DNA from: Peptoniphilus ovalis
Lineage (GTDB): Bacteria > Bacillota > Clostridia > Tissierellales > Peptoniphilaceae
Direction: 5' to 3'
Assembly: GCF_018919265.1 (NCBI RefSeq)
Contig: NZ_JAHLQO010000001.1
Coordinates: 434,001-498,000, forward strand
Length of the DNA: 64,000 bases
Position 1 is the stretch's first letter. The number at the start of each line of letters is the position of its first letter. The notes below the pieces were generated by a model. That model did no database searches. It was given only the letters and a program-made list of their open reading frames with translations, and was not told where the DNA came from. Shown piece by piece: positions 1 through 64,000 of the stretch. A program made the position numbers and the translations under genes.

Positions 1-50
1 TTCTCGAGTGATAAGCAAAAAGGTCGGAGACGTTAAGAATTTTCACATAA

Positions 51-71
51 AAAGAGGGTTTCCCATCTTTT
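51..71 (-). terminator. Terminator after acetamidase gene
   Basis: Read on the minus strand, a short stem with GGG and CCC at its core, flanked by AAAGA and TCTTT, is followed by a T run. It lies immediately after the stop codon of the acetamidase/formamidase gene. Confidence 0.55.
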
Positions 72-944
72 TTATCTCAATAAATCTTTTTTTATTTCCG
101 CTCTCATAGTCACATTAGGATTTACTATCTGACAAGCCCTCACATCAACAGCAAGACTCATCAATATATAAGCATCTTCAAAACTCAGGCCCTTCTTATC
201 CATAATTAACTCAGCCATATTTGCAAGTGAAAGATTTGTCGCTTCATCTATATTTTCTCTTGATGCAAGCATCATAAACTTATCATCAGTCTCAATCATT
301 GGAGTTTTGTACTTAAAATCTTTAATAACCTCAACAACTACATCTACAGATCCGCTAATCTCTGCAGCAGCACCACTAATTTCTCCGTCACCCATAGCTG
401 CGTGAAGGTCGCCAATTGCAAGTAGTGCTCCATCAACTTCAACTGGAAGGTAAAGCGTAACTCCTTCAGTGATTTCTTTGCAATCGAGGTTTCCGCCGTG
501 GTCTCCAGGAGTGCCAGTGTTTACCGCTTCTCCTGCAGGTGCAGTTCCAATTACTCCTATCATTTTATTTATTGGAAATTCAATTCCTTGAAACTTTATC
601 TTTTCATTTTCAACTTCAATTATTCTAGTCTTTGACTCACTTACTCTTTCTCCAAGTCTGCCAAAGCCAGGCTCAGCCACAGAAACTGCAGAACCCTTAA
701 GATTAATTTTGTTAATAAAAACTTTTAGTACATCTCCAGCCTTTGCATCTTCAATATAAATTGGACCAGTGGCAGGATTTACTTTATTAAAATCAATACC
801 GCCAAGTTTTTGATCCTCACTTGTCAAAGAACATGAGAAACAATCAAGAGTTTCAAAAACAATATTATCCCCAGACTTTGCTCTCGCAACGGGAGCATTA
901 TTTTTATCCATTGCATAAATTACAGTGTTATTTTTAATAATCAT
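72..944 (-). CDS. Acetamidase/formamidase family protein
   Basis: Predicted cytosolic amidase of the FmdA/AmdA family, which releases ammonia from formamide, acetamide or related small amides. The 290 residues carry the family's conserved DHGGNLD (about 148-154) and GDLHAAMGDGE (about 178-188) blocks. The ATG follows AAAAAGGAGTAGCT, a strong ribosome site. The length is typical of the short bacterial version. It stands as a single gene with its own terminator. The family is clear; the true amide substrate cannot be read from sequence. Confidence 0.9.
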   Translation of the reverse strand: MIIKNNTVIYAMDKNNAPVARAKSGDNIVFETLDCFSCSLTSEDQKLGGIDFNKVNPATGPIYIEDAKAGDVLKVFINKINLKGSAVSVAEPGFGRLGERVSESKTRIIEVENEKIKFQGIEFPINKMIGVIGTAPAGEAVNTGTPGDHGGNLDCKEITEGVTLYLPVEVDGALLAIGDLHAAMGDGEISGAAAEISGSVDVVVEVIKDFKYKTPMIETDDKFMMLASRENIDEATNLSLANMAELIMDKKGLSFEDAYILMSLAVDVRACQIVNPNVTMRAEIKKDLLR

Positions 945-1002
945 AGCTACTCCTTTTTAAAATATTTTATCAATTATTTTTATCTATTATAACAAATATA
1001 AA

Positions 1003-1212
1003 TTAAAAGTTCTTAGATAAAGCTAATTTATCAATCCAAATGTAACCCATTACTAGAATAATAATAACTATTGCTGCAATAAAGATAATAGTTGAATATT
1101 CTGAAATAAAGGAATCTAAAGAAAATAAACTAGCCGCCAACACATTGACGGGCTTAAATATAAAAAACAATAAAAATATTTTAAAATTATTTGACAGTTT
1201 TTCCAATATCAC
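1003..1212 (-). CDS. Small two-helix membrane protein, unknown
   Basis: A 69-residue product of unknown function. A hydrophobic N-terminal segment ending VNVLAA could be a signal peptide. A second hydrophobic helix (about 42-60) is followed by a basic tail. The start is GTG with only a weak GAGAAG upstream. It begins 12 bases after the stop of the HAD gene, so it is probably translated from the same message. I do not recognise the family, and the weak start leaves real doubt that it is expressed. Confidence 0.4.
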   Translation of the reverse strand: MILEKLSNNFKIFLLFFIFKPVNVLAASLFSLDSFISEYSTIIFIAAIVIIILVMGYIWIDKLALSKNF

Positions 1213-1224
1213 ATAATCATCTTC

Positions 1225-1905
1225 TCAAATGTATTTAAAAACTTCAGAAGGATTTTCAATGATGTGATCTGCATATTCCTCAAGCATTTCTCTACTTCCA
1301 GTTCCACAAGTTACTCCAAGTTTTTTTGTCCCATTTCCAAATAGCATATCCACTTTTGAGTCACCAATTACTATAATTTCTTCGTCTTTTAAATTATATT
1401 TTTCTTTAAAAACTTCAAGTGCCTCTGTGTCTGGTTTTTTCTTGTAAGTGTCTGCTGTTGCTATAAAATCAATGTATTCAGTAAACCCTAGAAAATCCAT
1501 TGCAAATTTAGTCTGTCTATAATTATCAGAAGTAAAAATTCCTATTAAAATACCTTTTTCTTTTAATTTCTTAAAAATGTCGATAACATCACAAGTGGTT
1601 TCAATTCTATCTTTATTGTTTTTATAGTAATTATAAATATAGTCATCAATTTCTATAAAAAGACTATTCGCATCCATGTCTAAATATTTTGAAAGAACTA
1701 CTGCGACATCGCCAATAGTTTCAGATGCAAGAATTGAATTTTCTTGAGCTTTTCTGTCTTCACCTACTCCAATATCTTGGAATAATTTTTTCTTTATAAT
1801 AGTATCTAAATTTTTATCTTCTAAATATTCGATTAAGGAATCAGTATAAATATTAGAAAACCTAAGAATTGTTCCGTCTTTGTCAAATAAAACTGCTTTA
1901 ATCAA
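1225..1905 (-). CDS. HAD-superfamily hydrolase (phosphoglycolate phosphatase-like)
   Basis: Predicted cytosolic phosphatase of the haloacid dehalogenase superfamily, 226 residues with an inserted cap domain. Motif I is FDKDGT (7-12, with Lys where Leu is usual), motif II is the IFTSD segment, motif III is the KKPD segment, and motif IV is VIGDSKVDM. The start is TTG, preceded by GAGGAG at good distance. A small membrane ORF follows 12 bases downstream. The substrate is unknown; family assignment is firm, specific function is not. Confidence 0.85.
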   Translation of the reverse strand: MIKAVLFDKDGTILRFSNIYTDSLIEYLEDKNLDTIIKKKLFQDIGVGEDRKAQENSILASETIGDVAVVLSKYLDMDANSLFIEIDDYIYNYYKNNKDRIETTCDVIDIFKKLKEKGILIGIFTSDNYRQTKFAMDFLGFTEYIDFIATADTYKKKPDTEALEVFKEKYNLKDEEIIVIGDSKVDMLFGNGTKKLGVTCGTGSREMLEEYADHIIENPSEVFKYI

Positions 1906-2048
1906 ATTAACTCACTCCTCGAATTTATTCTATCACTAAGTGACACTTATTTAAAAAGTATATTTAAAAATTTAATAGACCTTATATAGATGAGGTAAAT
2001 TTTTAGTAAATAAAATCATAAAGCCCGTGAAAACATAAGAACTTAAGC

Positions 2049-2095
2049 ATATTTCATTGACAATGAAATATTTAAGGAATATAATATTCCTTAAA
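2049..2095 (+). promoter_or_regulatory. Consensus promoter embedded in two perfect palindromes
   Basis: TTGACA (2057-2062), a 17-base spacer and TATAAT (2080-2085) form a perfect sigma-A promoter for the transporter gene at 2137. The -35 box sits on the centre of a perfect palindrome (2049-2071, 11-base arms). The -10 box sits on the centre of a second one (2071-2095, 12-base arms). The centres are 23 bases apart. The promoter match is direct observation; the operator role is inferred. Confidence 0.75.
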
Positions 2096-2136
2096 ATAAT
2101 TTGCTTTAGCAACTCAAAGCAACAAAGGAGGAAGAT

Positions 2137-3348
2137 ATGGACGCATTATTAGCACTTTTATTTATTTTTGTAGTCTATACAATTGGCGATGTAGTATCCG
2201 CTGCCACAAAAAGTATTGTGCCCTCGCTATTTGTATGTTCGGCGATTTTCTTAGGAGGTTTTTGGTTGGGAGTTCCAGAAACACTTTTCCAAGATTCCCT
2301 CATGTATAGTGTAGGAGCTTTATTTATTACTACACTTCTAGTTCACATGGGATCAATGCTTAACCTTAGACAATTAATCGCTCAATGGAAGACAGTTCTT
2401 ATTTCGGCAGGAGCTATTATAGGTATTGTTGCACTTCTTTTATTAGCAGCAACTCCAATCGTAGGAAAGGAAACTGCAATTGTAGCAGCACCACCAATCT
2501 CTGGTGGAGTTATAGCGGGTCTTCAAATGGCAGAAGCCGCAGATAAAATTGGTAGAGCTGATTTAAGACTTATGGCAACACTACTTGTTGTACTTCAAGG
2601 ATTTATCGGTTATCCACTTGCATCTTTTTGTCTTAGAAGAGAGGCAAATAGTATTTTAGATTTAAAAGCTAAGGGTCACAAGTTTACAGAAGATGAAGAA
2701 GTTGAAAGAAAAGAAGTCAGAACTATTTTCCAACTTCCACACAAATATGTTTCCGCAAACTATTATATTGCAAAAGCAGTTTTTGTCGCATTTATAGCTA
2801 CAGTAGTTTCAGGATATTTAAAAAATATTGATACTGGAATTTTTATTTTAAACATCTTTATTAGAATTGATAAAAATGTACTTGCACTTATTCTTGGTAT
2901 AGTTTTTGCAGAAGTTGGATTCTTAGAAAGAGAACCACTTAACAAGGGTAATGCCTTTGGCTTAACAATGGCTGCTCTTATGACAGTAGTATATGGTGGA
3001 CTTGCTGGTGCGAGCCCAAGCGATGTACTTGGAATTTTAATTCCAATTGTAATTTGTCTAGTACTTGGTACAATTGGCATAGGTATTATGTCAATTATAT
3101 TTGGTAAAATTTTAAAAGTTGGACCATGGATGGCTTTTGCCATTGGTTCATCAGCGTTATTTGGTTTTCCTGGTACTTTTGTTGTTTCAAATGAAGTTGC
3201 AAAAGCTATGGGTAAAGATGATGAAGAGAGAGAATTAATTTTATCGCAAATTCTTCCGAAGATGTTAGTTGCAGGATTTGTAACAGTATCAATTGGATCA
3301 GTTGTGCTTGCAGGAATTATGGCGCCAATGCTTACACCTGCTATGTAA
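2137..3348 (+). CDS. Multi-pass membrane transporter, ESS/GltS-like
   Basis: A 403-residue integral membrane protein with about ten hydrophobic helices in two similar halves. Gly/Pro-rich re-entrant-like segments occur around AAPPISGGVIAG in the first half and SSALFGFPGT in the second. This layout resembles sodium:glutamate symporters (ESS), but I could not match a diagnostic motif, so the family is tentative. The start follows a strong AAGGAGG site. The M20 amidohydrolase gene begins 18 bases downstream, which suggests uptake of an N-acyl or peptide-like substrate cleaved by the partner. Confidence 0.65.
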   Translation: MDALLALLFIFVVYTIGDVVSAATKSIVPSLFVCSAIFLGGFWLGVPETLFQDSLMYSVGALFITTLLVHMGSMLNLRQLIAQWKTVLISAGAIIGIVALLLLAATPIVGKETAIVAAPPISGGVIAGLQMAEAADKIGRADLRLMATLLVVLQGFIGYPLASFCLRREANSILDLKAKGHKFTEDEEVERKEVRTIFQLPHKYVSANYYIAKAVFVAFIATVVSGYLKNIDTGIFILNIFIRIDKNVLALILGIVFAEVGFLEREPLNKGNAFGLTMAALMTVVYGGLAGASPSDVLGILIPIVICLVLGTIGIGIMSIIFGKILKVGPWMAFAIGSSALFGFPGTFVVSNEVAKAMGKDDEERELILSQILPKMLVAGFVTVSIGSVVLAGIMAPMLTPAM

Positions 3349-3366
3349 TAAAGAAAGAGGGATAAT

Positions 3367-4545
3367 ATGGATATTAAAAATTTAATCGAAAAGAACAAAG
3401 ACTATATACTTGAAATGAGAAGATATTTTCACAAGAACCCAGAGCTATCCTTTGAAGAACACGAAACTACAAAGAAAATAGCAGAAGAGCTTGATAAAAT
3501 GGGAATAAAATATGAAATTCCTACTGAAGAGCCAAAGACTGGTGTTATTGGAGTTATCGAAGGGGCAAAACCAGGAAAGACTGTTGCACTTCGTGCAGAT
3601 ATTGACGCATTAAATGTTACAGAACAAAATGATGTTGAATACAAATCTGTTAATGAAGGAAAGATGCACGCTTGTGGTCATGACACTCACATTTCAATGC
3701 TTCTTGGAGCTGCAAAAATTTTAAATGAAGTTAAAGATGAACTTTGTGGAAAAGTTTATTTAATCTTCCAACCAGCAGAAGAAGTTGGTCTTGGTGCAAA
3801 ATATATGATTAGACAAGGAAATTGGTTTGAAGAAACTGATTCAATTTATGGATCACATATTTGGGTTGGACTTGATGCAGGAAAAATTTCCCTTGAAGCA
3901 GGAGATAGAATGGCTGCTGCAGATATGTTCTCAATTAAAATCCACGGCAAATCTGGTCACGGATCTCTACCAAATGAAACAGTAGATGCAGTAGTTGTAG
4001 GGTCTGCAGTAGTTCAAGCACTTCAACAACTTGTATCAAGAAATTATTCTCCACTTGATTCTGTAACAGTTACAATTGGATCATTCCACAGTGGAAACAG
4101 ATTTAACATCATTGCTGGAGAAGCAGAAATGACTGGTACAAATAGATATTTCTCAAGAGAAATTGGTGCAAGAATCGAAGAAGATATGAATAGAGTTATC
4201 AAGGGAGTTTGCGATGCTTATGGTGCAACTTATGAACTTGATTACACTTACATCTTAGGACCAACAATTAATGATGAAAAAGCATCAGAAATAGCAATTA
4301 AAGCACTTGAAAAATTTGCAGGACCAGATGCACACTCTACAATGCAAAAGACAACTGGTGGAGAAGACTTCTCTTATTATCTAGAAGAAAAACCAGGATG
4401 TTTCGGATTTGTAGGATGTAGAAATCCAGAAGTTGGAGCAGAATACCCACATCACAACGAAAGATTTAACGTAGATGAAACAGTACTTGCAAATGGTGCA
4501 GGAATGTATGCACAATATGCAATTGACTTTTTAAATGAAAATTAA
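3367..4545 (+). CDS. M20 family amidohydrolase (N-acyl-amino acid hydrolase type)
   Basis: Predicted cytosolic metallo-amidohydrolase that releases amino acids from N-acyl or similar conjugates (HipO/IAA-amino acid hydrolase group). The 392 residues include the metal-binding HACGHDTH (101-108) and FQPAEE (134-139) motifs, a dimerisation domain, and the late His in PHHNERF. It is the second gene of the operon with the transporter at 2137, preceded by AAGAGGGAT. The operon ends in a hairpin just downstream. Substrate is not resolvable. Confidence 0.92.
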   Translation: MDIKNLIEKNKDYILEMRRYFHKNPELSFEEHETTKKIAEELDKMGIKYEIPTEEPKTGVIGVIEGAKPGKTVALRADIDALNVTEQNDVEYKSVNEGKMHACGHDTHISMLLGAAKILNEVKDELCGKVYLIFQPAEEVGLGAKYMIRQGNWFEETDSIYGSHIWVGLDAGKISLEAGDRMAAADMFSIKIHGKSGHGSLPNETVDAVVVGSAVVQALQQLVSRNYSPLDSVTVTIGSFHSGNRFNIIAGEAEMTGTNRYFSREIGARIEEDMNRVIKGVCDAYGATYELDYTYILGPTINDEKASEIAIKALEKFAGPDAHSTMQKTTGGEDFSYYLEEKPGCFGFVGCRNPEVGAEYPHHNERFNVDETVLANGAGMYAQYAIDFLNEN

Positions 4546-4553
4546 TTAGATTA

Positions 4554-4581
4554 AAGACTTGGAGTGGTCCAAGTCTTTTTT
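4554..4581 (+). terminator. Terminator of transporter/amidohydrolase operon
   Basis: AAGACTTGGA and TCCAAGTCTT flank a short loop and are followed by a run of T. It lies 9 bases after the amidohydrolase stop. Confidence 0.85.
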
Positions 4582-4591
4582 ATTCAAAAAT

Positions 4592-4617
4592 ATAGACGAC
4601 CACTTGGGTCGTCCTTT
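4592..4617 (-). terminator. Terminator of pckA
   Basis: GACGACC and GGTCGTC form a stem with a 5-base loop directly after the pckA stop. The minus-strand tail is only moderately T-rich and the plus-strand side is followed by TTTTT, so it may work in both directions. Confidence 0.6.
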
Positions 4618-6249
4618 TTAAATTCTATAAAAATAATCTCTAAATTCTTCTAATGCATATTCTGGAAGTTCGTCAAATTCAGAAAGGTTGTCAAAGAATT
4701 CAAGTCTTGTTCTAAAGGATTTTTCTAGTTTTTCCCTGTATAAATCATAAACAGGCAATTCATAACCTTCTACTTCAAGATATGAAAAGTCTTTTATTTC
4801 AAACAAATCTTTAAACTCTGCATTATCATCAATCACTTTTTCAAGAAGTGAGAAAGTAATTTCCTTCGGTATGTCTTTTCCAAAGTAATCTCCAGAATTT
4901 ATAATGTAGCAATCAACTCCGTCTTTAAATAATTCTAAAAATTTATTAAAATCATCAGCCAATGGATAAGTTCTAAAAGGATTGGCATAAGGCTCAACAA
5001 CAAGCTTTGTAAAGTCGTATCCCTTCTTTAGATTTTCTGCAGAACTTCTCTTAGTAATAAGAGATGCGCCAAGAAGTGCAGCCATTATTGGATTTTCAAT
5101 TTTAACAAGTGGCGGAAAAACTGGATCCTTCATTATCCAGCAAATTGCATCAATTTTATCATCAAGTCTGTTTACTCTATTTTTTGACCACAATTTAGAT
5201 TTAATTGCTCGTCCATTTCCATTTCTAATATCTTCAGTCACAGCTACTATATTGCCATCTTCATCCATAGTTGCTCCTACATTTTGCATACTCAAAAGAA
5301 ATTTGTTGTCAGGACTGTTTGGCGGATAATTTTGTGTCTTGTCAAAATATGATGGCTCAAGTGCAATGGAGTATTTGTCCTTGGAATTAATTATAAAGGC
5401 ATCGTCATGTAAAATTTTTATATCGTATTTATCCTCGTGCTTATGATGAGTGATAGTTGATTTGCCAGAGCCAGAAAGTCCAAATACAGAAAGTGTGAAT
5501 GGATTTTTATCTTCTCTATAGAAAGTTTTAATTCCGCCATGGCAAGAGGCAAAGCCATTTCTATTTGCAATAGACCATGCAAGAGTAAGTGTGCCCTTCT
5601 TGTGCTCGCCAAAATATTTTAAGCCAAGTAGTGCTAATGTGTTGTTTTGAGAATCGAAATATGCTATTCCATTTGGATAATTTTCGTTTTTCCATTGTGG
5701 GTCAGAAAAAACAATTATGTCAGCCTCGTCATATTTTTTAGAATTTTTATACATTTCTTTAATCTCATTATTAATTGGTTGAAAATTTAATAGCCAATTG
5801 TATAAAATATTTTCTTCGCCTTCTGGAATTAAAAGATGAGCCTTGACACAAAAGTCTTTATCAAGACCTACAACAGACTCTGCATAAAGCATTTTTTTAA
5901 ATCTAGTATCATATACAGCATCCATTACTACCTTGTTAAGTGCGTCATCTTCGTTGTCGTTATTATTTGATATGTATCTAGCAGAAGCTGTTCTACCAGT
6001 AGTAGCTCCATCATTAAATATAATTACTTTTGATCCTTTTTCAAGTCCAATTTTTTCTGGTTCAAAAATTTCTCTACTTGTAATAATTGCACCAGGAGAA
6101 TTTTTAGCAATCTCATAAGCTTCTTTAAGTGTATTTATTTTCTTAACATTATTTCCATAAAAAGGAGTTTCAACAATAGTTCTAAGTCTAGAAAATTGAT
6201 TTTTTCCCTTTCTAATACCATCTAAATTTGTTCTGCCTCTAGTAGACAT
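4618..6249 (-). CDS. pckA: Phosphoenolpyruvate carboxykinase (ATP), divergent
   Basis: Interconverts oxaloacetate plus ATP with phosphoenolpyruvate, CO2 and ADP in the cytosol. The 543 residues contain the P-loop GLSGSGKS (257-264; the usual form is GLSGTGKT). The metal-site region includes GEHKKG, CHGG and HDDAF, and a C-terminal PVFPPLVKIENPIMAALLG stretch matches the family. Length is normal, but the N-terminal half differs from textbook enzymes. The start follows GGGAGG. In a scavenger of amino acids it could run either anaplerotically or for gluconeogenesis. Confidence 0.88.
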   Translation of the reverse strand: MSTRGRTNLDGIRKGKNQFSRLRTIVETPFYGNNVKKINTLKEAYEIAKNSPGAIITSREIFEPEKIGLEKGSKVIIFNDGATTGRTASARYISNNNDNEDDALNKVVMDAVYDTRFKKMLYAESVVGLDKDFCVKAHLLIPEGEENILYNWLLNFQPINNEIKEMYKNSKKYDEADIIVFSDPQWKNENYPNGIAYFDSQNNTLALLGLKYFGEHKKGTLTLAWSIANRNGFASCHGGIKTFYREDKNPFTLSVFGLSGSGKSTITHHKHEDKYDIKILHDDAFIINSKDKYSIALEPSYFDKTQNYPPNSPDNKFLLSMQNVGATMDEDGNIVAVTEDIRNGNGRAIKSKLWSKNRVNRLDDKIDAICWIMKDPVFPPLVKIENPIMAALLGASLITKRSSAENLKKGYDFTKLVVEPYANPFRTYPLADDFNKFLELFKDGVDCYIINSGDYFGKDIPKEITFSLLEKVIDDNAEFKDLFEIKDFSYLEVEGYELPVYDLYREKLEKSFRTRLEFFDNLSEFDELPEYALEEFRDYFYRI

Positions 6250-6313
6250 TTTTACCTCCCAATCCTACTCTTTTTACATATATTTTAAAAACTTTTTACA
6301 ATTTTTATATTTT

Positions 6314-6342
6314 CACTCTTGTTATATTATATTAATTGAGTG
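6314..6342 (-). promoter_or_regulatory. Candidate pckA promoter/operator
   Basis: A 5-base inverted repeat, CACTC (6314-6318) and GAGTG (6338-6342), brackets an AT-rich core holding TATAAT-like sequence on the minus strand, about 65-95 bases upstream of the pckA start. The arms are extended by TTTT and AAAA. A control role is inferred from position only. Confidence 0.35.
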
Positions 6343-6476
6343 TAAAAATCAATATCTAAGGACATTTATGATACACTTAATTTAATAAATGTTATTTTTA
6401 TAGATGTATAATCTAAAATGATAGGCTTTATACATGCAATACTTTAAAAATAGTGTTACTTATAGAGGAGGATTTT

Positions 6477-6713
6477 ATGAAATCTTCGTTATTAGTTGAA
6501 GATGATGAAATTATTGGAGAAGAAATAAAAAAATTTCTTGAGAAAAATAATTTTAGGGTAAAACTTATAGATAATTATAAAGAAGCATGTGAAGAGACAA
6601 ATAAAGATTATAGTCTAGTGATATTAGACATTAACCTTCCAGATGGCAAGGGTATTAATCTTTTGGGAAATTATATTAAAATTAGATCCAATAAAATTAA
6701 TAAAATAAATTAG
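6477..6713 (+). pseudogene. Truncated response regulator (receiver domain only, incomplete)
   Basis: The ATG at 6477 follows AGAGGAGGA and opens a receiver domain: acidic pocket Asp9/Asp10 and phospho-acceptor Asp51 in LVILDINLPDG. After about residue 66 the sequence becomes low-complexity Lys/Asn/Ile and stops at 78 residues, so the last part of the receiver and any DNA-binding domain are missing. No histidine kinase lies beside it. It is best read as the 5' remnant of an OmpR-type regulator, although the ribosome site and a following terminator are intact. Confidence 0.75.
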
Positions 6714-6744
6714 ACTCTGTATCTTAATGTAGATGCAGAGTTTT
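6713..6744 (+). terminator. Terminator after response regulator remnant
   Basis: ACTCTG-TATCT pairs with AGATG-CAGAGT around a short loop and is followed by TTTTT. It ends any transcript of the remnant before the abgA-like gene. Confidence 0.75.
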
Positions 6745-6833
6745 TATTATATTTAAATTTTTTAAAGCTTTTAAAAAATTTTTAAATATATATAATGGTA
6801 ATAGACAAAATATTAGACATTGGAAGGGAAAAA

Positions 6834-8150
6834 ATGAATTTAGAAAGCTTATTTAAAGAAGCAGATAAATATGACGAAGAATATGTAAAATATAGAAGGG
6901 ATTTTCACAAATTTGCTGAATATGCCTGGACTGAGTTTCGCACAACTTCAAAGATTATAGATTTTCTAGAAGCAGAGGGAATAAAGACAATTGTTGGTAA
7001 AGATATTATAAATCCAAAGTATGCTTGGAGCTATCCAGATGCAGAAACTATAAGAAATGAAGAAAAAAGAGCTGCCAAACAAGGAGCGAGTTTTAAAAAT
7101 TTAAAGAGAATGGAGGGCTACACAGGTGTGGTTTGCGTAATTGACTCTGGAAACCCTGGGCCTACCTATGGATTTAGATTTGATATAGATTCTGTAATGA
7201 TAAATGAGACAAAGGATAAAGGTCATAGACCGAATAGAGAGGGATTTGCTTCAGAAAATCCTGGAGCAATGCATGCCTGCGGTCACGATGGCCATACTAC
7301 TATGGGACTTATGTTTGCGAAAATTATAAATAAATATCGTGATAGCTTTAATGGAAAGGTAAAAATTATTTTTCAGCCAGCAGAAGAAGGAGATAAAGGA
7401 GCGAAGGCAGTTGTAGAAAGTAAAGTCTTAGATGATTTAGACACAATTGTAGGTATGCATATACTTGGAACTGAAGAAGAAGCTCCAGGACTTGCAGGAA
7501 CTTGGAGAGGACTTTATGCTACAACAAAATTTGATGTGGAGTTTTTCGGCAAAAGTGCTCATGCAGGAATGTATCCACAAGAGGGACATAATGCAATACT
7601 TGCAGCAGTGCAGTCAATTTCAATGATGCAAAGTTTTGTGCAAGATAGTAAAGGTGAGACAAGACTTAATATTGGAAAGATAAAGGGAGGCACTGGAAGA
7701 AATGTAGTGCCTGATTATTGTAAGATTGAAGTTGAAACTAGAGGATCTGATTCAGATGTAGAAAAGAGACTTTATGATGCCTGTGTGAAATGTGTAAAAA
7801 ACACTGCAGAAATTTACGGATGCGACTGTAAAGTCAAGGTCATGGGATATGGACCAACTGGCAATGGAAATAGCGACTTTGCAAATAAAATTGCAGAAGT
7901 GGCAAAAATTGTGCCTGAGTTAAAATGGACTAAGCCTTTTAATGACAATGTTGGCGGCACAGATGACTTTTCATATATGATGGGCCATCTTCAAGAAAAG
8001 GGAAAGAAAGCTTGTTATATGAATCTATTTACAAAGCTTCAAGGCGGAATTCACAATAGCCATTATGATATGGATGAAAGCTGTCTTAAAGTTGGAGTGA
8101 AAGTTTTAATTGCAGTTTTAAATTTGTTGAATGAGGAAAATATTAATTAG
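6834..8150 (+). CDS. abgA: M20 aminobenzoyl-glutamate hydrolase-like amidohydrolase (AbgA type)
   Basis: A predicted cytosolic amidohydrolase cleaving p-aminobenzoyl-glutamate or a similar aryl-amino acid amide. From ATG 6834, preceded by GGAAGGG, it has 438 residues, close to AbgA. Strong shared blocks with E. coli AbgA include the RRDFH segment near the N-terminus, HRPNREGFAS, MHACGHDGHT (about 146-155), FQPAEEG and a GRNVVP segment. An in-frame ATG-less extension to 6795 lacks a ribosome site. No abgB partner or abgT transporter lies nearby, so the physiological substrate is open. Confidence 0.88.
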   Translation: MNLESLFKEADKYDEEYVKYRRDFHKFAEYAWTEFRTTSKIIDFLEAEGIKTIVGKDIINPKYAWSYPDAETIRNEEKRAAKQGASFKNLKRMEGYTGVVCVIDSGNPGPTYGFRFDIDSVMINETKDKGHRPNREGFASENPGAMHACGHDGHTTMGLMFAKIINKYRDSFNGKVKIIFQPAEEGDKGAKAVVESKVLDDLDTIVGMHILGTEEEAPGLAGTWRGLYATTKFDVEFFGKSAHAGMYPQEGHNAILAAVQSISMMQSFVQDSKGETRLNIGKIKGGTGRNVVPDYCKIEVETRGSDSDVEKRLYDACVKCVKNTAEIYGCDCKVKVMGYGPTGNGNSDFANKIAEVAKIVPELKWTKPFNDNVGGTDDFSYMMGHLQEKGKKACYMNLFTKLQGGIHNSHYDMDESCLKVGVKVLIAVLNLLNEENIN

Positions 8151-8189
8151 GGTCGCTTTTGTTGGAAAGAGGGCAAAATGAATGAAAAT

Positions 8190-8935
8190 GAAGAGGGCTG
8201 TCCCTTGTCGTCAATAAAAAAACATTAGAATGAAAATGAATTGATAAAAAAGAAAGAAGATGATAAAAAAAGGGGGTGTCCTCGATTTTCAAAAAAATAG
8301 GGTAAAAAATCCAGAAAAAGGGGACTGTCCCCGATTTCACGAAAAACAAAGAGAGTAAAAAAGAATGTAATAGGGCTGACCTCGCAAATGAAAAAGCATC
8401 AAAAGAAGGATTAACAAAAGATGTAACAGAAGAGAGAAAAGGGATAGTCCCAAACCAAACCTGACAGGGACAGTCCCGAGTTTCATAAAACTTATTCTTC
8501 AATAAAGTATTTTTTTACTTAATCTAATTTTTTAATATGCGATGTGGGACAGTCCCACAGGGCACGCAGCAGTCCCAAAATATCCAGGCGCATTTGGGAA
8601 CAAGGGGACTGCTGCGGAAAAAGGGTAAAAATGCAAGAGGGCTGTCCCTTGTCGTCAATAAAAAAACATTAGAATGAAAATGAATTGATAAAAAAGAAAG
8701 AAGATGATAAAAAAAGGGGGTGTCCTCGATTTTCAAAAAATAGGGTAAAAAAATCCAGAAAAAGGGGGACTGTCCCTGACCGAGTCAACAAAGGGACCGT
8801 CCCCTTTTTGGGAAAGAAAGCTAAGAGGGCAAAAAATCCGAGAGGGCTGTCCTCGCAAGCGAAACAGCATGAAAAGAAGGATTAACAAAGGAAGGGTACA
8901 GTCCCCAAAGCAAAACTGCCAGGGACCGCACCCAA
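8190..8935. repeat. Block of GGGACTGTCCC-type dispersed repeats
   Basis: A non-coding block filled with copies of an 11-base near-palindrome GGGACTGTCCC and variants. Clear copies lie at 8195-8204, 8320-8332, 8441-8451, 8467-8477, 8546-8556, 8639-8648, 8766-8776 and 8793-8803. A unit of about 140 bases (8193-8332) recurs almost unchanged at 8637-8777. Open frames here translate to Pro/Ser-rich repeats and are not genes. It resembles REP/RAYT-type elements, but no transposase is present. Confidence 0.85.
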
Positions 8936-8950
8936 AATCCATTTTCCCAT

Positions 8951-8976
8951 TAAGAAGAGGCTTTTTGTCTCTTCTT
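8951..8976. terminator. Hairpin below the small-gene operon
   Basis: AAGAAGAG and CTCTTCTT form an 8-base stem with a 9-base loop, 7 bases past the ancestral stop of the small paralogue. The T tail is on the plus strand, so its role as a minus-strand terminator is uncertain. Confidence 0.45.
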
Positions 8977-8983
8977 TTATTTT

Positions 8984-9159
8984 TTAATCCATATCAGGAG
9001 GTGCGTAGAAAATAATATTACTTTCTTCTTCCTTAGATTTTTTTGCCATCTCTTGATTTTCTTTAATACTTTTTTATCTTCTTCAGTTAAAATTATACCG
9101 CATTCATTAGCTTTAAGTCTTCCCATTGCAATGCCAATAATTCTATATTCCCTATTCAT
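8984..9159 (-). pseudogene. Frameshifted small paralogue of the gene at 9166-9339
   Basis: The ATG at 9159 gives MNREYRIIGIAMG, matching the neighbour's MNREYLIINIALG. After EEDKKVL the frame diverges into a basic tail. One extra A in the run of six at 9070-9075 would restore KENQEMAKKSKEEESNIIFY, matching the neighbour's C-terminus, and end at 8984. As it stands the frame continues to 8977. It is either a broken copy, a phase-variable gene or a sequencing error in a homopolymer. Confidence 0.7.
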
Positions 9160-9165
9160 AACGTT

Positions 9166-9339
9166 CTAATCCTCATCAGGTGCGTAGAAAATAATATTAC
9201 TTCCTTCTTCATCAGCTTTTCTGGCAATCTCTTGATATCTTTTGATACGCTCTTTTTCCTTTTCAGTTAAAATTATATTGTTTCTCTCAGCTGTGGTAGC
9301 ACCTAAGGCAATATTAATAATTAAATATTCTCTGTTCAT
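9166..9339 (-). CDS. Small 57-residue protein of unknown family
   Basis: A product of 57 residues starting MNREYLIINIALG and ending SNIIFYAPDED. It is mostly helical and charged, with no membrane segment, and I do not recognise it. The ATG abuts the stop codon of the HD-hydrolase gene (TAA then ATG). Its ribosome site GAGGAGG is made from the three final Glu codons of that gene, so translation is coupled. A near-identical but frameshifted copy lies immediately downstream. The conserved pairing with an HD hydrolase suggests, but does not prove, a shared role. Confidence 0.65.
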   Translation of the reverse strand: MNREYLIINIALGATTAERNNIILTEKEKERIKRYQEIARKADEEGSNIIFYAPDED

Positions 9340-9759
9340 TTATTCCTCCTCTAAAAGTATAGATTTAGCTTTTTTATACTTTTCAACTCTTCTTAAATCT
9401 TTTTCAGTAACTCTTTTTAATCTTTTGAGATTCATATTTTGTTCAAGATCAGCAAGTTTAACACATCTTGCAATCTTGTTTTTCTTAATATCTATCACAT
9501 AATCTAAATAACTGGCATCTTCATCATGAGTTAAAAGAAGAAGAGCTTCTTTTTGATTTTCATTTAAGAAATCTAAATCTTCTATTTTATAATCAGTATC
9601 CTCAATTAAATCGTGTAAAAGTGCCACAACTTTTGCATCATAATCCTGTGCGTTTAAAGAAACTCTAATAGGATGAAAAATATAAGGCTTTCCGCCCTTA
9701 TCCTTTTGGCCCTTATGAGCTTTGATTGCAACAAAAAGAGCCTTAATAATTTTTAACAT
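9340..9759 (-). CDS. Small HD-domain hydrolase, SpoT/MESH1-like
   Basis: A 139-residue stand-alone HD-domain protein resembling the hydrolase half of RelA/SpoT enzymes, which remove pyrophosphate from (p)ppGpp. Visible metal and active-site features are the early His in AHKGQKDKGG, FHP, LLHDLIEDT (HD plus ED) and KLADLEQN. No synthetase or TGS domain is attached. It is the first gene of an operon with one or two tiny paralogues. It could degrade an alarmone or another nucleotide; the substrate is not established by sequence. Confidence 0.8.
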   Translation of the reverse strand: MLKIIKALFVAIKAHKGQKDKGGKPYIFHPIRVSLNAQDYDAKVVALLHDLIEDTDYKIEDLDFLNENQKEALLLLTHDEDASYLDYVIDIKKNKIARCVKLADLEQNMNLKRLKRVTEKDLRRVEKYKKAKSILLEEE

Positions 9760-10140
9760 TATTATATTCGTCTCCTTTTTAAAAATTTAATATTTATGTC
9801 CTTAAAATAAGCACAAAAATAAAACTTAATCAAAAAATTAAATTTAAAAATAATAAAAATTGAAAATTGCAACTGAAATGTTGCCAAAGAAACCTCAGAA
9901 TGAGGTGAAATAAAATGAGCAAATTACGCTATAAAAAGTATACCCTAAAATTTTAAAAATATTTATAAAATGGTTAATTGATATTTTATTATAAGTTTTA
10001 AAGTAATTAGTTATTATTAACGGTCTGGGACAGTCCCAAACTATATTAGTTTAAATTCATAAATAAGTTTAAATAACAGATAACATGAAATAAATAATAC
10101 ACACGGGACAGTCCCAAAACACCAAAAGAAAAAGCAAAAA
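9760..10140. other. Intergenic stretch with two repeat cores
   Basis: No convincing gene. It holds GGGACAGTCCC cores at 10027-10037 and 10105-10115. It also has a small stem (ACCTCA/TGAGGT, about 9893-9906), and a 13-codon frame with a good ribosome site at 9915-9956 whose product would be basic. The rest is AT-rich and featureless to my reading. Confidence 0.6.
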
Positions 10141-10166
10141 AGAACAGCCTAAATAGACTGTTCTAA
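10141..10166 (-). terminator. Terminator of ABC exporter operon
   Basis: On the minus strand AGAACAG and CTGTTCT form a stem followed by six T. It lies directly after the stop of the second exporter gene. Confidence 0.85.
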
Positions 10167-10169
10167 TAA

Positions 10170-12017
10170 TTAATCTTCTGAAAATCCTCCAGTATAAAGA
10201 TTATAGTATATTCCCTTTTGTGCCAATAGGTCTTCGTGATCTCCTCTTTCCACAATTTCTCCATTTTCCAAAACTATTATTACATCGGAATTCATAATTG
10301 TTGAAAGTCTGTGAGCGATAACGAAAGTTGTTCTTCCCTTCATTATCTCATCCATTCCGTCCTGTACAATTTTTTCTGTACGAGAGTCAATTGATGATGT
10401 TGCTTCATCAAGTATCATCACTGGTGGATTGTAAATTTCTGCTCTTGCTATTGAAAGAAGTTGTTGTTGCCCTTCTGAAAGTTCTCCGCCAGCTCCAGTT
10501 ATTACTGTGTCGTATCCATCCTTTAGGTTAACTATAAAGTCGTGAGCATTTGTCCTTTTTGCAGCATTTATAGTCTTATCCATGTTAATTTCATCAACTG
10601 AATAGTTTATATTTTCTGCAATTGTTCCAGTAAATAGATGAGTATCTTGTAAAACCATTCCAAGTGCACTTCTCAAGTGATCTTTTTTTATTCTATTTAT
10701 ATTTATTCCATCAAAGGTGATTTCTCCGCTATCAATATCATAAAATCTATTGATAAGATTTGTGATTGTTGTCTTTCCTGCACCAGTTGCGCCGACAAAG
10801 GCAACTTTTTGTCCAGGTTTTGCGTAAAGATTTAGATTCTTTAGAACTTTATTCTTTCCATCATAAGAAAATGACACATCATTAAATCTAATGTCTCCAA
10901 GAATTTCTGTATATTCATCAGTTTTAAGATCATGCCAGAAATGTTTCTTTACACCATTTTTTTCTAAAATTACATTTTCAACATCGCCATCATAACTTTC
11001 AGGTTCTTCTGCTAAAAATGAAAAGATTCTTCGCGATCCTGCAATTGCAAGTACAACTTGGTTAATATTTCCTGCAACTTGAGCCATAGGTCCAGTGATA
11101 GTTCTTGAAAGTTGTAAAAATGATGCAACTACACCAACTGTAATTCCAAATCCTCCATGAACTGCCATTAGTCCACCGATTAACGCAAATAAAACATATT
11201 GGAAGTTTCCAATTCCGAAAATCATAGGATATAAGAAAAGTCCAAGTCTATTTGCAATCATTGTGTTTTCGGCAAGTTCATCATTAATAATTTCAAAATC
11301 ATCAACTGCCTCATCTTCGTGATTAAAGACTTTTACAACTCTAAGTCCGTCAATCATCTCTTCGATAAATCCATTTGTCTTTGCAAGGGAGTTTTGTTGG
11401 TTTAAGAAATAATGTGAAGACCTTCCTCCGATTTGATTCATTACAAAAATCATAAGACTTACTGTAAAAATTATGATTAGTGATAGTAGTGCTGATTGGC
11501 TAAACATTGCAACTAATACCATGATTATTGTCATCATTGAAGATACAAAAGATGGAAAACTATTTGCAATCATTTCACCAAGGGCTCTCGTATCATTTGT
11601 GTAATAACTCATTATGTCGCCGTGGCTTGTGGTGTCAAAGTAAGACACTGAAAGTTTTTGCATCTTGCTAAACATTGTCTTTCTAATATCGCCCATAGTT
11701 GTCTCTGAAATATTTACCATTAGCCTTGAATAGAAAAAGGAGCAAATTACTCCAAATAATAGGAATAGTGACATTTTGACTAATACGCTAAAGAGCGGTC
11801 CAAAGTCAGGTGATGAACTGTTTAAAAGAGGCAAGATATAATCATCAATTAAAACTCTAATAAATAGTGAAACTGAAATTGATGCAAGTGATGCCATAAC
11901 AACCATAAATAGAACTAAAATTAGTTTTATCTTGTGTCTTTTAAATATAAAAATGAAAAGTTTTTTTGCTGCATCAATATTTTCTTTCGAAGTCATTTTT
12001 GTCTTATTCTTTGGCAT
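10170..12017 (-). CDS. ABC exporter subunit, catalytic partner (BmrD-like)
   Basis: One half of a heterodimeric ABC exporter: six-helix membrane domain (about 30-330), then a nucleotide-binding domain with Walker A GATGAGKTT, signature LSEGQQQ and Walker B ILDEATSS with the catalytic Glu intact. Start chosen at 12017, preceded by GGTGAT; the frame can be read from 12047 but no ribosome site is seen there. It overlaps the upstream subunit by 14 bases. The partner carries the degenerate Walker B. Substrate could be a drug, peptide or lipid; this is not determinable. Confidence 0.9.
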   Translation of the reverse strand: MPKNKTKMTSKENIDAAKKLFIFIFKRHKIKLILVLFMVVMASLASISVSLFIRVLIDDYILPLLNSSSPDFGPLFSVLVKMSLFLLFGVICSFFYSRLMVNISETTMGDIRKTMFSKMQKLSVSYFDTTSHGDIMSYYTNDTRALGEMIANSFPSFVSSMMTIIMVLVAMFSQSALLSLIIIFTVSLMIFVMNQIGGRSSHYFLNQQNSLAKTNGFIEEMIDGLRVVKVFNHEDEAVDDFEIINDELAENTMIANRLGLFLYPMIFGIGNFQYVLFALIGGLMAVHGGFGITVGVVASFLQLSRTITGPMAQVAGNINQVVLAIAGSRRIFSFLAEEPESYDGDVENVILEKNGVKKHFWHDLKTDEYTEILGDIRFNDVSFSYDGKNKVLKNLNLYAKPGQKVAFVGATGAGKTTITNLINRFYDIDSGEITFDGININRIKKDHLRSALGMVLQDTHLFTGTIAENINYSVDEINMDKTINAAKRTNAHDFIVNLKDGYDTVITGAGGELSEGQQQLLSIARAEIYNPPVMILDEATSSIDSRTEKIVQDGMDEIMKGRTTFVIAHRLSTIMNSDVIIVLENGEIVERGDHEDLLAQKGIYYNLYTGGFSED

Positions 12018-13740
12018 CAAAATCACCGTCACTTTCTTGTGTTTCATTTATTTCTGAATATATTGGACTTGTCTTAATAAGTTCTTCGTGTTTGCCAATA
12101 GACTCAATTTCTCCGTTGTCCATGACTATTGTGTAATCTGTATTTTTAAGAGATTTAATCTTTTGTGAGATTAAAATTTTTGTCATCTCTGGTCGTAAGC
12201 TTTGAAGTGAAGAAATTATTTTTTCTTCAGTCTTATTGTCAAGGGCAGATGTAGAGTCGTCCATTATTAAAATCTTAGGCTTTTTCAAAATTCCACGAGC
12301 TATACAAATTCTCTGCCTTTGTCCACCCGAGAAGTTTGTGCCGCCTCTTTGCACCTTCATATCTAAATCTGTCTCTGGATTTATAAAATCATCACATGAT
12401 GCAATATAAAGTGCCTCTTTTAATTCTTCGTCAGTTAGATTTTCATCAGCCCAAAGTAAATTTTCACGAAGAGTTCCTGTGAAAAGCTGATTTTTTTGTA
12501 GAACTACAGAAACTTCATCACGAAGCTCTTCAAGGTCGTATTCTCTTACATCTCGCCCGCCAACTAAAACCTGACCCTTATCAGCATCATAAATTCTTGC
12601 AATAAGCGAAACAAGTGTAGTCTTAGATGATCCAGTAGGACCGATAATTCCCACATAATCTCCTGAATTTATTTTAAGATTAATATCGCATAGGACAGAT
12701 TTTTCTATATCTTCTGAATAAGAATAGTAGACATCTTTAAATTCAATGCTTCCGTCAGAAACTTCAGTTACTGCATTTTCAGGGCTTACAATAGTAGGTG
12801 TAGTCTTAATCACTTCGTCAATTCTTCTAAGTGAGTTTCTTGCAATTGTAATTTGCACAAGTATCATTGAAAGCATCATTAGAGAGATTTGAATTTGGAT
12901 TGCGTAGGTGATAAGTCCTGTCAGTGATCCAGTTGACATGTCGCCCGCTACAATTAAATTAGCTCCAAGCCATGCAATTAAAATTGTCATTAGATAAGTT
13001 GAAAAGTTCATCAAAGGATTTGAAAGAGCTAGTAGCTTTGAAGCTTTAATATAATTATTTTGCAATTCGTCTGATATTTCGTCGAACTTTTCTATTTCCT
13101 TGTCCTCTTTCACAAAGGATTTAACAACTCTAATAGCTGACAAATTTTCTGATACATTGGTGTTAAGTTTATCTGTAACTTTAAAAACATGCTCGAAAAT
13201 TGGATAAGCTCCCTTGATTATAATCCCCATTCCAATTGAAATAAGAGGAATAATAATTACAAAAGTTGGTGCAAGTTCCTTTGAAAGTCTAAAGCTCATT
13301 ATAAAACAAAAGATTAGCATAAGTGGTGAACGAATAGCCATTCTCGTAGTCATCTGAAAGGCCATTTGCACCATTTGCACATCAGTTGTCATTCTTGTGA
13401 TAAGAGTTCCTCTCTTGAACTTGTCCATATTTTCAAAGGAGAAATTAGTAATATTTTTAAACATAGAATATCTCATATTTTTTGCAAGACCACTAGATGC
13501 CTTAGTGGCAAGATATCCCGAAGTAACTCCTGTAATAAGAGAAATTCCTGCAAAAACAAAGAGAATAATACCATATCTTATAATATTATTCTCAACGCCT
13601 AAAAGAATTCCCTCGTCAATTATTTTTGTCATGAAGAATGGAATTGAAACATTCATCAAAACTTCTAATAAAACAAAAATAGGCGAGAGCATGGCATACT
13701 TTTTATACTCGCCTAAATTATCAAAAACGATTCTTAACAT
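12004..13740 (-). CDS. ABC exporter subunit with degenerate ATPase site (BmrC-like)
   Basis: The other half of the heterodimeric exporter: about six membrane helices, then a nucleotide-binding domain with Walker A GPTGSSKTT (Ser in place of a Gly), signature FSGGQRQR and Walker B LIMDDSTSALD. Asp replaces the catalytic Glu, the hallmark of the non-hydrolysing site in TM287/288 and BmrCD type pairs. ATG 13740 follows GGGAAGTG; the longer frame from 13806 lacks such a site. It is the first gene of a two-gene operon. Confidence 0.9.
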   Translation of the reverse strand: MLRIVFDNLGEYKKYAMLSPIFVLLEVLMNVSIPFFMTKIIDEGILLGVENNIIRYGIILFVFAGISLITGVTSGYLATKASSGLAKNMRYSMFKNITNFSFENMDKFKRGTLITRMTTDVQMVQMAFQMTTRMAIRSPLMLIFCFIMSFRLSKELAPTFVIIIPLISIGMGIIIKGAYPIFEHVFKVTDKLNTNVSENLSAIRVVKSFVKEDKEIEKFDEISDELQNNYIKASKLLALSNPLMNFSTYLMTILIAWLGANLIVAGDMSTGSLTGLITYAIQIQISLMMLSMILVQITIARNSLRRIDEVIKTTPTIVSPENAVTEVSDGSIEFKDVYYSYSEDIEKSVLCDINLKINSGDYVGIIGPTGSSKTTLVSLIARIYDADKGQVLVGGRDVREYDLEELRDEVSVVLQKNQLFTGTLRENLLWADENLTDEELKEALYIASCDDFINPETDLDMKVQRGGTNFSGGQRQRICIARGILKKPKILIMDDSTSALDNKTEEKIISSLQSLRPEMTKILISQKIKSLKNTDYTIVMDNGEIESIGKHEELIKTSPIYSEINETQESDGDFDAKE

Positions 13741-13854
13741 TTTCACACTTCCCAATATTTTAAATTTTCTATATTTAAGATACCCATTATAATTGTAATT
13801 TAACAAGTTTTGTAATATTATATACTTAGAATAATCTTATGGAGGTAGTATATT

Positions 13855-14091
13855 ATGACTGATAAAAAAGAAAAAGATTTAATTGAAAATTCTAAGACTC
13901 TTTCAAATGACAAAAAAGAAGAAATGAAAGCTAATATTGAACAACAAAAAGAAATAAAAGAATCAGATAGACCAGATTCTGATGTATATTCTAAGACTGA
14001 AGGAAAAGATCCTGAAACTGGAATTGAAATTCCTACAGATGAAGCAGTTGAAGAAGCAAAAGAATGGGTTGACGAACAAAACCAAATGTAA
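13855..14091 (+). CDS. Small acidic hydrophilic protein, unknown
   Basis: A 78-residue protein dominated by Lys, Glu and Asp, with no signal peptide or membrane segment. The central region (ESDRPDSDVYSKTEGKDPETG) is probably disordered. A GGAGGTAG ribosome site and a terminator directly downstream support it as a real single gene. I do not recognise the family. Its composition recalls small stress-related hydrophilic proteins, but that is only a resemblance. Confidence 0.7.
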   Translation: MTDKKEKDLIENSKTLSNDKKEEMKANIEQQKEIKESDRPDSDVYSKTEGKDPETGIEIPTDEAVEEAKEWVDEQNQM

Positions 14092-14094
14092 TTT

Positions 14095-14121
14095 TAGTGG
14101 CCTTTTATAGGCCATTTTTCA
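14095..14121 (+). terminator. Terminator of small acidic protein gene
   Basis: TGGCC and GGCCA form a stem around TTTTATA and are followed by TTTTTC. Confidence 0.8.
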
Positions 14122-14134
14122 TAAAGGGGTTTAA

Positions 14135-14686
14135 ATGGATAAGAGACTTTTAGACTGGCTAATACAAATAAGAACAGATACGCTAAATAGATATATGATA
14201 GTGATAACTCATCTTGGAACAGGTGGAGCACTATGGGTGTTTACTGCATTTATATTATTTTATTTGGGCTTTAGAGTAGAAAGTATAAATATTGTCCTTG
14301 CACTTATGTTTAATGGAATAATTTGCAATCTCTTATTAAAAAATATTTTAAAAAGAAAAAGACCTTCATGGATAAATAAAGTTGAACTTCTAATTAAAAA
14401 TCCAACAGACTTTTCCTTTCCATCAGGTCATGCATCATCATCCTTTGCAGCAGCAGTGACAGTTTTATATTATTTCCAAGGAATGGGAGTAGTGTTTATT
14501 GTAGTAGCCTTTTTAATAGCAATATCTAGAATATATCACTTCGTTCACTATCCAAGCGATGTAATCATAGGAGCAATCCTTGGAATAATAATAGCAATAG
14601 TAACAAAAAATTTATACGACGATTATATCTTAGAATTTTTAAGGACAAATGCAGGTTTTCTATTTAGACCTTTCCCTAAGTTCTGA
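14135..14686 (+). CDS. PAP2-family membrane phosphatase
   Basis: A 183-residue membrane phosphatase with about five helices and all three acid phosphatase signature blocks: KNILKRKRP (69-77), PSGH (96-99) and SR(x6)H(x3)D (Arg132, His138, Asp142). Such enzymes dephosphorylate undecaprenyl pyrophosphate or phosphatidyl lipids at the outer face of the membrane. The ribosome site AAAGGGG precedes the ATG. Its 3' end overlaps that of tadA on the other strand by 27 bases. Lipid specificity is not resolvable. Confidence 0.88.
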   Translation: MDKRLLDWLIQIRTDTLNRYMIVITHLGTGGALWVFTAFILFYLGFRVESINIVLALMFNGIICNLLLKNILKRKRPSWINKVELLIKNPTDFSFPSGHASSSFAAAVTVLYYFQGMGVVFIVVAFLIAISRIYHFVHYPSDVIIGAILGIIIAIVTKNLYDDYILEFLRTNAGFLFRPFPKF

Positions 14687-15112
14687 GAAAAAATTTGAAA
14701 TTAAACTTGAGCATTCATCTTCTAAGATAGAACCTTTGTAATTAATTTTGTGATTGGTGAATAGATTTTCAATATTTTGATGGCTTTTGACAGCACCGAA
14801 TCTTTTATTGCTCGCACCAAAATATAAATTAGAAATTCTTGCGTGTAGTATTGCACCAACACACATTAGACAAGGCTCAAGAGTGATGTAGATATCAGAA
14901 CCTTCAAGATGATATGAATTTAAATTTTTAGAGGCCATATTTATTGCCAATATCTCAGCATGAGCAATTGGTGAGTGTAGAGCCTCCTTTTTATTGTAGC
15001 CAATGCCAATTATTTTTTTGTTCCTTACGATAACTGCACCAATGGGCACATCGTGAGTTTCAAGAGATTTCTTAGCAATTTCAATTGCTTTTTTCATGTA
15101 CTTAATATCCAT
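14660..15112 (-). CDS. tadA: tRNA adenosine(34) deaminase
   Basis: Converts adenosine 34 to inosine in tRNA-Arg(ACG), allowing wobble reading. The 150 residues hold the zinc site His51-Ala-Glu53, with Glu53 as the proton shuttle, and Cys81/Cys84 in EPCLMCVGA. Length is typical. It is a single gene converging with and overlapping the PAP2 gene, so the two transcripts may interfere. Cytidine deaminases of the same fold are the main alternative, but the PCLMCxGA context favours TadA. Confidence 0.92.
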   Translation of the reverse strand: MDIKYMKKAIEIAKKSLETHDVPIGAVIVRNKKIIGIGYNKKEALHSPIAHAEILAINMASKNLNSYHLEGSDIYITLEPCLMCVGAILHARISNLYFGASNKRFGAVKSHQNIENLFTNHKINYKGSILEDECSSLISNFFSELRERSK

Positions 15113-15151
15113 GATTACATTATAACATTAGAAAAAATTAGAGGAGACAAA

Positions 15152-15343
15152 ATGAAAAAATTCTTTAAAATACTAATATTCTTACTCATTGCACTTAATA
15201 TTGTCATTACAATCTCAGCTTATATCAATAAATCTCCCTACAACAGCATGCCTTGGTATAGCCTTCCAGTGCTTCTTTTTAAAATCTCTGTAGTTGTTTT
15301 AATAGTTTTAATAATCGTCTACAAATTTATAGGAAACAAATAA
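15152..15343 (+). CDS. Small two-helix membrane protein, unknown
   Basis: A 63-residue protein with one hydrophobic N-terminal helix (about 4-24), a short polar loop (NKSPYNSMPWYS) and a second helix (about 35-58). The ATG at 15152 follows GAGGAGAC; an upstream in-frame extension runs into tadA and lacks a ribosome site. I do not recognise it. It stands alone between tadA and degV. Confidence 0.6.
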   Translation: MKKFFKILIFLLIALNIVITISAYINKSPYNSMPWYSLPVLLFKISVVVLIVLIIVYKFIGNK

Positions 15344-15419
15344 ACATATAAAATTAATGAAAAAAAGAACTTTATGTTATAATATTTTATATATGATTTA
15401 CATATAGATGGGGGAAACG

Positions 15420-16301
15420 ATGAATTTTAAAATATTATCTGATTCTTCTTGCGACTTAGACAATAAGACAATAGAGGAAATTGGTATTGATATAATAAAT
15501 TTAAAAAATATAGACGAAAACAACGAAGAACTTCCTGATGATTTTTCTAATCAAGATTTGTATAGAGAAATGAGGGAAGGGAAATTTTTTAAAACAAGCC
15601 AAGTAACAGCTTATGACTACCAAGTTAAATTGGAAGAAATGGCAAAATGTGGAAGCAACATAATTGTTTTGGCACTTTCAAGTGGACTTAGTGGTACATA
15701 TCAAAATGCTTACATGGCAGCAAGAAAAGTATCAGAGAAATACAAAGATATAAAAATCGAAGTAATAGATTCACTTGCCGCATCAGTTGGATTTGGATTA
15801 ATCACTTATTACACAGCACTAGCAGCAAAAAACGGAATGGACTTTGAAAAGACTGTTGAGTTTGCAAAATATCTTGTAGCAAACACTGCTCATATCTTTA
15901 CAGTTTTTGATTTAAAATACCTTTATCAAGGGGGAAGAGTTTCAAAGACTAAGGCAAAAATTTCAAGCGTGCTAAATATAATTCCAATCTTAGAAGTGGA
16001 TGATGATGGGAAATTATATGTATCAGAAGTAATTAGAGGAAAGAACAAAGCTTTTAAGAAAATGATAGAAATAATTTCAGAAAAATCAACAGCATCAGGA
16101 GTTGATTTTGTTTTTCCAGTGCATGGAGATGACAAAAAGATTTTAGATCCATTTATTGAAAGACTTGAAGAAAAGGGATTTAAAAATCACAAGTCTTTTG
16201 AAATTGGAAGAACAATAGCTTGCCATGTTGGACCAGATATGTGCGGCATGGGGTATTTAAAAGAAGATATAAAGGAAGAATTTAGAAAATATATAGTTTG
16301 A
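15420..16301 (+). CDS. DegV family fatty acid-binding protein
   Basis: A 293-residue cytosolic protein of the DegV family, which binds a long-chain fatty acid and in some Firmicutes acts as FakB, presenting it to the kinase FakA. The N-terminal SDSSCDL, the FKTSQ segment, SSGLSGTYQNA and the GGRVSK segment are conserved in the family. ATG 15420 follows GGGGGAA. No fakA gene is in the window. The role in exogenous fatty acid use is inferred from family knowledge. Confidence 0.9.
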   Translation: MNFKILSDSSCDLDNKTIEEIGIDIINLKNIDENNEELPDDFSNQDLYREMREGKFFKTSQVTAYDYQVKLEEMAKCGSNIIVLALSSGLSGTYQNAYMAARKVSEKYKDIKIEVIDSLAASVGFGLITYYTALAAKNGMDFEKTVEFAKYLVANTAHIFTVFDLKYLYQGGRVSKTKAKISSVLNIIPILEVDDDGKLYVSEVIRGKNKAFKKMIEIISEKSTASGVDFVFPVHGDDKKILDPFIERLEEKGFKNHKSFEIGRTIACHVGPDMCGMGYLKEDIKEEFRKYIV

Positions 16302-16303
16302 TT

Positions 16304-16328
16304 TGGTCTCTTTGGAGGCCTTTTTTGT
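16304..16328 (+). terminator. Terminator of degV
   Basis: GGTCTC and GAGGCC, with one G-T pair, form a stem around TTTG, followed by six T, just after the degV stop. Confidence 0.65.
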
Positions 16329-16374
16329 GAGCAAATATTTTGTTTCTATATTGAGGGTTGCCATTATCGATTAC

Positions 16375-16510
16375 TGAGGGATGTCCCTTGCCATTAAGAA
16401 AAGATTAGAAGGAAATAAATTAAATAAAAAAAGAAATATATAATAAAAAAAGGGCTATCCTCGTAAGTTAAAGTAGATTAAGTAAAGTAATAAACAAAGG
16501 GACTGCTCCT
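16375..16510 (+). repeat. Repeat element copy 1 of the 16-17 kb array
   Basis: A unit beginning GAGGGATGTCCCTTGCCATT, then about 80 AT-rich bases including TTAAATAAAAAAAGAAATAT, then AGGGCTATCCTCG. The same order recurs at 16687-16779 and 17354-17441, and in diverged form at 8193, 8637 and 58872. The two GC-rich ends are in direct orientation. Confidence 0.75.
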
Positions 16511-16529
16511 AGTATAAAAAGAGGTAAAA

Positions 16530-16712
16530 ATGAAAATAAGAAGAGAAGAAGAAAAAGATTATAAAGAAATAGATAAAGTAGTAGAAGAAGCATTTAATAG
16601 TGCGGAGCATGCAGATGGCAACGAAAAAGATTTAGTAATAGCTTTAAGAAATGGCATCTCTTACATTCCTGAACTAGCACTTGTACTGGGGGCTGTCCCT
16701 TGCCATCAATAA
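16530..16712 (+). pseudogene. Truncated duplicate of the GNAT acetyltransferase gene
   Basis: Bases 16530-16685 repeat the first 156 bases of the intact gene at 16797, including the start and GAGGTAA ribosome site, with one visible difference (T/C in the Asn codon before Gly-Ile-Ser). After residue 52 the frame runs into the repeat element GGGGGCTGTCCC and stops after nine more codons. The acetyl-CoA site is absent. The product would be a non-functional fragment. Confidence 0.85.
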
Positions 16713-16779
16713 GGAAAGATTATAAGAAAATAAATTAAATAAAAGATAAATATATAATTAAAAAAAGGGGCTGTCCCCA
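16687..16779 (+). repeat. Repeat element copy 2, between GNAT copies
   Basis: Starts GGGGGCTGTCCCTTGCCATC and ends AAAAAGGGGCTGTCCCC. It separates the truncated and intact acetyltransferase copies and matches the units on either side. Confidence 0.8.
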
Positions 16780-16796
16780 TGATTTAAGAGGTAAAA

Positions 16797-17309
16797 ATGA
16801 AAATAAGAAGAGAAGAAGAAAAAGATTATAAAGAAATAGATAAAGTAGTAGAAGAAGCATTTAATAGTGCGGAGCATGCAGATGGCAACGAAAAAGATTT
16901 AGTAATAGCTTTAAGAAACGGCATCTCTTACATTCCTGAACTAGCACTTGTAGCAGAAGAAAATGGAAAAATAATTGGCCATGTAATGTTTACAAAAGCA
17001 GAAGTCGGAGATGAAACAGTATTAGCACTAGCACCAATATCAGTTCTGCCTGATGCACAAAGAAAAAAAGTAGGCTCAGCTCTAATAAAAGAAGCACATA
17101 AAATTGCAAGAGAACTTGGATATAACTATTCAGTTGTTTTAGGAAGCGAAAAATATTATCCAAAATTTGGTTATAAAAAAGCAATAGAATTTGGAATTAC
17201 TTCACCCTTTGATGTTCCAGAAAAAAATTTTATGGCGATAAAATTAACTGATGATGCAAATAAAATCAAAGGTAAGATGAAATATGCGAAAGAATTTGGA
17301 ATAGAATAA
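16797..17309 (+). CDS. GNAT family N-acetyltransferase
   Basis: A 170-residue cytosolic acetyltransferase of the GNAT fold (YhbS-like). An N-terminal helix pair is followed by the strand IIGHVMFTKAEV, the acetyl-CoA pyrophosphate loop region VLPDAQRKKVGSALI and the strand YSVVLGSEKYYPKFGY. The ribosome site is GAGGTAA. Its 5' end is duplicated 267 bases upstream, with a repeat element between. Acceptor substrate is unknown. Confidence 0.88.
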   Translation: MKIRREEEKDYKEIDKVVEEAFNSAEHADGNEKDLVIALRNGISYIPELALVAEENGKIIGHVMFTKAEVGDETVLALAPISVLPDAQRKKVGSALIKEAHKIARELGYNYSVVLGSEKYYPKFGYKKAIEFGITSPFDVPEKNFMAIKLTDDANKIKGKMKYAKEFGIE

Positions 17310-17339
17310 ATCTTTATGGACTGCCTTTTATGTCTGATC

Positions 17340-17520
17340 ATTATCGATTACAGAGGGGCTGTCCCTTGCCATTAACAAGAAAAGATTAGAAGAAAATAAA
17401 TTAAATAAAAAAGAAATATATAATTAAAAAGGGGCTGTACTCTTAAGTTGAAGTAGATTAAATAAAGTATTAAACCCTGCGACTGCTGCGTGCCCTGTGG
17501 CTATCCCTGGCAGGTTTGCT
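17340..17520 (+). repeat. Repeat element copy 3 and degenerate cores
   Basis: GAGGGGCTGTCCCTTGCCATTA is followed by an AT-rich middle and GGGGCTGTACTC, then further degenerate cores (GCGACTGCTGC, CTGTGGCTATCCC). This fills most of the gap between the GNAT and XRE genes. No gene is seen in it. Confidence 0.75.
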
Positions 17521-17551
17521 ACCAGGACTTTTTCTTCTATTAAAAATTAAA

Positions 17552-17607
17552 ATGCAAAGCAAGCTTGACAAAAAAATGTAAAGCGTACTATACTAAAAAT
17601 GCAAAGC
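17552..17607 (+). promoter_or_regulatory. Promoter with three operator-like repeats before XRE gene
   Basis: TTGACA (17565-17570), 18-base spacer and TATACT (17589-17594) form the promoter. ATGYAAAGC occurs three times in the same direction at 17552-17560, 17576-17584 and 17599-17607, spaced 23-24 bases. The copies lie upstream of -35, in the spacer, and after -10. This fits autoregulation by the XRE protein, which is an inference. Confidence 0.65.
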
Positions 17608-17630
17608 TAACTTAGCATTTGGAGGAAGAA

Positions 17631-17831
17631 ATGAAAAATATAATTTCCCAGTTAAGAAAAGAAAATAAAATTACTCAAGAGGAATTAGCTAATGCAGTTG
17701 GAGTGACAAGACAAACTATAACTTCAATTGAAACTGGCAAATACATTGCATCTCTACCACTAGCTTTTAAAATCGCGAGTTTTTTTGATAAAAGCATTGA
17801 GGACATATTTACTATGGAGGATGGAGATTAA
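17631..17831 (+). CDS. XRE family transcriptional regulator (short HTH)
   Basis: A 66-residue stand-alone helix-turn-helix protein. TQEELANAVGVTRQTITSIE is the DNA-binding unit, followed by the DKSIEDIF tail common in this group. ATG 17631 follows GGAGGAAG. The stop codon and the next gene's ATG are one base apart, so the membrane protein is co-translated. It probably represses its own promoter through the ATGYAAAGC repeats. Confidence 0.88.
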   Translation: MKNIISQLRKENKITQEELANAVGVTRQTITSIETGKYIASLPLAFKIASFFDKSIEDIFTMEDGD

Positions 17832-17832
17832 T

Positions 17833-18282
17833 ATGAAGAGTTTGGAAAGCTACAAAAAAGAATTAGAAAATAGGATTGGTGTTTTAGTTGTAGTTTGTGT
17901 TTTAGCACTTCTTGCAGTTTTATTTGGAAACTTCTATTTAAAAGATATATTTCCAACTAAAGATGTTGTAAATTACTATGTAATGGGATTTTTCTTTGGA
18001 GTTGAAGTCGCTTGTTTAGTTCAAATGGGTGTATATTTTAAAGCTTTAAAAGATGAAAACACTTTGAAAAAGATGTACACTGAAGAAAATGACGAAAGAG
18101 AAATTTTTATAAGAATGAAGTCAGGTTATACCGTTGTTAAATTATTTTCTGGTCTTATTCTTTCTGCATCTTTTGTGTTTGCATATATTAGTTTTGAAGT
18201 GTTTGTAGCACTGACTATAGTTGCAATTTCACAAATCATAATCTCATTTCTTCTTAGAAAATATTGGTCAAAGAAAATATAA
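17833..18282 (+). CDS. Four-helix membrane protein co-transcribed with XRE regulator
   Basis: A 149-residue protein with four hydrophobic segments (about 14-34, 46-65, 100-118, 121-141) and a charged cytosolic loop (KDENTLKKMYTEENDERE) between the second and third. Function is unknown. Pairs of a short XRE regulator and a small membrane protein are common in Firmicutes, where the membrane protein is often the regulated product. ATG 17833 follows the XRE stop after one base; GGAGAT lies within the XRE 3' end. Confidence 0.75.
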   Translation: MKSLESYKKELENRIGVLVVVCVLALLAVLFGNFYLKDIFPTKDVVNYYVMGFFFGVEVACLVQMGVYFKALKDENTLKKMYTEENDEREIFIRMKSGYTVVKLFSGLILSASFVFAYISFEVFVALTIVAISQIIISFLLRKYWSKKI

Positions 18283-18335
18283 ATTATGGCGATGGAGTTG
18301 ATCTGTCGCTTTTTTATATGAAGTGTTTATGCGAA

Positions 18336-18376
18336 GGGGACTGTCCCTGTCAGAATTACAAAGGGACTGTCCCCTT
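18336..18376. repeat. Paired GGGACTGTCCC cores
   Basis: Two cores, GGGGACTGTCCC and GGGACTGTCCCC, lie about 25 bases apart in the non-coding gap between the membrane-protein gene and tRNA-Pro. Same family as the 8-kb block. Confidence 0.8.
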
Positions 18377-18535
18377 CAATTAAAAACTACTTTCATATAA
18401 ATAAAAAATTAACTTCTATATTTTATTTTTACAAACACTAAAATTTTTCATTACAATTATTTGATAAATTCTTTCTAAGAAATTATAATTAGAAAATTTT
18501 GATGGGACTTAAAAATTTAAATGAGCATAAAAAAA

Positions 18536-18559
18536 GACTATATTCTAATGAATATAGTC
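18536..18559 (-). terminator. Terminator of tRNA-Pro
   Basis: GACTATATT and AATATAGTC form a 9-base stem, followed on the minus strand by seven T, just after the tRNA 3' end. Confidence 0.88.
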
Positions 18560-18564
18560 AAATA

Positions 18565-18641
18565 TGGTCGGGGTGAGAGGATTCGAACCCCCGGCCCCAT
18601 GGTCCCAAACCACGTGCGCTACCAAACTGCGCTACACCCCG
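18565..18641 (-). tRNA. tRNA-Pro (anticodon UGG)
   Basis: Acceptor arms CGGGGTG and CACCCCG, D-arm GTAGCGCAGTTTGGTAGCGC, anticodon loop TTTGGGA with TGG at 34-36, T-arm GGGGGTTCGAATCCTC, and CCA encoded at the 3' end. It is a single gene with its own terminator. This anticodon reads proline CCN codons. Confidence 0.95.
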
Positions 18642-18815
18642 GTAAAATAAAATTTACGTTTGTAAATTTCTTATTAAGTTTTAACAACTAAATAAGATTA
18701 TAACACTTTTTAGAAAAAAATCAAATACTTTTTTTAAAAAATGATGTAAAATTTTTAATACCTAAATATTATAAAGGATTATGAATGATTTGACAAGCAA
18801 ATAATTATAAAATAT

Positions 18816-18935
18816 AATCATTTAGATATATCATTCTGTTATCTTCTAGAAATAGGATTCTGTAATCATTTAGAATTAGGATTCTGTAATCATCTAGAAA
18901 TAGAATTCTGTAATCATCTAGAAATATCATTCTGA
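18816..18935. repeat. Five tandem 24-bp repeats
   Basis: Five head-to-tail copies of a 24-base unit (consensus AATCATCTAGAAATAG followed by RATTCTGT) at 18816, 18840, 18864, 18888 and 18912, each with a few changes. They lie upstream of the HAD/VanZ operon in a 340-base gap with no other feature. There are no spacers, so this is not CRISPR. Confidence 0.9.
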
Positions 18936-18985
18936 AAATTATTAATAATTATGATTATTTTGAAGATAATAATATGGAGGAATAA

Positions 18986-19624
18986 ATGAAAGCTATTATA
19001 TTTGACTTAGACGGCACACTTGTGGATTCAATGTCTTATTGGAATCATCTAAACAAAGACTTTATGAAGACAAAGGGCGTGGAAGTATCCGATGAAGTCA
19101 ACCACAAATTAATAACTATGAGCTCAAGAGGTGCTCTTAAATTTTTAAAAGAGCATTACGAATTAAAAGAGAGCGTAGATAAATTATTTAACGAAATGAA
19201 AGATGTAATAATCGAATTTTACACAAATAAAGTTGAGCCAAAGGAAAATGCCCTTGAAGTTTTAAAATATTTAAAAGAAAAAGGATATAAAATTGTAATT
19301 GGAACTTCAACAGAAGAAGAATTTGCAAGAATTGTCGTAGAAAAATATGGCATCGATGAATTTATCGAAAAAATCTACACAGTTGAAAATATTGGAATCT
19401 CCAAAGAAGAAAAAGAATTTTTCTTAGAAATTGCTGATAAAATCTGTGAAAAACCAGAAGATGTGGCACTTGTAGATGACAATCACCTAGCACTAAAAGC
19501 TGCTAGAGAAGCAGGTCTTATTACTTTTGGAATATATGATGAAAACTCAAAAGATGTTTGGGATAAAATCAAAGGAGAAAATAAAAATTCTATTGAGGGA
19601 TTAATAGAATTAAAAGAAGTATGA
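18986..19624 (+). CDS. HAD-superfamily phosphatase (beta-phosphoglucomutase-like subgroup)
   Basis: A 212-residue HAD hydrolase with helical cap. Motif I DLDGTLVDS (7-15), motif II IGTSTEEE, motif III in the KEEKEFF region and motif IV VALVDDNHLALKAA. It phosphorylates or dephosphorylates small sugar phosphates in family members; the substrate here is unknown. GGAGGAAT precedes the ATG. Its stop overlaps the VanZ gene start (ATGA). Upstream lie the five 24-bp tandem repeats. Confidence 0.85.
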   Translation: MKAIIFDLDGTLVDSMSYWNHLNKDFMKTKGVEVSDEVNHKLITMSSRGALKFLKEHYELKESVDKLFNEMKDVIIEFYTNKVEPKENALEVLKYLKEKGYKIVIGTSTEEEFARIVVEKYGIDEFIEKIYTVENIGISKEEKEFFLEIADKICEKPEDVALVDDNHLALKAAREAGLITFGIYDENSKDVWDKIKGENKNSIEGLIELKEV

Positions 19625-20235
19625 AAATATTTATTTTCTTTGCACTTCGAGCAATTCCAGCTTTTATAATAACTTTTATTTTATTTTCACTAATTAGGGT
19701 TAAATTTTTCCCTCACCTTAAGAAGGGAAGTTCAGGATTTAGAGAATTTTTATTAAGTGTATTGGCAGGATATATTGCAGTATTATTTGTGCTGCTATTT
19801 ACACCAAACTCATATATTGCTCAATCAGGTATAAATCTGACAAATGAAAATTTTGATTTTGTTGGAAACTTTAAAGACAGAATGAATTCAGGAGCGTGGG
19901 GAGTTAACTTAGTTCCCTTTAGAACGATTTTAAACTATATAAAGTATTCGGGAATTTGGCACACATTTTTAAATGTGGCGGGAAATATTATAATTTTTAT
20001 TCCCTTGGGAATTTTGATTCCAATGATTTATAAAAATTACCGAAACTTTAAATATATACTAAGGATATCAATATCACTTTCATTTTTCATCGAGTTTATT
20101 CAATTCTTCATTGGAAGATCAGTTGATATAGATGATTTAATGCTAAATGTTGTTGGAGGACTTTTGGGATATGGAATATGGAAAAATTATTTGAGATATA
20201 AATTTCCTGATAAAAAAAGAAGAGCTCGAGTTTAA
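19621..20235 (+). CDS. VanZ-family membrane protein
   Basis: A 204-residue membrane protein with about five helices and the VanZ-domain features: NLVPFRTI, NVAGNIIIFIPLG, the FFIEFIQFF helix and VDIDDLMLNVVGG. VanZ-domain proteins relate to teicoplanin resistance in enterococci, but most family members have no known function. It overlaps the HAD gene by four bases and ends at a strong terminator, so both form one operon. Confidence 0.85.
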   Translation: MKIFIFFALRAIPAFIITFILFSLIRVKFFPHLKKGSSGFREFLLSVLAGYIAVLFVLLFTPNSYIAQSGINLTNENFDFVGNFKDRMNSGAWGVNLVPFRTILNYIKYSGIWHTFLNVAGNIIIFIPLGILIPMIYKNYRNFKYILRISISLSFFIEFIQFFIGRSVDIDDLMLNVVGGLLGYGIWKNYLRYKFPDKKRRARV

Positions 20236-20250
20236 TTCGGGCTCTTTTAA
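20217..20250 (+). terminator. Terminator of HAD/VanZ operon
   Basis: AAGAGCTCGA and TCGGGCTCTT, with one wobble pair, form a 10-base stem around TTTAAT, followed by TTTTAA. Confidence 0.85.
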
Positions 20251-20260
20251 ATGCGTAAAA

Positions 20261-20289
20261 TTGACAATTTATCCTATTTCTAGTATAAT
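20261..20289 (+). promoter_or_regulatory. Consensus promoter of ssrA
   Basis: TTGACA (20261-20266), 17-base spacer and TATAAT (20284-20289), a perfect sigma-A match 20 bases upstream of the mature tmRNA 5' end. Confidence 0.9.
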
Positions 20290-20309
20290 TTTTATTCTAA
20301 ACTAAATAT

Positions 20310-20656
20310 GGGGGCGAAAATGGTTTCGACGGGGGTTTTGAGCTTAAAGTAGCGAGCCGTTGATGGATCACACAACGTAAAAATGGTCCATTAAAAAATA
20401 AACGACGAAAATAATTTCGCACTAGCTGCCTAATCATAGGTAGCAATCCAATGTAGACTCCGCGATCTACTGCGGGTTTCAAATTAAGCGGGCAAACGAA
20501 CTCTGTGATGCGCCATAGCAGAGGGGGTTAATGGCGATACTTTCTGCAAGTTTGACTTTCTAGTAGCAGAGAGGAATTCTTAAGAGAGATCTGCGCTCGG
20601 AGAAGCTTTCTGTAAGGGGCCTTCGGACGTGGGTTCGACTCCCACCGCCTCCACCA
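20310..20656 (+). ncRNA. ssrA: Transfer-messenger RNA (tmRNA)
   Basis: Rescues stalled ribosomes and tags incomplete proteins. The 5' end GGGGGCGAAAATGGTTTCGA and the 3' end GTTCGACTCCCACCGCCTCC-ACCA are diagnostic, and the 7-base acceptor stem pairs (one wobble). The tag frame ends GACGAAAATAATTTCGCACT then AGCTGCCTAA, giving a tag ending NDENNFALAA. The exact resume codon (probably just before AACGAC) I cannot fix by eye. About 347 nt, normal one-piece form. Confidence 0.95.
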
Positions 20657-20663
20657 CACAAGG

Positions 20664-20695
20664 CTGTATTCATTGAAATACAGCCTTTTTTTATG
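20664..20695 (+). terminator. Terminator of ssrA
   Basis: GGCTGTATT and AATACAGCC form a 9-base stem around CATTGA, followed by seven T. Confidence 0.9.
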
Positions 20696-20776
20696 TTCTA
20701 GATTTTACAAACTTAGAATTTATAGTAATTGAAAACATTTTTATTATTGATATAATAAAATAAAAAGGAGAATATT

Positions 20777-21535
20777 ATGAAAATTTTAAAAAAGATTATG
20801 TCTATAGCGATTTTAAGCATGATGATGCCAGGGATGATTTTTGCGGCTTCTAATCCTAGGATTGTAGTAAATGGAAAATTAATTGAACAAAAACCAAATC
20901 CAATTATTGAAAATAATAGGACTTTGGTTCCAATTAGATTTGTCGCTGAAAGTTTAAATTATAATGTTGATTTTATTGAAACAAGCAGAACTGTTGTCAT
21001 TGAAAGTAAAGATTCCAAGATAGAGCTTAGGGTTAATTCCAATGAAGCTAAAGTTAATTCCAATGGGCAATCAAAAGCTGTTAATCTAGAAGTTCCAGTA
21101 AAAATTTATGATGACAGAACTTTTGTCCCTATAAGATTTGTGGCTGAAAATTTAGGAACAGAAGTGAATTGGGATAATGAAAATAGAGTTGTAGTTATTG
21201 GTGATTATAGCCTTTATAATCCTAAAAATTTTAAAGTAAATACACCTAAGGTTTCTAAGGATTTTAGTCTAAACTATATTTATTTGGATGAAAATGAAAA
21301 TTCCCTTTATATTAGTGGTGATGATATAAAGCCTAGAGCTGATGGTTTTAATGAATTTTGTGTATATAATTATAGTGATGATTACAAAGATAGATTTTAT
21401 GTAAAACTAAGTGATGATAAAACTAAAGTTTTATGCAAGTATCCAAATGGTAAAAGTGCAGGTTATATGGAAGTATTAAATGATAATCAGTTAAAGTTTA
21501 GAGGAAAAGTTTTTACAAATCCAAATGCGAATTAA
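20777..21535 (+). CDS. Secreted stalk-domain protein (copper amine oxidase N-terminal-like)
   Basis: A 252-residue exported protein. A signal peptide (about 1-24, ending FAA) is followed by paired stalk domains: IVVNGKLIEQ, RTLVPIRFVAESLN and a second RTFVPIRFVAENLGTEVNW repeat about 63 residues later. The C-terminal 100 residues (from about NPKNFKVNTP) are not recognised. Stalk domains are common on Firmicute surface proteins and often pair with wall-active or adhesive domains. It sits beside the SLH surface protein but has its own terminator region. Confidence 0.85.
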   Translation: MKILKKIMSIAILSMMMPGMIFAASNPRIVVNGKLIEQKPNPIIENNRTLVPIRFVAESLNYNVDFIETSRTVVIESKDSKIELRVNSNEAKVNSNGQSKAVNLEVPVKIYDDRTFVPIRFVAENLGTEVNWDNENRVVVIGDYSLYNPKNFKVNTPKVSKDFSLNYIYLDENENSLYISGDDIKPRADGFNEFCVYNYSDDYKDRFYVKLSDDKTKVLCKYPNGKSAGYMEVLNDNQLKFRGKVFTNPNAN

Positions 21536-21620
21536 TATATTTTATAGTGATTATTTTTGATATATAAGAGTTTGATAGTAATAAAAGGTGTAATTATTAA
21601 AATAATATTACGAAAATATT

Positions 21621-21650
21621 AAGACTTTGATATTGAGAGGTCTTTTCACT
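21621..21650 (+). terminator. Weak terminator after stalk-domain gene
   Basis: AAGAC and GTCTT form a short stem followed by TTTCACTTTTTT. The stem is weak and is nearly 90 bases from the stop. Confidence 0.45.
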
Positions 21651-21715
21651 TTTTTATCACATTTTAGATATATTATTAGGCTAAGAAATTAACTAGACAA
21701 CTAGGAGGAATATTA

Positions 21716-23671
21716 ATGAAACCATATAGTAAGAAATATTTAACACTTGCACTTGCAGGAATTTTAGCAACTTCAATTCCTATGACTGCTTTTGCAAATG
21801 CACAAACACCACCTACAAATGATAACTCAAGTGATATAGTTGAAGGAAGTACAAAACCGGGAACAGAAAACCCAGGAACAAATCCAGGTACAAAACCGGG
21901 AACAGAAAACCCAGGAACAAATCCAGGTACAAAACCAGGAGCAGAAAACCCAGGAACAAATCCAGGTACAAAACCAGGAGCAGAAAACCCAGGAACAAAT
22001 CCAGGTACAAAACCAGGAACAGAAAACCCAGGAACAAATCCAGGTACAAAACCAGGAGCAGAAAACCCGGGAACAAATCCAGGTACAAAACCAGGAGCAG
22101 AAAACCCAGGAACAAATCCAGGCACAACAACACCAAAAAAAGATTACACAAAAGAAATCAATATTAAAGCTGGTATAGGAGAAAGAATAACAAGTAGAGA
22201 TATTCTTAATAGAATACCTGATGCTAAATCTGTTGAATGGGACAGCGTTGAATTCGACAGTTATGGAAATAGAACAAGAACTGCATATGTAACATTTAAA
22301 GATGATACTTTACACAAAGTAACTGTAAATATTGATGTTGATAGAAGATACAACACTTACGGAGATATTGATCTTAAAAATGTTAAATATGATGGCAAAA
22401 AAATAACAGGTAGAACTGCATCCTATGCTAGAATTTATGCAGAAAAAGGTAGATATAATGATGAATATCTAGGAAGTGCAGACAGAGATGGATATTTTTC
22501 AATAAATTACACAATTAAGAAAAATGAATCAATAAAGATTTATGCAAAAGATGGCAATAAAACTTCAAGCTCAGTTAAAATCAGTGGAACAACTGAAAAT
22601 CTTGGCAAAGAAGTTGAAGCTAATAGTTTAAGTATTTCAGGTAAAAATCTTACAGGATATATTAAGAATTCACCTAATACAAATATTAGAGTATACTTTG
22701 ATGGTAAATTAGTTGGAAGTTTTAAAACTGATGATAAATCATATTTTTCAACAACTCTTTCTGAATATATTAATCCATTTGATGTAAAAAATCTTAAATT
22801 TTATAAAGAAGATAAAGCATCAGATGTATTCTTAAAAGTTACTGAAGCAATTGAAGGAACTAAGGTTGTTAAAGGTAAAGCTGACTACAAAGACACAGTT
22901 AGGGTTCTAGATTCTAAAAACAACGAACTAGGAAGATTTACAGTTCCTGTATCAGGACTTTTCTCAGTTGATCTTGTGAGAGATTTAATTGGCGGAGAAA
23001 AAATTACAGTTGAAGCAAAAAATGCTGACGGAAGTATTAAAAAACAAGAATACACTGTAACTAAGAAACCTCAAGTACAAACTCAAGTTGCATATATTAA
23101 AGGTTATCCAGATGGAACATTTAAACCACAAAACAATGTAACAAGAGCAGAAGCTGCAAAAATGTTTGGAGTTCTTTTAAATGGTAGCGAAAACTTTGGA
23201 ACAAGTACTACAACAAGATTTACAGATGCAAATGGAGAATGGTACTCTCAAGCAGTAAATTATGTAGTTTCTAAAGGACTTATCAACGGATATCCTAATG
23301 GAGAATTTAAACCAAACGATAGTATCACAAGAGCTGAATTTGCACAAATGATTTCTGGATATATTAAAGCCAGCGAAGCAAAAGCAAACTTCACAGACAT
23401 TGAAAATCACTGGGCAAGAGAAGCAATTGACAAGCTTTATGGAAACAAACACATCAATGGTTATCCAGATGGAACATTTAAACCAAATGAAAAAATAACT
23501 AGAGCAGAAGCTGTTACAATTTTAAATTCCGTATTTAATAGAGTGACAACTGCTGATTCAATTAAAAATATTGATAAAAACGCACTAAGAACATTTAGTG
23601 ATGTAAATCCTGATTTCTGGGCATATTACAATATTCTAGATGCTTCAAATAGTGTAAAAACTTCTAAATAA
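21716..23671 (+). CDS. SLH-domain surface protein with PGT repeats
   Basis: A 651-residue exported cell-surface protein. Signal peptide (1-26, ending AFA), then seven 13-residue repeats KPG(T/A)ENPGTNPGT (47-137), probably a stiff wall-spanning or linker region. The middle, about 145-450, is unrecognised and rich in Lys/Asp beta-type sequence. Three SLH motifs follow ([18 protein letters not shown] and GYPDGTFKP at about 460, 525 and 580). A fourth SLH start, [18 protein letters not shown], is cut off at the stop. SLH domains anchor to pyruvylated wall polymers. Strong GGAGG site. Confidence 0.92.
21854..22126 (+). repeat. Seven 39-bp in-frame repeats (PGT region)
   Basis: Seven tandem 39-base units encoding KPG(T/A)ENPGTNPGT, with a T/A codon swap distinguishing units. 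Near identity makes copy number prone to change by slippage. All reading frames are open here, which explains spurious frames on both strands. Confidence 0.95.
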
Positions 23672-23709
23672 GTTTTAGATTAAAGGCTTCGAGTTTTCGG
23701 AGCCTTTTT
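23640..23709. repeat. 70-bp direct repeat, left copy
   Basis: Covers the last ten codons of the SLH gene, its stop and its terminator. Identical to 27707-27776 across all 70 bases. The two copies bracket the symporter/GGT/GntR cassette. Confidence 0.95.
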
Positions 23710-23710
23710 T
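23685..23710 (+). terminator. Terminator of SLH protein gene
   Basis: AGGCTTCGA and TCGGAGCCT form a stem around GTTT, followed by six T. Duplicated at 27751-27776. Confidence 0.9.
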
Positions 23711-23740
23711 ATATTTATTAAAAGATATTTGTGTTTATAC

Positions 23741-23796
23741 TTGACTTTGATAAAGTAAGATAATAAAATAGATATGTAATATATTACATATCTATT
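23741..23796 (+). promoter_or_regulatory. Promoter and 30-bp palindromic operator of the symporter operon
   Basis: TTGACT (23741-23746), 17-base spacer and TAAAAT (23764-23769) form the promoter. A perfect 30-base palindrome (23767-23796, centred between 23781 and 23782, half-site AATAGATATGTAATA) overlaps the -10 and the start of transcription. It is the likely binding site of the GntR protein encoded at 26952, though that link is inferred. Confidence 0.75.
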
Positions 23797-23810
23797 GAAG
23801 GAGGTTTTTT

Positions 23811-25190
23811 ATGTTAGTTTTAACTTGGGTGATAACTTTTGCTTTAATTGTTGGAGTAGGAATATATGCAGGGACTAAAATTCAAAGTTCCAGTCAATGG
23901 TCAGGAGGAGATAAATCTCTTGGAGTTTTTTCTTTAGGATGTATTTTTGCTGCTTGGCAAATTGGTGGAATGGCAATTGTTGGAGCAGCCCAAAACGGAT
24001 ATAATATTGGAATTTCAGGAATGTGGTATTCTATAGCAGGTTCCTTTTACTTCATAGCTTTGGCATTCTTTGCAAAAACAATAAGAAGTAAGATGCCTGG
24101 AGAATCTGTTTCTGAGTATCTACAAATAAGATTTGATAAGAAATCATCAAGACTTTATTCATACGCATGGATAATATATGGATTTTTCTATATTCCGATA
24201 CAGTTAAAAACAGTTTCTAGTATTATAAGTATAGTTCTTCCTGAAGTTAGCATGACAATTGCTATGATAATTGGTCTAACAGTTGCGGTTGTTTATACCA
24301 GTTTCTCAGGAATGAAAGGAGCTTCTTCTGTAAGTAGGATAGTTTGCTTTGGAATTTATGCTTTATTAATTACTTTTGTATTAAGAGTACTACCAACATT
24401 TGGTGGATTTAATGGTCTATTGGATACTGTTCCTGCTGAGTTTAGTAGTCCTACAAATATGCCTTTACAAAGAATTATTGCTTGGATATTCGGAGGATGT
24501 ATAAGTACGGCAGTAATGCAATCTGTTTTACAACCACTACTTGCTGCAAAAAGTCCTGAAGTAGCAAAAAAAGGATCTATTTTAGGATATTTAAATTCAG
24601 CTCCTATATGCTTTTTAACTGCAATATGTGGAATAATGGCTAAGTCAACAGGTGCTGAATTAGGTGATGGTGCTACTGCATTTGCATTCGCAATTAAATA
24701 TTTCAGTTCACCTATATTTGCAGGAATAATATTTGCTTGCTCAACTATGATTATTGCTGCCACTATGGCTACAATGATGTTAGCAACAGGAACAATAATA
24801 ACTAATTTGTATAAAACAGATATAAATCCAAATGCTGATGATGCTAAAATATTAAAATATTCTAAAATTATAACGTTTGTGTTTGCATATTTAACTTTGA
24901 TTCCTTCGTTTTTGATACCAAGTGAATCTTTGACAAATTTATTTTTAACTTTACAACATATTGCTGCGGCACCAGTTAGTTTCTCTATATTATTCGGATT
25001 ACTTTGGAAAAAAACTACAAAAGAAGGAGCTTTTTGGAGTATGGCTACAGGAATGATTGTAGGTGTAACCTGGATGATATTAGGATTGACAGACAAATTA
25101 GAAGCAGTTTATCCAGTGGTAATTGTAACCTATTTAGTAGGTATTATTGTTTCTAAAATTACTTATAAGGAGGATTATAATATTGGTTGA
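23811..25190 (+). CDS. Sodium:solute symporter family protein
   Basis: A 459-residue membrane protein with about 12-13 helices in the SSS family, which couples solute uptake to the sodium gradient. Supporting blocks are WSGGDKSLGVFSLGCIFAAWQ, the GMWYSIAG segment and SSVSRIVCFGIYALL. A strong AAGGAGG precedes the ATG. The gamma-glutamyltransferase start overlaps its stop, so the substrate is plausibly a gamma-glutamyl compound, glutathione or a released amino acid. Which one is unknown. Confidence 0.88.
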   Translation: MLVLTWVITFALIVGVGIYAGTKIQSSSQWSGGDKSLGVFSLGCIFAAWQIGGMAIVGAAQNGYNIGISGMWYSIAGSFYFIALAFFAKTIRSKMPGESVSEYLQIRFDKKSSRLYSYAWIIYGFFYIPIQLKTVSSIISIVLPEVSMTIAMIIGLTVAVVYTSFSGMKGASSVSRIVCFGIYALLITFVLRVLPTFGGFNGLLDTVPAEFSSPTNMPLQRIIAWIFGGCISTAVMQSVLQPLLAAKSPEVAKKGSILGYLNSAPICFLTAICGIMAKSTGAELGDGATAFAFAIKYFSSPIFAGIIFACSTMIIAATMATMMLATGTIITNLYKTDINPNADDAKILKYSKIITFVFAYLTLIPSFLIPSESLTNLFLTLQHIAAAPVSFSILFGLLWKKTTKEGAFWSMATGMIVGVTWMILGLTDKLEAVYPVVIVTYLVGIIVSKITYKEDYNIG

Positions 25191-26892
25191 AAAAAAAGAA
25201 GTATATATGTGGCCTTCAAATTGGAAAAAGCCTGTATCTGAGGGTAATAATGGAGGAGTTAGTACAAATAATTATTATGCAACAAAAGCTGGATTAGAAA
25301 TACTAAAAAAGGGTGGAAATGCTTTTGATGCTGCTGTTGCTGTTTCTTTGGTATTATCTGTTGTTGAGCCTCATCATTCCGGAATTGGAGGAGGAGCATT
25401 TACATTAATGTATAATTCAGAAGAAAAAAAAGCTTATGCATTAGATGGCAGAGGTATTGCTCCAAAAAAAGCTAAAAAAGATTTGTTTATAAGAAATGGC
25501 AAAGTTGTAGATGAATGGAAGGACATAGGTGGAAAGTCTGTAGCTATACCAGGCCTTCTAAAAAATTTAGAAATAATGCACAATAAATTTGGAACTTTAG
25601 AATTAAAAGAATTAATAAAGCCGAGTATTAATTACGCTTTTAATGGTTTTTCAACAAGTTTTACAGAATCTATTACAATTAATGATCCTTCAGTAAAAAG
25701 AAAAATAAAAGAGTTTTCGGATTTTAAAAAATTATTTTTAAAAGAAAATGAAACTAAATATGATTTTGGTGAAAGAAAGAAAAATTTGGACCTAGCAAAA
25801 TTACTTACCAAATTATCTGAAGATGGACTAAGTTCTTTTTATAAGGGTGAAATTGCTGAAAAAATTGTAAATGCAATAAATAATCATGATGGATGCTATG
25901 AAATAGAAGATTTAGAAAACTATGATTCTAAGTTCAGAGAGGTTATATATACAAATTATAGGAACCATAAAATCTTAACTTTTCCACCACCAGCTAGTGG
26001 AACAGCATTAATAGAGATGCTAAATATTTTAGAGAACTTTGATTTAAACGGAATGGGATCAAACAGTTCAGATTATTTACATGCACTAGCAGAAACAATG
26101 AAAATTGTATTTGCTGATAGGAGTATTTCTATAGCAGATCCTGATTTTGTAAGAGTCAATACAGAGAAGTTAATAAGTAAAGATTTTGCTAAACAAAGAT
26201 ATAATTTAATAAGCAATAAGTCTCAGGAATATTTACCGGATGATGGTATATTACCTGAAGAGTATCCAGGAAATACATCTCATTTTTCTATAATTGATAA
26301 GTATGGAAATGCAGTATCTCAAACACAAACTATTAGAGACTGGTATGGAAGTGGGATAGTTGTTGATGGGTTGGGTTTTGTATTAAACAATAATATGAGC
26401 GATTTCTCAGCTAGTGAAGGGGAATTAACAAGTCAAGGGTTATCTTATGGTAGTGCAAATTCTATAGAAGGTGGTAAAACACCATTGTCAAGTATGTGTC
26501 CAACATTTGTATTAAAAGATGATGAAGTTTTCTTGTCGATAGGTTCAGCAGGTGGGCCTAGAATAATAACTGGAACATTGCAAGGAATTGTTAACGCCAT
26601 TGATTTTAATATGAATTCAGAAAATTTAGTTAATATTCCATACATTACAAGCTTAAGTAAAAATCAAGGGTTAGAAATAGAAAGTGGTATTTCTTCGGAT
26701 ACTATTAATATTCTAAAAGAAAAGGGCCATTCTATAAATGTGATTGAAACAGGAAATGTAATGAGTACTATGGTAAATAATGTTATGAAAAAAAATGATA
26801 AATTTTATGCGGCATCTACTAAGAGAGTAGATGGTTGTGGAGGTACATTGTATAATGATACTATGATATTTGAAGGGTTTCATCAAGAATAG
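25183..26892 (+). CDS. Gamma-glutamyltransferase family protein
   Basis: An Ntn-hydrolase of the gamma-glutamyltranspeptidase family, which cleaves gamma-glutamyl bonds. From TTG 25183, 9 bases after AAGGAGG, it has 569 residues; an ATG at 25207 is the alternative. The autoprocessing nucleophile is Thr365 in GNTSHFS, and GSAGGPRIITG lies in the small subunit. No signal peptide is present, so it is likely cytosolic, unlike many homologues. It overlaps the symporter stop by eight bases. The substrate may be a gamma-glutamyl peptide or cyclic lactam. Confidence 0.9.
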   Translation: MVEKKEVYMWPSNWKKPVSEGNNGGVSTNNYYATKAGLEILKKGGNAFDAAVAVSLVLSVVEPHHSGIGGGAFTLMYNSEEKKAYALDGRGIAPKKAKKDLFIRNGKVVDEWKDIGGKSVAIPGLLKNLEIMHNKFGTLELKELIKPSINYAFNGFSTSFTESITINDPSVKRKIKEFSDFKKLFLKENETKYDFGERKKNLDLAKLLTKLSEDGLSSFYKGEIAEKIVNAINNHDGCYEIEDLENYDSKFREVIYTNYRNHKILTFPPPASGTALIEMLNILENFDLNGMGSNSSDYLHALAETMKIVFADRSISIADPDFVRVNTEKLISKDFAKQRYNLISNKSQEYLPDDGILPEEYPGNTSHFSIIDKYGNAVSQTQTIRDWYGSGIVVDGLGFVLNNNMSDFSASEGELTSQGLSYGSANSIEGGKTPLSSMCPTFVLKDDEVFLSIGSAGGPRIITGTLQGIVNAIDFNMNSENLVNIPYITSLSKNQGLEIESGISSDTINILKEKGHSINVIETGNVMSTMVNNVMKKNDKFYAASTKRVDGCGGTLYNDTMIFEGFHQE

Positions 26893-26896
26893 AGAT

Positions 26897-26934
26897 ATCC
26901 CCCTTTTTTAAAATTAATTTTAAAAAAGGGGGAT
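26897..26934. terminator. Perfect 38-bp palindrome, shared bidirectional terminator
   Basis: A loopless palindrome with 19-base arms: five-C/G and six-T/A blocks outside, AT core inside. It lies between the convergent GGT and GntR genes and can act on both strands because T tracts occur in each arm. Confidence 0.8.
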
Positions 26935-26951
26935 TAAAATGTAATTTTATT

Positions 26952-27635
26952 TCAATATTCCCAAAATCTGTTTAATGTTCTAGAGTATGATTCCTTAAGA
27001 TGGTTTTCCATAAGTTTTTTAGATTTATCTGAATTTCCTTCATTAATAGCATTAGCAATCATTTCATGTTCTTTAAATACATTATTTCCATCTATTGAAT
27101 TATTGTAAACAGATTTATTTTCAAATCTTAAATAATTATCCAGTATTAATTCTGTCTGATTATAAAGTATTTTATTATGAGTTGCTCTTGCAATAGATCT
27201 ATGAAACTGATGATCAATTCTATATAAAGCTTGTCCATCAAAAGTACTTAAATTTTTTTTGAGTTCGCCAAGGCAGCTATATATATACTTAATATCCTCA
27301 TCTGTTCTTCTTTCGGCGGCGATTTTAGCATTAATGCCTTCTAAAATTAGTCGTGTTTCTAAAATATCATGAGCGGTTTCATCTGTAACAGGAACAACCT
27401 CAACACCCTTTCCTCTTGCAAAAGAAACATAACCTTCCTTTTGCAACTCTAGCAAGGCTTCACGCACAGGAGTTCTGCTAATTCCTAGTTCGTCACATAT
27501 TTCTTGTTGTGAGTAGGTAGCTCCAATTCTGAATTTATTATATAAAATTGCATTTTTAATTAAATTATATGCTTGATCTTTATAAGTCCTTTTTACAATT
27601 TGATCTGAATTTGAAAAAATATCTTGATTGCTCAT
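26952..27635 (-). CDS. GntR family transcriptional regulator (FCD/FadR type)
   Basis: A 227-residue regulator: N-terminal winged helix (about 15-85, with SQQEICDELGISRTPVREAL) and C-terminal all-helical FCD ligand domain (about 95-225). The ligand-domain metal/acid site is suggested by DHQFHRSI and NHLKES His residues. ATG 27635 follows GGGTGG. It is convergent with the symporter/GGT genes inside the direct-repeat cassette and probably controls them through the palindrome at 23767-23796. Confidence 0.9.
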   Translation of the reverse strand: MSNQDIFSNSDQIVKRTYKDQAYNLIKNAILYNKFRIGATYSQQEICDELGISRTPVREALLELQKEGYVSFARGKGVEVVPVTDETAHDILETRLILEGINAKIAAERRTDEDIKYIYSCLGELKKNLSTFDGQALYRIDHQFHRSIARATHNKILYNQTELILDNYLRFENKSVYNNSIDGNNVFKEHEMIANAINEGNSDKSKKLMENHLKESYSRTLNRFWEY

Positions 27636-27706
27636 TATAACCACCCAAAAATTATTATAAATATATTATATCATAAATAACTTTTTAATTTAAATTTATA
27701 AATATC

Positions 27707-27776
27707 ATGCTTCAAATAGTGTAAAAACTTCTAAATAAGTTTTAGATTAAAGGCTTCGAGTTTTCGGAGCCTTTTT
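27707..27776. repeat. 70-bp direct repeat, right copy
   Basis: Exact copy of 23640-23709, carrying orphan last codons, stop and terminator of the SLH gene. The shared GATATTTGTG about 15-21 bases further on (23724 and 27797) suggests that a longer, diverged duplication exists. Confidence 0.95.
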
Positions 27777-27856
27777 CTTTTATAAATATATTTTGAGATA
27801 TTTGTGGTAAAATTAAAGCAAATAGATAATGCTATAAATATTATTTGGAGGATATT

Positions 27857-28177
27857 ATGGGAAAAAATATCGATGATAGAATTAAAGTAATAACTGAAAT
27901 GGAAAAGATTTTAAATGAACACGGTGAAATAATAAATGAACTTGAAAAAGCCGTGGAAAAATTTAGAAATCATCAAGAAGAGTACAACAGATTAAGTGAG
28001 TATTACTCTTCAGAAGAATATTTTAAAGATCTTGAGCTTGATGAAAATGGAGAACTTCCAGATGATTTGGCAAGAGGGGTTTTATCTGAAGATGCAGTTT
28101 TTAATCTTTTCGGAGAAAATTATAATATGGCAGTTGAAATGCTAGAAATTGCCACAGAAATTTTAAAAAATCACTAA
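27857..28177 (+). CDS. DUF4298-family protein
   Basis: A 106-residue cytosolic, highly charged, mostly helical protein matching the pattern of DUF4298 proteins: an N-terminal coiled-coil-like stretch (RIKVITEMEKILNEHGEII), a YYSSEEYFKD centre and a LPDDLARGVLSEDAVFNLF segment. Function is unknown. ATG 27857 follows GGAGG. It lies just after the right direct repeat and probably was the original downstream neighbour of the SLH gene. Confidence 0.75.
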   Translation: MGKNIDDRIKVITEMEKILNEHGEIINELEKAVEKFRNHQEEYNRLSEYYSSEEYFKDLELDENGELPDDLARGVLSEDAVFNLFGENYNMAVEMLEIATEILKNH

Positions 28178-28183
28178 AATAAA

Positions 28184-28212
28184 AGCCACAGTCATTGCTG
28201 CGGCTTTTTTAT
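28184..28212 (+). terminator. Terminator of DUF4298 gene
   Basis: AAGCCACAG and CTGCGGCTT form a 9-base stem with one mismatch around TCATTG, followed by six T. Confidence 0.85.
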
Positions 28213-28525
28213 AATTTATAATTTTATATATTGTAAGAATGGATAGAGCTGTTTCAAGCACAATGGCATTATTGGCTGGGAAGTTTTTCCCATCTATTTC
28301 CTATGCCTTTGCAAGCAAATCTTGTGACACGTAGGTTATTATCAAAAGTATAGCTAATGAAACTAAGTGATTACTTGCTTTGAAGTCATATAGAGTTTCA
28401 GCTTTTATTATTAAAAATATAGTTATTATTGTATAAATCAGCACAAACCATTTGTTAGATGGATAAAGATAGTTGTAAAATCCAAAGATAATAAAGATTA
28501 TAAAAAAAATTAAAAGAAATAAATC
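28186..28525 (-). pseudogene. Decayed membrane-protein gene with in-frame TAG and no start
   Basis: On the minus strand, directly after the DtxR-type gene, a frame reads about 72 codons with three hydrophobic helices (FIIFIIFGFYNYLYPSNKW, a second helix, LVSLAILLIITYVSQD). It then meets TAG at 28301-28303 and stays open for about 38 more codons. No ATG, GTG or TTG with a ribosome site opens it. It is read as a dead gene that once followed the metal operon; family unknown. Confidence 0.4.
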
Positions 28526-28526
28526 T

Positions 28527-28940
28527 TTACTTTTTATAATTTTCTAAATTTATATATATTTTTTGACCATGAGGACAGCTTTCAGGATAACCCATATGTT
28601 TATTTAAGCTATCTGTTAATTTTTCACCAGTTACATGCTCAAGTAAATCTGCCTGATCATGCACCTCATCTTCGTCAAAATCTAAAACTGTTTCTAAAAA
28701 ATATTCCCATAATCTGTGAATTGAAATTAATTTCTTTGCGACTTTTTCGCCTTCATCTGTCAAATATATTTTAGTTCCTTCTAAATATACAAGGCCTTCT
28801 TCAGTTAACTTTTTTATCATTTCTGTAACAGAAGGTTTTGAAATTTTAAGATAATGGCTTAAATTTTTATTTTGAGAATATCCTCTCTCTTCCATATCTT
28901 TAAAGATATTTTTTATATAATCTTCTTTGCTTGGACTCAT
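28527..28940 (-). CDS. DtxR/MntR-family metal-dependent repressor
   Basis: A 137-residue regulator: winged helix (SQNKNLSHYLKISKPSVTEM), then a dimerisation and metal-binding region with Glu/His residues in HRLWEYFLETVLDFDEDEVHDQADLLEH and a late CPHG motif. It lacks the SH3-like C-terminal domain, as MntR and TroR do. Its ATG overlaps the last permease stop (ATGA), making it the final gene of a troABCDR-type operon. It likely binds the TTAGG-ATAA-CCTAA site before the operon. Confidence 0.88.
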   Translation of the reverse strand: MSPSKEDYIKNIFKDMEERGYSQNKNLSHYLKISKPSVTEMIKKLTEEGLVYLEGTKIYLTDEGEKVAKKLISIHRLWEYFLETVLDFDEDEVHDQADLLEHVTGEKLTDSLNKHMGYPESCPHGQKIYINLENYKK

Positions 28941-30049
28941 GCTAAATTAAACTCCTCTAATAGTGATTTATATTTATTATAACCTAAATCAGTTAATTCA
29001 TAAATCATTTTGGAGTTGTTGACTTTTACAAGATTTTTCTTCTTTAGATAATTTATATTTTTAAGAGTTGTATTTTTATCCCAGTTTAAGTGAGTATTTA
29101 TCGTGCTAACCCCAAGTTCTTCGATTTCCTCAGTCTTGCCCAAGTGAGTACCAATGTGAATCAAGACAGAATATGCAGTTATTAGCTTTTTGTTTTTGTG
29201 CTTCATATAAATTTGTCCAATCATTCCATCTTTATTAAATGATAAAACGATTAAAAAAACTACCCCGGCAACTGTGGCTGTTGTGCCTGACATTGAAAGA
29301 TTTAAGAAATTTGCAATTAGAAAACCTAAAAGGCAATTTATAGCTGCAAACACGCCTGATAAAATAAGCATCTTCTTTAAATCCTTGCTTATTAAATATG
29401 CTGTGGCAGCAGGTGTTATAAAAAATGAAATTACAAGTATTGCTCCAACGCTGTCAAAGGATATAACAGCTGATAGAGATGCAAGAGTCATAAGTGCATA
29501 AAATAAAATCTTTGAAGAAAATCCGCTTATACTTGCAAAGTCGGGATCAAAGCTTGAAACTTTAAGCTCCTTAAAAAATATTATGATAAATAGCGAGTTT
29601 ATCACAAACATTATGCTTGAAAAGACAAGTGCCTTTGGAAGGTCAAATCCAAATACATTCATTGTATTAAGTGGAGCAAGGATAACTTCTCCCATTAACA
29701 CAACATCAGTATCTATATGCACATTTCTTGCAAATTTTGTAATTAAAATTACCGCTAGTGCGAAAAATAGAGGAAATACAATTCCCACAGCATCATCATT
29801 TTTTACAAGCCCTGTGTTAGAAAGCGACTCAATTGCAAAAACTGTAATAAGTCCAAAAAGTGCAGCTCCAATTATTAAAAGAGGCGATTCAATGTCTTTG
29901 GCTACAAAGTATGCAAGCACAATCCCAAGAAGGACTGAGTGGCTGATTGCATCTGTTAGCATGGATAGATTTCTAAGCATTAAAAATGACCCAATGCCTG
30001 AAAGGCTTAGTGCAGTCATTAAAAGAATTATGAAAATCATTATATTCAT
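28937..30049 (-). CDS. Metal ABC transporter permease fused to a winged-helix domain
   Basis: A 370-residue protein. Residues about 1-270 form a multi-helix ZnuB/TroC-type permease with the DAISHS motif and a GAILVISFFITPAATAYL segment. The last 95 residues (about 276-370) are soluble and winged-helix-like (IEELGVSTINTHL, TTLKNINYLKKKNLVKV, IYELTDLGYNKY). Such C-terminal extensions occur in some TroC/MtsC homologues. It overlaps the other permease and the repressor gene by four bases each. Metal is likely Mn, Zn or Fe. Confidence 0.88.
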   Translation of the reverse strand: MNIMIFIILLMTALSLSGIGSFLMLRNLSMLTDAISHSVLLGIVLAYFVAKDIESPLLIIGAALFGLITVFAIESLSNTGLVKNDDAVGIVFPLFFALAVILITKFARNVHIDTDVVLMGEVILAPLNTMNVFGFDLPKALVFSSIMFVINSLFIIIFFKELKVSSFDPDFASISGFSSKILFYALMTLASLSAVISFDSVGAILVISFFITPAATAYLISKDLKKMLILSGVFAAINCLLGFLIANFLNLSMSGTTATVAGVVFLIVLSFNKDGMIGQIYMKHKNKKLITAYSVLIHIGTHLGKTEEIEELGVSTINTHLNWDKNTTLKNINYLKKKNLVKVNNSKMIYELTDLGYNKYKSLLEEFNLA

Positions 30050-30927
30050 TTGTAAGCCCTCCTTTTATTGTATTTTGCAATAAATCCCTTAGGCCCGAAA
30101 ATTAGTGACAAAAATGCAAGACTTGTCATTATTACAATAATTGTTGCACCTGTGCTCATACCTTGGTAGACTGTGGAGATATAAGTTCCAAGAACTGCAG
30201 AAACTCCTCCAATTACACTTGCTATTAGCATTACCTTAAAGAAATCATTGGACCACTGAAGAGCTGCAATTGATGGAACTATTAAAAGTGATGAAATTAA
30301 AATTGCTCCAACAATTTTAAGACCTGCTCCAATTAAGCTCATAGCAGAAATCATAATAATTGCATAAATTAATTTTTCGTTTATCCCTATTGTCTTCGCA
30401 TAAACCTCATCAAATACAAAGACTTTTATTTCTTTGTAAAATAGAAATAGCAAGATTAGAACTGCAATTGATATCACTAGAATTATTTTAACATCGCCTT
30501 CCATCATGTAAGCGGCTTGACCAAAAATATAATTAGAAAGTCCCGATTGAGATGCACCTTTAAAATTTGGATTTCCTTGAATGTAGGATTTTAAAGCCAT
30601 ACCAAGTCCAAAGAAAGATGAAAGCACAACTGCTAAGATTGTATCAAGACCAACTTTTGAATTTTTATTAATTACTTGAATTAATATAAATGCCACAGAT
30701 CCTGAAACTATTGCACCAAATAAAAGTATTACGGGACTTCTTGATGAAAAAGCCATAAATGCAAGGACAAGTCCTGGAAATGCAGAGTGACCTATGGCAT
30801 CTCCTATTAGTGACTGCCCTTTTAATACAGTTATAGTCCCAAGTGCAGCAGATGAAATGGCAAGAAAAAGCGTGCCAATTGCAACAACGAGAAAACTATA
30901 TGAAGTTAAGACAGAAGTATCAAACAT
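30046..30927 (-). CDS. Metal ABC transporter permease
   Basis: A 293-residue permease of the ZnuB/TroD/MtsC family with eight to nine helices. GQSLIGDAIGHSAFPGLVLA holds the conserved DAxxH contact motif, and GAILISSLLIVPSIAAL is the second conserved block. It overlaps the ATPase gene by eight bases and the fused permease by four, so it is tightly co-translated. With the next permease it probably forms a heterodimeric pore. Confidence 0.9.
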   Translation of the reverse strand: MFDTSVLTSYSFLVVAIGTLFLAISSAALGTITVLKGQSLIGDAIGHSAFPGLVLAFMAFSSRSPVILLFGAIVSGSVAFILIQVINKNSKVGLDTILAVVLSSFFGLGMALKSYIQGNPNFKGASQSGLSNYIFGQAAYMMEGDVKIILVISIAVLILLFLFYKEIKVFVFDEVYAKTIGINEKLIYAIIMISAMSLIGAGLKIVGAILISSLLIVPSIAALQWSNDFFKVMLIASVIGGVSAVLGTYISTVYQGMSTGATIIVIMTSLAFLSLIFGPKGFIAKYNKRRAYK

Positions 30928-31648
30928 TTATCTCGCCTCCAAAAGCCCTCTCTATGTTTTCTTTATTAAAAGCATCTTCTACAGTACCCGATGCAATAAT
31001 TCTCTTGTTTAAAATTACAATATGATCAAAATATTTTTCAACAGTATTTAAATCGTGATGAACTACAATGGAAGTCTTGCCATTTTGTTGAGATTCTTTA
31101 AGAAAATCCATAATAATCGCTTCAGTTTTTTTGTCGACTCCAGCTAGAGGTTCATCCATAAAATAAATTCTTGCATCAGAAGCAATGGCACGAGCTATAA
31201 AAACTCTTTGCTTTTGACCGCCTGAAAGTTGTGAGATTTGTCTGCTTTCAAAATCAGAAAGACCAATTTTTTTAATGGCCTCTCTTGCTATATCCTTATC
31301 TTTTTTCGTAGGTCTTTTAATCCATCCGCAGTGAATATATCTTCCCATTAACACAACATCTAGTACAGTTGTAGGGAAATCCCAATTTACAGAAGAAGAT
31401 TGGGGAATATAGGCAATTTCTTTTTGAACATCTTTTAAATCTCTGCCCATTATTTCAATTCTGCCAGATAAAATAGTTTTAAGACCAAGTATTCCCTTAA
31501 GAAGTGTAGACTTTCCTGCACCATTTGGTCCGATAATTGCAGTTATAGAATTATCTATAAAATCCACATCATTGTCCCAGATTACAGGCTTATCGTCATA
31601 GGCAATAGTTAAATCTTCAACTTCTATAATTGCTTTTTCCTTTTTCAT
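30920..31648 (-). CDS. Metal ABC transporter ATP-binding protein
   Basis: A 242-residue ATPase of the metal-uptake ABC family. Walker A GPNGAGKST (about 40-48), Q-loop YIPQSSSVNW, signature LSGGQKQRVFIARA, Walker B RIYFMDEPLAGVD and H-loop VVHHDL. It energises the two permeases encoded downstream. It starts seven bases after the binding-protein gene. Confidence 0.93.
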   Translation of the reverse strand: MKKEKAIIEVEDLTIAYDDKPVIWDNDVDFIDNSITAIIGPNGAGKSTLLKGILGLKTILSGRIEIMGRDLKDVQKEIAYIPQSSSVNWDFPTTVLDVVLMGRYIHCGWIKRPTKKDKDIAREAIKKIGLSDFESRQISQLSGGQKQRVFIARAIASDARIYFMDEPLAGVDKKTEAIIMDFLKESQQNGKTSIVVHHDLNTVEKYFDHIVILNKRIIASGTVEDAFNKENIERAFGGEINV

Positions 31649-31655
31649 ATCACAC

Positions 31656-32603
31656 CTATTTTAAATTATTTACAATTAAGTCAATGTTATGCTTGTACAT
31701 ATCGATGTAGTTGTCTCCAGATTGTCCTTCGGGAGCAAGTGAGTCAGAGAAGAGTTCATTTCCATCTCCACTTATAACCTCAACATCAAAGCCTTTAGCT
31801 TTACAAAGTTCTCTTAGTTTTTCCATTCTAGCAGGATCAGTAGTTGATTCTGCAAAGATAGCTGGAACTTTTTTCTCTACAATAAAGTTTGCAGTGTCTT
31901 CAATATCTTTATTTGCAACTTCAGAATCTGTTGAAACACCTTGAGGAGCTACAACTTCAATTCCATATGCCCTTGAAAAATAATTAAAGGCATCGTGAGG
32001 AGTTATTAAGAATCTCACATTTTCAGGAATTTCTGCAAGTCTTGTCTTGTTGTATTCATCTAACTCATCAAGTTCTTTTAAATAATTTTTAAGATTTTCT
32101 TCAATTTCAGTCTTGTGCTCAGGTACAAGTTCACTTAAAGCCTTTGCAGCATTTTCTGTTGCCATTTTGTATAGAGAAATATCAAACCAGAAGTGAGGGT
32201 CTACAATAATTTCACCATCTTGATCCATTTCGCCAAGCTTTTCCTTAGGGAAGTTTTCAGATAAATTTACTCCAGTCTTTTCTAAAATATCAACCATCTT
32301 ACCTTCAAAGTGAAGACCGTGGAATAAAACTAAATCAGCATCAGAAATTTTCTTTGCATCATTTGTCTTAGGAATGTAAAGGTGTGGATCTTCGCCTGCA
32401 GGAATTATTAAATCAACATCGACATAATCCCCTGCAAGAACTTTTGTCATGTCGTATAAAAAAGAAGTAGTAGTAGTAACCTTTTTCTTATCGCTTTCTG
32501 CTTGCGCTACCTCTTTAGAATTATTCGTCTCCACTGGTTTATTGCTTTGACAACCAGTAAGTAAAACTAAAAATATACTCATTAATATAAAAAATTTTTT
32601 CAT
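31656..32603 (-). CDS. Metal-binding lipoprotein of ABC transporter (TroA/ZnuA-like)
   Basis: A 315-residue lipoprotein: signal peptide with lipobox LLTGC (Cys18), then a cluster A-I metal-binding fold. Metal ligands are suggested by DPHLY (His), HGLHFEGK, DPHFWFD and EVISGD segments. There is no long His-rich loop of the zinc type, leaning towards Mn or Fe. ATG 32603 follows AAGGAGA; an N-terminal extension lacks a ribosome site. It is the first gene of the operon. Confidence 0.9.
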   Translation of the reverse strand: MKKFFILMSIFLVLLTGCQSNKPVETNNSKEVAQAESDKKKVTTTTSFLYDMTKVLAGDYVDVDLIIPAGEDPHLYIPKTNDAKKISDADLVLFHGLHFEGKMVDILEKTGVNLSENFPKEKLGEMDQDGEIIVDPHFWFDISLYKMATENAAKALSELVPEHKTEIEENLKNYLKELDELDEYNKTRLAEIPENVRFLITPHDAFNYFSRAYGIEVVAPQGVSTDSEVANKDIEDTANFIVEKKVPAIFAESTTDPARMEKLRELCKAKGFDVEVISGDGNELFSDSLAPEGQSGDNYIDMYKHNIDLIVNNLK

Positions 32604-32625
32604 TTTATTCTCCTTAAAAATATTA

Positions 32626-32699
32626 TTAGGATAACCTAACTTTATTTGATTATAAATAGGAAAAATAAAAAAGTCAACATATTTGATAACTTTTATCAA
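32626..32699 (-). promoter_or_regulatory. Metal operon promoter with DtxR-type box and Fur-like box
   Basis: On the minus strand TTGACT (32672-32677), 17-base spacer and TATAAT (32649-32654). TTAGG-ATAA-CCTAA (32626-32639) lies ten bases past -10, at the transcription start side, and resembles DtxR/IdeR-group operators. TTGATAACTTTTATCAA (32683-32699) lies upstream of -35 and resembles a Fur 7-1-7 box. Both binding assignments are inferred. Confidence 0.75.
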
Positions 32700-32701
32700 T
32701 A

Positions 32702-32731
32702 AAAAAGACTTATCTCACAGACAAGTCTTAG
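32702..32731 (-). terminator. Orphan minus-strand terminator
   Basis: AAGACTT and AAGTCTT form a stem with a T tail on the minus strand, yet no minus-strand gene lies upstream of it. It may be left from a gene replaced by the present plus-strand module. Confidence 0.65.
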
Positions 32732-33081
32732 ATAATTCATGATTAATAATACTAATATTATTAAAACTAAGATTAATAAAAATAATATTGAAAACTATTG
32801 CACGAATATTCATGAAATAAAAATTTATTTTATGTATAAAAATGAGATAAAATATTAGTATATAAAATTAATATTATAAAGAATATCGAAGTTTAGAATC
32901 CTTGTTTTTAATGGAATTAGAGAGTGCACATTAAATAGGAAATGATAAATTTAGTATTTAATTATTTATCTTGATATAATTAAAAATAAGTATTAAACTA
33001 TAAGTTAAGAGTAAAACTATTTACCAGGAATTCGATTTCTTGATTTAGTTTTATTTTTAGCTATTATAAATTTAAAAAGGA
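32732..33081. other. AT-rich leader region of the YfcC/PepD operon
   Basis: About 350 bases without a gene. The only structure seen is a hairpin at 33012-33053: TAAAACTA pairs with TAGTTTTA, with CAGGAA and TTCTTG inside, followed by TTTTTAG. It lies 43 bases before the start and could be a leader attenuator. No T-box core motif was found. Confidence 0.45.
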
Positions 33082-33096
33082 ATGGAGGGAAAATTA

Positions 33097-34500
33097 ATGG
33101 CTAAAGAAAAAAAGTTAAAATTTAAAGCTCCAGATGCGTTAGTTTTAATATGTATCTTAATGATTGTATGTGCAGTTCTTACATACATACTACCAGCTGG
33201 AGCATACGACAGATTTGTTGATCCAGCAACTCAAAAAGAGATGGTAGATCCTGCTTCATACCACAGAGTGGCAAATACACCTGTAGGTCCATGGCAAGTT
33301 CTTAAATCAATTCATCAAGGAATGAATGAATCAGCTCCAATTATTAATTTCTTATTTATTATTGGAGGAGCATTTGGTGTCTTAACTGACACTGGTGCAT
33401 TAGATGCACTTATTCATAAAACATCTGTGAAATTAAAAGGTAGAGAAAAATTAGTAATTATATTTTTCTTAACATTTTGGGCACTTGGAGGAGCATTTTT
33501 AGGAAATTTCGAAGAATGCTTGGCTTTCATTCCTATGCAGATTGCTTTGTGTTATGCACTCGGTTTTGACTCAATAACCGGGGTTGCATTAGGATTGTGG
33601 GGAGTAGCAATAGGTTATATGGGTGGTATAATGAACCCATTTACGTTAGGACTTGCTCAAGATATTGCTGGTCTTCCTATATATTCTGGGATGGCATTTA
33701 GAGTTATTGTTTGGGCGTTCGCTCTAGCTGGAGGAATTTTCTTCCTTTATAGATATGCACAAAAAATTCAAAAAGATCCTACAGCTTCTTATACCTATGA
33801 ATTAGATCTCAAGAATAGAAATGCTCAAGAAGAAATTGAAGAAGTTGAATTAACTTCTAGACATAAAATTATATTATTAATATTTGTATTATCTGTAGTT
33901 TGGATTATATATGGTGTAATTAATCATGGATTTTATTTAACTGAAATGGCAGCTGTATTTATTGTTATGGTTTTATTAATGGGAATTGCTGCAAAAATGT
34001 CTCCTGATGCAATAGTGGCATCCTTTGTTAAAGGGGCTGGAAACTTATTATACGCATGTATTTGTGTAGGATTTGCAAGGGGATTAACAATAATAATGAC
34101 TGAAGGTAATATACTTGATGTAATAGTTCATGGAGCTACAAGTATATTAAATGGTTTACCAGCAATGATAAGCGCACCGATGACATTTATAGTTGTTTCA
34201 ATCATTAATTTATTTATTCCGTCAGGCTCAGGTAAAGCTGTTATAATGATGCCTATTATGGTACCTATGGCTGATGTACTTGGTATTACAAGACAAACAG
34301 TTTGTTTAGCTTATCACATGGGAGATGCAATAACTAATATAGTTACTCCAGCTGGAGCACCTCTAATGGCGGCATTAGCAATGGCCAATATTCCTTGGAC
34401 TACATGGATGAAGTTCTTCATGAAGTTCTTTATCTATTTAATGGTTCTAGGATGTATAGCATGTGTAGTTGCGATAAATATAGGATATGGACCTTTCTAA
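33097..34500 (+). CDS. YfcC-family membrane transporter
   Basis: A 467-residue membrane protein of the YfcC/DcuC (C4-dicarboxylate or basic amino acid) group with about 12 helices. Diagnostic stretches are YILPAGAYDR, FIIGGAFGVLTDTGALDAL, GGIMNPFTLGLAQDIAG and the FIPSGSGKAVIMMPIM segment near the C-terminus. ATG 33097 follows GGAGGG. It is co-transcribed with the dipeptidase PepD 13 bases downstream, so an amino acid or dipeptide substrate is likely. Not proved. Confidence 0.85.
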   Translation: MAKEKKLKFKAPDALVLICILMIVCAVLTYILPAGAYDRFVDPATQKEMVDPASYHRVANTPVGPWQVLKSIHQGMNESAPIINFLFIIGGAFGVLTDTGALDALIHKTSVKLKGREKLVIIFFLTFWALGGAFLGNFEECLAFIPMQIALCYALGFDSITGVALGLWGVAIGYMGGIMNPFTLGLAQDIAGLPIYSGMAFRVIVWAFALAGGIFFLYRYAQKIQKDPTASYTYELDLKNRNAQEEIEEVELTSRHKIILLIFVLSVVWIIYGVINHGFYLTEMAAVFIVMVLLMGIAAKMSPDAIVASFVKGAGNLLYACICVGFARGLTIIMTEGNILDVIVHGATSILNGLPAMISAPMTFIVVSIINLFIPSGSGKAVIMMPIMVPMADVLGITRQTVCLAYHMGDAITNIVTPAGAPLMAALAMANIPWTTWMKFFMKFFIYLMVLGCIACVVAINIGYGPF

Positions 34501-34513
34501 AAAGGAGGTAAAA

Positions 34514-35968
34514 ATGAAAGAATTTACAATTGAATCTTTAAGAGAAAACCCACTATTTGATAATTTTTATAAAATATCTCAAATTCCACATGGAAGCTTC
34601 AATGAAAAAGAACTTAGTGATTGGATATACAACTGGGCTAAAGAAAAGGATTTAGAAGTAAAACAAGACGATTACAGTAATTTAGTAATAAAAAAAGATG
34701 GACAAAATGGTGGAGAAAATAAAGAGCCATTAATATTACAAGCTCATATTGATATGGTGTGTCAAAAAGTTGATGGATCAGATCATGATTTTAAAAAAGA
34801 CCCTATTAAATGGGTAATTGAAGATGAATGGTTAACTACTGGGGGAGAAACAACGCTTGGAGCTGACAATGGGTTAGGTGTAGGTTTGATAATGGCTGTT
34901 CTTGAATCTAAAGATATGAATCATCCCCCTATTACAGCACTTTTTACTACAGTAGAAGAAGATGATTTTAGCGGAGCATCAAATTTACCAAGTGAGTGGG
35001 TAGATGCTGATAGAGCTATAAATCTTGATAACTGCGAAGATTATGTAATTATTGCAGGATCAAATGGTGGAACTGGAGCTAAAATTATTTTAGAAACTAA
35101 TAGAGAAAAAATAGAAGATTCAAAAAAAGTTTTAAAAGTTGAGTTCTCAGGATTAGTTGGGGGACATTCTGGAGCAGATATAAATAAAGGTCTAGGAAAT
35201 TCTATATTAATTATGGGAAGACTTTTAGAAAAATATAGAGAAAACTTTGAAGTTTCTCTATCAAAAATATCTGGTGGTACTTTTAGACTAGCCATTCCTA
35301 GAAGCTCAGAAGCAATTGTTGTTATTAATTCAAAAGACGAAGATAAGCTTAGAAAAGTAACTGATGAATTTTTAAAATTAATTTATCATGAATATTCAAA
35401 ATTTAAAGATAGTATAAAAATAGAAATATCAGAAACTGAAGCTAAAGATAAATTTAAAGATGAAGATTTTGTAAAAATACTAGATATAATTAAACTTTCT
35501 CCTAATGGAGTAATAGATGTAAATGCAAAGAGCTTCATTATAGAGTCTTCTTGCAATCTGGGAGAAGTTCACACAGAAGAAAATGAAGTAATCTTTGTTT
35601 CTGAAATAAGAGCTATGAGAGATTCACAAATTGATTACACTTATTCAAGAGTTGAATCACTTGCTAGACTTGTGGATGCAAAAGATGAACAATTTGCTAG
35701 ATATTTCGGATGGGAATTTAATGAAAATTCTGACTTAAGAAAACAATACAAAGATATTATAAAGGATATCCAAGACATTGATTGTGAGGTAAGAGTTTCA
35801 CCAGGAGGTCTCGAAGGGGGATATCTAATTAATAAAAGACCTGGATTAGATATAATTTGCGTAGGAGCGCTTCATACAGGTCTACACTCTCCAGATGAAA
35901 GGGCAAATATTAATTCAGTATTAACTTTTTATGATAACTTTAAAGTATTTCTTGAAAGACTTAATTAA
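34514..35968 (+). CDS. pepD: Aminoacyl-histidine dipeptidase (M20, PepD type)
   Basis: A 484-residue cytosolic dimetal dipeptidase that splits a broad range of dipeptides. Metal ligands are His78/Asp80 in QAHIDMVCQK, Asp118 in TLGADNGLG and Glu148/Glu149 in TTVEEDDFSG. A lid domain separates the two catalytic halves. ATG 34514 follows AAAGGAGG. With the YfcC-type transporter it forms a peptide or amino acid use module. Confidence 0.92.
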   Translation: MKEFTIESLRENPLFDNFYKISQIPHGSFNEKELSDWIYNWAKEKDLEVKQDDYSNLVIKKDGQNGGENKEPLILQAHIDMVCQKVDGSDHDFKKDPIKWVIEDEWLTTGGETTLGADNGLGVGLIMAVLESKDMNHPPITALFTTVEEDDFSGASNLPSEWVDADRAINLDNCEDYVIIAGSNGGTGAKIILETNREKIEDSKKVLKVEFSGLVGGHSGADINKGLGNSILIMGRLLEKYRENFEVSLSKISGGTFRLAIPRSSEAIVVINSKDEDKLRKVTDEFLKLIYHEYSKFKDSIKIEISETEAKDKFKDEDFVKILDIIKLSPNGVIDVNAKSFIIESSCNLGEVHTEENEVIFVSEIRAMRDSQIDYTYSRVESLARLVDAKDEQFARYFGWEFNENSDLRKQYKDIIKDIQDIDCEVRVSPGGLEGGYLINKRPGLDIICVGALHTGLHSPDERANINSVLTFYDNFKVFLERLN

Positions 35969-35977
35969 ATAATAAAA

Positions 35978-36017
35978 ATAAGGACTTATTGTAGTTAAAT
36001 CCACAATAAGTCCTTTT
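35978..36017. terminator. Terminator between pepD and holin-like gene
   Basis: AAGGACTTATTGT and ACAATAAGTCCTT form a 13-base stem around a ten-base loop, followed by TTTTAGATTT. The converging genes may share it. Confidence 0.88.
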
Positions 36018-36025
36018 AGATTTAA

Positions 36026-36373
36026 TTAATCATCAGTTCCAATTATTTTTTTAATCAAGCTATTCACAAAACTCAAGACTATACTTGCCAAGAAGGCTGT
36101 TCCAAAGCTTGCGATAAATGCATTTGGTGACAAGCTAAAGGCAATTTTTAAAACTGCTGCGTTTACAACAAGTGAAAATAGTCCAAGTGTAATTATATTA
36201 ATTGGCAGTGACAAAAGTTTTAATATCGGTTTTAATGTCATATTAACTAGGGCAAATACTATACCCATTATAAAAACGGACTCTATATTTAAAAATCTAA
36301 TATTTTCAAAAAGAGCATCTAATATATAAAAAGAAAGAAAATTAACAAATAACAAACTGATTAATTTTTTCAT
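36026..36373 (-). CDS. Phage holin family 4-like membrane protein
   Basis: A 115-residue protein with four hydrophobic helices, matching the pattern of the phage holin 4/YvlD superfamily: the FALVNMTLKPILKLLSLPIN segment and VVNAAVLKIAF are characteristic. Despite the family name, such genes are usually chromosomal and of unknown role; no phage genes are nearby. ATG 36373 follows GAGGTG. Confidence 0.8.
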   Translation of the reverse strand: MKKLISLLFVNFLSFYILDALFENIRFLNIESVFIMGIVFALVNMTLKPILKLLSLPINIITLGLFSLVVNAAVLKIAFSLSPNAFIASFGTAFLASIVLSFVNSLIKKIIGTDD

Positions 36374-36419
36374 ATTAACACCTCGCATATTAAATACCCA
36401 AAAATAAGTAGCTTTAAAA

Positions 36420-37352
36420 TTACAAGAATAGCTCTGAGGAAAATTCTATGACTTCATCTTTTAAAATTTTTATAAAAGCCTCAATGTATAATGGTTTCTC
36501 AAGGTATTGGTTAGTAACTAGGTCTACTCTTAGTGGATAATTAAAGTCTTTAATTGGAAAAAAATAGATATCAGTATTTTCCAAGAAATTAATAGCAAGC
36601 ATCCTAGGAACTATAGAAAAAGTAACATTATTCAAGCATAAATCAATTTGAACATCGCATTCGCTAGTATAGCATGGAATATTGTGTAATTCGATTCCGT
36701 GAGTAATTAAATGCTGTTGTAAAAGCTTATATAATGCTCCTGTTTTGTTATAGGATGTCATAGGTATATTTTTAAATTTATTTAAATCTACTCCTTTTTT
36801 AAAATTTTTCAAATCATTTTTTGAGAAATATTCTTTGAACATATTCTTATTTATAACTAAATATAAAAAGTCTTCGCAGACAGTCTCAACATTTAATCCA
36901 AGATTGAGCCTAGTATTAATCCCTAAGAAAATATCTAGTTTATTATTAAGTAGTTCTTTTTCAAGTATCTTTGTATCACCACTGAAAAAAGAAATTTGAA
37001 CATCTGGAAATAGCTTATGATATTTTTCCATTAATTTAGGAATTAATAATTTGGATCTAGTCGTACTCATTCCTACTTTCAAATATCCTTTTCTCTCACT
37101 AGAAAAGTCTGAGAGATTTTTTTTGAGATTTTCTTCTATTAAAGAAATGTTCTTATAAGAATTATATACAATTTCCCCAGCGGGAGTTAAATGCATATAT
37201 GGTTTTCTATGGAATAATTTTGTTCCATATTCGTTTTCAAGTCTTTTTATATGATCGCTAACACATTGTTGTGTTACAAATGATTTTTCTGCAGCTTTAC
37301 TAATATTTAAAGTCTCTGCAACAAGTAAGAAAATTTTTTCGTTTTGGGTCAT
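36420..37352 (-). CDS. LysR family transcriptional regulator
   Basis: A 310-residue regulator: winged helix (about 1-60, with NISKAAEKSFVTQQCVSDHI) and a type 2 periplasmic-binding-fold ligand domain (about 90-300). ATG 37352 follows GGAGTG. It is transcribed away from the hydrolase/TRAP operon, the usual arrangement for local control, with a 240-base AT-rich region between them. The inducer is probably the transported acid or its product; this is inferred. Confidence 0.9.
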   Translation of the reverse strand: MTQNEKIFLLVAETLNISKAAEKSFVTQQCVSDHIKRLENEYGTKLFHRKPYMHLTPAGEIVYNSYKNISLIEENLKKNLSDFSSERKGYLKVGMSTTRSKLLIPKLMEKYHKLFPDVQISFFSGDTKILEKELLNNKLDIFLGINTRLNLGLNVETVCEDFLYLVINKNMFKEYFSKNDLKNFKKGVDLNKFKNIPMTSYNKTGALYKLLQQHLITHGIELHNIPCYTSECDVQIDLCLNNVTFSIVPRMLAINFLENTDIYFFPIKDFNYPLRVDLVTNQYLEKPLYIEAFIKILKDEVIEFSSELFL

Positions 37353-37589
37353 ATAATCACTCCACAAGATTAATATTAAAAAAAATAGCTAAATACAATA
37401 AAAAAGTTGTATGAATTATATTTTAAAATATATTTTATTAAAATATAATTTAAAATACTTTACTTTAATACTATTATACTATGAAAAATATTATTTAAAC
37501 AAGATATTTATTGTTAAAATCAAAAATATACTTGTTTTTTATTTATGAAAAGGATTGCTAAAATATAATTGATTAATAAAGGAGAACAT

Positions 37590-38441
37590 ATGAGAGAAAT
37601 AATAAATGAATTATTAGACGGTTCTTATGATTTACATGTGCATTCTTCACCATCTCATGTTAAAAGAACTACAGATGATATAGATTTAATCAAAACAGCT
37701 AGTGAATACAATATGAGTGGTGTAATGATTAAAAATCATTATGAACCTACAAGTGGAAGAGCGGCATTAATAAATTCGCATTTCAATTTTAGTACAAAAG
37801 CATATGGGGGAGTAGTATTAAATACACCTGTTGGAGGTATTAATCCTTACGCATGTGAAAGTGCTTTAAATTTAGGTGCAAAAATAGTATGGTTGCCTAC
37901 TCGTGATGCAAAACAGTCACTTAAATATGGAAACATGAAGGGAGATTTTTTTAACAGAAAAGGTATTTCTGTATTAGATCAAAAAGGAAGATTAATAGAC
38001 AAGTTTAAGGAAGTTGTTGAAGTTGTGAAAAAATATGATGCTGTTTTAGCTACAGGTCATATAAGTGATGAGGAAAGTTATAAAGTTTGCAATTATGCGC
38101 TTGAACATGGAATAAAAATAATTTTAACTCATCCAGACTGGGTAAGAACTAAAATTCCAGTCGAAGAACAGATAAAATTAGCAAGTAAGGGCGTATTCAT
38201 CGAAAAAGTATGGGCTAATTTAGATGATGGAGATTGTAGTAAATATGAATTTATAGAAGTAATGAAAAAAACAAATTTTGAAAATATTTTTATTACTACT
38301 GATCGTGGATATTATACAAAAAAATCGCCTATTGAATCTTTGATAGATTGCATAGAATTTTTATTAAATGAAGGAGTTGATAAAAAAGATATAGCAAAGA
38401 TGATTAAGACTACACCAAAATTTATTATGAAAGGAGAATAA
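37590..38441 (+). CDS. DUF6282-type metal-dependent hydrolase
   Basis: A 283-residue predicted TIM-barrel hydrolase of the amidohydrolase/PHP type. Metal-binding signs are DLHVHSSP near the N-terminus (about 12-19), IKNHYEP, LATGHISDEE, LTHPDW and the late TTDRGY. I assign DUF6282 by pattern, with moderate certainty. ATG 37590 follows AAAGGAGAAC. It leads an operon with a TRAP transporter, so it likely processes the imported organic acid or lactam. Confidence 0.75.
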   Translation: MREIINELLDGSYDLHVHSSPSHVKRTTDDIDLIKTASEYNMSGVMIKNHYEPTSGRAALINSHFNFSTKAYGGVVLNTPVGGINPYACESALNLGAKIVWLPTRDAKQSLKYGNMKGDFFNRKGISVLDQKGRLIDKFKEVVEVVKKYDAVLATGHISDEESYKVCNYALEHGIKIILTHPDWVRTKIPVEEQIKLASKGVFIEKVWANLDDGDCSKYEFIEVMKKTNFENIFITTDRGYYTKKSPIESLIDCIEFLLNEGVDKKDIAKMIKTTPKFIMKGE

Positions 38442-38442
38442 T

Positions 38443-39438
38443 ATGAGAAAGTTTCTTAATTTAATTTTAATGCTAATACTTTCTTTTACATTATTGGGAT
38501 GTTCTGAAAAAGATAATAATAAAAAAGTATTTCAAATTGGTTTTACTACAGCGCCTGTTGAAGATGATCCGTATTATATTTTTGCAAAAACATTTTCTGA
38601 TATTGTAAAAGAAAAAACTAATGGAGAAATAATAATTGATGTAAAAGGATCAGGGCAACTAGGTCAAGAAGGTGAAATGTTCACAGGTATGCAAATAGGA
38701 ACTACAGATATGGCAATTATGACTAATGCATATATAAGTGGATATATACCACAAGCTGGTCTTTTCGATCTTCCGTTTATTTTTAAAAATGGAGAAGAAG
38801 CAGCTAGAGTACTCGATGGAAAAGTGGGAAAAGAAATATTAAAAGGATATGAAGATTATGGTATTGAAGGATTGGCTTATGGTGAAGGTGGATTTAGACA
38901 TTTAGTTACTGTTAAAAATGAAGTAAAGAAACCAGAGGATTTTCATGGGCTTAAAATAAGATGTATGGAAACTGATACATATATAGCGACTTATCAAGAA
39001 CTTGGAACAAATGCTGTACCTATGGCTTGGTCTGAGACAATTACAGGATTACAACAAGGAACTATTGATGGATTGGATATACCTGTAAGTGTTATCTATA
39101 CAAATGGTTTTGCAGATATAGCTAAATACGTTAATATGACAGGGCATTTTTATTCACCGCTGATTTTATGTGTTTCTAAAACGATTTATGAGGAATTAGA
39201 TTCTAATGAACAAGAAATCTTACGAGAAGCAGCTATTGAAGCAGGAAAAACTACTAGAATTTCAAATGCTAAGTCTGAACCAGTTATGTTAGAAGAAATG
39301 GAAGCACAAGGAATGAATATTGTTCAAGATGTGGATAAAGAGGCCTTCCAAAAAGCTTTTGAAGATTTTTATGATAAAAGGGCAGAAGGAATAGGAAAAA
39401 AATATCTTGAAGAATTAAGAAAAGAACTTGGATTATAA
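38443..39438 (+). CDS. TRAP transporter substrate-binding lipoprotein (DctP)
   Basis: A 331-residue solute receptor with lipobox LLGC (Cys20). DctP-family blocks are VKEKTNGEIIIDVKGSGQLG, the PFIFKNGEEAARVLDG segment, LKIRCMETDTYI and GLQQGTIDGLDIP. The conserved Arg in KIRCM normally binds the substrate carboxylate. It starts one base after the hydrolase stop and hands substrate to the DctQ/DctM proteins. Confidence 0.93.
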   Translation: MRKFLNLILMLILSFTLLGCSEKDNNKKVFQIGFTTAPVEDDPYYIFAKTFSDIVKEKTNGEIIIDVKGSGQLGQEGEMFTGMQIGTTDMAIMTNAYISGYIPQAGLFDLPFIFKNGEEAARVLDGKVGKEILKGYEDYGIEGLAYGEGGFRHLVTVKNEVKKPEDFHGLKIRCMETDTYIATYQELGTNAVPMAWSETITGLQQGTIDGLDIPVSVIYTNGFADIAKYVNMTGHFYSPLILCVSKTIYEELDSNEQEILREAAIEAGKTTRISNAKSEPVMLEEMEAQGMNIVQDVDKEAFQKAFEDFYDKRAEGIGKKYLEELRKELGL

Positions 39439-39451
39439 AGGAGCGATTGTT

Positions 39452-39916
39452 ATGGAGAAAGCTTATAATATTATTACAAAAATTTTGAAATTTGCAATCG
39501 TAGTTATATTTAGTATTCTAGTTGCATCTTGTGTTCTTCAAGTATTTACAAGATTTGTACTAAACTCTTCTTTATCATGGACTGAAGAATTAGCAAGATA
39601 TACTTTTATTTGGGCCAATATGCTAGGTGCAATTTTGTGTACTAAAAACAAAAGTAATGCAACTGTTAGTGTGATTACTGATAATTTGAGCGAACAAAAC
39701 CAACAAAAATTAAATTTCTTGGTAAATATTCTATCAATAGTTATCGGATTTATATTACTATATTATGGATCTAGGGTTGCTTGGGCAGTTAGAACTCAAT
39801 TAAGTCCAGCACTTAGAATAAGTATGACATTGGTTTATGGAGCTGCTCCTGTTTTCGGAGCTCTACTAATATTTTACTGTATATATGATATATATTCCTC
39901 GAAGAATAAGGAGTGA
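39452..39916 (+). CDS. TRAP transporter small permease (DctQ)
   Basis: A 154-residue membrane protein with four helices and the family's SLSWTEELARYTFIWANMLGA segment. It scaffolds the large DctM subunit. ATG 39452 follows AAAGGAGCG, spaced 13 bases after the DctP gene. The DctM gene begins six bases after its stop. Confidence 0.9.
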   Translation: MEKAYNIITKILKFAIVVIFSILVASCVLQVFTRFVLNSSLSWTEELARYTFIWANMLGAILCTKNKSNATVSVITDNLSEQNQQKLNFLVNILSIVIGFILLYYGSRVAWAVRTQLSPALRISMTLVYGAAPVFGALLIFYCIYDIYSSKNKE

Positions 39917-39921
39917 TTAGA

Positions 39922-41205
39922 ATGATTGGTATAATGTTTATATTTATGTTCGCTTTAATTTTTATAGGACTTCCTGTTTATTTATCAATTTTAGGATCAG
40001 GAATAATGTTTTTAACAGCTACTGGTTTAAAGCCATTATTGTTAGTAAGCCAGAGAATGACTACAGGATTAGATTCATTTCCTCTACTTGCTATACCCCT
40101 TTTTGTATTAGTTGGTGAGCTAATGGATAGGGGTGGAATATCTAAAAGAATGATAAATTGGGCTGATTCGTTGATGGGATGGGTTCCTGGAGGACTTGGC
40201 GTTGTAACTATTGTATCTTGTGCGATATTTGCAGCTTTAACGGGTTCTGGGCCAGCAACTGTAGCAGCAATAGGATCTATATTAATTCCATCTTTAACAA
40301 AGACAGGATATGATAAAAAAACAGCTGCAGGTATGGTTGCAGCTGGCGGAGCGTTAGGCCCTATAATTCCACCGAGTATTGCAATGATAATATATGGGGT
40401 TACTATGGGATTGTCTATACCTAAAATGTTTATTGCTGGAGTACTTCCCGGCTTAGTTATGATGGCATTATTAATACTTGTTAATTTCTTTGTTATTAGA
40501 AATAAACCAGAGATATTTAATAAGAGAGAAAAATTTGATTTTATCAAACTGTTAAAAAATACATGGTCTGCAATTGGAGCATTATTATTACCAATAATTA
40601 TTTTAGGTGGAATATATGCAGGAATATTTACTCCAACAGAAGCGGCTGCGGTAGGTGTCGTTTATGCTTTATTACTCGGTTTAATTATTTATAGAGAAAT
40701 AAATATAAAAGATTTGCCTAATGCATTATTAAAATCTATGGAAACTGCGGCAATGGTAGGAATAATAATGGGAGCGGCGAACTTATTATCATGGATAATG
40801 TCAGTAAATAATTTTGGAGATATGGTTACTAATGCTCTTGGGTCATTTATTACAACAAGAGTATCATATTTAATAGTATTAATGATATTACTATTCTTTG
40901 TTGGAGCTTTAATGGACACTGTTGCTGCAATAATAATATTAGCGCCTGTATTAGTTCCATTTGGAATTGAGCTAGGCATAGATCCTCTTCATTTAGGTAT
41001 GATATTTGTTATAAATCTTGTTATAGGTTATGTAACTCCACCTTTTGGATATAATCTATTCACAGCTCAATCTATTACTGGTTTGAAATTTAATGATATA
41101 GTAAAAGGCGTAATTCCATTTTTGATAATAGAATTACTCGCAGTAATGTTATTTGCATTTGTACCTGGAATTATAACATTTGTACCAAATTTATTAGGGC
41201 TATAA
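39922..41205 (+). CDS. TRAP transporter large permease (DctM)
   Basis: A 427-residue membrane protein with about 12-13 helices that carries the sodium-coupled transport path. Conserved blocks are LLAIPLFVLVGELMDRGGIS, FAALTGSGPATVAAIGSI, GALGPIIPPSI and the FVINLVIGYVTPPFGYNLF segment. ATG 39922 follows GGAGTG. It is the last gene of the operon; a hairpin terminator follows. Confidence 0.93.
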   Translation: MIGIMFIFMFALIFIGLPVYLSILGSGIMFLTATGLKPLLLVSQRMTTGLDSFPLLAIPLFVLVGELMDRGGISKRMINWADSLMGWVPGGLGVVTIVSCAIFAALTGSGPATVAAIGSILIPSLTKTGYDKKTAAGMVAAGGALGPIIPPSIAMIIYGVTMGLSIPKMFIAGVLPGLVMMALLILVNFFVIRNKPEIFNKREKFDFIKLLKNTWSAIGALLLPIIILGGIYAGIFTPTEAAAVGVVYALLLGLIIYREINIKDLPNALLKSMETAAMVGIIMGAANLLSWIMSVNNFGDMVTNALGSFITTRVSYLIVLMILLFFVGALMDTVAAIIILAPVLVPFGIELGIDPLHLGMIFVINLVIGYVTPPFGYNLFTAQSITGLKFNDIVKGVIPFLIIELLAVMLFAFVPGIITFVPNLLGL

Positions 41206-41238
41206 AAATATTTACATGAAAAATATTGCATTATAATA

Positions 41239-41272
41239 CAAATCCTCTAGGATTATTTGAACCTGGAGGATT
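41239..41272 (+). terminator. Terminator of TRAP operon
   Basis: AAATCCTC and GAGGATTT form an 8-base stem around a longer loop. The T content downstream is modest. Confidence 0.7.
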
Positions 41273-41494
41273 TGTATTTATTAATTATAAAATAAGAAAC
41301 ATTTACTATGATAGTTTAAAATTAAAGATAAATTATGTATTTTATTTATATTGACTCTAATTTTATCTTCTATCTATGAGCATCTATTTTTTGTTATATA
41401 AAACACAAGATTTCTACAAATTTTTTTGTAATCTTTAACGGCTTTATGATATGTAAACTAAATTTTATCATGTTTTTTTGCTGCAATTTTCCAT

Positions 41495-41880
41495 CAAAGA
41501 TAATTACACAAACATAAACTTTTTATTTTAACTATTAATTTTTTAAGAATGCTTGGATATGTTAGAAAATTTATTATTAAATTTGTGTTTTTTCTTCTTA
41601 TTTTGTCTACATCTGCTAGAAAATGAATTTCTTTAGGCAACTCTAATATAACTTTAACTTTAGTTGTTTTTTGGATATATTCGATAGTCTTTTTCTACGG
41701 ATGATTATTTCAAGTTTTTCTACATCAAGATTAATTTCTTCTTCAAAAGCTTTCTATTCAAGTGTATCTTATATAAGAGCTTTATTTAATATGTTGTGAT
41801 ATTTAGCTTTTAAGCTACTGTTATAATTAAATCTGCTTTAAGGATAATTACAGATTATGGAAAATCTTAATCTATCGTAT
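41495..41880 (-). pseudogene. Decayed sensor histidine kinase fragment
   Basis: A minus-strand frame (41495 to about 41703) reads KKTIEYIQKTTKVKVILELP, then KEIHFLADVDKIRR. This matches the start of a histidine kinase ATPase domain (N-box region, as in VanS-like kinases), but degenerates before the G boxes. Coding-like fragments in shifted frames (AFEEEINLDVEKLE) extend to about 41880. Several stops and frameshifts are present. The rest of the 840-base gap shows no gene. Confidence 0.5.
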
Positions 41881-42029
41881 TAATTGAACTTTGTCCAATT
41901 TTTTAATATCTTCATTTCTTTAATTTGTATCTACATTATAAAATCACACTTTGAAGTGGAAATATTTCTTATCTGAACTCTATGTGAAGTCTTTATAAAT
42001 TAAATGAAAAGAGTTTTTGCAATAAAAAA

Positions 42030-42047
42030 ATCCCCGATTTCTCGGGG
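42030..42047 (-). terminator. Terminator of ser operon
   Basis: TCCCCG and CGGGGA form a stem around ATTTCT, followed on the minus strand by seven T. Confidence 0.9.
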
Positions 42048-42060
42048 AAGGATTTATTTA

Positions 42061-43284
42061 TTATTTTAATTCGTGAATGAAAAGTCCTGAAAGTGGTTTT
42101 GGTTCAAACCAAGTTGATTTAGGTGGCATTACTTCGCCTGCATCTGCAACTTCAAAGAGTTCATCAAGTGAAGTAGGGTAAAGTGCAAAGGCTATTTTCA
42201 TATCTTCTCTTGTTCTCTTTTCAAGCTCTTTTAGTCCTCTTATGCCTCCCACAAAATCAATTCTCGCATCTGTTCTTGGATCTTTGATTCCCAAAATCTT
42301 ATCAAGTACTAGGTTCTGTAGGATTGATACATCAAGTCTTTCTATTATATCGTCTTTTACAAATTCTTCTTTGACCTTTAGTTTATACCATTTGCCATCT
42401 AAATAGAGTCCAAAGTTTTCCTTAGCTTCAGGTTTATATGGTGAAGTTTTTGAAAGTTCAACTTCAAAGTTTTCTTTTAATTTTTCTAAGAATTCTTCTT
42501 CAGTTAATCCATTTAAATCTTTTACAACTCTGTTGTAATCCATTATTTCAACTTCATTTGATGGGAATAAAATAGAGAGAAAATAATTGAACTCTTCTTC
42601 GCCAGTGTAGTCTTTATGCTCTTCTCGCCTTTTTACACCAACTTTTGCGGCTGAAGCACATCTGTGATGACCATCTGCAATATAGAAGTTTTCAACATTT
42701 TTAAACTCTTCTATTAATTTTGAAACTTTTGTAATATCATTAATAGTCCAAACTTTATGATTTACTCCATCTTCTGTTGTAAAGTCTAGCTCTGGTGCAT
42801 TTGAAGTTTCTTCTTCTATAATTTTATTTATCTCATCTACAGCTCTATATGTTAAAAATATAGGTCCTGTATTGGCGTCAAGTTTATCTACGTGATTTAT
42901 TCTGTCTGCTTCTTTTTCTTTTCTAGTGAATTCATGCTTTTTAATTTTGCCATTTAAATATTCATCAACTGAAGAACAAGCCGCAAGGCCTACTTGAGAT
43001 TTTCCCTTCATTGTAAGCTGGTAGATATATAATTTGTTTTTATCTTCTTTGTAGAAATATCCCTCATCTTTTAAAGAGTTGAAATTTGAAAGAGCAACTT
43101 CATTTAGGTTTTCTCTATCTTCATCAAGTGTTGCTGCTGGAAGATCAACTTGCAAGAAGGACTTTGGATTTTTATTTATTATTTCTCTTGCTTCATCAAC
43201 TGAATAGACGTCATAGGGAAGTGCAGCAACTTCTTCTGCGAATTCTCTTTTAGGTCTAACTGCTTTAAATCCTCTAATTATCAT
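42061..43284 (-). CDS. DUF1015 family protein, candidate serine kinase
   Basis: A 407-residue cytosolic protein of the DUF1015 (COG4198) family. The N-terminus MIIRGFKAVRPK, NHVDKLDANTGPIF and the ADGHHRCASA block (203-212) are typical. The DGHHR motif resembles that of ParB-fold free serine kinases such as archaeal SerK, which make phosphoserine. It starts seven bases after serA in a serC-serA-DUF1015 operon, which fits a phosphoserine role. That role is a hypothesis, not an established function. Confidence 0.85.
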   Translation of the reverse strand: MIIRGFKAVRPKREFAEEVAALPYDVYSVDEAREIINKNPKSFLQVDLPAATLDEDRENLNEVALSNFNSLKDEGYFYKEDKNKLYIYQLTMKGKSQVGLAACSSVDEYLNGKIKKHEFTRKEKEADRINHVDKLDANTGPIFLTYRAVDEINKIIEEETSNAPELDFTTEDGVNHKVWTINDITKVSKLIEEFKNVENFYIADGHHRCASAAKVGVKRREEHKDYTGEEEFNYFLSILFPSNEVEIMDYNRVVKDLNGLTEEEFLEKLKENFEVELSKTSPYKPEAKENFGLYLDGKWYKLKVKEEFVKDDIIERLDVSILQNLVLDKILGIKDPRTDARIDFVGGIRGLKELEKRTREDMKIAFALYPTSLDELFEVADAGEVMPPKSTWFEPKPLSGLFIHELK

Positions 43285-43291
43285 AGGGCAC

Positions 43292-44464
43292 CTACTTAAT
43301 CAACCTAACTCTAACTACACCTTCAATGCCGTAGAGTTTAGTTCTTAGATTTTCATCAACTTCTGAGTCAATGTCAATCATAGTTGCAGCCCATTTATCC
43401 TTGTGGCGATTAAGTAAATCAGAAATATTTACCTTTTCATCTGCAAGTATTGTTGTTATCTGTGCAATCATGCTTGGGATATTTTGGTGCAGTACAAGAA
43501 TTCTGTGAGCACTATTGCATTTTCCCATGTCCATATTTGGAAAGTTTACAGAATTTTTTATATTTCCATTTTCTAAAAAGTCTACTAATTCTTCTACAAC
43601 CATTTTTGCAGAATTTTCTTCTGATTCTGGAGTAGATGCACCAATATGAGGAAGGTTAATTGTATTTTTTAGATTTATTGTCTCCTCATCTGGGAAGTCG
43701 CAGACATATTTTTTAACCTTGCCATTTTCAAGGTATTTTTCAAGTGCTTCAATATCAACAAGTCCTCCACGTGCAATATTAAGTAGCACAAGTCCGTCTT
43801 TTGCAATCTCAAAAAGCTCGCCATTTACTATATTTTTTGTAGCTTCGCTGTATGGGATGTGAAGAGAAATATAGTCGGCATTTTTAAAGATTTCTTTGAT
43901 ATCTTCTGTGTATCCAACTTTATTATCAAGATGTAGTGCATTTTTTATAGAAAGAAAAGGGTCATAACCGATAACTTTCATTCCCATATCCACTCCAGCT
44001 GAAGCAACGAGCTGACCAGTTGCACCAAGGCCTATTACTCCAAGAGTTTTGCCCTTTAATTCAGGACCAGCGAATGCTTTTTTGCCAGCTTCAACATCTT
44101 TTTTAATATTGTCGTGGCATTCTAAATTATTTGCCCAATTAGCTGCTCCAATTATATCTCTTGAAGCTAGAAGCATTCCTGTAAGAGCAAGTTCCTTAAC
44201 TGCATTTGCATTTGCTCCAGGTGCATTACAAACTACAATTCCCATTTCTGCACATCTATTTACGGGAATATTATTTGTTCCAGCACCAGCACGACCAATG
44301 TATCTCACATTTTCTGGAAAGTCCATGTCGTGTAAATCAGCACTTCTAACTAAAATTGCATCTGGATTTTCTTCTTCTGCATTGTAATTAAAATTTTCAG
44401 GAAGAAGATTCAGACCTTTTTTAGAAATATTATTTATAGTTTTAATTTTATAATTTCTTTTCAA
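43292..44464 (-). CDS. serA: D-3-phosphoglycerate dehydrogenase
   Basis: First step of serine synthesis, oxidising 3-phosphoglycerate with NAD. The 390 residues hold the NAD motif GVIGLGATGQ, catalytic Arg in INIARGGLVD, Glu in CDFPDEE and His in LPHIGAST. A C-terminal ACT-like domain (about 318-390) suggests control by serine. The middle gene of the ser operon, it lies six bases after serC. Confidence 0.92.
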   Translation of the reverse strand: MKRNYKIKTINNISKKGLNLLPENFNYNAEEENPDAILVRSADLHDMDFPENVRYIGRAGAGTNNIPVNRCAEMGIVVCNAPGANANAVKELALTGMLLASRDIIGAANWANNLECHDNIKKDVEAGKKAFAGPELKGKTLGVIGLGATGQLVASAGVDMGMKVIGYDPFLSIKNALHLDNKVGYTEDIKEIFKNADYISLHIPYSEATKNIVNGELFEIAKDGLVLLNIARGGLVDIEALEKYLENGKVKKYVCDFPDEETINLKNTINLPHIGASTPESEENSAKMVVEELVDFLENGNIKNSVNFPNMDMGKCNSAHRILVLHQNIPSMIAQITTILADEKVNISDLLNRHKDKWAATMIDIDSEVDENLRTKLYGIEGVVRVRLIK

Positions 44465-44470
44465 TTCTTA

Positions 44471-45556
44471 TCACCTATTTTCCCTTTCGAAATCTTTCAT
44501 ATAATCGATTAAGGCCTTAACTCCTTCTATTGGCATAGCATTGTAAATACTTGCTCTCATTCCGCCAACTGTACGGTGACCTTTTAAATTTTCAAGACCC
44601 TTTTCTTTAGCACCCTTTACAAACTTAGCATCAAGTTCATCATTGCCAGTTACAAAGACAACATTCATTAGGGAACGGTCTTCAACCTTGATGTTATTTT
44701 TAAAGATTTTGCTATTGTCGATGAAGTCATAAAGAAGTTTTGCCTTTTCTTTGTTTATAGCTTCAATTCCTTCAACTCCGCCCATTTTCTTAATCCACTT
44801 AGCCACAAGACCAGTTATATAAATTGAATAACATGGTGGAGTGTTGTAAAGTGAATCCTTATCTGCATGAGTTTTGTAAGAAAGCATAGTAGGAATATCT
44901 TCTCTCGCTTCTTTAATTAAACCTTTTTTAAGAGCAACAATTGTAACTCCTGCTGGTCCAAGATTTTTTTGTGCACCTGCAAATACTAAATCAAATTTAT
45001 TGTAGTCATATTTTTCAGACAAAATATTCGATGAAATATCTGCAACAAGGGGTTTAGTTAATTTGTCGATTTTTTCTGGAGCAATTCTAGTTCCATAAAT
45101 TGTGTTGTTCACACAAAGATATAAAAATTTAGAATTTACATCCATTTCTTCTTCTTTGATTTCTGGGATATAGGTATAAGTATCTTCCTTAGAAGATGCT
45201 AAAATTTCAGGCTTTGCAAATTTCTTTGCTTCTTTATATGCCTTATCAGCCCAAGAACCAGTAATTAAATAAGAAGCAACGTCTTCTTTATCTAGTAAAT
45301 TCATTGGAATCATTGCAAACTGAGTTGAGCCTCCACCTTGTAAAAATAAAAGCTCATAATCATCAGAAAGTCCCATTAATTCTATAAGGTCCTTCTTAGC
45401 TTCTTTATGGATGTCGTCATAAAAGGAGGAGCGATGACTCATCTCCATAACTGACATGCCTGAATTATTGTAATCTAACATTTCTTTTTGTGCTTTTTCT
45501 AGAACTTCTACCGGAAGAGTAGATGGTCCTGCAGAAAAATTATAAATTCTTTTCAT
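44471..45556 (-). CDS. serC: Phosphoserine aminotransferase
   Basis: PLP enzyme converting 3-phosphohydroxypyruvate and glutamate to phosphoserine. The 361 residues begin with the FSAGPSTLP motif; Lys197 in FAGAQKNLGPAG forms the Schiff base, and HRSS and GGGSTQF line the cofactor site. The ATG follows AGAGGAGGACG. It leads the serC-serA-DUF1015 operon; no serB phosphatase gene is in the window. Confidence 0.94.
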   Translation of the reverse strand: MKRIYNFSAGPSTLPVEVLEKAQKEMLDYNNSGMSVMEMSHRSSFYDDIHKEAKKDLIELMGLSDDYELLFLQGGGSTQFAMIPMNLLDKEDVASYLITGSWADKAYKEAKKFAKPEILASSKEDTYTYIPEIKEEEMDVNSKFLYLCVNNTIYGTRIAPEKIDKLTKPLVADISSNILSEKYDYNKFDLVFAGAQKNLGPAGVTIVALKKGLIKEAREDIPTMLSYKTHADKDSLYNTPPCYSIYITGLVAKWIKKMGGVEGIEAINKEKAKLLYDFIDNSKIFKNNIKVEDRSLMNVVFVTGNDELDAKFVKGAKEKGLENLKGHRTVGGMRASIYNAMPIEGVKALIDYMKDFERENR

Positions 45557-45614
45557 TTCGTCCTCCTCTTTCTTTTTAATATTCTTTACTGTGATAAAAA
45601 TGTAAAGTTGATTA

Positions 45615-45644
45615 ATTATAATACAAGTTTAAAGGTGATTGCAA
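45615..45644 (-). promoter_or_regulatory. Promoter of ser operon
   Basis: On the minus strand TTGCAA (45639-45644), 18-base spacer and TATAAT (45615-45620), about 60 bases before the serC start. The remaining gap up to 45871 has no further feature that I can support. Confidence 0.6.
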
Positions 45645-45871
45645 GTTAAAAAATTCGTGAAAACATTTGATAATTTTTAATTTTTGATTATTAAAATAAA
45701 TTTAATTTTCTAATTAAGAGGCTTCGAAGAAATTGAGATTTAAAAATAATTTTCAAGTTTTAATAAATTGCATTTAATAAAAACCTTTACATATTATTGT
45801 TATAAATATATGATAAAGGCAATAATACATATTAATTTTTAATGATAAAAATAAAATTAAAGGAGGATATT

Positions 45872-46642
45872 ATGGAAAGTAGAGAAGTTCGTGAGTATAG
45901 ATACTCATCAATTTTTTTAACATTTCTTGCAGTTAGTATTTTTACAGGAATTATAGGAGCTTTTTTTAATAGGAATTCTTATATTTATAATATTTTTGCC
46001 GATTTCATAGGAATTTTTGGAAGTTATGCAGTTGCCGCAGGACTTTTAAATAATAGAATGGGTGGATTTACAAAATATTTATCAACTCTAAAAACTTTTA
46101 CCTTAAAGGCTTTGGTCATCAATCTTGTAATTTCTTTAGGATTTAGTTTTCTTGAAGTTCTTGTGGGAATTCCAATGATATTCAATTCATCATCACCAAG
46201 ACCGATGACAGATTCAATCGCAAAATTAAGTTCAAATGATTTAATTTTTATTGGATTATTTTTATTATTTAGTGCAGTGGTATATTTATTAACTGCATAT
46301 ATGAATTTTGTTCTAGCTGATAAAAGATTTAAAGAATGCGGAATTGTTGAAACTATTAGTATAATTTTTAAAACAGGAAAATCTCTTTTTAAAGAAACTT
46401 TAATACTATCACTAAAATATTATGGATTTATAATATTTTTAATGGGATTAGTTGTATTAGGAGCATTATTTTCAATTGAATTTCTAATAGAAATTTCTTT
46501 TATATTACTAGGAGTTTCAATTTTTGCACTTTGGTTATTATTACCAGGTTATTATGCTAGGTTATCTGATTTTTATATTGAATATATTAAAGGCTATTCT
46601 AATGGCGATGTAAAATTTAAAGAAGAAATTATTTTAAATTAA
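45872..46642 (+). CDS. Six-helix membrane protein, tandem paralogue 1
   Basis: A 256-residue membrane protein with about six helices and a short polar N-terminus, EVREYRYSSIF. It is paralogous to the next gene: REYRYSSIF, AAGLLNNRMG, YLLTAYMNFVLADKRF and LPGYYARLSDFYIEYI all have direct counterparts. Function is unknown; the layout resembles DUF975-type membrane proteins but I cannot confirm that. ATG 45872 follows AAAGGAGG. It has its own terminator. Confidence 0.75.
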   Translation: MESREVREYRYSSIFLTFLAVSIFTGIIGAFFNRNSYIYNIFADFIGIFGSYAVAAGLLNNRMGGFTKYLSTLKTFTLKALVINLVISLGFSFLEVLVGIPMIFNSSSPRPMTDSIAKLSSNDLIFIGLFLLFSAVVYLLTAYMNFVLADKRFKECGIVETISIIFKTGKSLFKETLILSLKYYGFIIFLMGLVVLGALFSIEFLIEISFILLGVSIFALWLLLPGYYARLSDFYIEYIKGYSNGDVKFKEEIILN

Positions 46643-46644
46643 TT

Positions 46645-46668
46645 AGCAGCTTTGGCTGCTTTTTTCTA
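46645..46668 (+). terminator. Terminator of paralogue 1
   Basis: AGCAGC and GCTGCT form a stem around TTTG, followed by five to six T. Confidence 0.85.
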
Positions 46669-46734
46669 TAATATAATTAATCATTTTTTGAAAATTTTAT
46701 TTTGTAATGGGTATAAATTTATCAGGAGGTCATT

Positions 46735-47502
46735 ATGTTAAAAAATGATTTAAGAGAATACAGATATTCATCGATATTTTTTATACTTGTAGCAGTTGGA
46801 ATAATTGCAGCTCTATCAGAAGTAATAATAGGAGAAGATTCTAATCTTGCCACTATTATTACAGGAATTGTAGGATCAATTGGAAATTTCATAATTTTTG
46901 CAGGACTATTAAACACTCGAATGGGAAGTGTGTCAGATTATCTTTCAAATATTAGATTAATAAATTTAAAGGTAATAGTTGTAAACTTAGCTGTGTACAT
47001 ACTCTTAACTGGAATAGGAATACTTCTTGGAACAGGAACTATTATTTCTGCTGCAATTTTAAATAGTGGAGATATGACAATTTATTTTGTGATTTTTGTG
47101 ATTTTACTTTACGGAATTTTTTATCTTTTAACTGCACATATTAACTTTGTACTTTCAGATAGGAGATTTAGAAATCTTGGCTTTATTGAAACTTTAGGAT
47201 TAGTTATAAAGACTGGATTTAAACTATCAGGCAAAACTTTAGTACTTGCTCTTAAATATTATTTGTTACCAATACTTTTAGTTCTTTTTATTGTATTGGG
47301 AGGAGCTAATGGAGATGTTAATTCCTTAGCATTTTTATTATTTGGAATTTTGGCAATTTATCTAATAATTTTAGTTTTCTTACTTCCAGGATTTGTTGCA
47401 AGACTTTCAGATATTTATTTAGATTATATTGAGGAAAACTATCCTTACGAACCAAGTGATTTTGAAAATGATAAAGAAGAAGATAAATTTTATTTAGATT
47501 AA
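46735..47502 (+). CDS. Six-helix membrane protein, tandem paralogue 2
   Basis: A 255-residue membrane protein with about six helices and an acidic C-terminal tail (YEPSDFENDKEEDKFYLD). It shares REYRYSSIF, FAGLLNTRMG, YLLTAHINFVLSDRRF and LPGFVARLSDIYLDYI with the upstream gene, so the pair arose by tandem duplication. The ATG follows CAGGAGG. Each copy has its own terminator, so they are separate units. Function is unknown. Confidence 0.75.
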   Translation: MLKNDLREYRYSSIFFILVAVGIIAALSEVIIGEDSNLATIITGIVGSIGNFIIFAGLLNTRMGSVSDYLSNIRLINLKVIVVNLAVYILLTGIGILLGTGTIISAAILNSGDMTIYFVIFVILLYGIFYLLTAHINFVLSDRRFRNLGFIETLGLVIKTGFKLSGKTLVLALKYYLLPILLVLFIVLGGANGDVNSLAFLLFGILAIYLIILVFLLPGFVARLSDIYLDYIEENYPYEPSDFENDKEEDKFYLD

Positions 47503-47512
47503 TTAGAAATTA

Positions 47513-47540
47513 GTTAGCAGCCTTAGGGCTGCTTTTTTTA
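47513..47540 (+). terminator. Terminator of paralogue 2
   Basis: TTAGCAGCC and GGGCTGC form a stem around TTA, followed by seven T. Confidence 0.85.
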
Positions 47541-47550
47541 CGACTAAATA

Positions 47551-47601
47551 TTAAATAAAAATATTTAAATAATTGACATTTACATCTCTATATAATAAAA
47601 T
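47551..47601 (+). promoter_or_regulatory. Promoter of the fatty acid operon, with palindrome
   Basis: TTGACA (47573-47578), 17-base spacer and TAAAAT (47596-47601). Just upstream of -35, TTAAATA and TATTTAA (47551-47568) form a palindrome with a four-base centre. It could be an operator for the MarR protein encoded at the operon's end; that is inferred from position. Confidence 0.65.
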
Positions 47602-47643
47602 CAGTACATAAAAATTTTTAAGTAAAAAAATATGGAGGATGAA

Positions 47644-47865
47644 ATGAATTTAGAAAAATTACAATCAATTATTAGTTCAAACTTTGGAATTGATAAGGAA
47701 GAAATTAAATTAGAATCAAATTTACAAGATGATTTAGGTCTTGACTCTCTTGATGCAGTTGAGCTTTCCATGGCTATTGAAGAAGAAGCTGGGATTGAAA
47801 TTGCTGATGATGATTTCCAAAATTTAAAGACAGTTGACGACTTACTAAAGTTTACAAATAAATAA
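47644..47865 (+). CDS. acpP: Acyl carrier protein
   Basis: A 73-residue acidic carrier. Ser35 in GLDSLDAVEL takes the 4'-phosphopantetheine arm that holds growing acyl chains. ATG 47644 follows GGAGG. It is the first gene of the 10-kb fatty acid operon; accB begins two bases after its stop. Confidence 0.95.
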   Translation: MNLEKLQSIISSNFGIDKEEIKLESNLQDDLGLDSLDAVELSMAIEEEAGIEIADDDFQNLKTVDDLLKFTNK

Positions 47866-47866
47866 G

Positions 47867-48313
47867 ATGGAAAAATATTTTGAATTAACTTCCAAATTAA
47901 TAAAGGCTTTAGAAAATTCAAAAATCAATCATTTAGATATTAGCTTTGAAGGTTTTGCTCTTACTCTTGATAAAAGTATTTCCAATGAAAATCCAAATCA
48001 CACATCTTTCAAAAACATTGACATAAATACAGAAAACTCATTGGAAAATAATGAAGAAGATAATGAAAATGTAGAAATCTTTAAAGCTCCACTACTAGGC
48101 ATTTTTTACAAGGCTAAGGATCCAGAGTCCGAGGCCTTTGCCGAAGTTGGAAAAACACTAAAAAAGGGAGACACAATGTGCATCATAGAAGCTATGAAGA
48201 TGATGAACGAAGTCAAAGCCCCCTACGACTGCAAGATAGTTGAATGTCTTGTTCAAAATGAAGAATTTGTTGAATACAATAAAGCTATTTTTAAATTGGA
48301 GAAAATATGTTAA
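47867..48313 (+). CDS. accB: Biotin carboxyl carrier protein of acetyl-CoA carboxylase
   Basis: A 148-residue BCCP. A helical N-terminal region binds AccC, and an acidic linker (about 52-70) leads to the biotinyl domain with Lys111 in EAMKMMNEVKAP as the biotin site. The start is one base after the acpP stop with no clear ribosome site of its own, suggesting coupled translation. It overlaps accC by seven bases. Confidence 0.94.
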   Translation: MEKYFELTSKLIKALENSKINHLDISFEGFALTLDKSISNENPNHTSFKNIDINTENSLENNEEDNENVEIFKAPLLGIFYKAKDPESEAFAEVGKTLKKGDTMCIIEAMKMMNEVKAPYDCKIVECLVQNEEFVEYNKAIFKLEKIC

Positions 48314-49683
48314 AAAAAGTTTTAATAGCAAATCGTGGCGAGTGTGCTCTTTCAATTTTTAGAACTGCTAGAGAACTTGGCATTAAGACAACTATTGTCT
48401 ATTCAAAGGAAGATGAAGACCAGGCGGTTGTTTATCTTGCAGATGAGGCAATTTGCATTGGTGATAGATTTCCAAAAGACACTTACTTAAACATAAACGC
48501 ACTTATTACTGCGGCACTATCAAGTGGCTGCGATAGCGTACATCCAGGATATGGATTTTTATCAGAATCCTATGAATTTGCCAAGGCCGTAGAAGATGCG
48601 GGCCTTGTTTTTATTGGGCCTAAATCAGACCTTATTAGAAAAATGTCTGATAAAATCGAAGCTAAAAAAATTATGAAAGAGGCAGAGGTGCCAATAGCTG
48701 ATGGAATTGAAATAAATGATAAAAATTTAAAAGACATTAAAAAAATTGCAGAAGAAATTGGCTATCCAGTTCTACTTAAAGCTAGGAATGGCGGCGGTGG
48801 AAAGGGAATGAGAAGAGTTGATTCATCGAAAAACTTAATGGATTTAATAGAGCTTACAAAAAGTGAAGCCAAGTCTTCCTTTGGCAGTTCTGAAATTTTC
48901 ATTGAAAAATTAATTGAGAGACCAAGACATATTGAGGTGCAAATTCTTTCTGATGGAAAAAATGCAATTCATCTCTTCGAAAGAGAATGCAGTATTCAGA
49001 GAAATAATCAAAAGATAATTGAAGAGGCACCTTGCAATTTTATCTCAGATGATTTAAAAAATAGACTTTATGATGCAAGTATTAAATGCGTTAAAGCGAC
49101 AAACTACAAAGGTGCAGGCACTGTTGAGTACTTAGTTGATCAAAATGAAAATTTTTATTTTATGGAGATGAACACAAGACTTCAAGTTGAGCATGCTGTC
49201 ACAGAGATGATTACTGGTGTAGACATAATAAAAGAGCAGTTTAGAATCGCATCAGGGCTTGGACTTTCTATTAATCAAGAAGATGTGAAAATAGATGGGC
49301 ATGCAATGGAAGTTCGTGTAAATGCAGTTGATACTTACGAAAACTTCAGACCATCAGCAGGAGAGATTACATTTTTCTTAGAGCCTGGTGGAATGGACAC
49401 GAGATTTGAATCAAGTATTTATAAGGGAATTAATGTGCCTATTTATTACGACTCAATGATTGGAAAAATTATTGTAAAGGACAGAACCCGACTTTCTGCA
49501 ATAAAGAAAATGAGAAGGGCAATTGAAGAAACTGTAATCGAAGGAATCGAAACCAATCTTGGATTTTGCTATGCAATTTTATTTGATTTCGATTTTATCA
49601 GGGGAAATATTCACACAAACTTTATAAATAATAAGGAAACAGTCCTCATAGAGAGAATGAGGGAGGTAGTAGATTATGAATAA
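48307..49683 (+). CDS. accC: Biotin carboxylase subunit of acetyl-CoA carboxylase
   Basis: A 458-residue ATP-grasp enzyme that carboxylates BCCP-biotin. It has IANRGECALSIFRTARELG at the N-terminus, the Gly-rich ATP loop RNGGGGKGMRRV, HIEVQIL, EREC, QRNNQKIIEEAP and MEMNTRLQVEHAVTE. Length is typical. It overlaps accB and accD by seven to eight bases, so expression of the subunits is tightly coupled. Confidence 0.96.
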   Translation: MLKKVLIANRGECALSIFRTARELGIKTTIVYSKEDEDQAVVYLADEAICIGDRFPKDTYLNINALITAALSSGCDSVHPGYGFLSESYEFAKAVEDAGLVFIGPKSDLIRKMSDKIEAKKIMKEAEVPIADGIEINDKNLKDIKKIAEEIGYPVLLKARNGGGGKGMRRVDSSKNLMDLIELTKSEAKSSFGSSEIFIEKLIERPRHIEVQILSDGKNAIHLFERECSIQRNNQKIIEEAPCNFISDDLKNRLYDASIKCVKATNYKGAGTVEYLVDQNENFYFMEMNTRLQVEHAVTEMITGVDIIKEQFRIASGLGLSINQEDVKIDGHAMEVRVNAVDTYENFRPSAGEITFFLEPGGMDTRFESSIYKGINVPIYYDSMIGKIIVKDRTRLSAIKKMRRAIEETVIEGIETNLGFCYAILFDFDFIRGNIHTNFINNKETVLIERMREVVDYE

Positions 49684-50512
49684 AAAGGATCTTACAAAGA
49701 GAAAAAGTCTTCTTAAATCCATAAGAAATCTTGCAAATATTACAAAAACAAAAGCAAAAGAAGAAAAACTTATTTGTAAATCTTGTAAGAGAGAAGTGAG
49801 TGGAAATAATTTACACATTTGTCCCTATTGTGACAGCTATATGCCAATGTCTGGAGAAGATAGATTTGAGCTGCTCTTAGACAGGGGATATAGCTCTATT
49901 AATTTTGGCAGCAAGCATCTAAATCCCATAAATTTTCCAAATTATAAAAATAAAAAGATTAAAGGACTTGATGAGGCCATCTCCATTGCAAGAGGAACTA
50001 TTGAAGGTTCAAATGTAGTTATTGCAGTTTTGGAACATGACTACATGATGGGAAGTATGGGAACTTATGTGGGCGAAGAGCTTACTAAGATGATTGAATA
50101 CGCAAACAGAAAGAGACTTCCAATAATTATAGTTTCTGTAAGTGGTGGAGCAAGAATGCAAGAGGGAATTTTTTCTCTAATGCAAATGGCAAAAGTTTCT
50201 CTTGCACTTTCAAACTTTTCTGAAAGCGGAGGACTTTATATAAGTCTTATGACAAATCCTACAATGGGTGGAGTCAGCGCAAGCTTTGCATCGGCTGGAG
50301 ATATTAATTTAGCAGAGCCAGGTGCAAGGATAGGATTTGCTGGGCCAAGGGTTATAAAAGAAACTCTTCACGAAGAACTTCCTAAGGGTTTTCAAAGTGC
50401 AGAAAAGTTACTTGAGTTTGGATTTTTAGACATGATTGTTGAAAGGAAGAATCAGAAAGAAGTTTTGGGAAAGATTTTAAAACTTCACAGAGGTGACAAT
50501 GGACGCATATAA
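49676..50512 (+). CDS. accD: Carboxyltransferase beta subunit of acetyl-CoA carboxylase
   Basis: A 278-residue beta subunit moving CO2 from biotin to acetyl-CoA. An N-terminal zinc ribbon (Cys34, Cys37, Cys49, Cys52) is followed by the crotonase-like core with VSGGARMQEG and NPTMGGVSASFA. It overlaps accC by eight bases and accA by 14. Normal length. Confidence 0.95.
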   Translation: MNKKDLTKRKSLLKSIRNLANITKTKAKEEKLICKSCKREVSGNNLHICPYCDSYMPMSGEDRFELLLDRGYSSINFGSKHLNPINFPNYKNKKIKGLDEAISIARGTIEGSNVVIAVLEHDYMMGSMGTYVGEELTKMIEYANRKRLPIIIVSVSGGARMQEGIFSLMQMAKVSLALSNFSESGGLYISLMTNPTMGGVSASFASAGDINLAEPGARIGFAGPRVIKETLHEELPKGFQSAEKLLEFGFLDMIVERKNQKEVLGKILKLHRGDNGRI

Positions 50513-51278
50513 AAAAGTTATAAACGCAAGGTCAAGTGAAAGAACTCGAGCAAAGGAAATAATCGAAAAAATCTTTGATGAATATATTTATCTAAAGGGC
50601 GACAGAGCTTATGGAGATTCTGAAGCAATAATTGGCGGCATTGGAAGTTTATCTAATGGAATTAAAAACCACAGAGTTACTTTTATTGGAATTCAAAAAG
50701 GTGCTGATGCTGAGGAAAGCCTGAGAACTAATTTTGGAATGCCTAATCCTCACGATTACAGAAAAGCAATTAGACTTATGAAACAAGCAGAAAAATTTAA
50801 AAGACCTGTCATAACTTTTGTAGACACACCTGGAGCATTTCCTGGAGTTGAAGCAGAACAGCGTGGTCAACATCAGCTTATTTCAGATTCATTAATTACA
50901 ATGGCGGGACTAAAGGTTCCTACAATTGCTTTTATAATTGGCGAAGGTGGATCAGGTGGAGCATTGGCTCTTGCACTTGCGAATAAAGTTTACATGGCAA
51001 GTGGTGCAGTTTATTCCATTCTTTCTCCTGAAGGATTTGCCACAATTTTATACAAAGATGTAAATAAAAAGTATGATGCAGCTGAGCTTATGAGACTTAC
51101 TGCAGATAATCTCTATGAAGATGGAATAATAGATGGAATTGTAAAAGAAAATGACAACAAAATTGACCTTAGCGATTTAAAGAGAATTATTTTTGAATCA
51201 CTTGATGAATATAGAATTTATTCGCCAACAAAGATTATAAGTGACAGGTATAAAAGGTTTAGAAGGATTGGTGTTTAA
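50499..51278 (+). CDS. accA: Carboxyltransferase alpha subunit of acetyl-CoA carboxylase
   Basis: A 259-residue alpha subunit, shorter than the roughly 320 of enteric homologues because the N-terminal helical extension is small. It includes DTPGAFPGVEAEQRGQ, IGEGGSGGALALALANKVYM and the YSILSPEGFATILYKD segment. ATG 50499 follows AGAGGTG; a GTG at 50493 is less likely. It ends one base into the fabH start. Confidence 0.94.
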   Translation: MDAYKKVINARSSERTRAKEIIEKIFDEYIYLKGDRAYGDSEAIIGGIGSLSNGIKNHRVTFIGIQKGADAEESLRTNFGMPNPHDYRKAIRLMKQAEKFKRPVITFVDTPGAFPGVEAEQRGQHQLISDSLITMAGLKVPTIAFIIGEGGSGGALALALANKVYMASGAVYSILSPEGFATILYKDVNKKYDAAELMRLTADNLYEDGIIDGIVKENDNKIDLSDLKRIIFESLDEYRIYSPTKIISDRYKRFRRIGV

Positions 51279-52171
51279 TGGGTTTAAAATTTATAGAATC
51301 AAAAAATTTAGACTTAGAAATTAAAAGAGATAATCTTTATTTCGAAGAAAGACTGGACACCAGTTCAGATTGGATAGAGAAAAGAACAGGAATTAAGACG
51401 AGATTTTTCACAGAACTTGACACTGAAGAAATGACAAAAAAACTTGTGAAAAATTTTAAAAGTGATATAGAAAATTTAGATTTAATAATCTGTGCAAGCT
51501 TTTCAACTAAGAGAAGAATGCCATCACTTTCATCAATTGCAAGAGAAACAATTGGTGCAAATGAAAATGTACTGTGCCTTGACATAAATCTTGCCTGTGC
51601 TGGATTTTCTGCGGCGCTAATTTTGGCAGAGAAATATCTAGAAAAGGGAAGAAAGGCACTTATATTTGCATGCGAAAAAATTTCAGATTACATGGACTTT
51701 TCTGACCGATCAACTGCAATTTTATTTGGAGATGGAGCAGCGGGAGTCATAGTTGAGAAAAATGAAAAATTATTTATTTCTGATACTAAATCATTAAATC
51801 ACGAAAATACATTAAATCTCTACGAAGGTGAGACTATAACTATGGAAGGCAAAAAAGTATACCGCTTTGCAGTAGAAGAAGTCCCAAAATCCCTAAAAAA
51901 ACTCATGTGCGAAAGTGATTTAAAACCAGATGAAATAGATAAAATAATTCTTCATCAGGCAAATTATAGAATTATAAATTCAGTACTTAAAAACTTAGAA
52001 ATTGATGAAGATAAAAGCTTTTCAAATTTAGATGTATATGGAAATACATCGGCTGCAACTATACCAATAGTTATTGCAGAAAATTTCGAGAAGATTAAAG
52101 ATGGAGAAATACTTTTAATGTCAGGATTTGGCGCAGGCCTTTCTGTTGTAAGTATTTTAATGGAGTGTTGA
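51278..52171 (+). CDS. fabH: Beta-ketoacyl-ACP synthase III
   Basis: Starts fatty acid chains by joining an acyl-CoA primer with malonyl-ACP. Triad Cys107 (LACAGF), His226 (ILHQANYR) and Asn256 (YGNTSAAT). At 297 residues it is about 20 shorter than most FabH, mainly near the N-terminus. Its primer choice decides straight versus branched chains, which cannot be read here. ATG overlaps the accA stop by one base. Confidence 0.93.
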   Translation: MGLKFIESKNLDLEIKRDNLYFEERLDTSSDWIEKRTGIKTRFFTELDTEEMTKKLVKNFKSDIENLDLIICASFSTKRRMPSLSSIARETIGANENVLCLDINLACAGFSAALILAEKYLEKGRKALIFACEKISDYMDFSDRSTAILFGDGAAGVIVEKNEKLFISDTKSLNHENTLNLYEGETITMEGKKVYRFAVEEVPKSLKKLMCESDLKPDEIDKIILHQANYRIINSVLKNLEIDEDKSFSNLDVYGNTSAATIPIVIAENFEKIKDGEILLMSGFGAGLSVVSILMEC

Positions 52172-52172
52172 G

Positions 52173-53099
52173 ATGAATTTAGAAAAATTATTAGGAATAA
52201 AATATCCCATAATTCAGGGCGGAATGGCTCATATTGCAACAAGTGAACTTGCAGCTGCAGTAAGTGAAGCTGGTGGACTTGGAGTAATTGGATCAGGCGG
52301 CATGAGTGCTGAAGATTTAAGAGATAACATAAGGGACTTAAGAGCAAAAACCAAAAAACCTTTTGCAGTAAATCTAATGATGTTAAGACCAGACACTGAT
52401 GATTTAGTAAAAGTAATTTTAGAAGAAGATGTAAAAATTCTAACTATTGGTGCTGGAAGCTACGGAAAGTATGCTGATATTTTTAAGGAAAAGGAAATAA
52501 AAGTAATCCCAGTTATAGCATCGCCAGTGCAAATAAAAAGATACGAAGATTACAATCCAACAGCATATATTGCTGAAGGAATGGAAGCAGGTGGTCATAT
52601 TGGACAAATGACTACAATAACTCTTATCCCTGAAGCTGTTAATGCAACTGATAGACCAATAATTGCAGCAGGAGGAATTGCATCAGGTAGAGAAATCTTT
52701 GCAGCAGAAATTTTAGGTGCAAGTGGAGTGCAAATTGGAACAGGATTTTTATTTACAGAGGAATGCCCAGCTCATGAAAATTATAAAAATATCCTTTTAA
52801 AATCAACTTCATCAAAGGTAACAGTTATTGGAAATAATAATGTGCCAATGAGACTTCTTAAAAATAAAATGACAAGAGATTATAAAAATCTTGAAAAATC
52901 AAATTCCTTAGAAGAATTAGAATATTTTACAATAGGAAGACTTCGTAAAGCTGTAAAAGAAGGCGATGTAGTTGAAGGCTCTGTAATGACAGGACTTGAC
53001 GTGGGAAGATTTAATGAAATTGTGCCAGTAAAAGAATTTATCGAAAGAATCTTTAGGGAATACGATGAGGTTAAAAATGGCTATAAAAATCAGGGATAA
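52173..53099 (+). CDS. fabK: FMN-dependent enoyl-ACP reductase II
   Basis: Reduces trans-2-enoyl-ACP with NAD(P)H, the final elongation step, using FMN in a TIM barrel. The 308 residues include PIIQGGMAHIATSELAAAVS, EGMEAGGHIG with the catalytic-region His, AAGGIASGREIFAAEILGA and GVQIGTGFLFTEE. It substitutes for FabI, which is absent. It overlaps the next, related gene by 23 bases. Confidence 0.94.
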   Translation: MNLEKLLGIKYPIIQGGMAHIATSELAAAVSEAGGLGVIGSGGMSAEDLRDNIRDLRAKTKKPFAVNLMMLRPDTDDLVKVILEEDVKILTIGAGSYGKYADIFKEKEIKVIPVIASPVQIKRYEDYNPTAYIAEGMEAGGHIGQMTTITLIPEAVNATDRPIIAAGGIASGREIFAAEILGASGVQIGTGFLFTEECPAHENYKNILLKSTSSKVTVIGNNNVPMRLLKNKMTRDYKNLEKSNSLEELEYFTIGRLRKAVKEGDVVEGSVMTGLDVGRFNEIVPVKEFIERIFREYDEVKNGYKNQG

Positions 53100-54096
53100 A
53101 TCTATAGACATCCCCATAATTCAAGGTGCCATGGCAATAGGGATTTCCAATGGAAACCTTGCAGGTGCAGTTGCAAATAGAGGCGGCATAGGAACTCTTA
53201 CTATGGTTAACCCAGGATACAATGAAGAAGATTTTTACAAAAATTTTATCGAGGCAAATAAGAGGGCCTTTACAAAAGAAGTAAAAATTGCAAGAGAAAA
53301 ATCTCACGGCAATGGTCTAATTCTTACGAATTTAATGAATGTAGTTGAACACAAGGAAGAATACTTAGAATTTTTAGACACTCAAGACATTGACGGAGTC
53401 ATAATGGGAGCAGGACTTCCACTTGACCTTCCAAAATATATTTCAGAAGATAAATTAATTGCTCCAATTGTTTCATCGAAAAGAGCCCTTAGGCTAATTA
53501 TGAAAAAATGGCAAGCTTATAAAAGAAAGCCCGATCTTATAGTTTTCGAAGGACCTGAAGCTGGAGGCCATCTTGGATTTAAAGTTGAGGAGCTTGATAT
53601 GGATATATTCGCAGAACTTCGTGAGATTTTAGATTTTGCAAAAGATATCCCAGTATTTATCGGCGGAGGTTTTGGAACTCCCGAAAAAATAAAAAAGGCC
53701 CTAGAGCATGGAGCAACTGGAGTTCAAATTGGAACTGGATTTTTATTTACAGAAGAATCAGGACTTGAAAGGAATGCAAAGATTGAGTTTTTAAAAAATA
53801 AAGACAAGTATGAAAACACAATTTTAAAAAGTCCCGTTGGACTTCCAGCAAGAGGATTATTAAATAATTTTGTCAAGAAGGCAAGAGAAGTTAATATTCC
53901 TCCAAAGAGATGTATGGCTTGCATTAAGACATGTAAAAGACGTGATACAAATTATTGCATTAACGAAGCTCTAATTAATGCAGTTAGGGGAAATATTGAG
54001 GAAGGACTTTTCTTTTCAGGAACTGATATAAAAAATATTGATGAATTAAGAACTGTTGATGAATACATTGATTATTTAAGGAGTGCTTATGAGTAA
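53077..54096 (+). CDS. FabK-like flavoprotein with four-cysteine motif, candidate FabX-type enzyme
   Basis: A 339-residue FMN TIM-barrel protein of the nitronate monooxygenase/FabK family: PIIQGAMAIGISNG, FEGPEAGGHLG, IGGGFGTPEKIKKAL and GVQIGTGFLFTEES. Unlike FabK it has a C-terminal segment with Cys279, Cys282, Cys286 and Cys294 (pattern CX2CX3CX7C), suited to an iron-sulfur cluster. H. pylori FabX, a related enzyme, has such a cluster and makes cis-unsaturated acyl-ACP. The operon lacks FabA, FabM and FabN, so a similar role is plausible. ATG 53077 follows TGAGG. Confidence 0.85.
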   Translation: MAIKIRDKSIDIPIIQGAMAIGISNGNLAGAVANRGGIGTLTMVNPGYNEEDFYKNFIEANKRAFTKEVKIAREKSHGNGLILTNLMNVVEHKEEYLEFLDTQDIDGVIMGAGLPLDLPKYISEDKLIAPIVSSKRALRLIMKKWQAYKRKPDLIVFEGPEAGGHLGFKVEELDMDIFAELREILDFAKDIPVFIGGGFGTPEKIKKALEHGATGVQIGTGFLFTEESGLERNAKIEFLKNKDKYENTILKSPVGLPARGLLNNFVKKAREVNIPPKRCMACIKTCKRRDTNYCINEALINAVRGNIEEGLFFSGTDIKNIDELRTVDEYIDYLRSAYE

Positions 54097-54994
54097 AGTA
54101 GCTGTAATTTTTGGAGGACAAGGATCCCAATACGAAAATTTGGGAAAAGTTTTTATTGAAAAAAATGTTGCACCAGAAATTTATGGAGAAATCAAAGAAT
54201 ATGAAGAAATAATAAAAAATGGAAGTTTTGAAGAAATTTCCATGACTAAAAATCTTCAGCCAATAATGCTTGCTTATCAGCTTGCGTCATTAAAAATTGT
54301 AAGAGAAAAGCTTGATATAGATGCAACTTGTGGCTTAAGTCTTGGAGAATACGCATCACTTGTAGCAGCTAATGTAATTTCAGCAGAAGATGCACTAAAA
54401 CTTATTAAAATTCGCGGCAAATTAATGCAGGAATGCGGAGAAAAAATCAATTCAAAAATGCTTGCCATTTTGAACAAAAACGAAGATGAAGTCAAAGAAA
54501 TTATAAAAAATTCAGAAATTTCTAATATCTTTATCTCCAATATAAATTCGCCAAAACAAATCCTTATTGCAGGAGAAGAAAAAGATATTGACGCATTTAA
54601 AGTTTATGCTAAAGAAAATAAAATCAGAAATATCGAGATGAAAGTATCAGGTGCATTTCACACAAAATACATGGGTGAAGCTGCAATAGAATACAAAAAT
54701 TATCTTGAAGAGATAAGTTTCAGTGAGCCTAAAATAGATTATTATCTAAACTTAACTGGAAAAAAATATAGCGGCGAAGATTTAAAATTAGTATTATCGA
54801 AGCATATTGAAAATCCCGTTAGGCTTTATGATTGTCTTGAAAACATAGTAAATTCAGGAGTGAACAAAATTATAGAAATTGGACCAAGTGATGTGCTTTC
54901 AAAAATTATTGCCAAGAATTTTAAAAATATAGAAATTATTTCTCTTAAAAATGAAGAAGAAGTAATAGAATTTGGAGAAAATTATGGAAAATAA
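54089..54994 (+). CDS. fabD: Malonyl-CoA:ACP transacylase
   Basis: Loads malonyl groups onto ACP. The 301 residues hold FGGQGSQ at the N-terminus, catalytic Ser84 in GLSLGEY and His191 in GAFHTKYM. The usual GHSLGE reads GLSLGE here; Leu replaces a conserved but non-catalytic His. ATG 54089 follows AAGGAGTG and overlaps the preceding stop by eight bases. Confidence 0.92.
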   Translation: MSKVAVIFGGQGSQYENLGKVFIEKNVAPEIYGEIKEYEEIIKNGSFEEISMTKNLQPIMLAYQLASLKIVREKLDIDATCGLSLGEYASLVAANVISAEDALKLIKIRGKLMQECGEKINSKMLAILNKNEDEVKEIIKNSEISNIFISNINSPKQILIAGEEKDIDAFKVYAKENKIRNIEMKVSGAFHTKYMGEAAIEYKNYLEEISFSEPKIDYYLNLTGKKYSGEDLKLVLSKHIENPVRLYDCLENIVNSGVNKIIEIGPSDVLSKIIAKNFKNIEIISLKNEEEVIEFGENYGK

Positions 54995-55709
54995 AAACTA
55001 CGCTTTTATTAGTGGTGCAAGTGGAGGGATTGGCGTCTTTATAGCAGAAGAGTTGAAAAAAGACTACAATTTAATTCTTCACACTAGAAGCAAAAAAGAT
55101 GTACTTGAAAAATTAAAAGATGAATATAAAGATATTGATGTGAAAATAGTAGAAGGCGATTTGTCAAAATTTGAAGACTGCCAAAAAATCTTTGATGAAG
55201 TAAAAGATTTAGATGTAGAAGTTCTTGTAAACAATGCTGGAATAACAAAGGATAATTTAATTTTTAGAATGACTGATGAAGATTTTACAAAAGTTATAGA
55301 AACAAATTTAAATTCTGCATTTTATCTTTCAAAACTTTTTGCAAGACCAATGATGAAAAAAAGAAAGGGAAAAATTATAAATATCTCTTCAATAGTTGGC
55401 ATTAAAGGAAATCCAGGCCAGGCAAATTATGCAGCATCAAAGGCGGGACTTATTGCTCTAACAAAGACTATGGCAAAAGAACTTGGCGGCAAAAATGTAT
55501 TAGTTAATGCAGTTGCACCAGGTTTTATTGAGACAAAGATGACAGAAGAATTATCAGATAGTGTGAAAGAAGAAATGCTAAAAGGTATTCCGCTTAAAAG
55601 ATATGGAAGTCCAGTTGAAGTTGCAAAGGTCATAAGATTTTTAGCAAGTGATGATGCAAGTTATATTAATGGTCAAGTGATTTCTGTAGATGGAGGTTTA
55701 AATACATGA
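54984..55709 (+). CDS. fabG: Beta-ketoacyl-ACP reductase
   Basis: A 241-residue short-chain dehydrogenase reducing 3-ketoacyl-ACP with NADPH. It has the SGASGGIG cofactor loop, LVNNAGIT, the Ser in ISSIVG, the YAASK catalytic pair and INGQVISVDGG. ATG 54984 follows GGAG within the fabD 3' end; the overlap is 11 bases. It overlaps fabF by four bases. Confidence 0.95.
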   Translation: MENKNYAFISGASGGIGVFIAEELKKDYNLILHTRSKKDVLEKLKDEYKDIDVKIVEGDLSKFEDCQKIFDEVKDLDVEVLVNNAGITKDNLIFRMTDEDFTKVIETNLNSAFYLSKLFARPMMKKRKGKIINISSIVGIKGNPGQANYAASKAGLIALTKTMAKELGGKNVLVNAVAPGFIETKMTEELSDSVKEEMLKGIPLKRYGSPVEVAKVIRFLASDDASYINGQVISVDGGLNT

Positions 55710-56923
55710 GAGTAGTAGTTACAGGAGTAGGTTTTATAACTCCCATTGGAGAAACTAAAGAAGAATTAATAAATTCTATGAAAAATAAAAAATGTGGGAT
55801 TAAAGAAATCACTCATTATGATATAATAAACCGTGAGGTTAAACTAGCTGGCGAGTTAGAAAATTATGATGCCAGCAAATATTTCAATCGAAAAGAAATT
55901 AATAGATTAGATAAGGTGAACCAATACAGCTTAATAGCAGCAAGAAAAGCAAGTGTAGATGCAGGACTAGATGGATTGGATTACGACAAAAGACGCACAG
56001 CAGTCTACATAACTTCTGGAATTGGAGGACTAGAAAGTATCGAGGTTGACCACACTAGAGGGCAAAAAAGAGGATTCGATAAACTTAGCCCATACTTTAT
56101 CACAAAGGCAATTATTAACTCAGTAGCTGCCAATGTGGCAATTGAATTAGGAGCAAAGGGAGCATGTCTATCTCACGTAACTGCATGTGCTTCGGCTACT
56201 AATGCAATTGGAGAAGCTTATAGGGCAATTAAGGACGGATACCAAGACATAATATATTGTGGGGGAAGTGAAGCTTCAATAACTGAGCTTGGTGTAGGAG
56301 GATTTACATCAATGAAGGCACTTTCTACATCAACAGATATTAATAGAGCATCCATTCCCTTTGACAAAGACAGAGACGGATTTGTCATGGGAGAAGGAGC
56401 TGGAGTAATAGTTCTTGAATCACTTGAAAGTGCAGAAAAAAGAGGCGCAAAAATCTTAGCAGAAATAACTGGCTATGGGGTTAATTGTGATGCATATCAC
56501 ATAACATCTCCAAGTCCATCAGCTGAGATGGCAACTCTTGCAATAGAAGATGCACTAAAAGATGCTAAGCTAAGTCCAGAAGAAATAGATTATATAAATG
56601 CTCATGGAACATCTACAAATCTTAACGACAAATACGAGACTATTGCCATTAAAAAAGTTTTTGGCGATAGAGATGTCCTCGTATCATCATCTAAATCGCA
56701 AATTGGACATTTATTAGGTGCGTCAGGAGCAGTTGAGTGCATTATGACTATACTTGCAATGAACAATGGATTTTTACCACCTCTAATTAATTACAAAAAT
56801 AGAGATCCTGAATGTGATCTAAACTTTGTAACAGACACAGAAGAAAGAAAGATAAATTATTTCTTAAAGAATTCACTGGGATTTGGTGGACACAATGCCA
56901 GTCTAGTTTTTAGGAGTTTTTAA
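55706..56923 (+). CDS. fabF: Beta-ketoacyl-ACP synthase II
   Basis: The elongating condensing enzyme, 405 residues. Catalytic Cys161 (TACASATNA), His300 (NAHGTSTNLND) and His335 (SQIGHLLGASG). As the only elongating synthase in the operon it must extend both saturated and any unsaturated intermediates. It overlaps fabG by four bases and ends one base before fabZ. Confidence 0.96.
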   Translation: MRVVVTGVGFITPIGETKEELINSMKNKKCGIKEITHYDIINREVKLAGELENYDASKYFNRKEINRLDKVNQYSLIAARKASVDAGLDGLDYDKRRTAVYITSGIGGLESIEVDHTRGQKRGFDKLSPYFITKAIINSVAANVAIELGAKGACLSHVTACASATNAIGEAYRAIKDGYQDIIYCGGSEASITELGVGGFTSMKALSTSTDINRASIPFDKDRDGFVMGEGAGVIVLESLESAEKRGAKILAEITGYGVNCDAYHITSPSPSAEMATLAIEDALKDAKLSPEEIDYINAHGTSTNLNDKYETIAIKKVFGDRDVLVSSSKSQIGHLLGASGAVECIMTILAMNNGFLPPLINYKNRDPECDLNFVTDTEERKINYFLKNSLGFGGHNASLVFRSF

Positions 56924-56924
56924 T

Positions 56925-57359
56925 ATGGAACTTACTTTTGATGAAATAAAAGAAATATTGCCTCATAAATATCCATTTATAATGGTTGATAGAATAATAG
57001 AATTACAAAAAGATAAATATGCAGTGGGAATAAAATGCGTCTCTAATGGGGATTTTTATTTTCAAGGTCATTTCCCTCAGAAGGCTCTAATGCCAGGAGT
57101 ACTACAAATAGAGACAGTAGCACAAGTAGGAGCAACTTGTCTATTGTTAGAAAATAGGGATAAAATTGCAGTGCTTGCAGGAGTTAAAAGGGCGAGATTT
57201 TATAAAGAAGTTAGCCCAGGAGATGTCTTAAAAGTAAAATGTGAGATGATTAAAACAGTTAAAAATCTTGGATTCGCCGAAGGAATCATTACTCGTAAAA
57301 ATTCTGATGGCGAAGATGAAAGGGTTATGACTTGTGAGATTTCCTTTGCATTAGCTTAG
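56925..57359 (+). CDS. fabZ: 3-hydroxyacyl-ACP dehydratase
   Basis: A 144-residue hot-dog dehydratase. Catalytic His49 in GHFPQKALMPG and Glu63 in LQIETVAQ. It makes trans-2-enoyl-ACP. FabZ alone is not expected to isomerise to cis-3, which is why another route to unsaturated chains is needed if the organism makes them. The marR gene follows after nine bases. Confidence 0.95.
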   Translation: MELTFDEIKEILPHKYPFIMVDRIIELQKDKYAVGIKCVSNGDFYFQGHFPQKALMPGVLQIETVAQVGATCLLLENRDKIAVLAGVKRARFYKEVSPGDVLKVKCEMIKTVKNLGFAEGIITRKNSDGEDERVMTCEISFALA

Positions 57360-57368
57360 GAGGATAAT

Positions 57369-57839
57369 ATGTTAGATGAGAGATTCAACGAAGTTTATGA
57401 TAAATTTAAGTTGAATTTATACAAAAATATGTTTGCTAACCTACAAGACAGAGAAGCTACATTAACAGCGACTGAAACATTTACAATAGAAGTTATTCAC
57501 TGTCTGAATAGACCTAAAGTAAGTGAGGTTACAGAATTCTTGGAAATTTCTCATCCAAATATAGCTTATAAAATTTCACAACTTGTGAAAAAAGGCTATT
57601 TAAGAAAAGTTCAGTCACAAGAAGATAGAAGAGAATTTTATCTAGAATGTACTGATAAGTTCTACAAATATAATGACATGAAGACAGCCTATGTACACAC
57701 AGTTTTAGAAAGATTAAAAGATAGAGTAGATAAATCAGAAATAGAAGTTTTAGAAAAAGTTCTGGGAATAATGAGCGATGAGCTCATGCCTGAGGTTACA
57801 GACTTTATAAAAAATAAAATAGAAGATGAAGAAAAATAA
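57369..57839 (+). CDS. MarR family regulator (FabT-like position)
   Basis: A 156-residue winged-helix regulator: N-terminal dimer helix, recognition region KVSEVTEFLEISHPNIAYKI, wing SQEDRREFYLECTDK and a long C-terminal helix. ATG follows TAGGAGGA. Its place at the end of the fatty acid operon suggests a role like FabT, which binds acyl-ACP and represses fab genes; FabT usually sits near the front. Function is inferred from context. Confidence 0.85.
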   Translation: MLDERFNEVYDKFKLNLYKNMFANLQDREATLTATETFTIEVIHCLNRPKVSEVTEFLEISHPNIAYKISQLVKKGYLRKVQSQEDRREFYLECTDKFYKYNDMKTAYVHTVLERLKDRVDKSEIEVLEKVLGIMSDELMPEVTDFIKNKIEDEEK

Positions 57840-57840
57840 T

Positions 57841-57871
57841 TAGCAAGATCCATTTGGATTTTGCTTTTTTA
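57841..57871 (+). terminator. Terminator of fatty acid operon
   Basis: AGCAAGATCC and GGATTTTGCT form a stem with one mismatch around ATTT, followed by six T. Confidence 0.88.
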
Positions 57872-57940
57872 TTTAATTTTTAGAAAAATACCAATTTTTT
57901 ATATTTTAATGTTATCATATTAAAAAGTGGGTGGAATAAG

Positions 57941-58822
57941 ATGATTTTAAATTTCTTTCACGGATTCGCAATGTCTATTGCAGACTCTGTGCCTGGAGTA
58001 AGTGGCGGAACTATTGCCTTTATTCTGGGGTTTTATGACAAATTCATAGATGCACTTCATTATTTTTTTGAAAAGGGAAGTGGAAGGAGAAGAAGAGCCT
58101 TTAAATATCTAGCAAACCTTGGAGTAGGTTGGGGATTTGGATTACTTCTCAGCATATTTTTTCTTTCAAACTTATTTCAAGAGAAGATTTTCTTGATGTC
58201 GTCAATATTTTTAGGACTGACACTAGCTTCAATTCCCTTTGTAATAAAAGATGAATTAGAAATAATTAGAGAAAACAAAAAAGATTTCTATTACATATTA
58301 ATTGGAATCTTTGTAGTAATAATGCTAGTGTTATTTCGTGAAAATAAACTAATAAGAGACTTTGACTTAAATAATCCAAATATTTGGGAGCTAATTTATT
58401 TATTTTTCTCAGGAGCAGTGGCAATATCTGCAATGGTGCTTCCGGGAATATCAGGCTCATCAGTACTTTTAATAGCAGGAGTTTATATACCAGTAGTAGA
58501 AGCATTAGGAGAGATAATAAGATTTAACTTTGACAAAATATTTTCCATAATGATTTTGGCACTTGGAGTAATATTTGGGATATTTATTTCAATTAATATG
58601 ATAAGAGATAAAATGAGACATCACAGATCAAAGATGCTTTATCTAATAATTGGAATGATAATAGGGTCTTTATATGCAATAATAATGGGTCCAACGACTT
58701 TAAACTCATTTACAGAGCCACTTAATATGAGTAACTTTAGCTTTGTGGGATTTTTAGGTGGTATAGTGATACTTTTTGGACTTGAGATAATTAAGAATTT
58801 TACTATGAAAAGGAAGGGATGA
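57941..58822 (+). CDS. DUF368 membrane protein (PopT-type polyprenyl-phosphate translocase)
   Basis: A 293-residue membrane protein with about eight helices in two related halves. SIADSVPGVSGGTIAFILG and the matching MVLPGISGSSVLLIAG carry the paired GxSG motifs of DUF368. Members named PopT recycle undecaprenyl phosphate to the cytosolic face for wall synthesis. The start follows GTGGGTGG. It is a single gene with its own terminator. The general role is taken from family knowledge. Confidence 0.88.
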   Translation: MILNFFHGFAMSIADSVPGVSGGTIAFILGFYDKFIDALHYFFEKGSGRRRRAFKYLANLGVGWGFGLLLSIFFLSNLFQEKIFLMSSIFLGLTLASIPFVIKDELEIIRENKKDFYYILIGIFVVIMLVLFRENKLIRDFDLNNPNIWELIYLFFSGAVAISAMVLPGISGSSVLLIAGVYIPVVEALGEIIRFNFDKIFSIMILALGVIFGIFISINMIRDKMRHHRSKMLYLIIGMIIGSLYAIIMGPTTLNSFTEPLNMSNFSFVGFLGGIVILFGLEIIKNFTMKRKG

Positions 58823-58850
58823 GTTTTAAATTCTCATCTCTTTTCTTTTG
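58818..58850 (+). terminator. Terminator of DUF368 gene
   Basis: GATGAG and CTCATC form a stem around TTTTAAATT, then TCTTTTCTTTT. The stem begins at the stop codon. Confidence 0.8.
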
Positions 58851-58871
58851 TTCTAAAGTTTTGATTTTCAA

Positions 58872-58966
58872 CGAGGGCTGTCCCTTGTAATTTAAAATTA
58901 AAAGTTATAAATGAACAAAGCTAACAAAAATCAATTGTAAAAATTTAGAAAGGGGCTGTCCTCTTT
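58872..58966 (+). repeat. Repeat element copy at 58.9 kb
   Basis: GAGGGCTGTCCCTTG, then about 70 AT-rich bases and AAAGGGGCTGTCCTC. Same end-to-end layout as the units at 8.2, 8.6 and 16.4-17.4 kb. Confidence 0.8.
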
Positions 58967-58969
58967 TAG

Positions 58970-59760
58970 GATATAGAGAAAGGCAATCAAAAAAGCTCGA
59001 GACTAGTCCTTAACCTGTAAAGCTTTAGCGTTAAAAAGAAATTTAAGAGATAAAATTAAAAAACTTAATAATAGAAGTGAGACTTTTCCATTTAAAAACT
59101 GAGAGGAAGTCCTCATTTTTTCCAGATGCAGACAGCCCTCGCTGTGCCGTTGGTTCTTCATCGCCTCTAATTTCGCTACGCTCATTAATTAGGCGTGAAG
59201 AATGCAAATTAAAATTTGCCAACATTTCCGACTCGCTCTAAAATGCTCCTTATTCAGTCGCATTTTATTCGCTCCCTGGATAAGGTTTTTCATCAATTCA
59301 AGCACCTTTCAGTCGCTTTCATTGTGAAAACCGCTCATCTCGTGTCTTCGACACTCGTCTCACTACCATTAAAGGGCAGCCTGCTGCACTGTTTACAACT
59401 GGGATTGCCCTAGTCGATTTTTTGCCTACATTCTGAAAATCTGGTTATTTATTTGCAAACTTTGTTAATATTGATATACTTCAAGAAGTAGTGGCGTTTT
59501 TATTAGTTTTATTTTGAATTTAGCGTTAGCAATTGTGCCTAATAAGCAAAAATTCAGTCCTTGCGTAAAAAATTTTCAAATTGTTTGAACGAGCGAAGCG
59601 AGTGAGTTTTGAAAATTTAGCAAGGGCTTAATTTTTGGACAACCAGCGCGTCAAGGTGTTTTGGGGTGGCTTGGAGGGGCAAAGGACGCTCGCAACGTCC
59701 TAATGCCCCTCCAAATTAAAATAAAATCTTAATTTTAGAATAAGAATTAAATAGTTATAT
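58970..59760. other. Structured non-coding region, no gene seen
   Basis: Nearly 800 bases without a convincing frame on either strand and less AT-rich than flanking gaps. Nested structure is visible. Imperfect 30-base arms (59548-59580 with 59609-59641) enclose a GAGCGAAGCGAG loop. A perfect 11-base stem TTGGAGGGGCA/TGCCCCTCCAA (59671-59681 with 59704-59714) encloses a second GGACG/CGTCC stem. GTGTC-TTC-GACAC lies near 59343. It could be a structured RNA or the relic of a mobile element. Confidence 0.5.
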
Positions 59761-59790
59761 AAAAATAAAATTTTAAAATTTCAATTAAAA

Positions 59791-59818
59791 AAAGTGAGAG
59801 TTAAAAAACCCTCACTTT
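59791..59818 (-). terminator. Terminator of zinc metallopeptidase gene
   Basis: AAAGTGAG and CTCACTTT form an 8-base stem; the minus-strand reading ends in seven T. Confidence 0.88.
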
Positions 59819-59821
59819 CTC

Positions 59822-60673
59822 CTACAAATTATTTGTATTAAATGTATCCCAACCAGATAAATCTCCAGCTTCATAACCCTTTTTAAACCATCGAGTTCTT
59901 TGCTCACTTGACCCATGTGTAAAGGATTCTGGTCTTACATATCCTTGAGATTTCTTTTGTATCGTGTCATCTCCAATAGACCAAGCTGTTGATATCGCCT
60001 CTTCCATATCTCCAGGTTCAAGATATCCCTTGTCAGCTTGATATCTTGCGACTACTCCTGCCAAGTAGTCCGCTTGAAGCTCAAGTCTAACTGTAAGAGC
60101 ATTTCTTTCTTCTTCAGACATCTTTTGCATCAGTTCTTGATATTGTCCCATGATTCCAGTTAAATTTTGCACATGATGACCAACTTCGTGACTTATAACA
60201 TAAGACAAGATAAAATCGCCTTCCTTTGCACCAAAGTCATTGATCAAACTGTCGTAGAAGGAAAGATCCATGTAAATGGACTCATCTCTTGAGCAATAAA
60301 AAGGTCCCATTCCTGATTGAGCAGTTCCACAACCACTTTGCACAACATCTTTAAAAATATTTAGCTTTGGCTCTCTATACTTAATATCATGAGTTTTCAA
60401 AATTTCTGTCCAAGCATCTTCTGTATCAGCAAGGACAACTGCAGAATAATCGTAGAGTTCCTGCTCTTTTTCAGTTAAATTATATTCCTGAGTAGTTGGA
60501 GTTTGTCTACTTCCACTTCCAAGACCTGATAAAATTGCTCGAGATGGGCTTCCTGTAAGTAAAAATACAATAAGAGCAACAATTAATCCGCCGCCACCAA
60601 GAGCAAGGCCTCCACCACGACCTCTACCACTATTTCCAATATTAGAACTTTGTCTTCTACCTCTCCATTTCAT
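59822..60673 (-). CDS. Neutral zinc metallopeptidase family protein (YpfJ-like)
   Basis: A 283-residue membrane-anchored protein. A basic, Gly-rich N-terminus (GRGRGGGLALGGGG) leads into one helix (about 28-41); the rest is extracytoplasmic. The zinc site is HEVGH (162-166), with LELQADYLAGV supplying a probable third ligand. SGCGTAQSGMGPFYC is typical of the family. It is called a metallopeptidase from the motif; no activity is established for most members. Single gene with its own terminator. Confidence 0.88.
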   Translation of the reverse strand: MKWRGRRQSSNIGNSGRGRGGGLALGGGGLIVALIVFLLTGSPSRAILSGLGSGSRQTPTTQEYNLTEKEQELYDYSAVVLADTEDAWTEILKTHDIKYREPKLNIFKDVVQSGCGTAQSGMGPFYCSRDESIYMDLSFYDSLINDFGAKEGDFILSYVISHEVGHHVQNLTGIMGQYQELMQKMSEEERNALTVRLELQADYLAGVVARYQADKGYLEPGDMEEAISTAWSIGDDTIQKKSQGYVRPESFTHGSSEQRTRWFKKGYEAGDLSGWDTFNTNNL

Positions 60674-60767
60674 ATCAGTACCTCCATTTACCTATTTTTA
60701 CCCAAAAAAGAAATTGTTAAATATTGTTTAAGAAATTTCTATTTATTATAATGATATTGGTGAAGTA

Positions 60768-61643
60768 ATGAAAAAATTATTTATCATAAGTTCAAAATCA
60801 GGAAAAAGCGACTACAAAATAGCTTACGAAAAACTTTTGAAAAATTTTAGTACAGATGAAATAAAAATATCAAAAAATAAAGACGATGTTAAAAAATTTG
60901 CAAGACAGTACAGGGACAAAGTCGATGTAATAATAATTCTTGGAGTAGATGGAGCACTTTCTGAATCGGCTGGAGAACTTGCAGGAAGTAAAACTGCTCT
61001 TTCGCTAATTCCAATGGGTACTGCCAATGACTTTTCTAAGAATTTTGATTATACTGATTTTGATATAGAAAATTTTAAAATAGAAAAAATTAAAAAGATT
61101 GACCTCATGAAAATAAATGACGAAATTTCAATAAATATAGCAAGCCTAGGCTTTGACACAAATGTCCTAGTCTATGCTTATGACTACATGAAGAGAAAAA
61201 ATGCAGGGGCAAATCTATCTTATATATACGGAGTTTTTAAGAGCATAGTAAATCTAGAAAACACAAAGCTCAATATAATTGCAAAGACAGAAGATGGAGA
61301 GATTAATATAGAAGGAGATTATTTAATCTCAGCACTTTGCAACGGCTCATACTATGGAAATGGATTTAATCCTTCGCCAAATGGAAAAATTGACGATGGA
61401 ATTTTAAATTTAATTCTTGGCGAAAAGATGAGTCTTATTAAACTTGCAACATTAATAATGGCATATAAAAAGGGAAAGCACCTTGGACGAAAGGGAATAA
61501 GAGAAATAAAGACCACTAGCGGCATTATAAAATCAGACAGAGAATTTCTATATAATATTGATGGCGAGATAAGAAAAGCTAGTGAAATAAAGTACGAAGT
61601 ATTAAAGGGTGCGCTTAACTGGGCATACTTAAAAGGAGAATAA
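60768..61643 (+). CDS. Diacylglycerol kinase-family lipid kinase with altered nucleotide motif
   Basis: A 291-residue protein of the DagK/LCB5 fold, which phosphorylates diacylglycerol or related lipids. PMGTANDFSKN and the GSYYGNGFNPSPNGKIDDG segment match the family. The canonical GGDGT motif reads GVDGA (59-63), so two conserved residues are changed and activity may be altered. GGTGA precedes the ATG. The racemase-family gene starts one base after its stop. Confidence 0.85.
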   Translation: MKKLFIISSKSGKSDYKIAYEKLLKNFSTDEIKISKNKDDVKKFARQYRDKVDVIIILGVDGALSESAGELAGSKTALSLIPMGTANDFSKNFDYTDFDIENFKIEKIKKIDLMKINDEISINIASLGFDTNVLVYAYDYMKRKNAGANLSYIYGVFKSIVNLENTKLNIIAKTEDGEINIEGDYLISALCNGSYYGNGFNPSPNGKIDDGILNLILGEKMSLIKLATLIMAYKKGKHLGRKGIREIKTTSGIIKSDREFLYNIDGEIRKASEIKYEVLKGALNWAYLKGE

Positions 61644-61644
61644 A

Positions 61645-62292
61645 ATGAAAGTAGCAGTATTTGCTGGAACAGAAGTAGATACAAAAATGGGAAGAGACTT
61701 ACTCTTGGAAAATAATATAGAGTCAATAATGTATCCAATATCAAAAAATCCAAAGGAGCAATCAAAACTACAATACTATTCAGTAGAAGAACTCACAAAA
61801 ATAGTAGAAGAAAAAATAGAAGAGTCCAAAACATTGGGTGCTGAAAAAGTATTTATCTACTGCAATTCACTTTCAGGATCTGTGGATTTAGAATATTTAA
61901 GAGAAAAAACAAAGATGGAAATAATAACTCCAATTGATGTGTACAAAAATCTCAATAAAAAATATAAAAATGTAGCAATACTAGCAGCAAATTCAAAATC
62001 AGCTCACGAAATAGATAAAATAATCTGTAAAGAAGAATTTAGAAATACAATAACAATGGGAAATCTAGGAATAGTAGAAGAAATTGAAAAGAAAATAAGT
62101 CCTGAAGAGATTGTGAATAAACTTGCACTAGGTAAGCTTTTTTATTATTTTAATGAAATTCAAGAAAATAAATTAGACTTAATAATTCTAGGCTGTACAC
62201 ATTTTCCATATATAAAAGAAGAACTTGAAAAACTTACACATATAGAAATTTTGGATCCAGCAGATGAAATGATAGAGATGTTAATGATATAA
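61645..62292 (+). CDS. Aspartate/glutamate racemase family protein
   Basis: A 215-residue protein of the Asp/Glu racemase superfamily with both catalytic-type cysteines: Cys73 in YCNSLSG and Cys184 in ILGCTHFPYI. Members interconvert L and D amino acids, or act as hydantoin racemase or maleate isomerase. It does not look like a standard MurI, which usually has a DTG/PYG opening. AAAGGAG precedes the ATG. Co-transcribed with the lipid-kinase homologue. Confidence 0.85.
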   Translation: MKVAVFAGTEVDTKMGRDLLLENNIESIMYPISKNPKEQSKLQYYSVEELTKIVEEKIEESKTLGAEKVFIYCNSLSGSVDLEYLREKTKMEIITPIDVYKNLNKKYKNVAILAANSKSAHEIDKIICKEEFRNTITMGNLGIVEEIEKKISPEEIVNKLALGKLFYYFNEIQENKLDLIILGCTHFPYIKEELEKLTHIEILDPADEMIEMLMI

Positions 62293-62362
62293 TTAGTAGA
62301 TATATTTGAAATGGGATTATTGGTGAAAAATAGTGGACAAAATCAAATAGAAGATAAATACT

Positions 62363-62376
62363 GGGGACTGTCCCAT
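62363..62376. repeat. Single GGGACTGTCCC core
   Basis: GGGGACTGTCCC stands alone in the gap after the racemase gene. Same family as the 8-kb block. Confidence 0.85.
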
Positions 62377-62447
62377 TCTATAGTCAAATTATCAATTAAA
62401 TCCTAGAAAAATATAATAATTGTAAATTTTGTTATTTTATAAAAACA

Positions 62448-62483
62448 AAAGAGCTTAGATTTTTGTAAATCAAGCTCTTTTTT
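62448..62483 (+). terminator. Terminator of lipid-kinase/racemase operon
   Basis: AGAGCTT-GAT and ATC-AAGCTCT form a long stem around TTTTGTAA, followed by seven T, about 155 bases after the racemase stop. Confidence 0.8.
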
Positions 62484-62490
62484 TGCATTT

Positions 62491-62687
62491 TCATCCACAA
62501 AAGTGGATAAATTCATGAAATTGTGGATAAAATTGTATATTTTTTGTAAAATATCAATAAAAAATGTGAAAACTATGCGAAAACCTGTGCATAATTTTAT
62601 TTTTTTTAAAATGTTGATGAAATGTTGACTGTTTTTTGAAATAAATGTTTATTATTCTGTGGATAATGTGTATAACTTTGGGGATAA
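62491..62687. other. Cluster of DnaA boxes in AT-rich DNA
   Basis: Two perfect boxes TGTGGATAA (62522-62530, 62658-62666). Five one-mismatch boxes follow: TCATCCACA (62491-62499, opposite strand), AGTGGATAA (62502-62510), TGTGCATAA (62586-62594), TGTGTATAA (62667-62675) and TGGGGATAA (62679-62687). No gene lies here. It may be a replication origin or a DnaA-binding regulatory cluster; dnaA and dnaN are not in the window. Confidence 0.6.
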
Positions 62688-62733
62688 AGTGTATATCACA
62701 TTTGGGCTTGTGGAATATTTTGTTTAAAACTTT

Positions 62734-64000
62734 TTAACTTTCTTCTAATTCCATCCAATTTTCGTAAAGCTCTTCCAAAGTGTTTGCAAGGGTTTCACGG
62801 GATTTTGATAATTCATTTGCCAGCTCGTAATCTTCATAAGTGTTGTTATCTGCAAGTTTTTCATCAATTGTGGATAACTCTTCTTCTAATTTTTCTATTT
62901 CTTTTTCGATTGCTTCTCTTTCTTTGCGAAGTTTTTTATTTTTTTCTCTTTCTTCTCTGTCTTCTTTCTTTTTCTTGGCAATTTCAGTCTTTGATACATA
63001 CTCATCATCAAAGTCTTCAGTCACAGTTGTCTTTTCAACATAGTAATCGTAATCGCCCAAGAAGACATTTATTCCAGTGCTTGTCATTTCAAAGATTTTA
63101 TTTGAAGTCTTGTTTAAGAAATATCTGTCGTGAGATATTGAAAGCACAGTGCCGTCGTATTTATCCAGAGCATCTTCAAGTATTTCTTTAGAGTCAATAT
63201 CCAAATGGTTTGTAGGCTCGTCAAGTACTAGGAAATTTGCACCCTTTAACATTATTTTAAGAAGTGAAAGTCTTCCTCTCTCTCCGCCAGAAAGTTCAGA
63301 GATGCTTTTAAATATATCATCTCCAACGAATAAAAACTCTGCCAAATATTTACGAATGTCAAAATGTTCAAGCTTTGGAAATTCATCCCATATCTCATCC
63401 ATTACTGTGTTTTCTAAATTTAAATTGTCCATCTCTTGGTAAAAGTATGCGATATCCACATTGGATCCAATTATTACTTCTCCAGTGTCTGGTTGAAGTC
63501 CGCCTTCAATTATTTTAAATAGAGTTGATTTGCCAACTCCATTAGGACCAATTAGTCCAATTTTATCTCCCTTATAGACTTCAGCATTTAGATTTTCAAA
63601 AACCAAATGATCGCCAAAGGATTTGGAAAGATTTTCGATTCTAAGTACGTCTTTACCTGAAACTTTATTAGTACTAAATCTAAGATTGGTCTTTTTATTG
63701 TCCTTTGGCATTTCGATTTTTTGCATTCTGTCTAGCATTTTCTTTCTGCTCTTGCCCTGTTTAATAAATCTGTCGCGACCAAGGTTTAAATATCTCTTAA
63801 TTATTTCTTCTTGTCTTTTAATTTCCTTTTGTTGATCTTCGTATTGTCTTTTTAAAACTTCGAAATCTTTTTTACGCTGCTTGATATAATTGTCGTAATT
63901 TCCGTTGTAGGTTTTTGTCAAGCCATTTTCAAGTAAGACAATTTTTCCTACTATATTATTGAGAAAATATCTGTCGTGACTTATTAATATCACAGCTTTG
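62734..64000 (-). CDS. ABC-F family ATPase, C-terminal part (5' end outside window)
   Basis: A soluble ribosome-associated ABC-F protein; members move P-site tRNA or protect ribosomes from antibiotics. The end of the first ATPase domain (ILISHDRYFL) lies at the window edge. An interdomain linker follows (about QRKKDFEVLKRQYEDQQKEI). The second domain has GPNGVGKSTL, LSGGERGRLSLL, FLVLDEPTNHLDI and LSISHDRYF. A charged coiled-coil C-terminal extension (about EEREKNKKLRKEREAIEKEI) is Uup/YfmR-like. The N-terminal domain is missing only because of the window boundary. Confidence 0.93.
   Translation of the reverse strand, partial: KAVILISHDRYFLNNIVGKIVLLENGLTKTYNGNYDNYIKQRKKDFEVLKRQYEDQQKEIKRQEEIIKRYLNLGRDRFIKQGKSRKKMLDRMQKIEMPKDNKKTNLRFSTNKVSGKDVLRIENLSKSFGDHLVFENLNAEVYKGDKIGLIGPNGVGKSTLFKIIEGGLQPDTGEVIIGSNVDIAYFYQEMDNLNLENTVMDEIWDEFPKLEHFDIRKYLAEFLFVGDDIFKSISELSGGERGRLSLLKIMLKGANFLVLDEPTNHLDIDSKEILEDALDKYDGTVLSISHDRYFLNKTSNKIFEMTSTGINVFLGDYDYYVEKTTVTEDFDDEYVSKTEIAKKKKEDREEREKNKKLRKEREAIEKEIEKLEEELSTIDEKLADNNTYEDYELANELSKSRETLANTLEELYENWMELEES

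Follow-up and report, generated by a model that had tools for sequence, protein, structure and literature searches.

The window, a 64,000-nucleotide stretch of Peptoniphilus ovalis DNA that was analysed as a whole, corresponds to positions 434001–498000 of contig 1 in a 2.10-Mb genome of 14 contigs that is 99.6% complete. Judging from its family, the Peptoniphilaceae, the source organism is presumably a strict anaerobe. The window contains an unbroken FAS-II operon in the order acpP, accB, accC, accD, accA, fabH, fabK, fabX-like gene, fabD, fabG, fabF, fabZ and a MarR-family gene. The features referred to below are:

47632–47865, + strand: acpP
47867–51278, + strand: accB, accC, accD and accA (acetyl-CoA carboxylase genes)
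51278–52171, + strand: fabH
52173–53099, + strand: fabK, enoyl-ACP reductase II (TIGR03151, 344.8 bits, under the cut-off of 453); overlaps the fabX-like gene
53077–54096, + strand: fabX-like gene, 339 residues; NMO-family FMN TIM barrel carrying an insert with four Cys close to the C-terminus
53569–53571, + strand: His165 codon, aligned with the catalytic His182 of Helicobacter pylori FabX
53911–53958, + strand: codons of Cys279, Cys282, Cys286 and Cys294 (CX2CX3CX7C)
54083–54994, + strand: fabD (TIGR00128, 194.9 bits, below the cut-off), beginning before the fabX-like gene ends
54972–55709, + strand: fabG
55706–56923, + strand: fabF, the sole FabF/FabB-type condensing enzyme in the operon
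56925–57359, + strand: fabZ, the sole FabA/FabZ-family gene detected in the genome
57369–57839, + strand: MarR-family regulator, FabT-like by family and position

Several of the operon genes score below the NCBIfam equivalog cut-offs, yet they have no competing family assignment. FabZ and FabF are each encoded once in the operon, as the original prediction had it. The reading frame at 53077–54096 is intact, and an alternative ATG 12 nt upstream (53065) would give a protein of 343 residues. The gene lies directly 3′ of fabK in all 20 operons of the family that were read and, by match coordinates, in the other six of six carriers. When the longest start is assumed, the two frames overlap by 4 to 86 nt in the 20 operons, and the junction with fabD ranges from a 22-nt overlap to a 4-nt gap.

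The FMN-barrel frame behind fabK had been singled out for a CX2CX3CX7C motif, and Cys279, Cys282, Cys286 and Cys294 are indeed present in this arrangement. The four-Cys motif is not a chance feature, because it is found in 62 of 62 X-type sequences of our survey set (the window's counted), in 29 of 29 phylum loci (L074–L102, 14 of which repeat survey-set genomes) and in 80 of 80 named loci, the best 80 of 588 confirmed matches. The survey-set regions were hand-chosen, and the X-type label was assigned by BLAST score except in one row (L121), which was so called solely for having the motif. The motif was also said to be absent from FabK, and it occurs in 0 of 54 FabK rows, a count that is partly circular since the motif itself decided the class of row L121. 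Spacing in the survey set falls into CX2CX3CX7C (31 of the 62, window included), CX2CX3CX4C (20), CX3CX3CX7C (9), CX2CX4CX7C (1) and CX3CX3CX11C (1), and the four-Cys NMO family has at least three loop types, namely the first three of these.

Comparison with solved structures places the protein with FabX. Four FabX sequences, 7e1q and 9lt5 among them, head the search at E values of about 8e-47 over nearly the full length, FabK entries follow at 1e-17 or weaker, and nitronate monooxygenase entries at 6e-13 or weaker. We take the top entries, which are labelled 2-nitropropane dioxygenase, to be H. pylori FabX. All 27 residues checked from PMC8626469 fall on matching letters of these PDB sequences. 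A profile of 61 X-type sequences scores FabX at 361 bits and the best FabK at 176 bits. Against the FabK model TIGR03151 the window protein reaches 101 bits, far below the equivalog cut-off, a threshold that the FabK of the window likewise fails to reach; the NCBIfam search yielded no model for FabX, and 61 of 61 X-type members hit the one for FabK.

The Pfam NMO match (140 bits), to a family that also includes FabK and FabX, would be accounted for by a nitronate monooxygenase acting in nitroalkane detoxification. This function is extremely unlikely: most of the matches to NMO structures extend over about 125 residues, the putative nitroalkane dioxygenase 3bo9 matches over the full length at 1e-11, an enzyme that needs O2 for detoxification would be out of place in an anaerobe's fab operon, and 88 of 88 FabZ-negative relatives in the family lack the gene. 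This assignment and that of a plain FabK were rejected on the search scores and on phylogeny. In a 117-row tree built by a quick method, all 54 FabK rows fall together behind a fully supported branch of length 1.26, and the window protein and H. pylori FabX share a 43-row clade that excludes FabK (SH-aLRT 100). A 50-row tree built by a more careful method again separates FabK (branch 1.49, full support) and unites the window protein with H. pylori FabX in a 32-row clade (100/100). H. pylori FabX is nested within a clade of mostly clostridial proteins. The trees are midpoint-rooted and leave the placement of a short X-type subgroup relative to FabK unsettled, so the X-type proteins may together be paraphyletic, and any direction of descent is a matter of interpretation.

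H. pylori FabX (HP0773; PDB 7e1q, 7e1r, 7e1s and 9lt5) and the window protein have in common the NMO-family FMN barrel, the catalytic His, four Cys at the [4Fe-4S] position, L325 and F339. They are 32% identical over 329 aligned residues, and the cluster loop is shorter in the window protein. This identity is below the 50% limit set for homologues in PMC8626469, an arbitrary limit that is also missed by 80 of 80 named relatives. The residues compared here are those named for FabX in that paper. His165 occupies the position of His182 and is identical in all X-type and FabK rows compared. Thirteen of 20 FMN contacts given for FabX are identical (G22, M24, I28, N99, I147, E175, G180, G220, G221, Q240, T243, F339 and G341), and the remaining seven differ, mostly by small or conservative changes. 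The PPant contacts G127, S149 and G184 are identical, as are V49, I321 and L325, and Y277 is replaced by Leu. L325 and the cluster Cys residues are absent from the FabK rows, and F339 occurs in 2 of 54.

Five of the 12 residues named around the acyl chain in PMC8626469 are identical and seven differ. FabX T130 corresponds to Leu116 in the window protein (Leu or Met in 20 of 20 family relatives), and basic residues stand at the ACP-binding positions K152, K159 and R160. FabX R164 corresponds to Ala147, a position occupied by Lys or Arg in 17 of 20 relatives from the family. The R164A substitution cut FabX activity about 80-fold (PMC8626469), so Ala147 is a real point against full equivalence with FabX, though the ACP partner also differs.

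In the alignment the cysteines fall at the positions of the FabX [4Fe-4S] cluster. Cys282, Cys286 and Cys294 align exactly with FabX Cys304, Cys308 and Cys320, and Cys279 is one residue off Cys300 because the window spacing is shorter (CX2CX3CX7C against CX3CX3CX11C). In FabX the cluster lies close to where the tunnel ends, about 13 Å from FMN. The four-Cys stretch stands where FabK has its C-terminal stretch, and the iron-sulfur part of FabX is described as replacing the NAD(P)H-binding part of FabK (PMC8626469). This arrangement bears on the idea that the gene encodes a second enoyl-ACP reductase, a partner or back-up of FabK that would reduce trans-2-enoyl-ACP via a low-potential carrier and the cluster. 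The window protein does resemble FabK in its FMN barrel, catalytic His, adjoining gene and TIGR03151 match; it differs in being 27% identical to the window's own FabK, and in cysteines that the FabK rows lack. Overexpression of the Fusobacterium FabX is reported to give partial resistance to a FabK inhibitor (PMC11091888), a point against the FabX-type reading of function because an enoyl reductase would confer it too. We nevertheless regard a second reductase as unlikely, since the closest characterised relative is FabX and not FabK, the part of FabK replaced by the four-Cys stretch is the one ascribed to NAD(P)H binding, and FabK stands beside the gene in 26 of 26 other family carriers, which leaves no evident need for another.

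Within the Peptoniphilaceae, full-length fabX-like genes (at least 40% identity) are present in 27 of 120 genomes, the window's own counted, and one further genome (G048) has a fragment at a contig end. FabZ-family genes occur in 32 of the 120, one copy each, so there is no FabN-like second copy in these 32 genomes. The fabX-like gene tracks FabZ, with 28 of 32 FabZ-positive genomes carrying it and 0 of 88 FabZ-negative ones (Fisher p 2e-23, with kinship uncorrected, so that independence is overstated). It tracks the pathway more closely than FabK does, because 16 of 19 regions fetched around a FabK that lacks this neighbour have no fab operon. Four FabZ-positive genomes are without it (G014, which has a weak FabZ match, G027, G056, which is 76% complete, and G065), and no alternative unsaturation route was found for these four. 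They count against the necessity of the gene. G065 has an operon that differs in no other respect, with fabK overlapping fabD by 13 nt at the spot that the fabX-like gene occupies in congeneric genomes; this is a clean natural loss.

The earlier reading also noted that the operon lacks FabA, FabM and FabN, and this extends to the genome as a whole. Its single FabA/FabZ-family gene is the operon fabZ. Its single enoyl-CoA-hydratase (ECH)-family gene was considered as a FabM and rejected; we take it to be a crotonase because it is flanked by thiolase and 3-hydroxyacyl-CoA dehydrogenase genes (names from translations). No FA_desaturase-family gene was found in the whole genome. The absence of another detectable route to unsaturated acids here also argues against a second reductase. 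An ECH-family search of 27 family genomes (23 of the 27 other carriers and the four exceptions) gave a match in 16 and none in 11; nine of these 11 carry the fabX-like gene, that is, 9 of the 23 other carriers tested. FabM is thus excluded for the window genome and for the family genomes that have no ECH match, and for those only. Cyclopropane synthase, sought as an indirect sign of unsaturated lipids, gave only four matches, all below the cut-off.

Beyond the family, a protein search at phylum level gave a match in 309 of 398 genomes, of which 198 (the window's own counted) reach our own cut of E 1e-28, a number derived from a hand-copied list of 111 weaker rows. Cysteines were read in 55 distinct genomes of the 198, made up of 40 regions (20 per size class, hand-chosen from the ranked list) and 29 loci, 14 of them repeats. 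FabZ is present in 360 of the 398 genomes and is therefore too common for a useful test of association at this level. A scan of named genomes was limited to the best 80 of 588 confirmed loci, with a query led by a relative rather than by the window protein. All 80 four-Cys proteins are 36–45% identical to H. pylori FabX. These 80 best loci include Roseburia, Blautia, Butyribacter intestini, Dialister and many Lachnospiraceae, along with MAGs labelled Planctomycetota, Nitrospirae, Desulfomicrobium, Dehalococcoidia and others. The gene comes first in X–fabT–fabH–… (X being the fabX-like gene) in Clostridium acidisoli and C. tyrobutyricum, is divergent from the fab operon in C. saudiense and C. 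sartagoforme, and in Lachnospiraceae follows accD or lies between fabZ and fabH. At least two of six core fab genes are nearby in 26 of the 80 named loci (15 of 80 with a narrower four-gene list) and in 42 of 120 loci when 40 phylum regions of our own choosing are added, many loci ending at contig ends.

An open-ended palindrome search upstream of fabX-like genes, run on loci without two core fab genes, returned sites centred on TTTGANNNTCAAA. The exact sequence occurs upstream of 20 of 79 unlinked and 8 of 42 fab-linked fabX-like genes, compared with 4 of 732 other ORFs. When the control was tightened to genes that do not overlap and have at least 60 nt of intergenic sequence, the counts were 18 of 72 and 7 of 545 (Fisher 5e-13). 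These figures come from a motif found and tested on the same loci, with kinship uncorrected, and most fabX-like genes have no exact site. Typical upstream sites read AGTTTGATTATCAAAGT, and the TTTGANNNTCAAA sites fit the FabT palindrome that PMC8406281 reports for Streptococcus pneumoniae, ANTTTGACTGTNAAATT. Both the C. tyrobutyricum and the C. acidisoli locus contain a single exact site within 13 kb, and it precedes the fabX-like gene. A FabT-like site before the gene at a distance from the fab operon ties it to the fatty-acid regulon. Only one of 20 Peptoniphilaceae regions has exact sites (L062), with three just before acpP, two of which have the same TTTGACTGT core. The window itself has no exact match to the FabT-like box, a point against the FabX-type reading of function, and its nine one-mismatch matches compare with a chance mean of 14.8. 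A FapR-type box shows little enrichment upstream of the unlinked fabX-like genes, at 5 of 79 compared with 18 of 600.

Support for the FabX-type assignment comes from the sequence search, the tree, residues of the cluster and active site, the gene's place in the operon, its co-occurrence with FAS-II and, among relatives, the FabT-like operator. Judged from its sequence and setting, ORF 53077–54096 is a real FabX-type gene of an anaerobe, short-looped and borne on a fab operon. That part of the original prediction stands on search, tree, residues and context; the double-bond function it also proposed is well supported by context and is put forward here as probable. H. pylori FabX needs O2, which counts against that function, and one related carrier is reported without unsaturated acids. 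This carrier is Microaceticoccus formicicus AMB_02T (Peptoniphilaceae; G016 in our set), which has the gene in a fab operon (L064) and retains the His and the complete set of four Cys. For this organism, Table 4 of PMC12079837 gives saturated and iso/anteiso acids and one 3-hydroxy acid, and no unsaturated acid; the same table lists C16:1 and C18:1 acids, aldehydes and acetals for Citroniella saccharovorans. The M. formicicus profile counts against a double-bond role. Perhaps the gene was silent in the cultures profiled, or perhaps the proposed function does not hold for that lineage. Elsewhere in the family, no fatty-acid profile of Miniphocaeibacter halophilus (G049) was found in the literature searched, and published profiles of Anaerococcus prevotii are contradictory according to its genome paper (PMC3035230).

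The M. formicicus profile would also suit a second reductase, and it is consistent with a third explanation, in which the protein is a FAS-linked flavoprotein with some other acyl-ACP reaction (for example, a branched-chain or plasmalogen-related step, or control of FabK flux) and is dispensable for unsaturated acids. The iso/anteiso acids listed for M. formicicus, the four FabZ-positive relatives that lack the gene and the low conservation around the acyl chain (5 of 12 residues) all point this way. No sequence feature indicates such a reaction, and we consider it very unlikely. Clostridial unsaturated acids have also been ascribed, most probably, to FabF (PMC6362236), a further point against a double-bond role for the gene.

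Weighing these points, we think it likely that the window gene encodes a FabX/UfaA-type enzyme making a cis-3 double bond without O2, UfaA being the name given to the gonococcal FabX homologue NGO1024. We infer its cofactors, substrate, reaction and electron acceptor as follows. Its ligand would be an acyl-ACP of medium chain length, C10 or perhaps C12, whose chain would run between FMN and His165 toward the cluster, and the cis-3-enoyl-ACP released would then be elongated by the operon's FabF. H. pylori FabX dehydrogenates decanoyl-ACP, the isomerisation that follows is O2-independent, and its FMN is reoxidised with O2, the cluster serving as a temporary electron store (PMC8626469). Because O2 is not usable in a strict anaerobe, the anaerobic reaction must differ, either as a pure isomerisation or through another acceptor. 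In the first version, trans-2-enoyl-ACP from FabZ would be isomerised with no net redox change, in competition with the adjacent FabK at the branch point, and the cluster would be structural or regulatory. In the second, saturated acyl-ACP would be dehydrogenated as by H. pylori FabX, with FMN handing the electrons on via the cluster to some carrier that is not O2. The isomerase version is the more economical, since the gene adjoins fabK and the cell will in any case produce trans-2-enoyl-ACP. In clostridial labelling by Bloch's group, decanoate reportedly fed omega-9 chains, which would favour the isomerase version.

Characterised homologues differ in setting. As described in PMC8626469, FabK is missing from H. 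pylori, where FabX works with O2; the window gene, in contrast, sits in a fab operon beside FabK in an anaerobe. NGO1024 of Neisseria gonorrhoeae has been tied to anaerobic unsaturated fatty acid synthesis, with an acceptor that PMC11300592 gives as unknown; the gonococcus is a facultative anaerobe, unlike the window organism. The FabX of Fusobacterium nucleatum (C4N14_08920) is a four-Cys homologue in a bacterium that also has FabK. It is 50.8% identical to H. pylori FabX, and thus closer to it than the window protein is, and its operon includes a hypothetical gene (PMC11091888).

The general idea is already in print, because FabX and its cluster have been published, a 2011 paper on the gonococcal homologue (cited in PMC11300592) has a title that refers to implications for anaerobes lacking FabA, and PMC8626469 counted 1650 species, the majority with an anaerobic way of life, that have a FabX homologue exceeding 50% identity. 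Our literature search, with subscription papers mostly outside its scope, found no paper that assigns the clostridial double-bond step to the FabX/UfaA family or that gives operator evidence. It was labelling in clostridia that first led to the proposal of an anaerobic pathway, as Zhu et al. 2009 (PMC2700279) recount; they also state that Clostridia had yielded no enzyme dedicated to unsaturated fatty acids and that C. acetobutylicum uses ‘a novel and unknown enzyme’.

FabX homologues have been described as rare in healthy gut flora (PMC8626469, PMC12079444). This statement is affected by our results, since the count in PMC8626469 used the 50% limit and 80 of 80 named relatives, which may share its activity, lie at 36–45%, Roseburia and Blautia among them. 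By position, co-occurrence and operator sequence, the four-Cys family is linked to fatty acid synthesis in anaerobes. We raise as a tentative proposal, one that we hold to be possible rather than probable, that this family is the missing double-bond enzyme of strictly anaerobic Clostridia and their relatives, acting as an O2-free flavin/iron-sulfur trans-2 to cis-3 enoyl-ACP isomerase at the FabZ–FabK branch point, and that within this anaerobic family H. pylori FabX may have come to use O2 secondarily.

The gene encoding the four-cysteine, FabX-type FMN-barrel protein of the NMO family (here X) can be lost from an otherwise intact fatty acid synthesis locus. In one Peptoniphilaceae genome (G065, locus L043), fabK and fabD overlap by 13 nt (8499-8511) at exactly the position that X occupies in members of the same genus; this genome is a clean natural loss of X from a complete FAS-II operon. 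At L051 (G066), fabK is broken into two ORFs of 128 and 184 aa (8341-9278) and the adjoining X is intact; the split reflects either a frameshift or a sequencing error. Family members that lack FabZ carry a solitary FabK-like gene distant from any fab operon (L029-L034, L036-L039, L041, L042 and L044-L047).

Other genomes contain further arrangements of X. A Planctomycetota MAG (L246) has the order fabH-X-fabD-fabG-acpP-fabF, with X at the usual place of fabK, which is absent among the gene calls on that locus. In a single genome (G268, L137), X is duplicated as near-identical copies (4068-5186 and 14470-15588) separated by ~10 kb.

A shorter X subgroup, mostly of about 315-340 aa and with the spacing CX2CX3CX4C, occurs in genomes of the wider Bacillota set (L103-L122). 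In 11 of the 20 regions read, its gene is part of the fab operon, with acpP on one side and fabF on the other. Two trees place this subgroup outside the clade containing Helicobacter pylori FabX, and we know of no characterized member.

FabT has been described in streptococci, lactococci and enterococci. A FabT-like palindrome, TTTGANNNTCAAA, precedes clostridial X genes by no more than 250 nt at L111, L125, L132, L174, L178-L181, L184 and other loci, suggesting that FabT-type control extends beyond those three groups.
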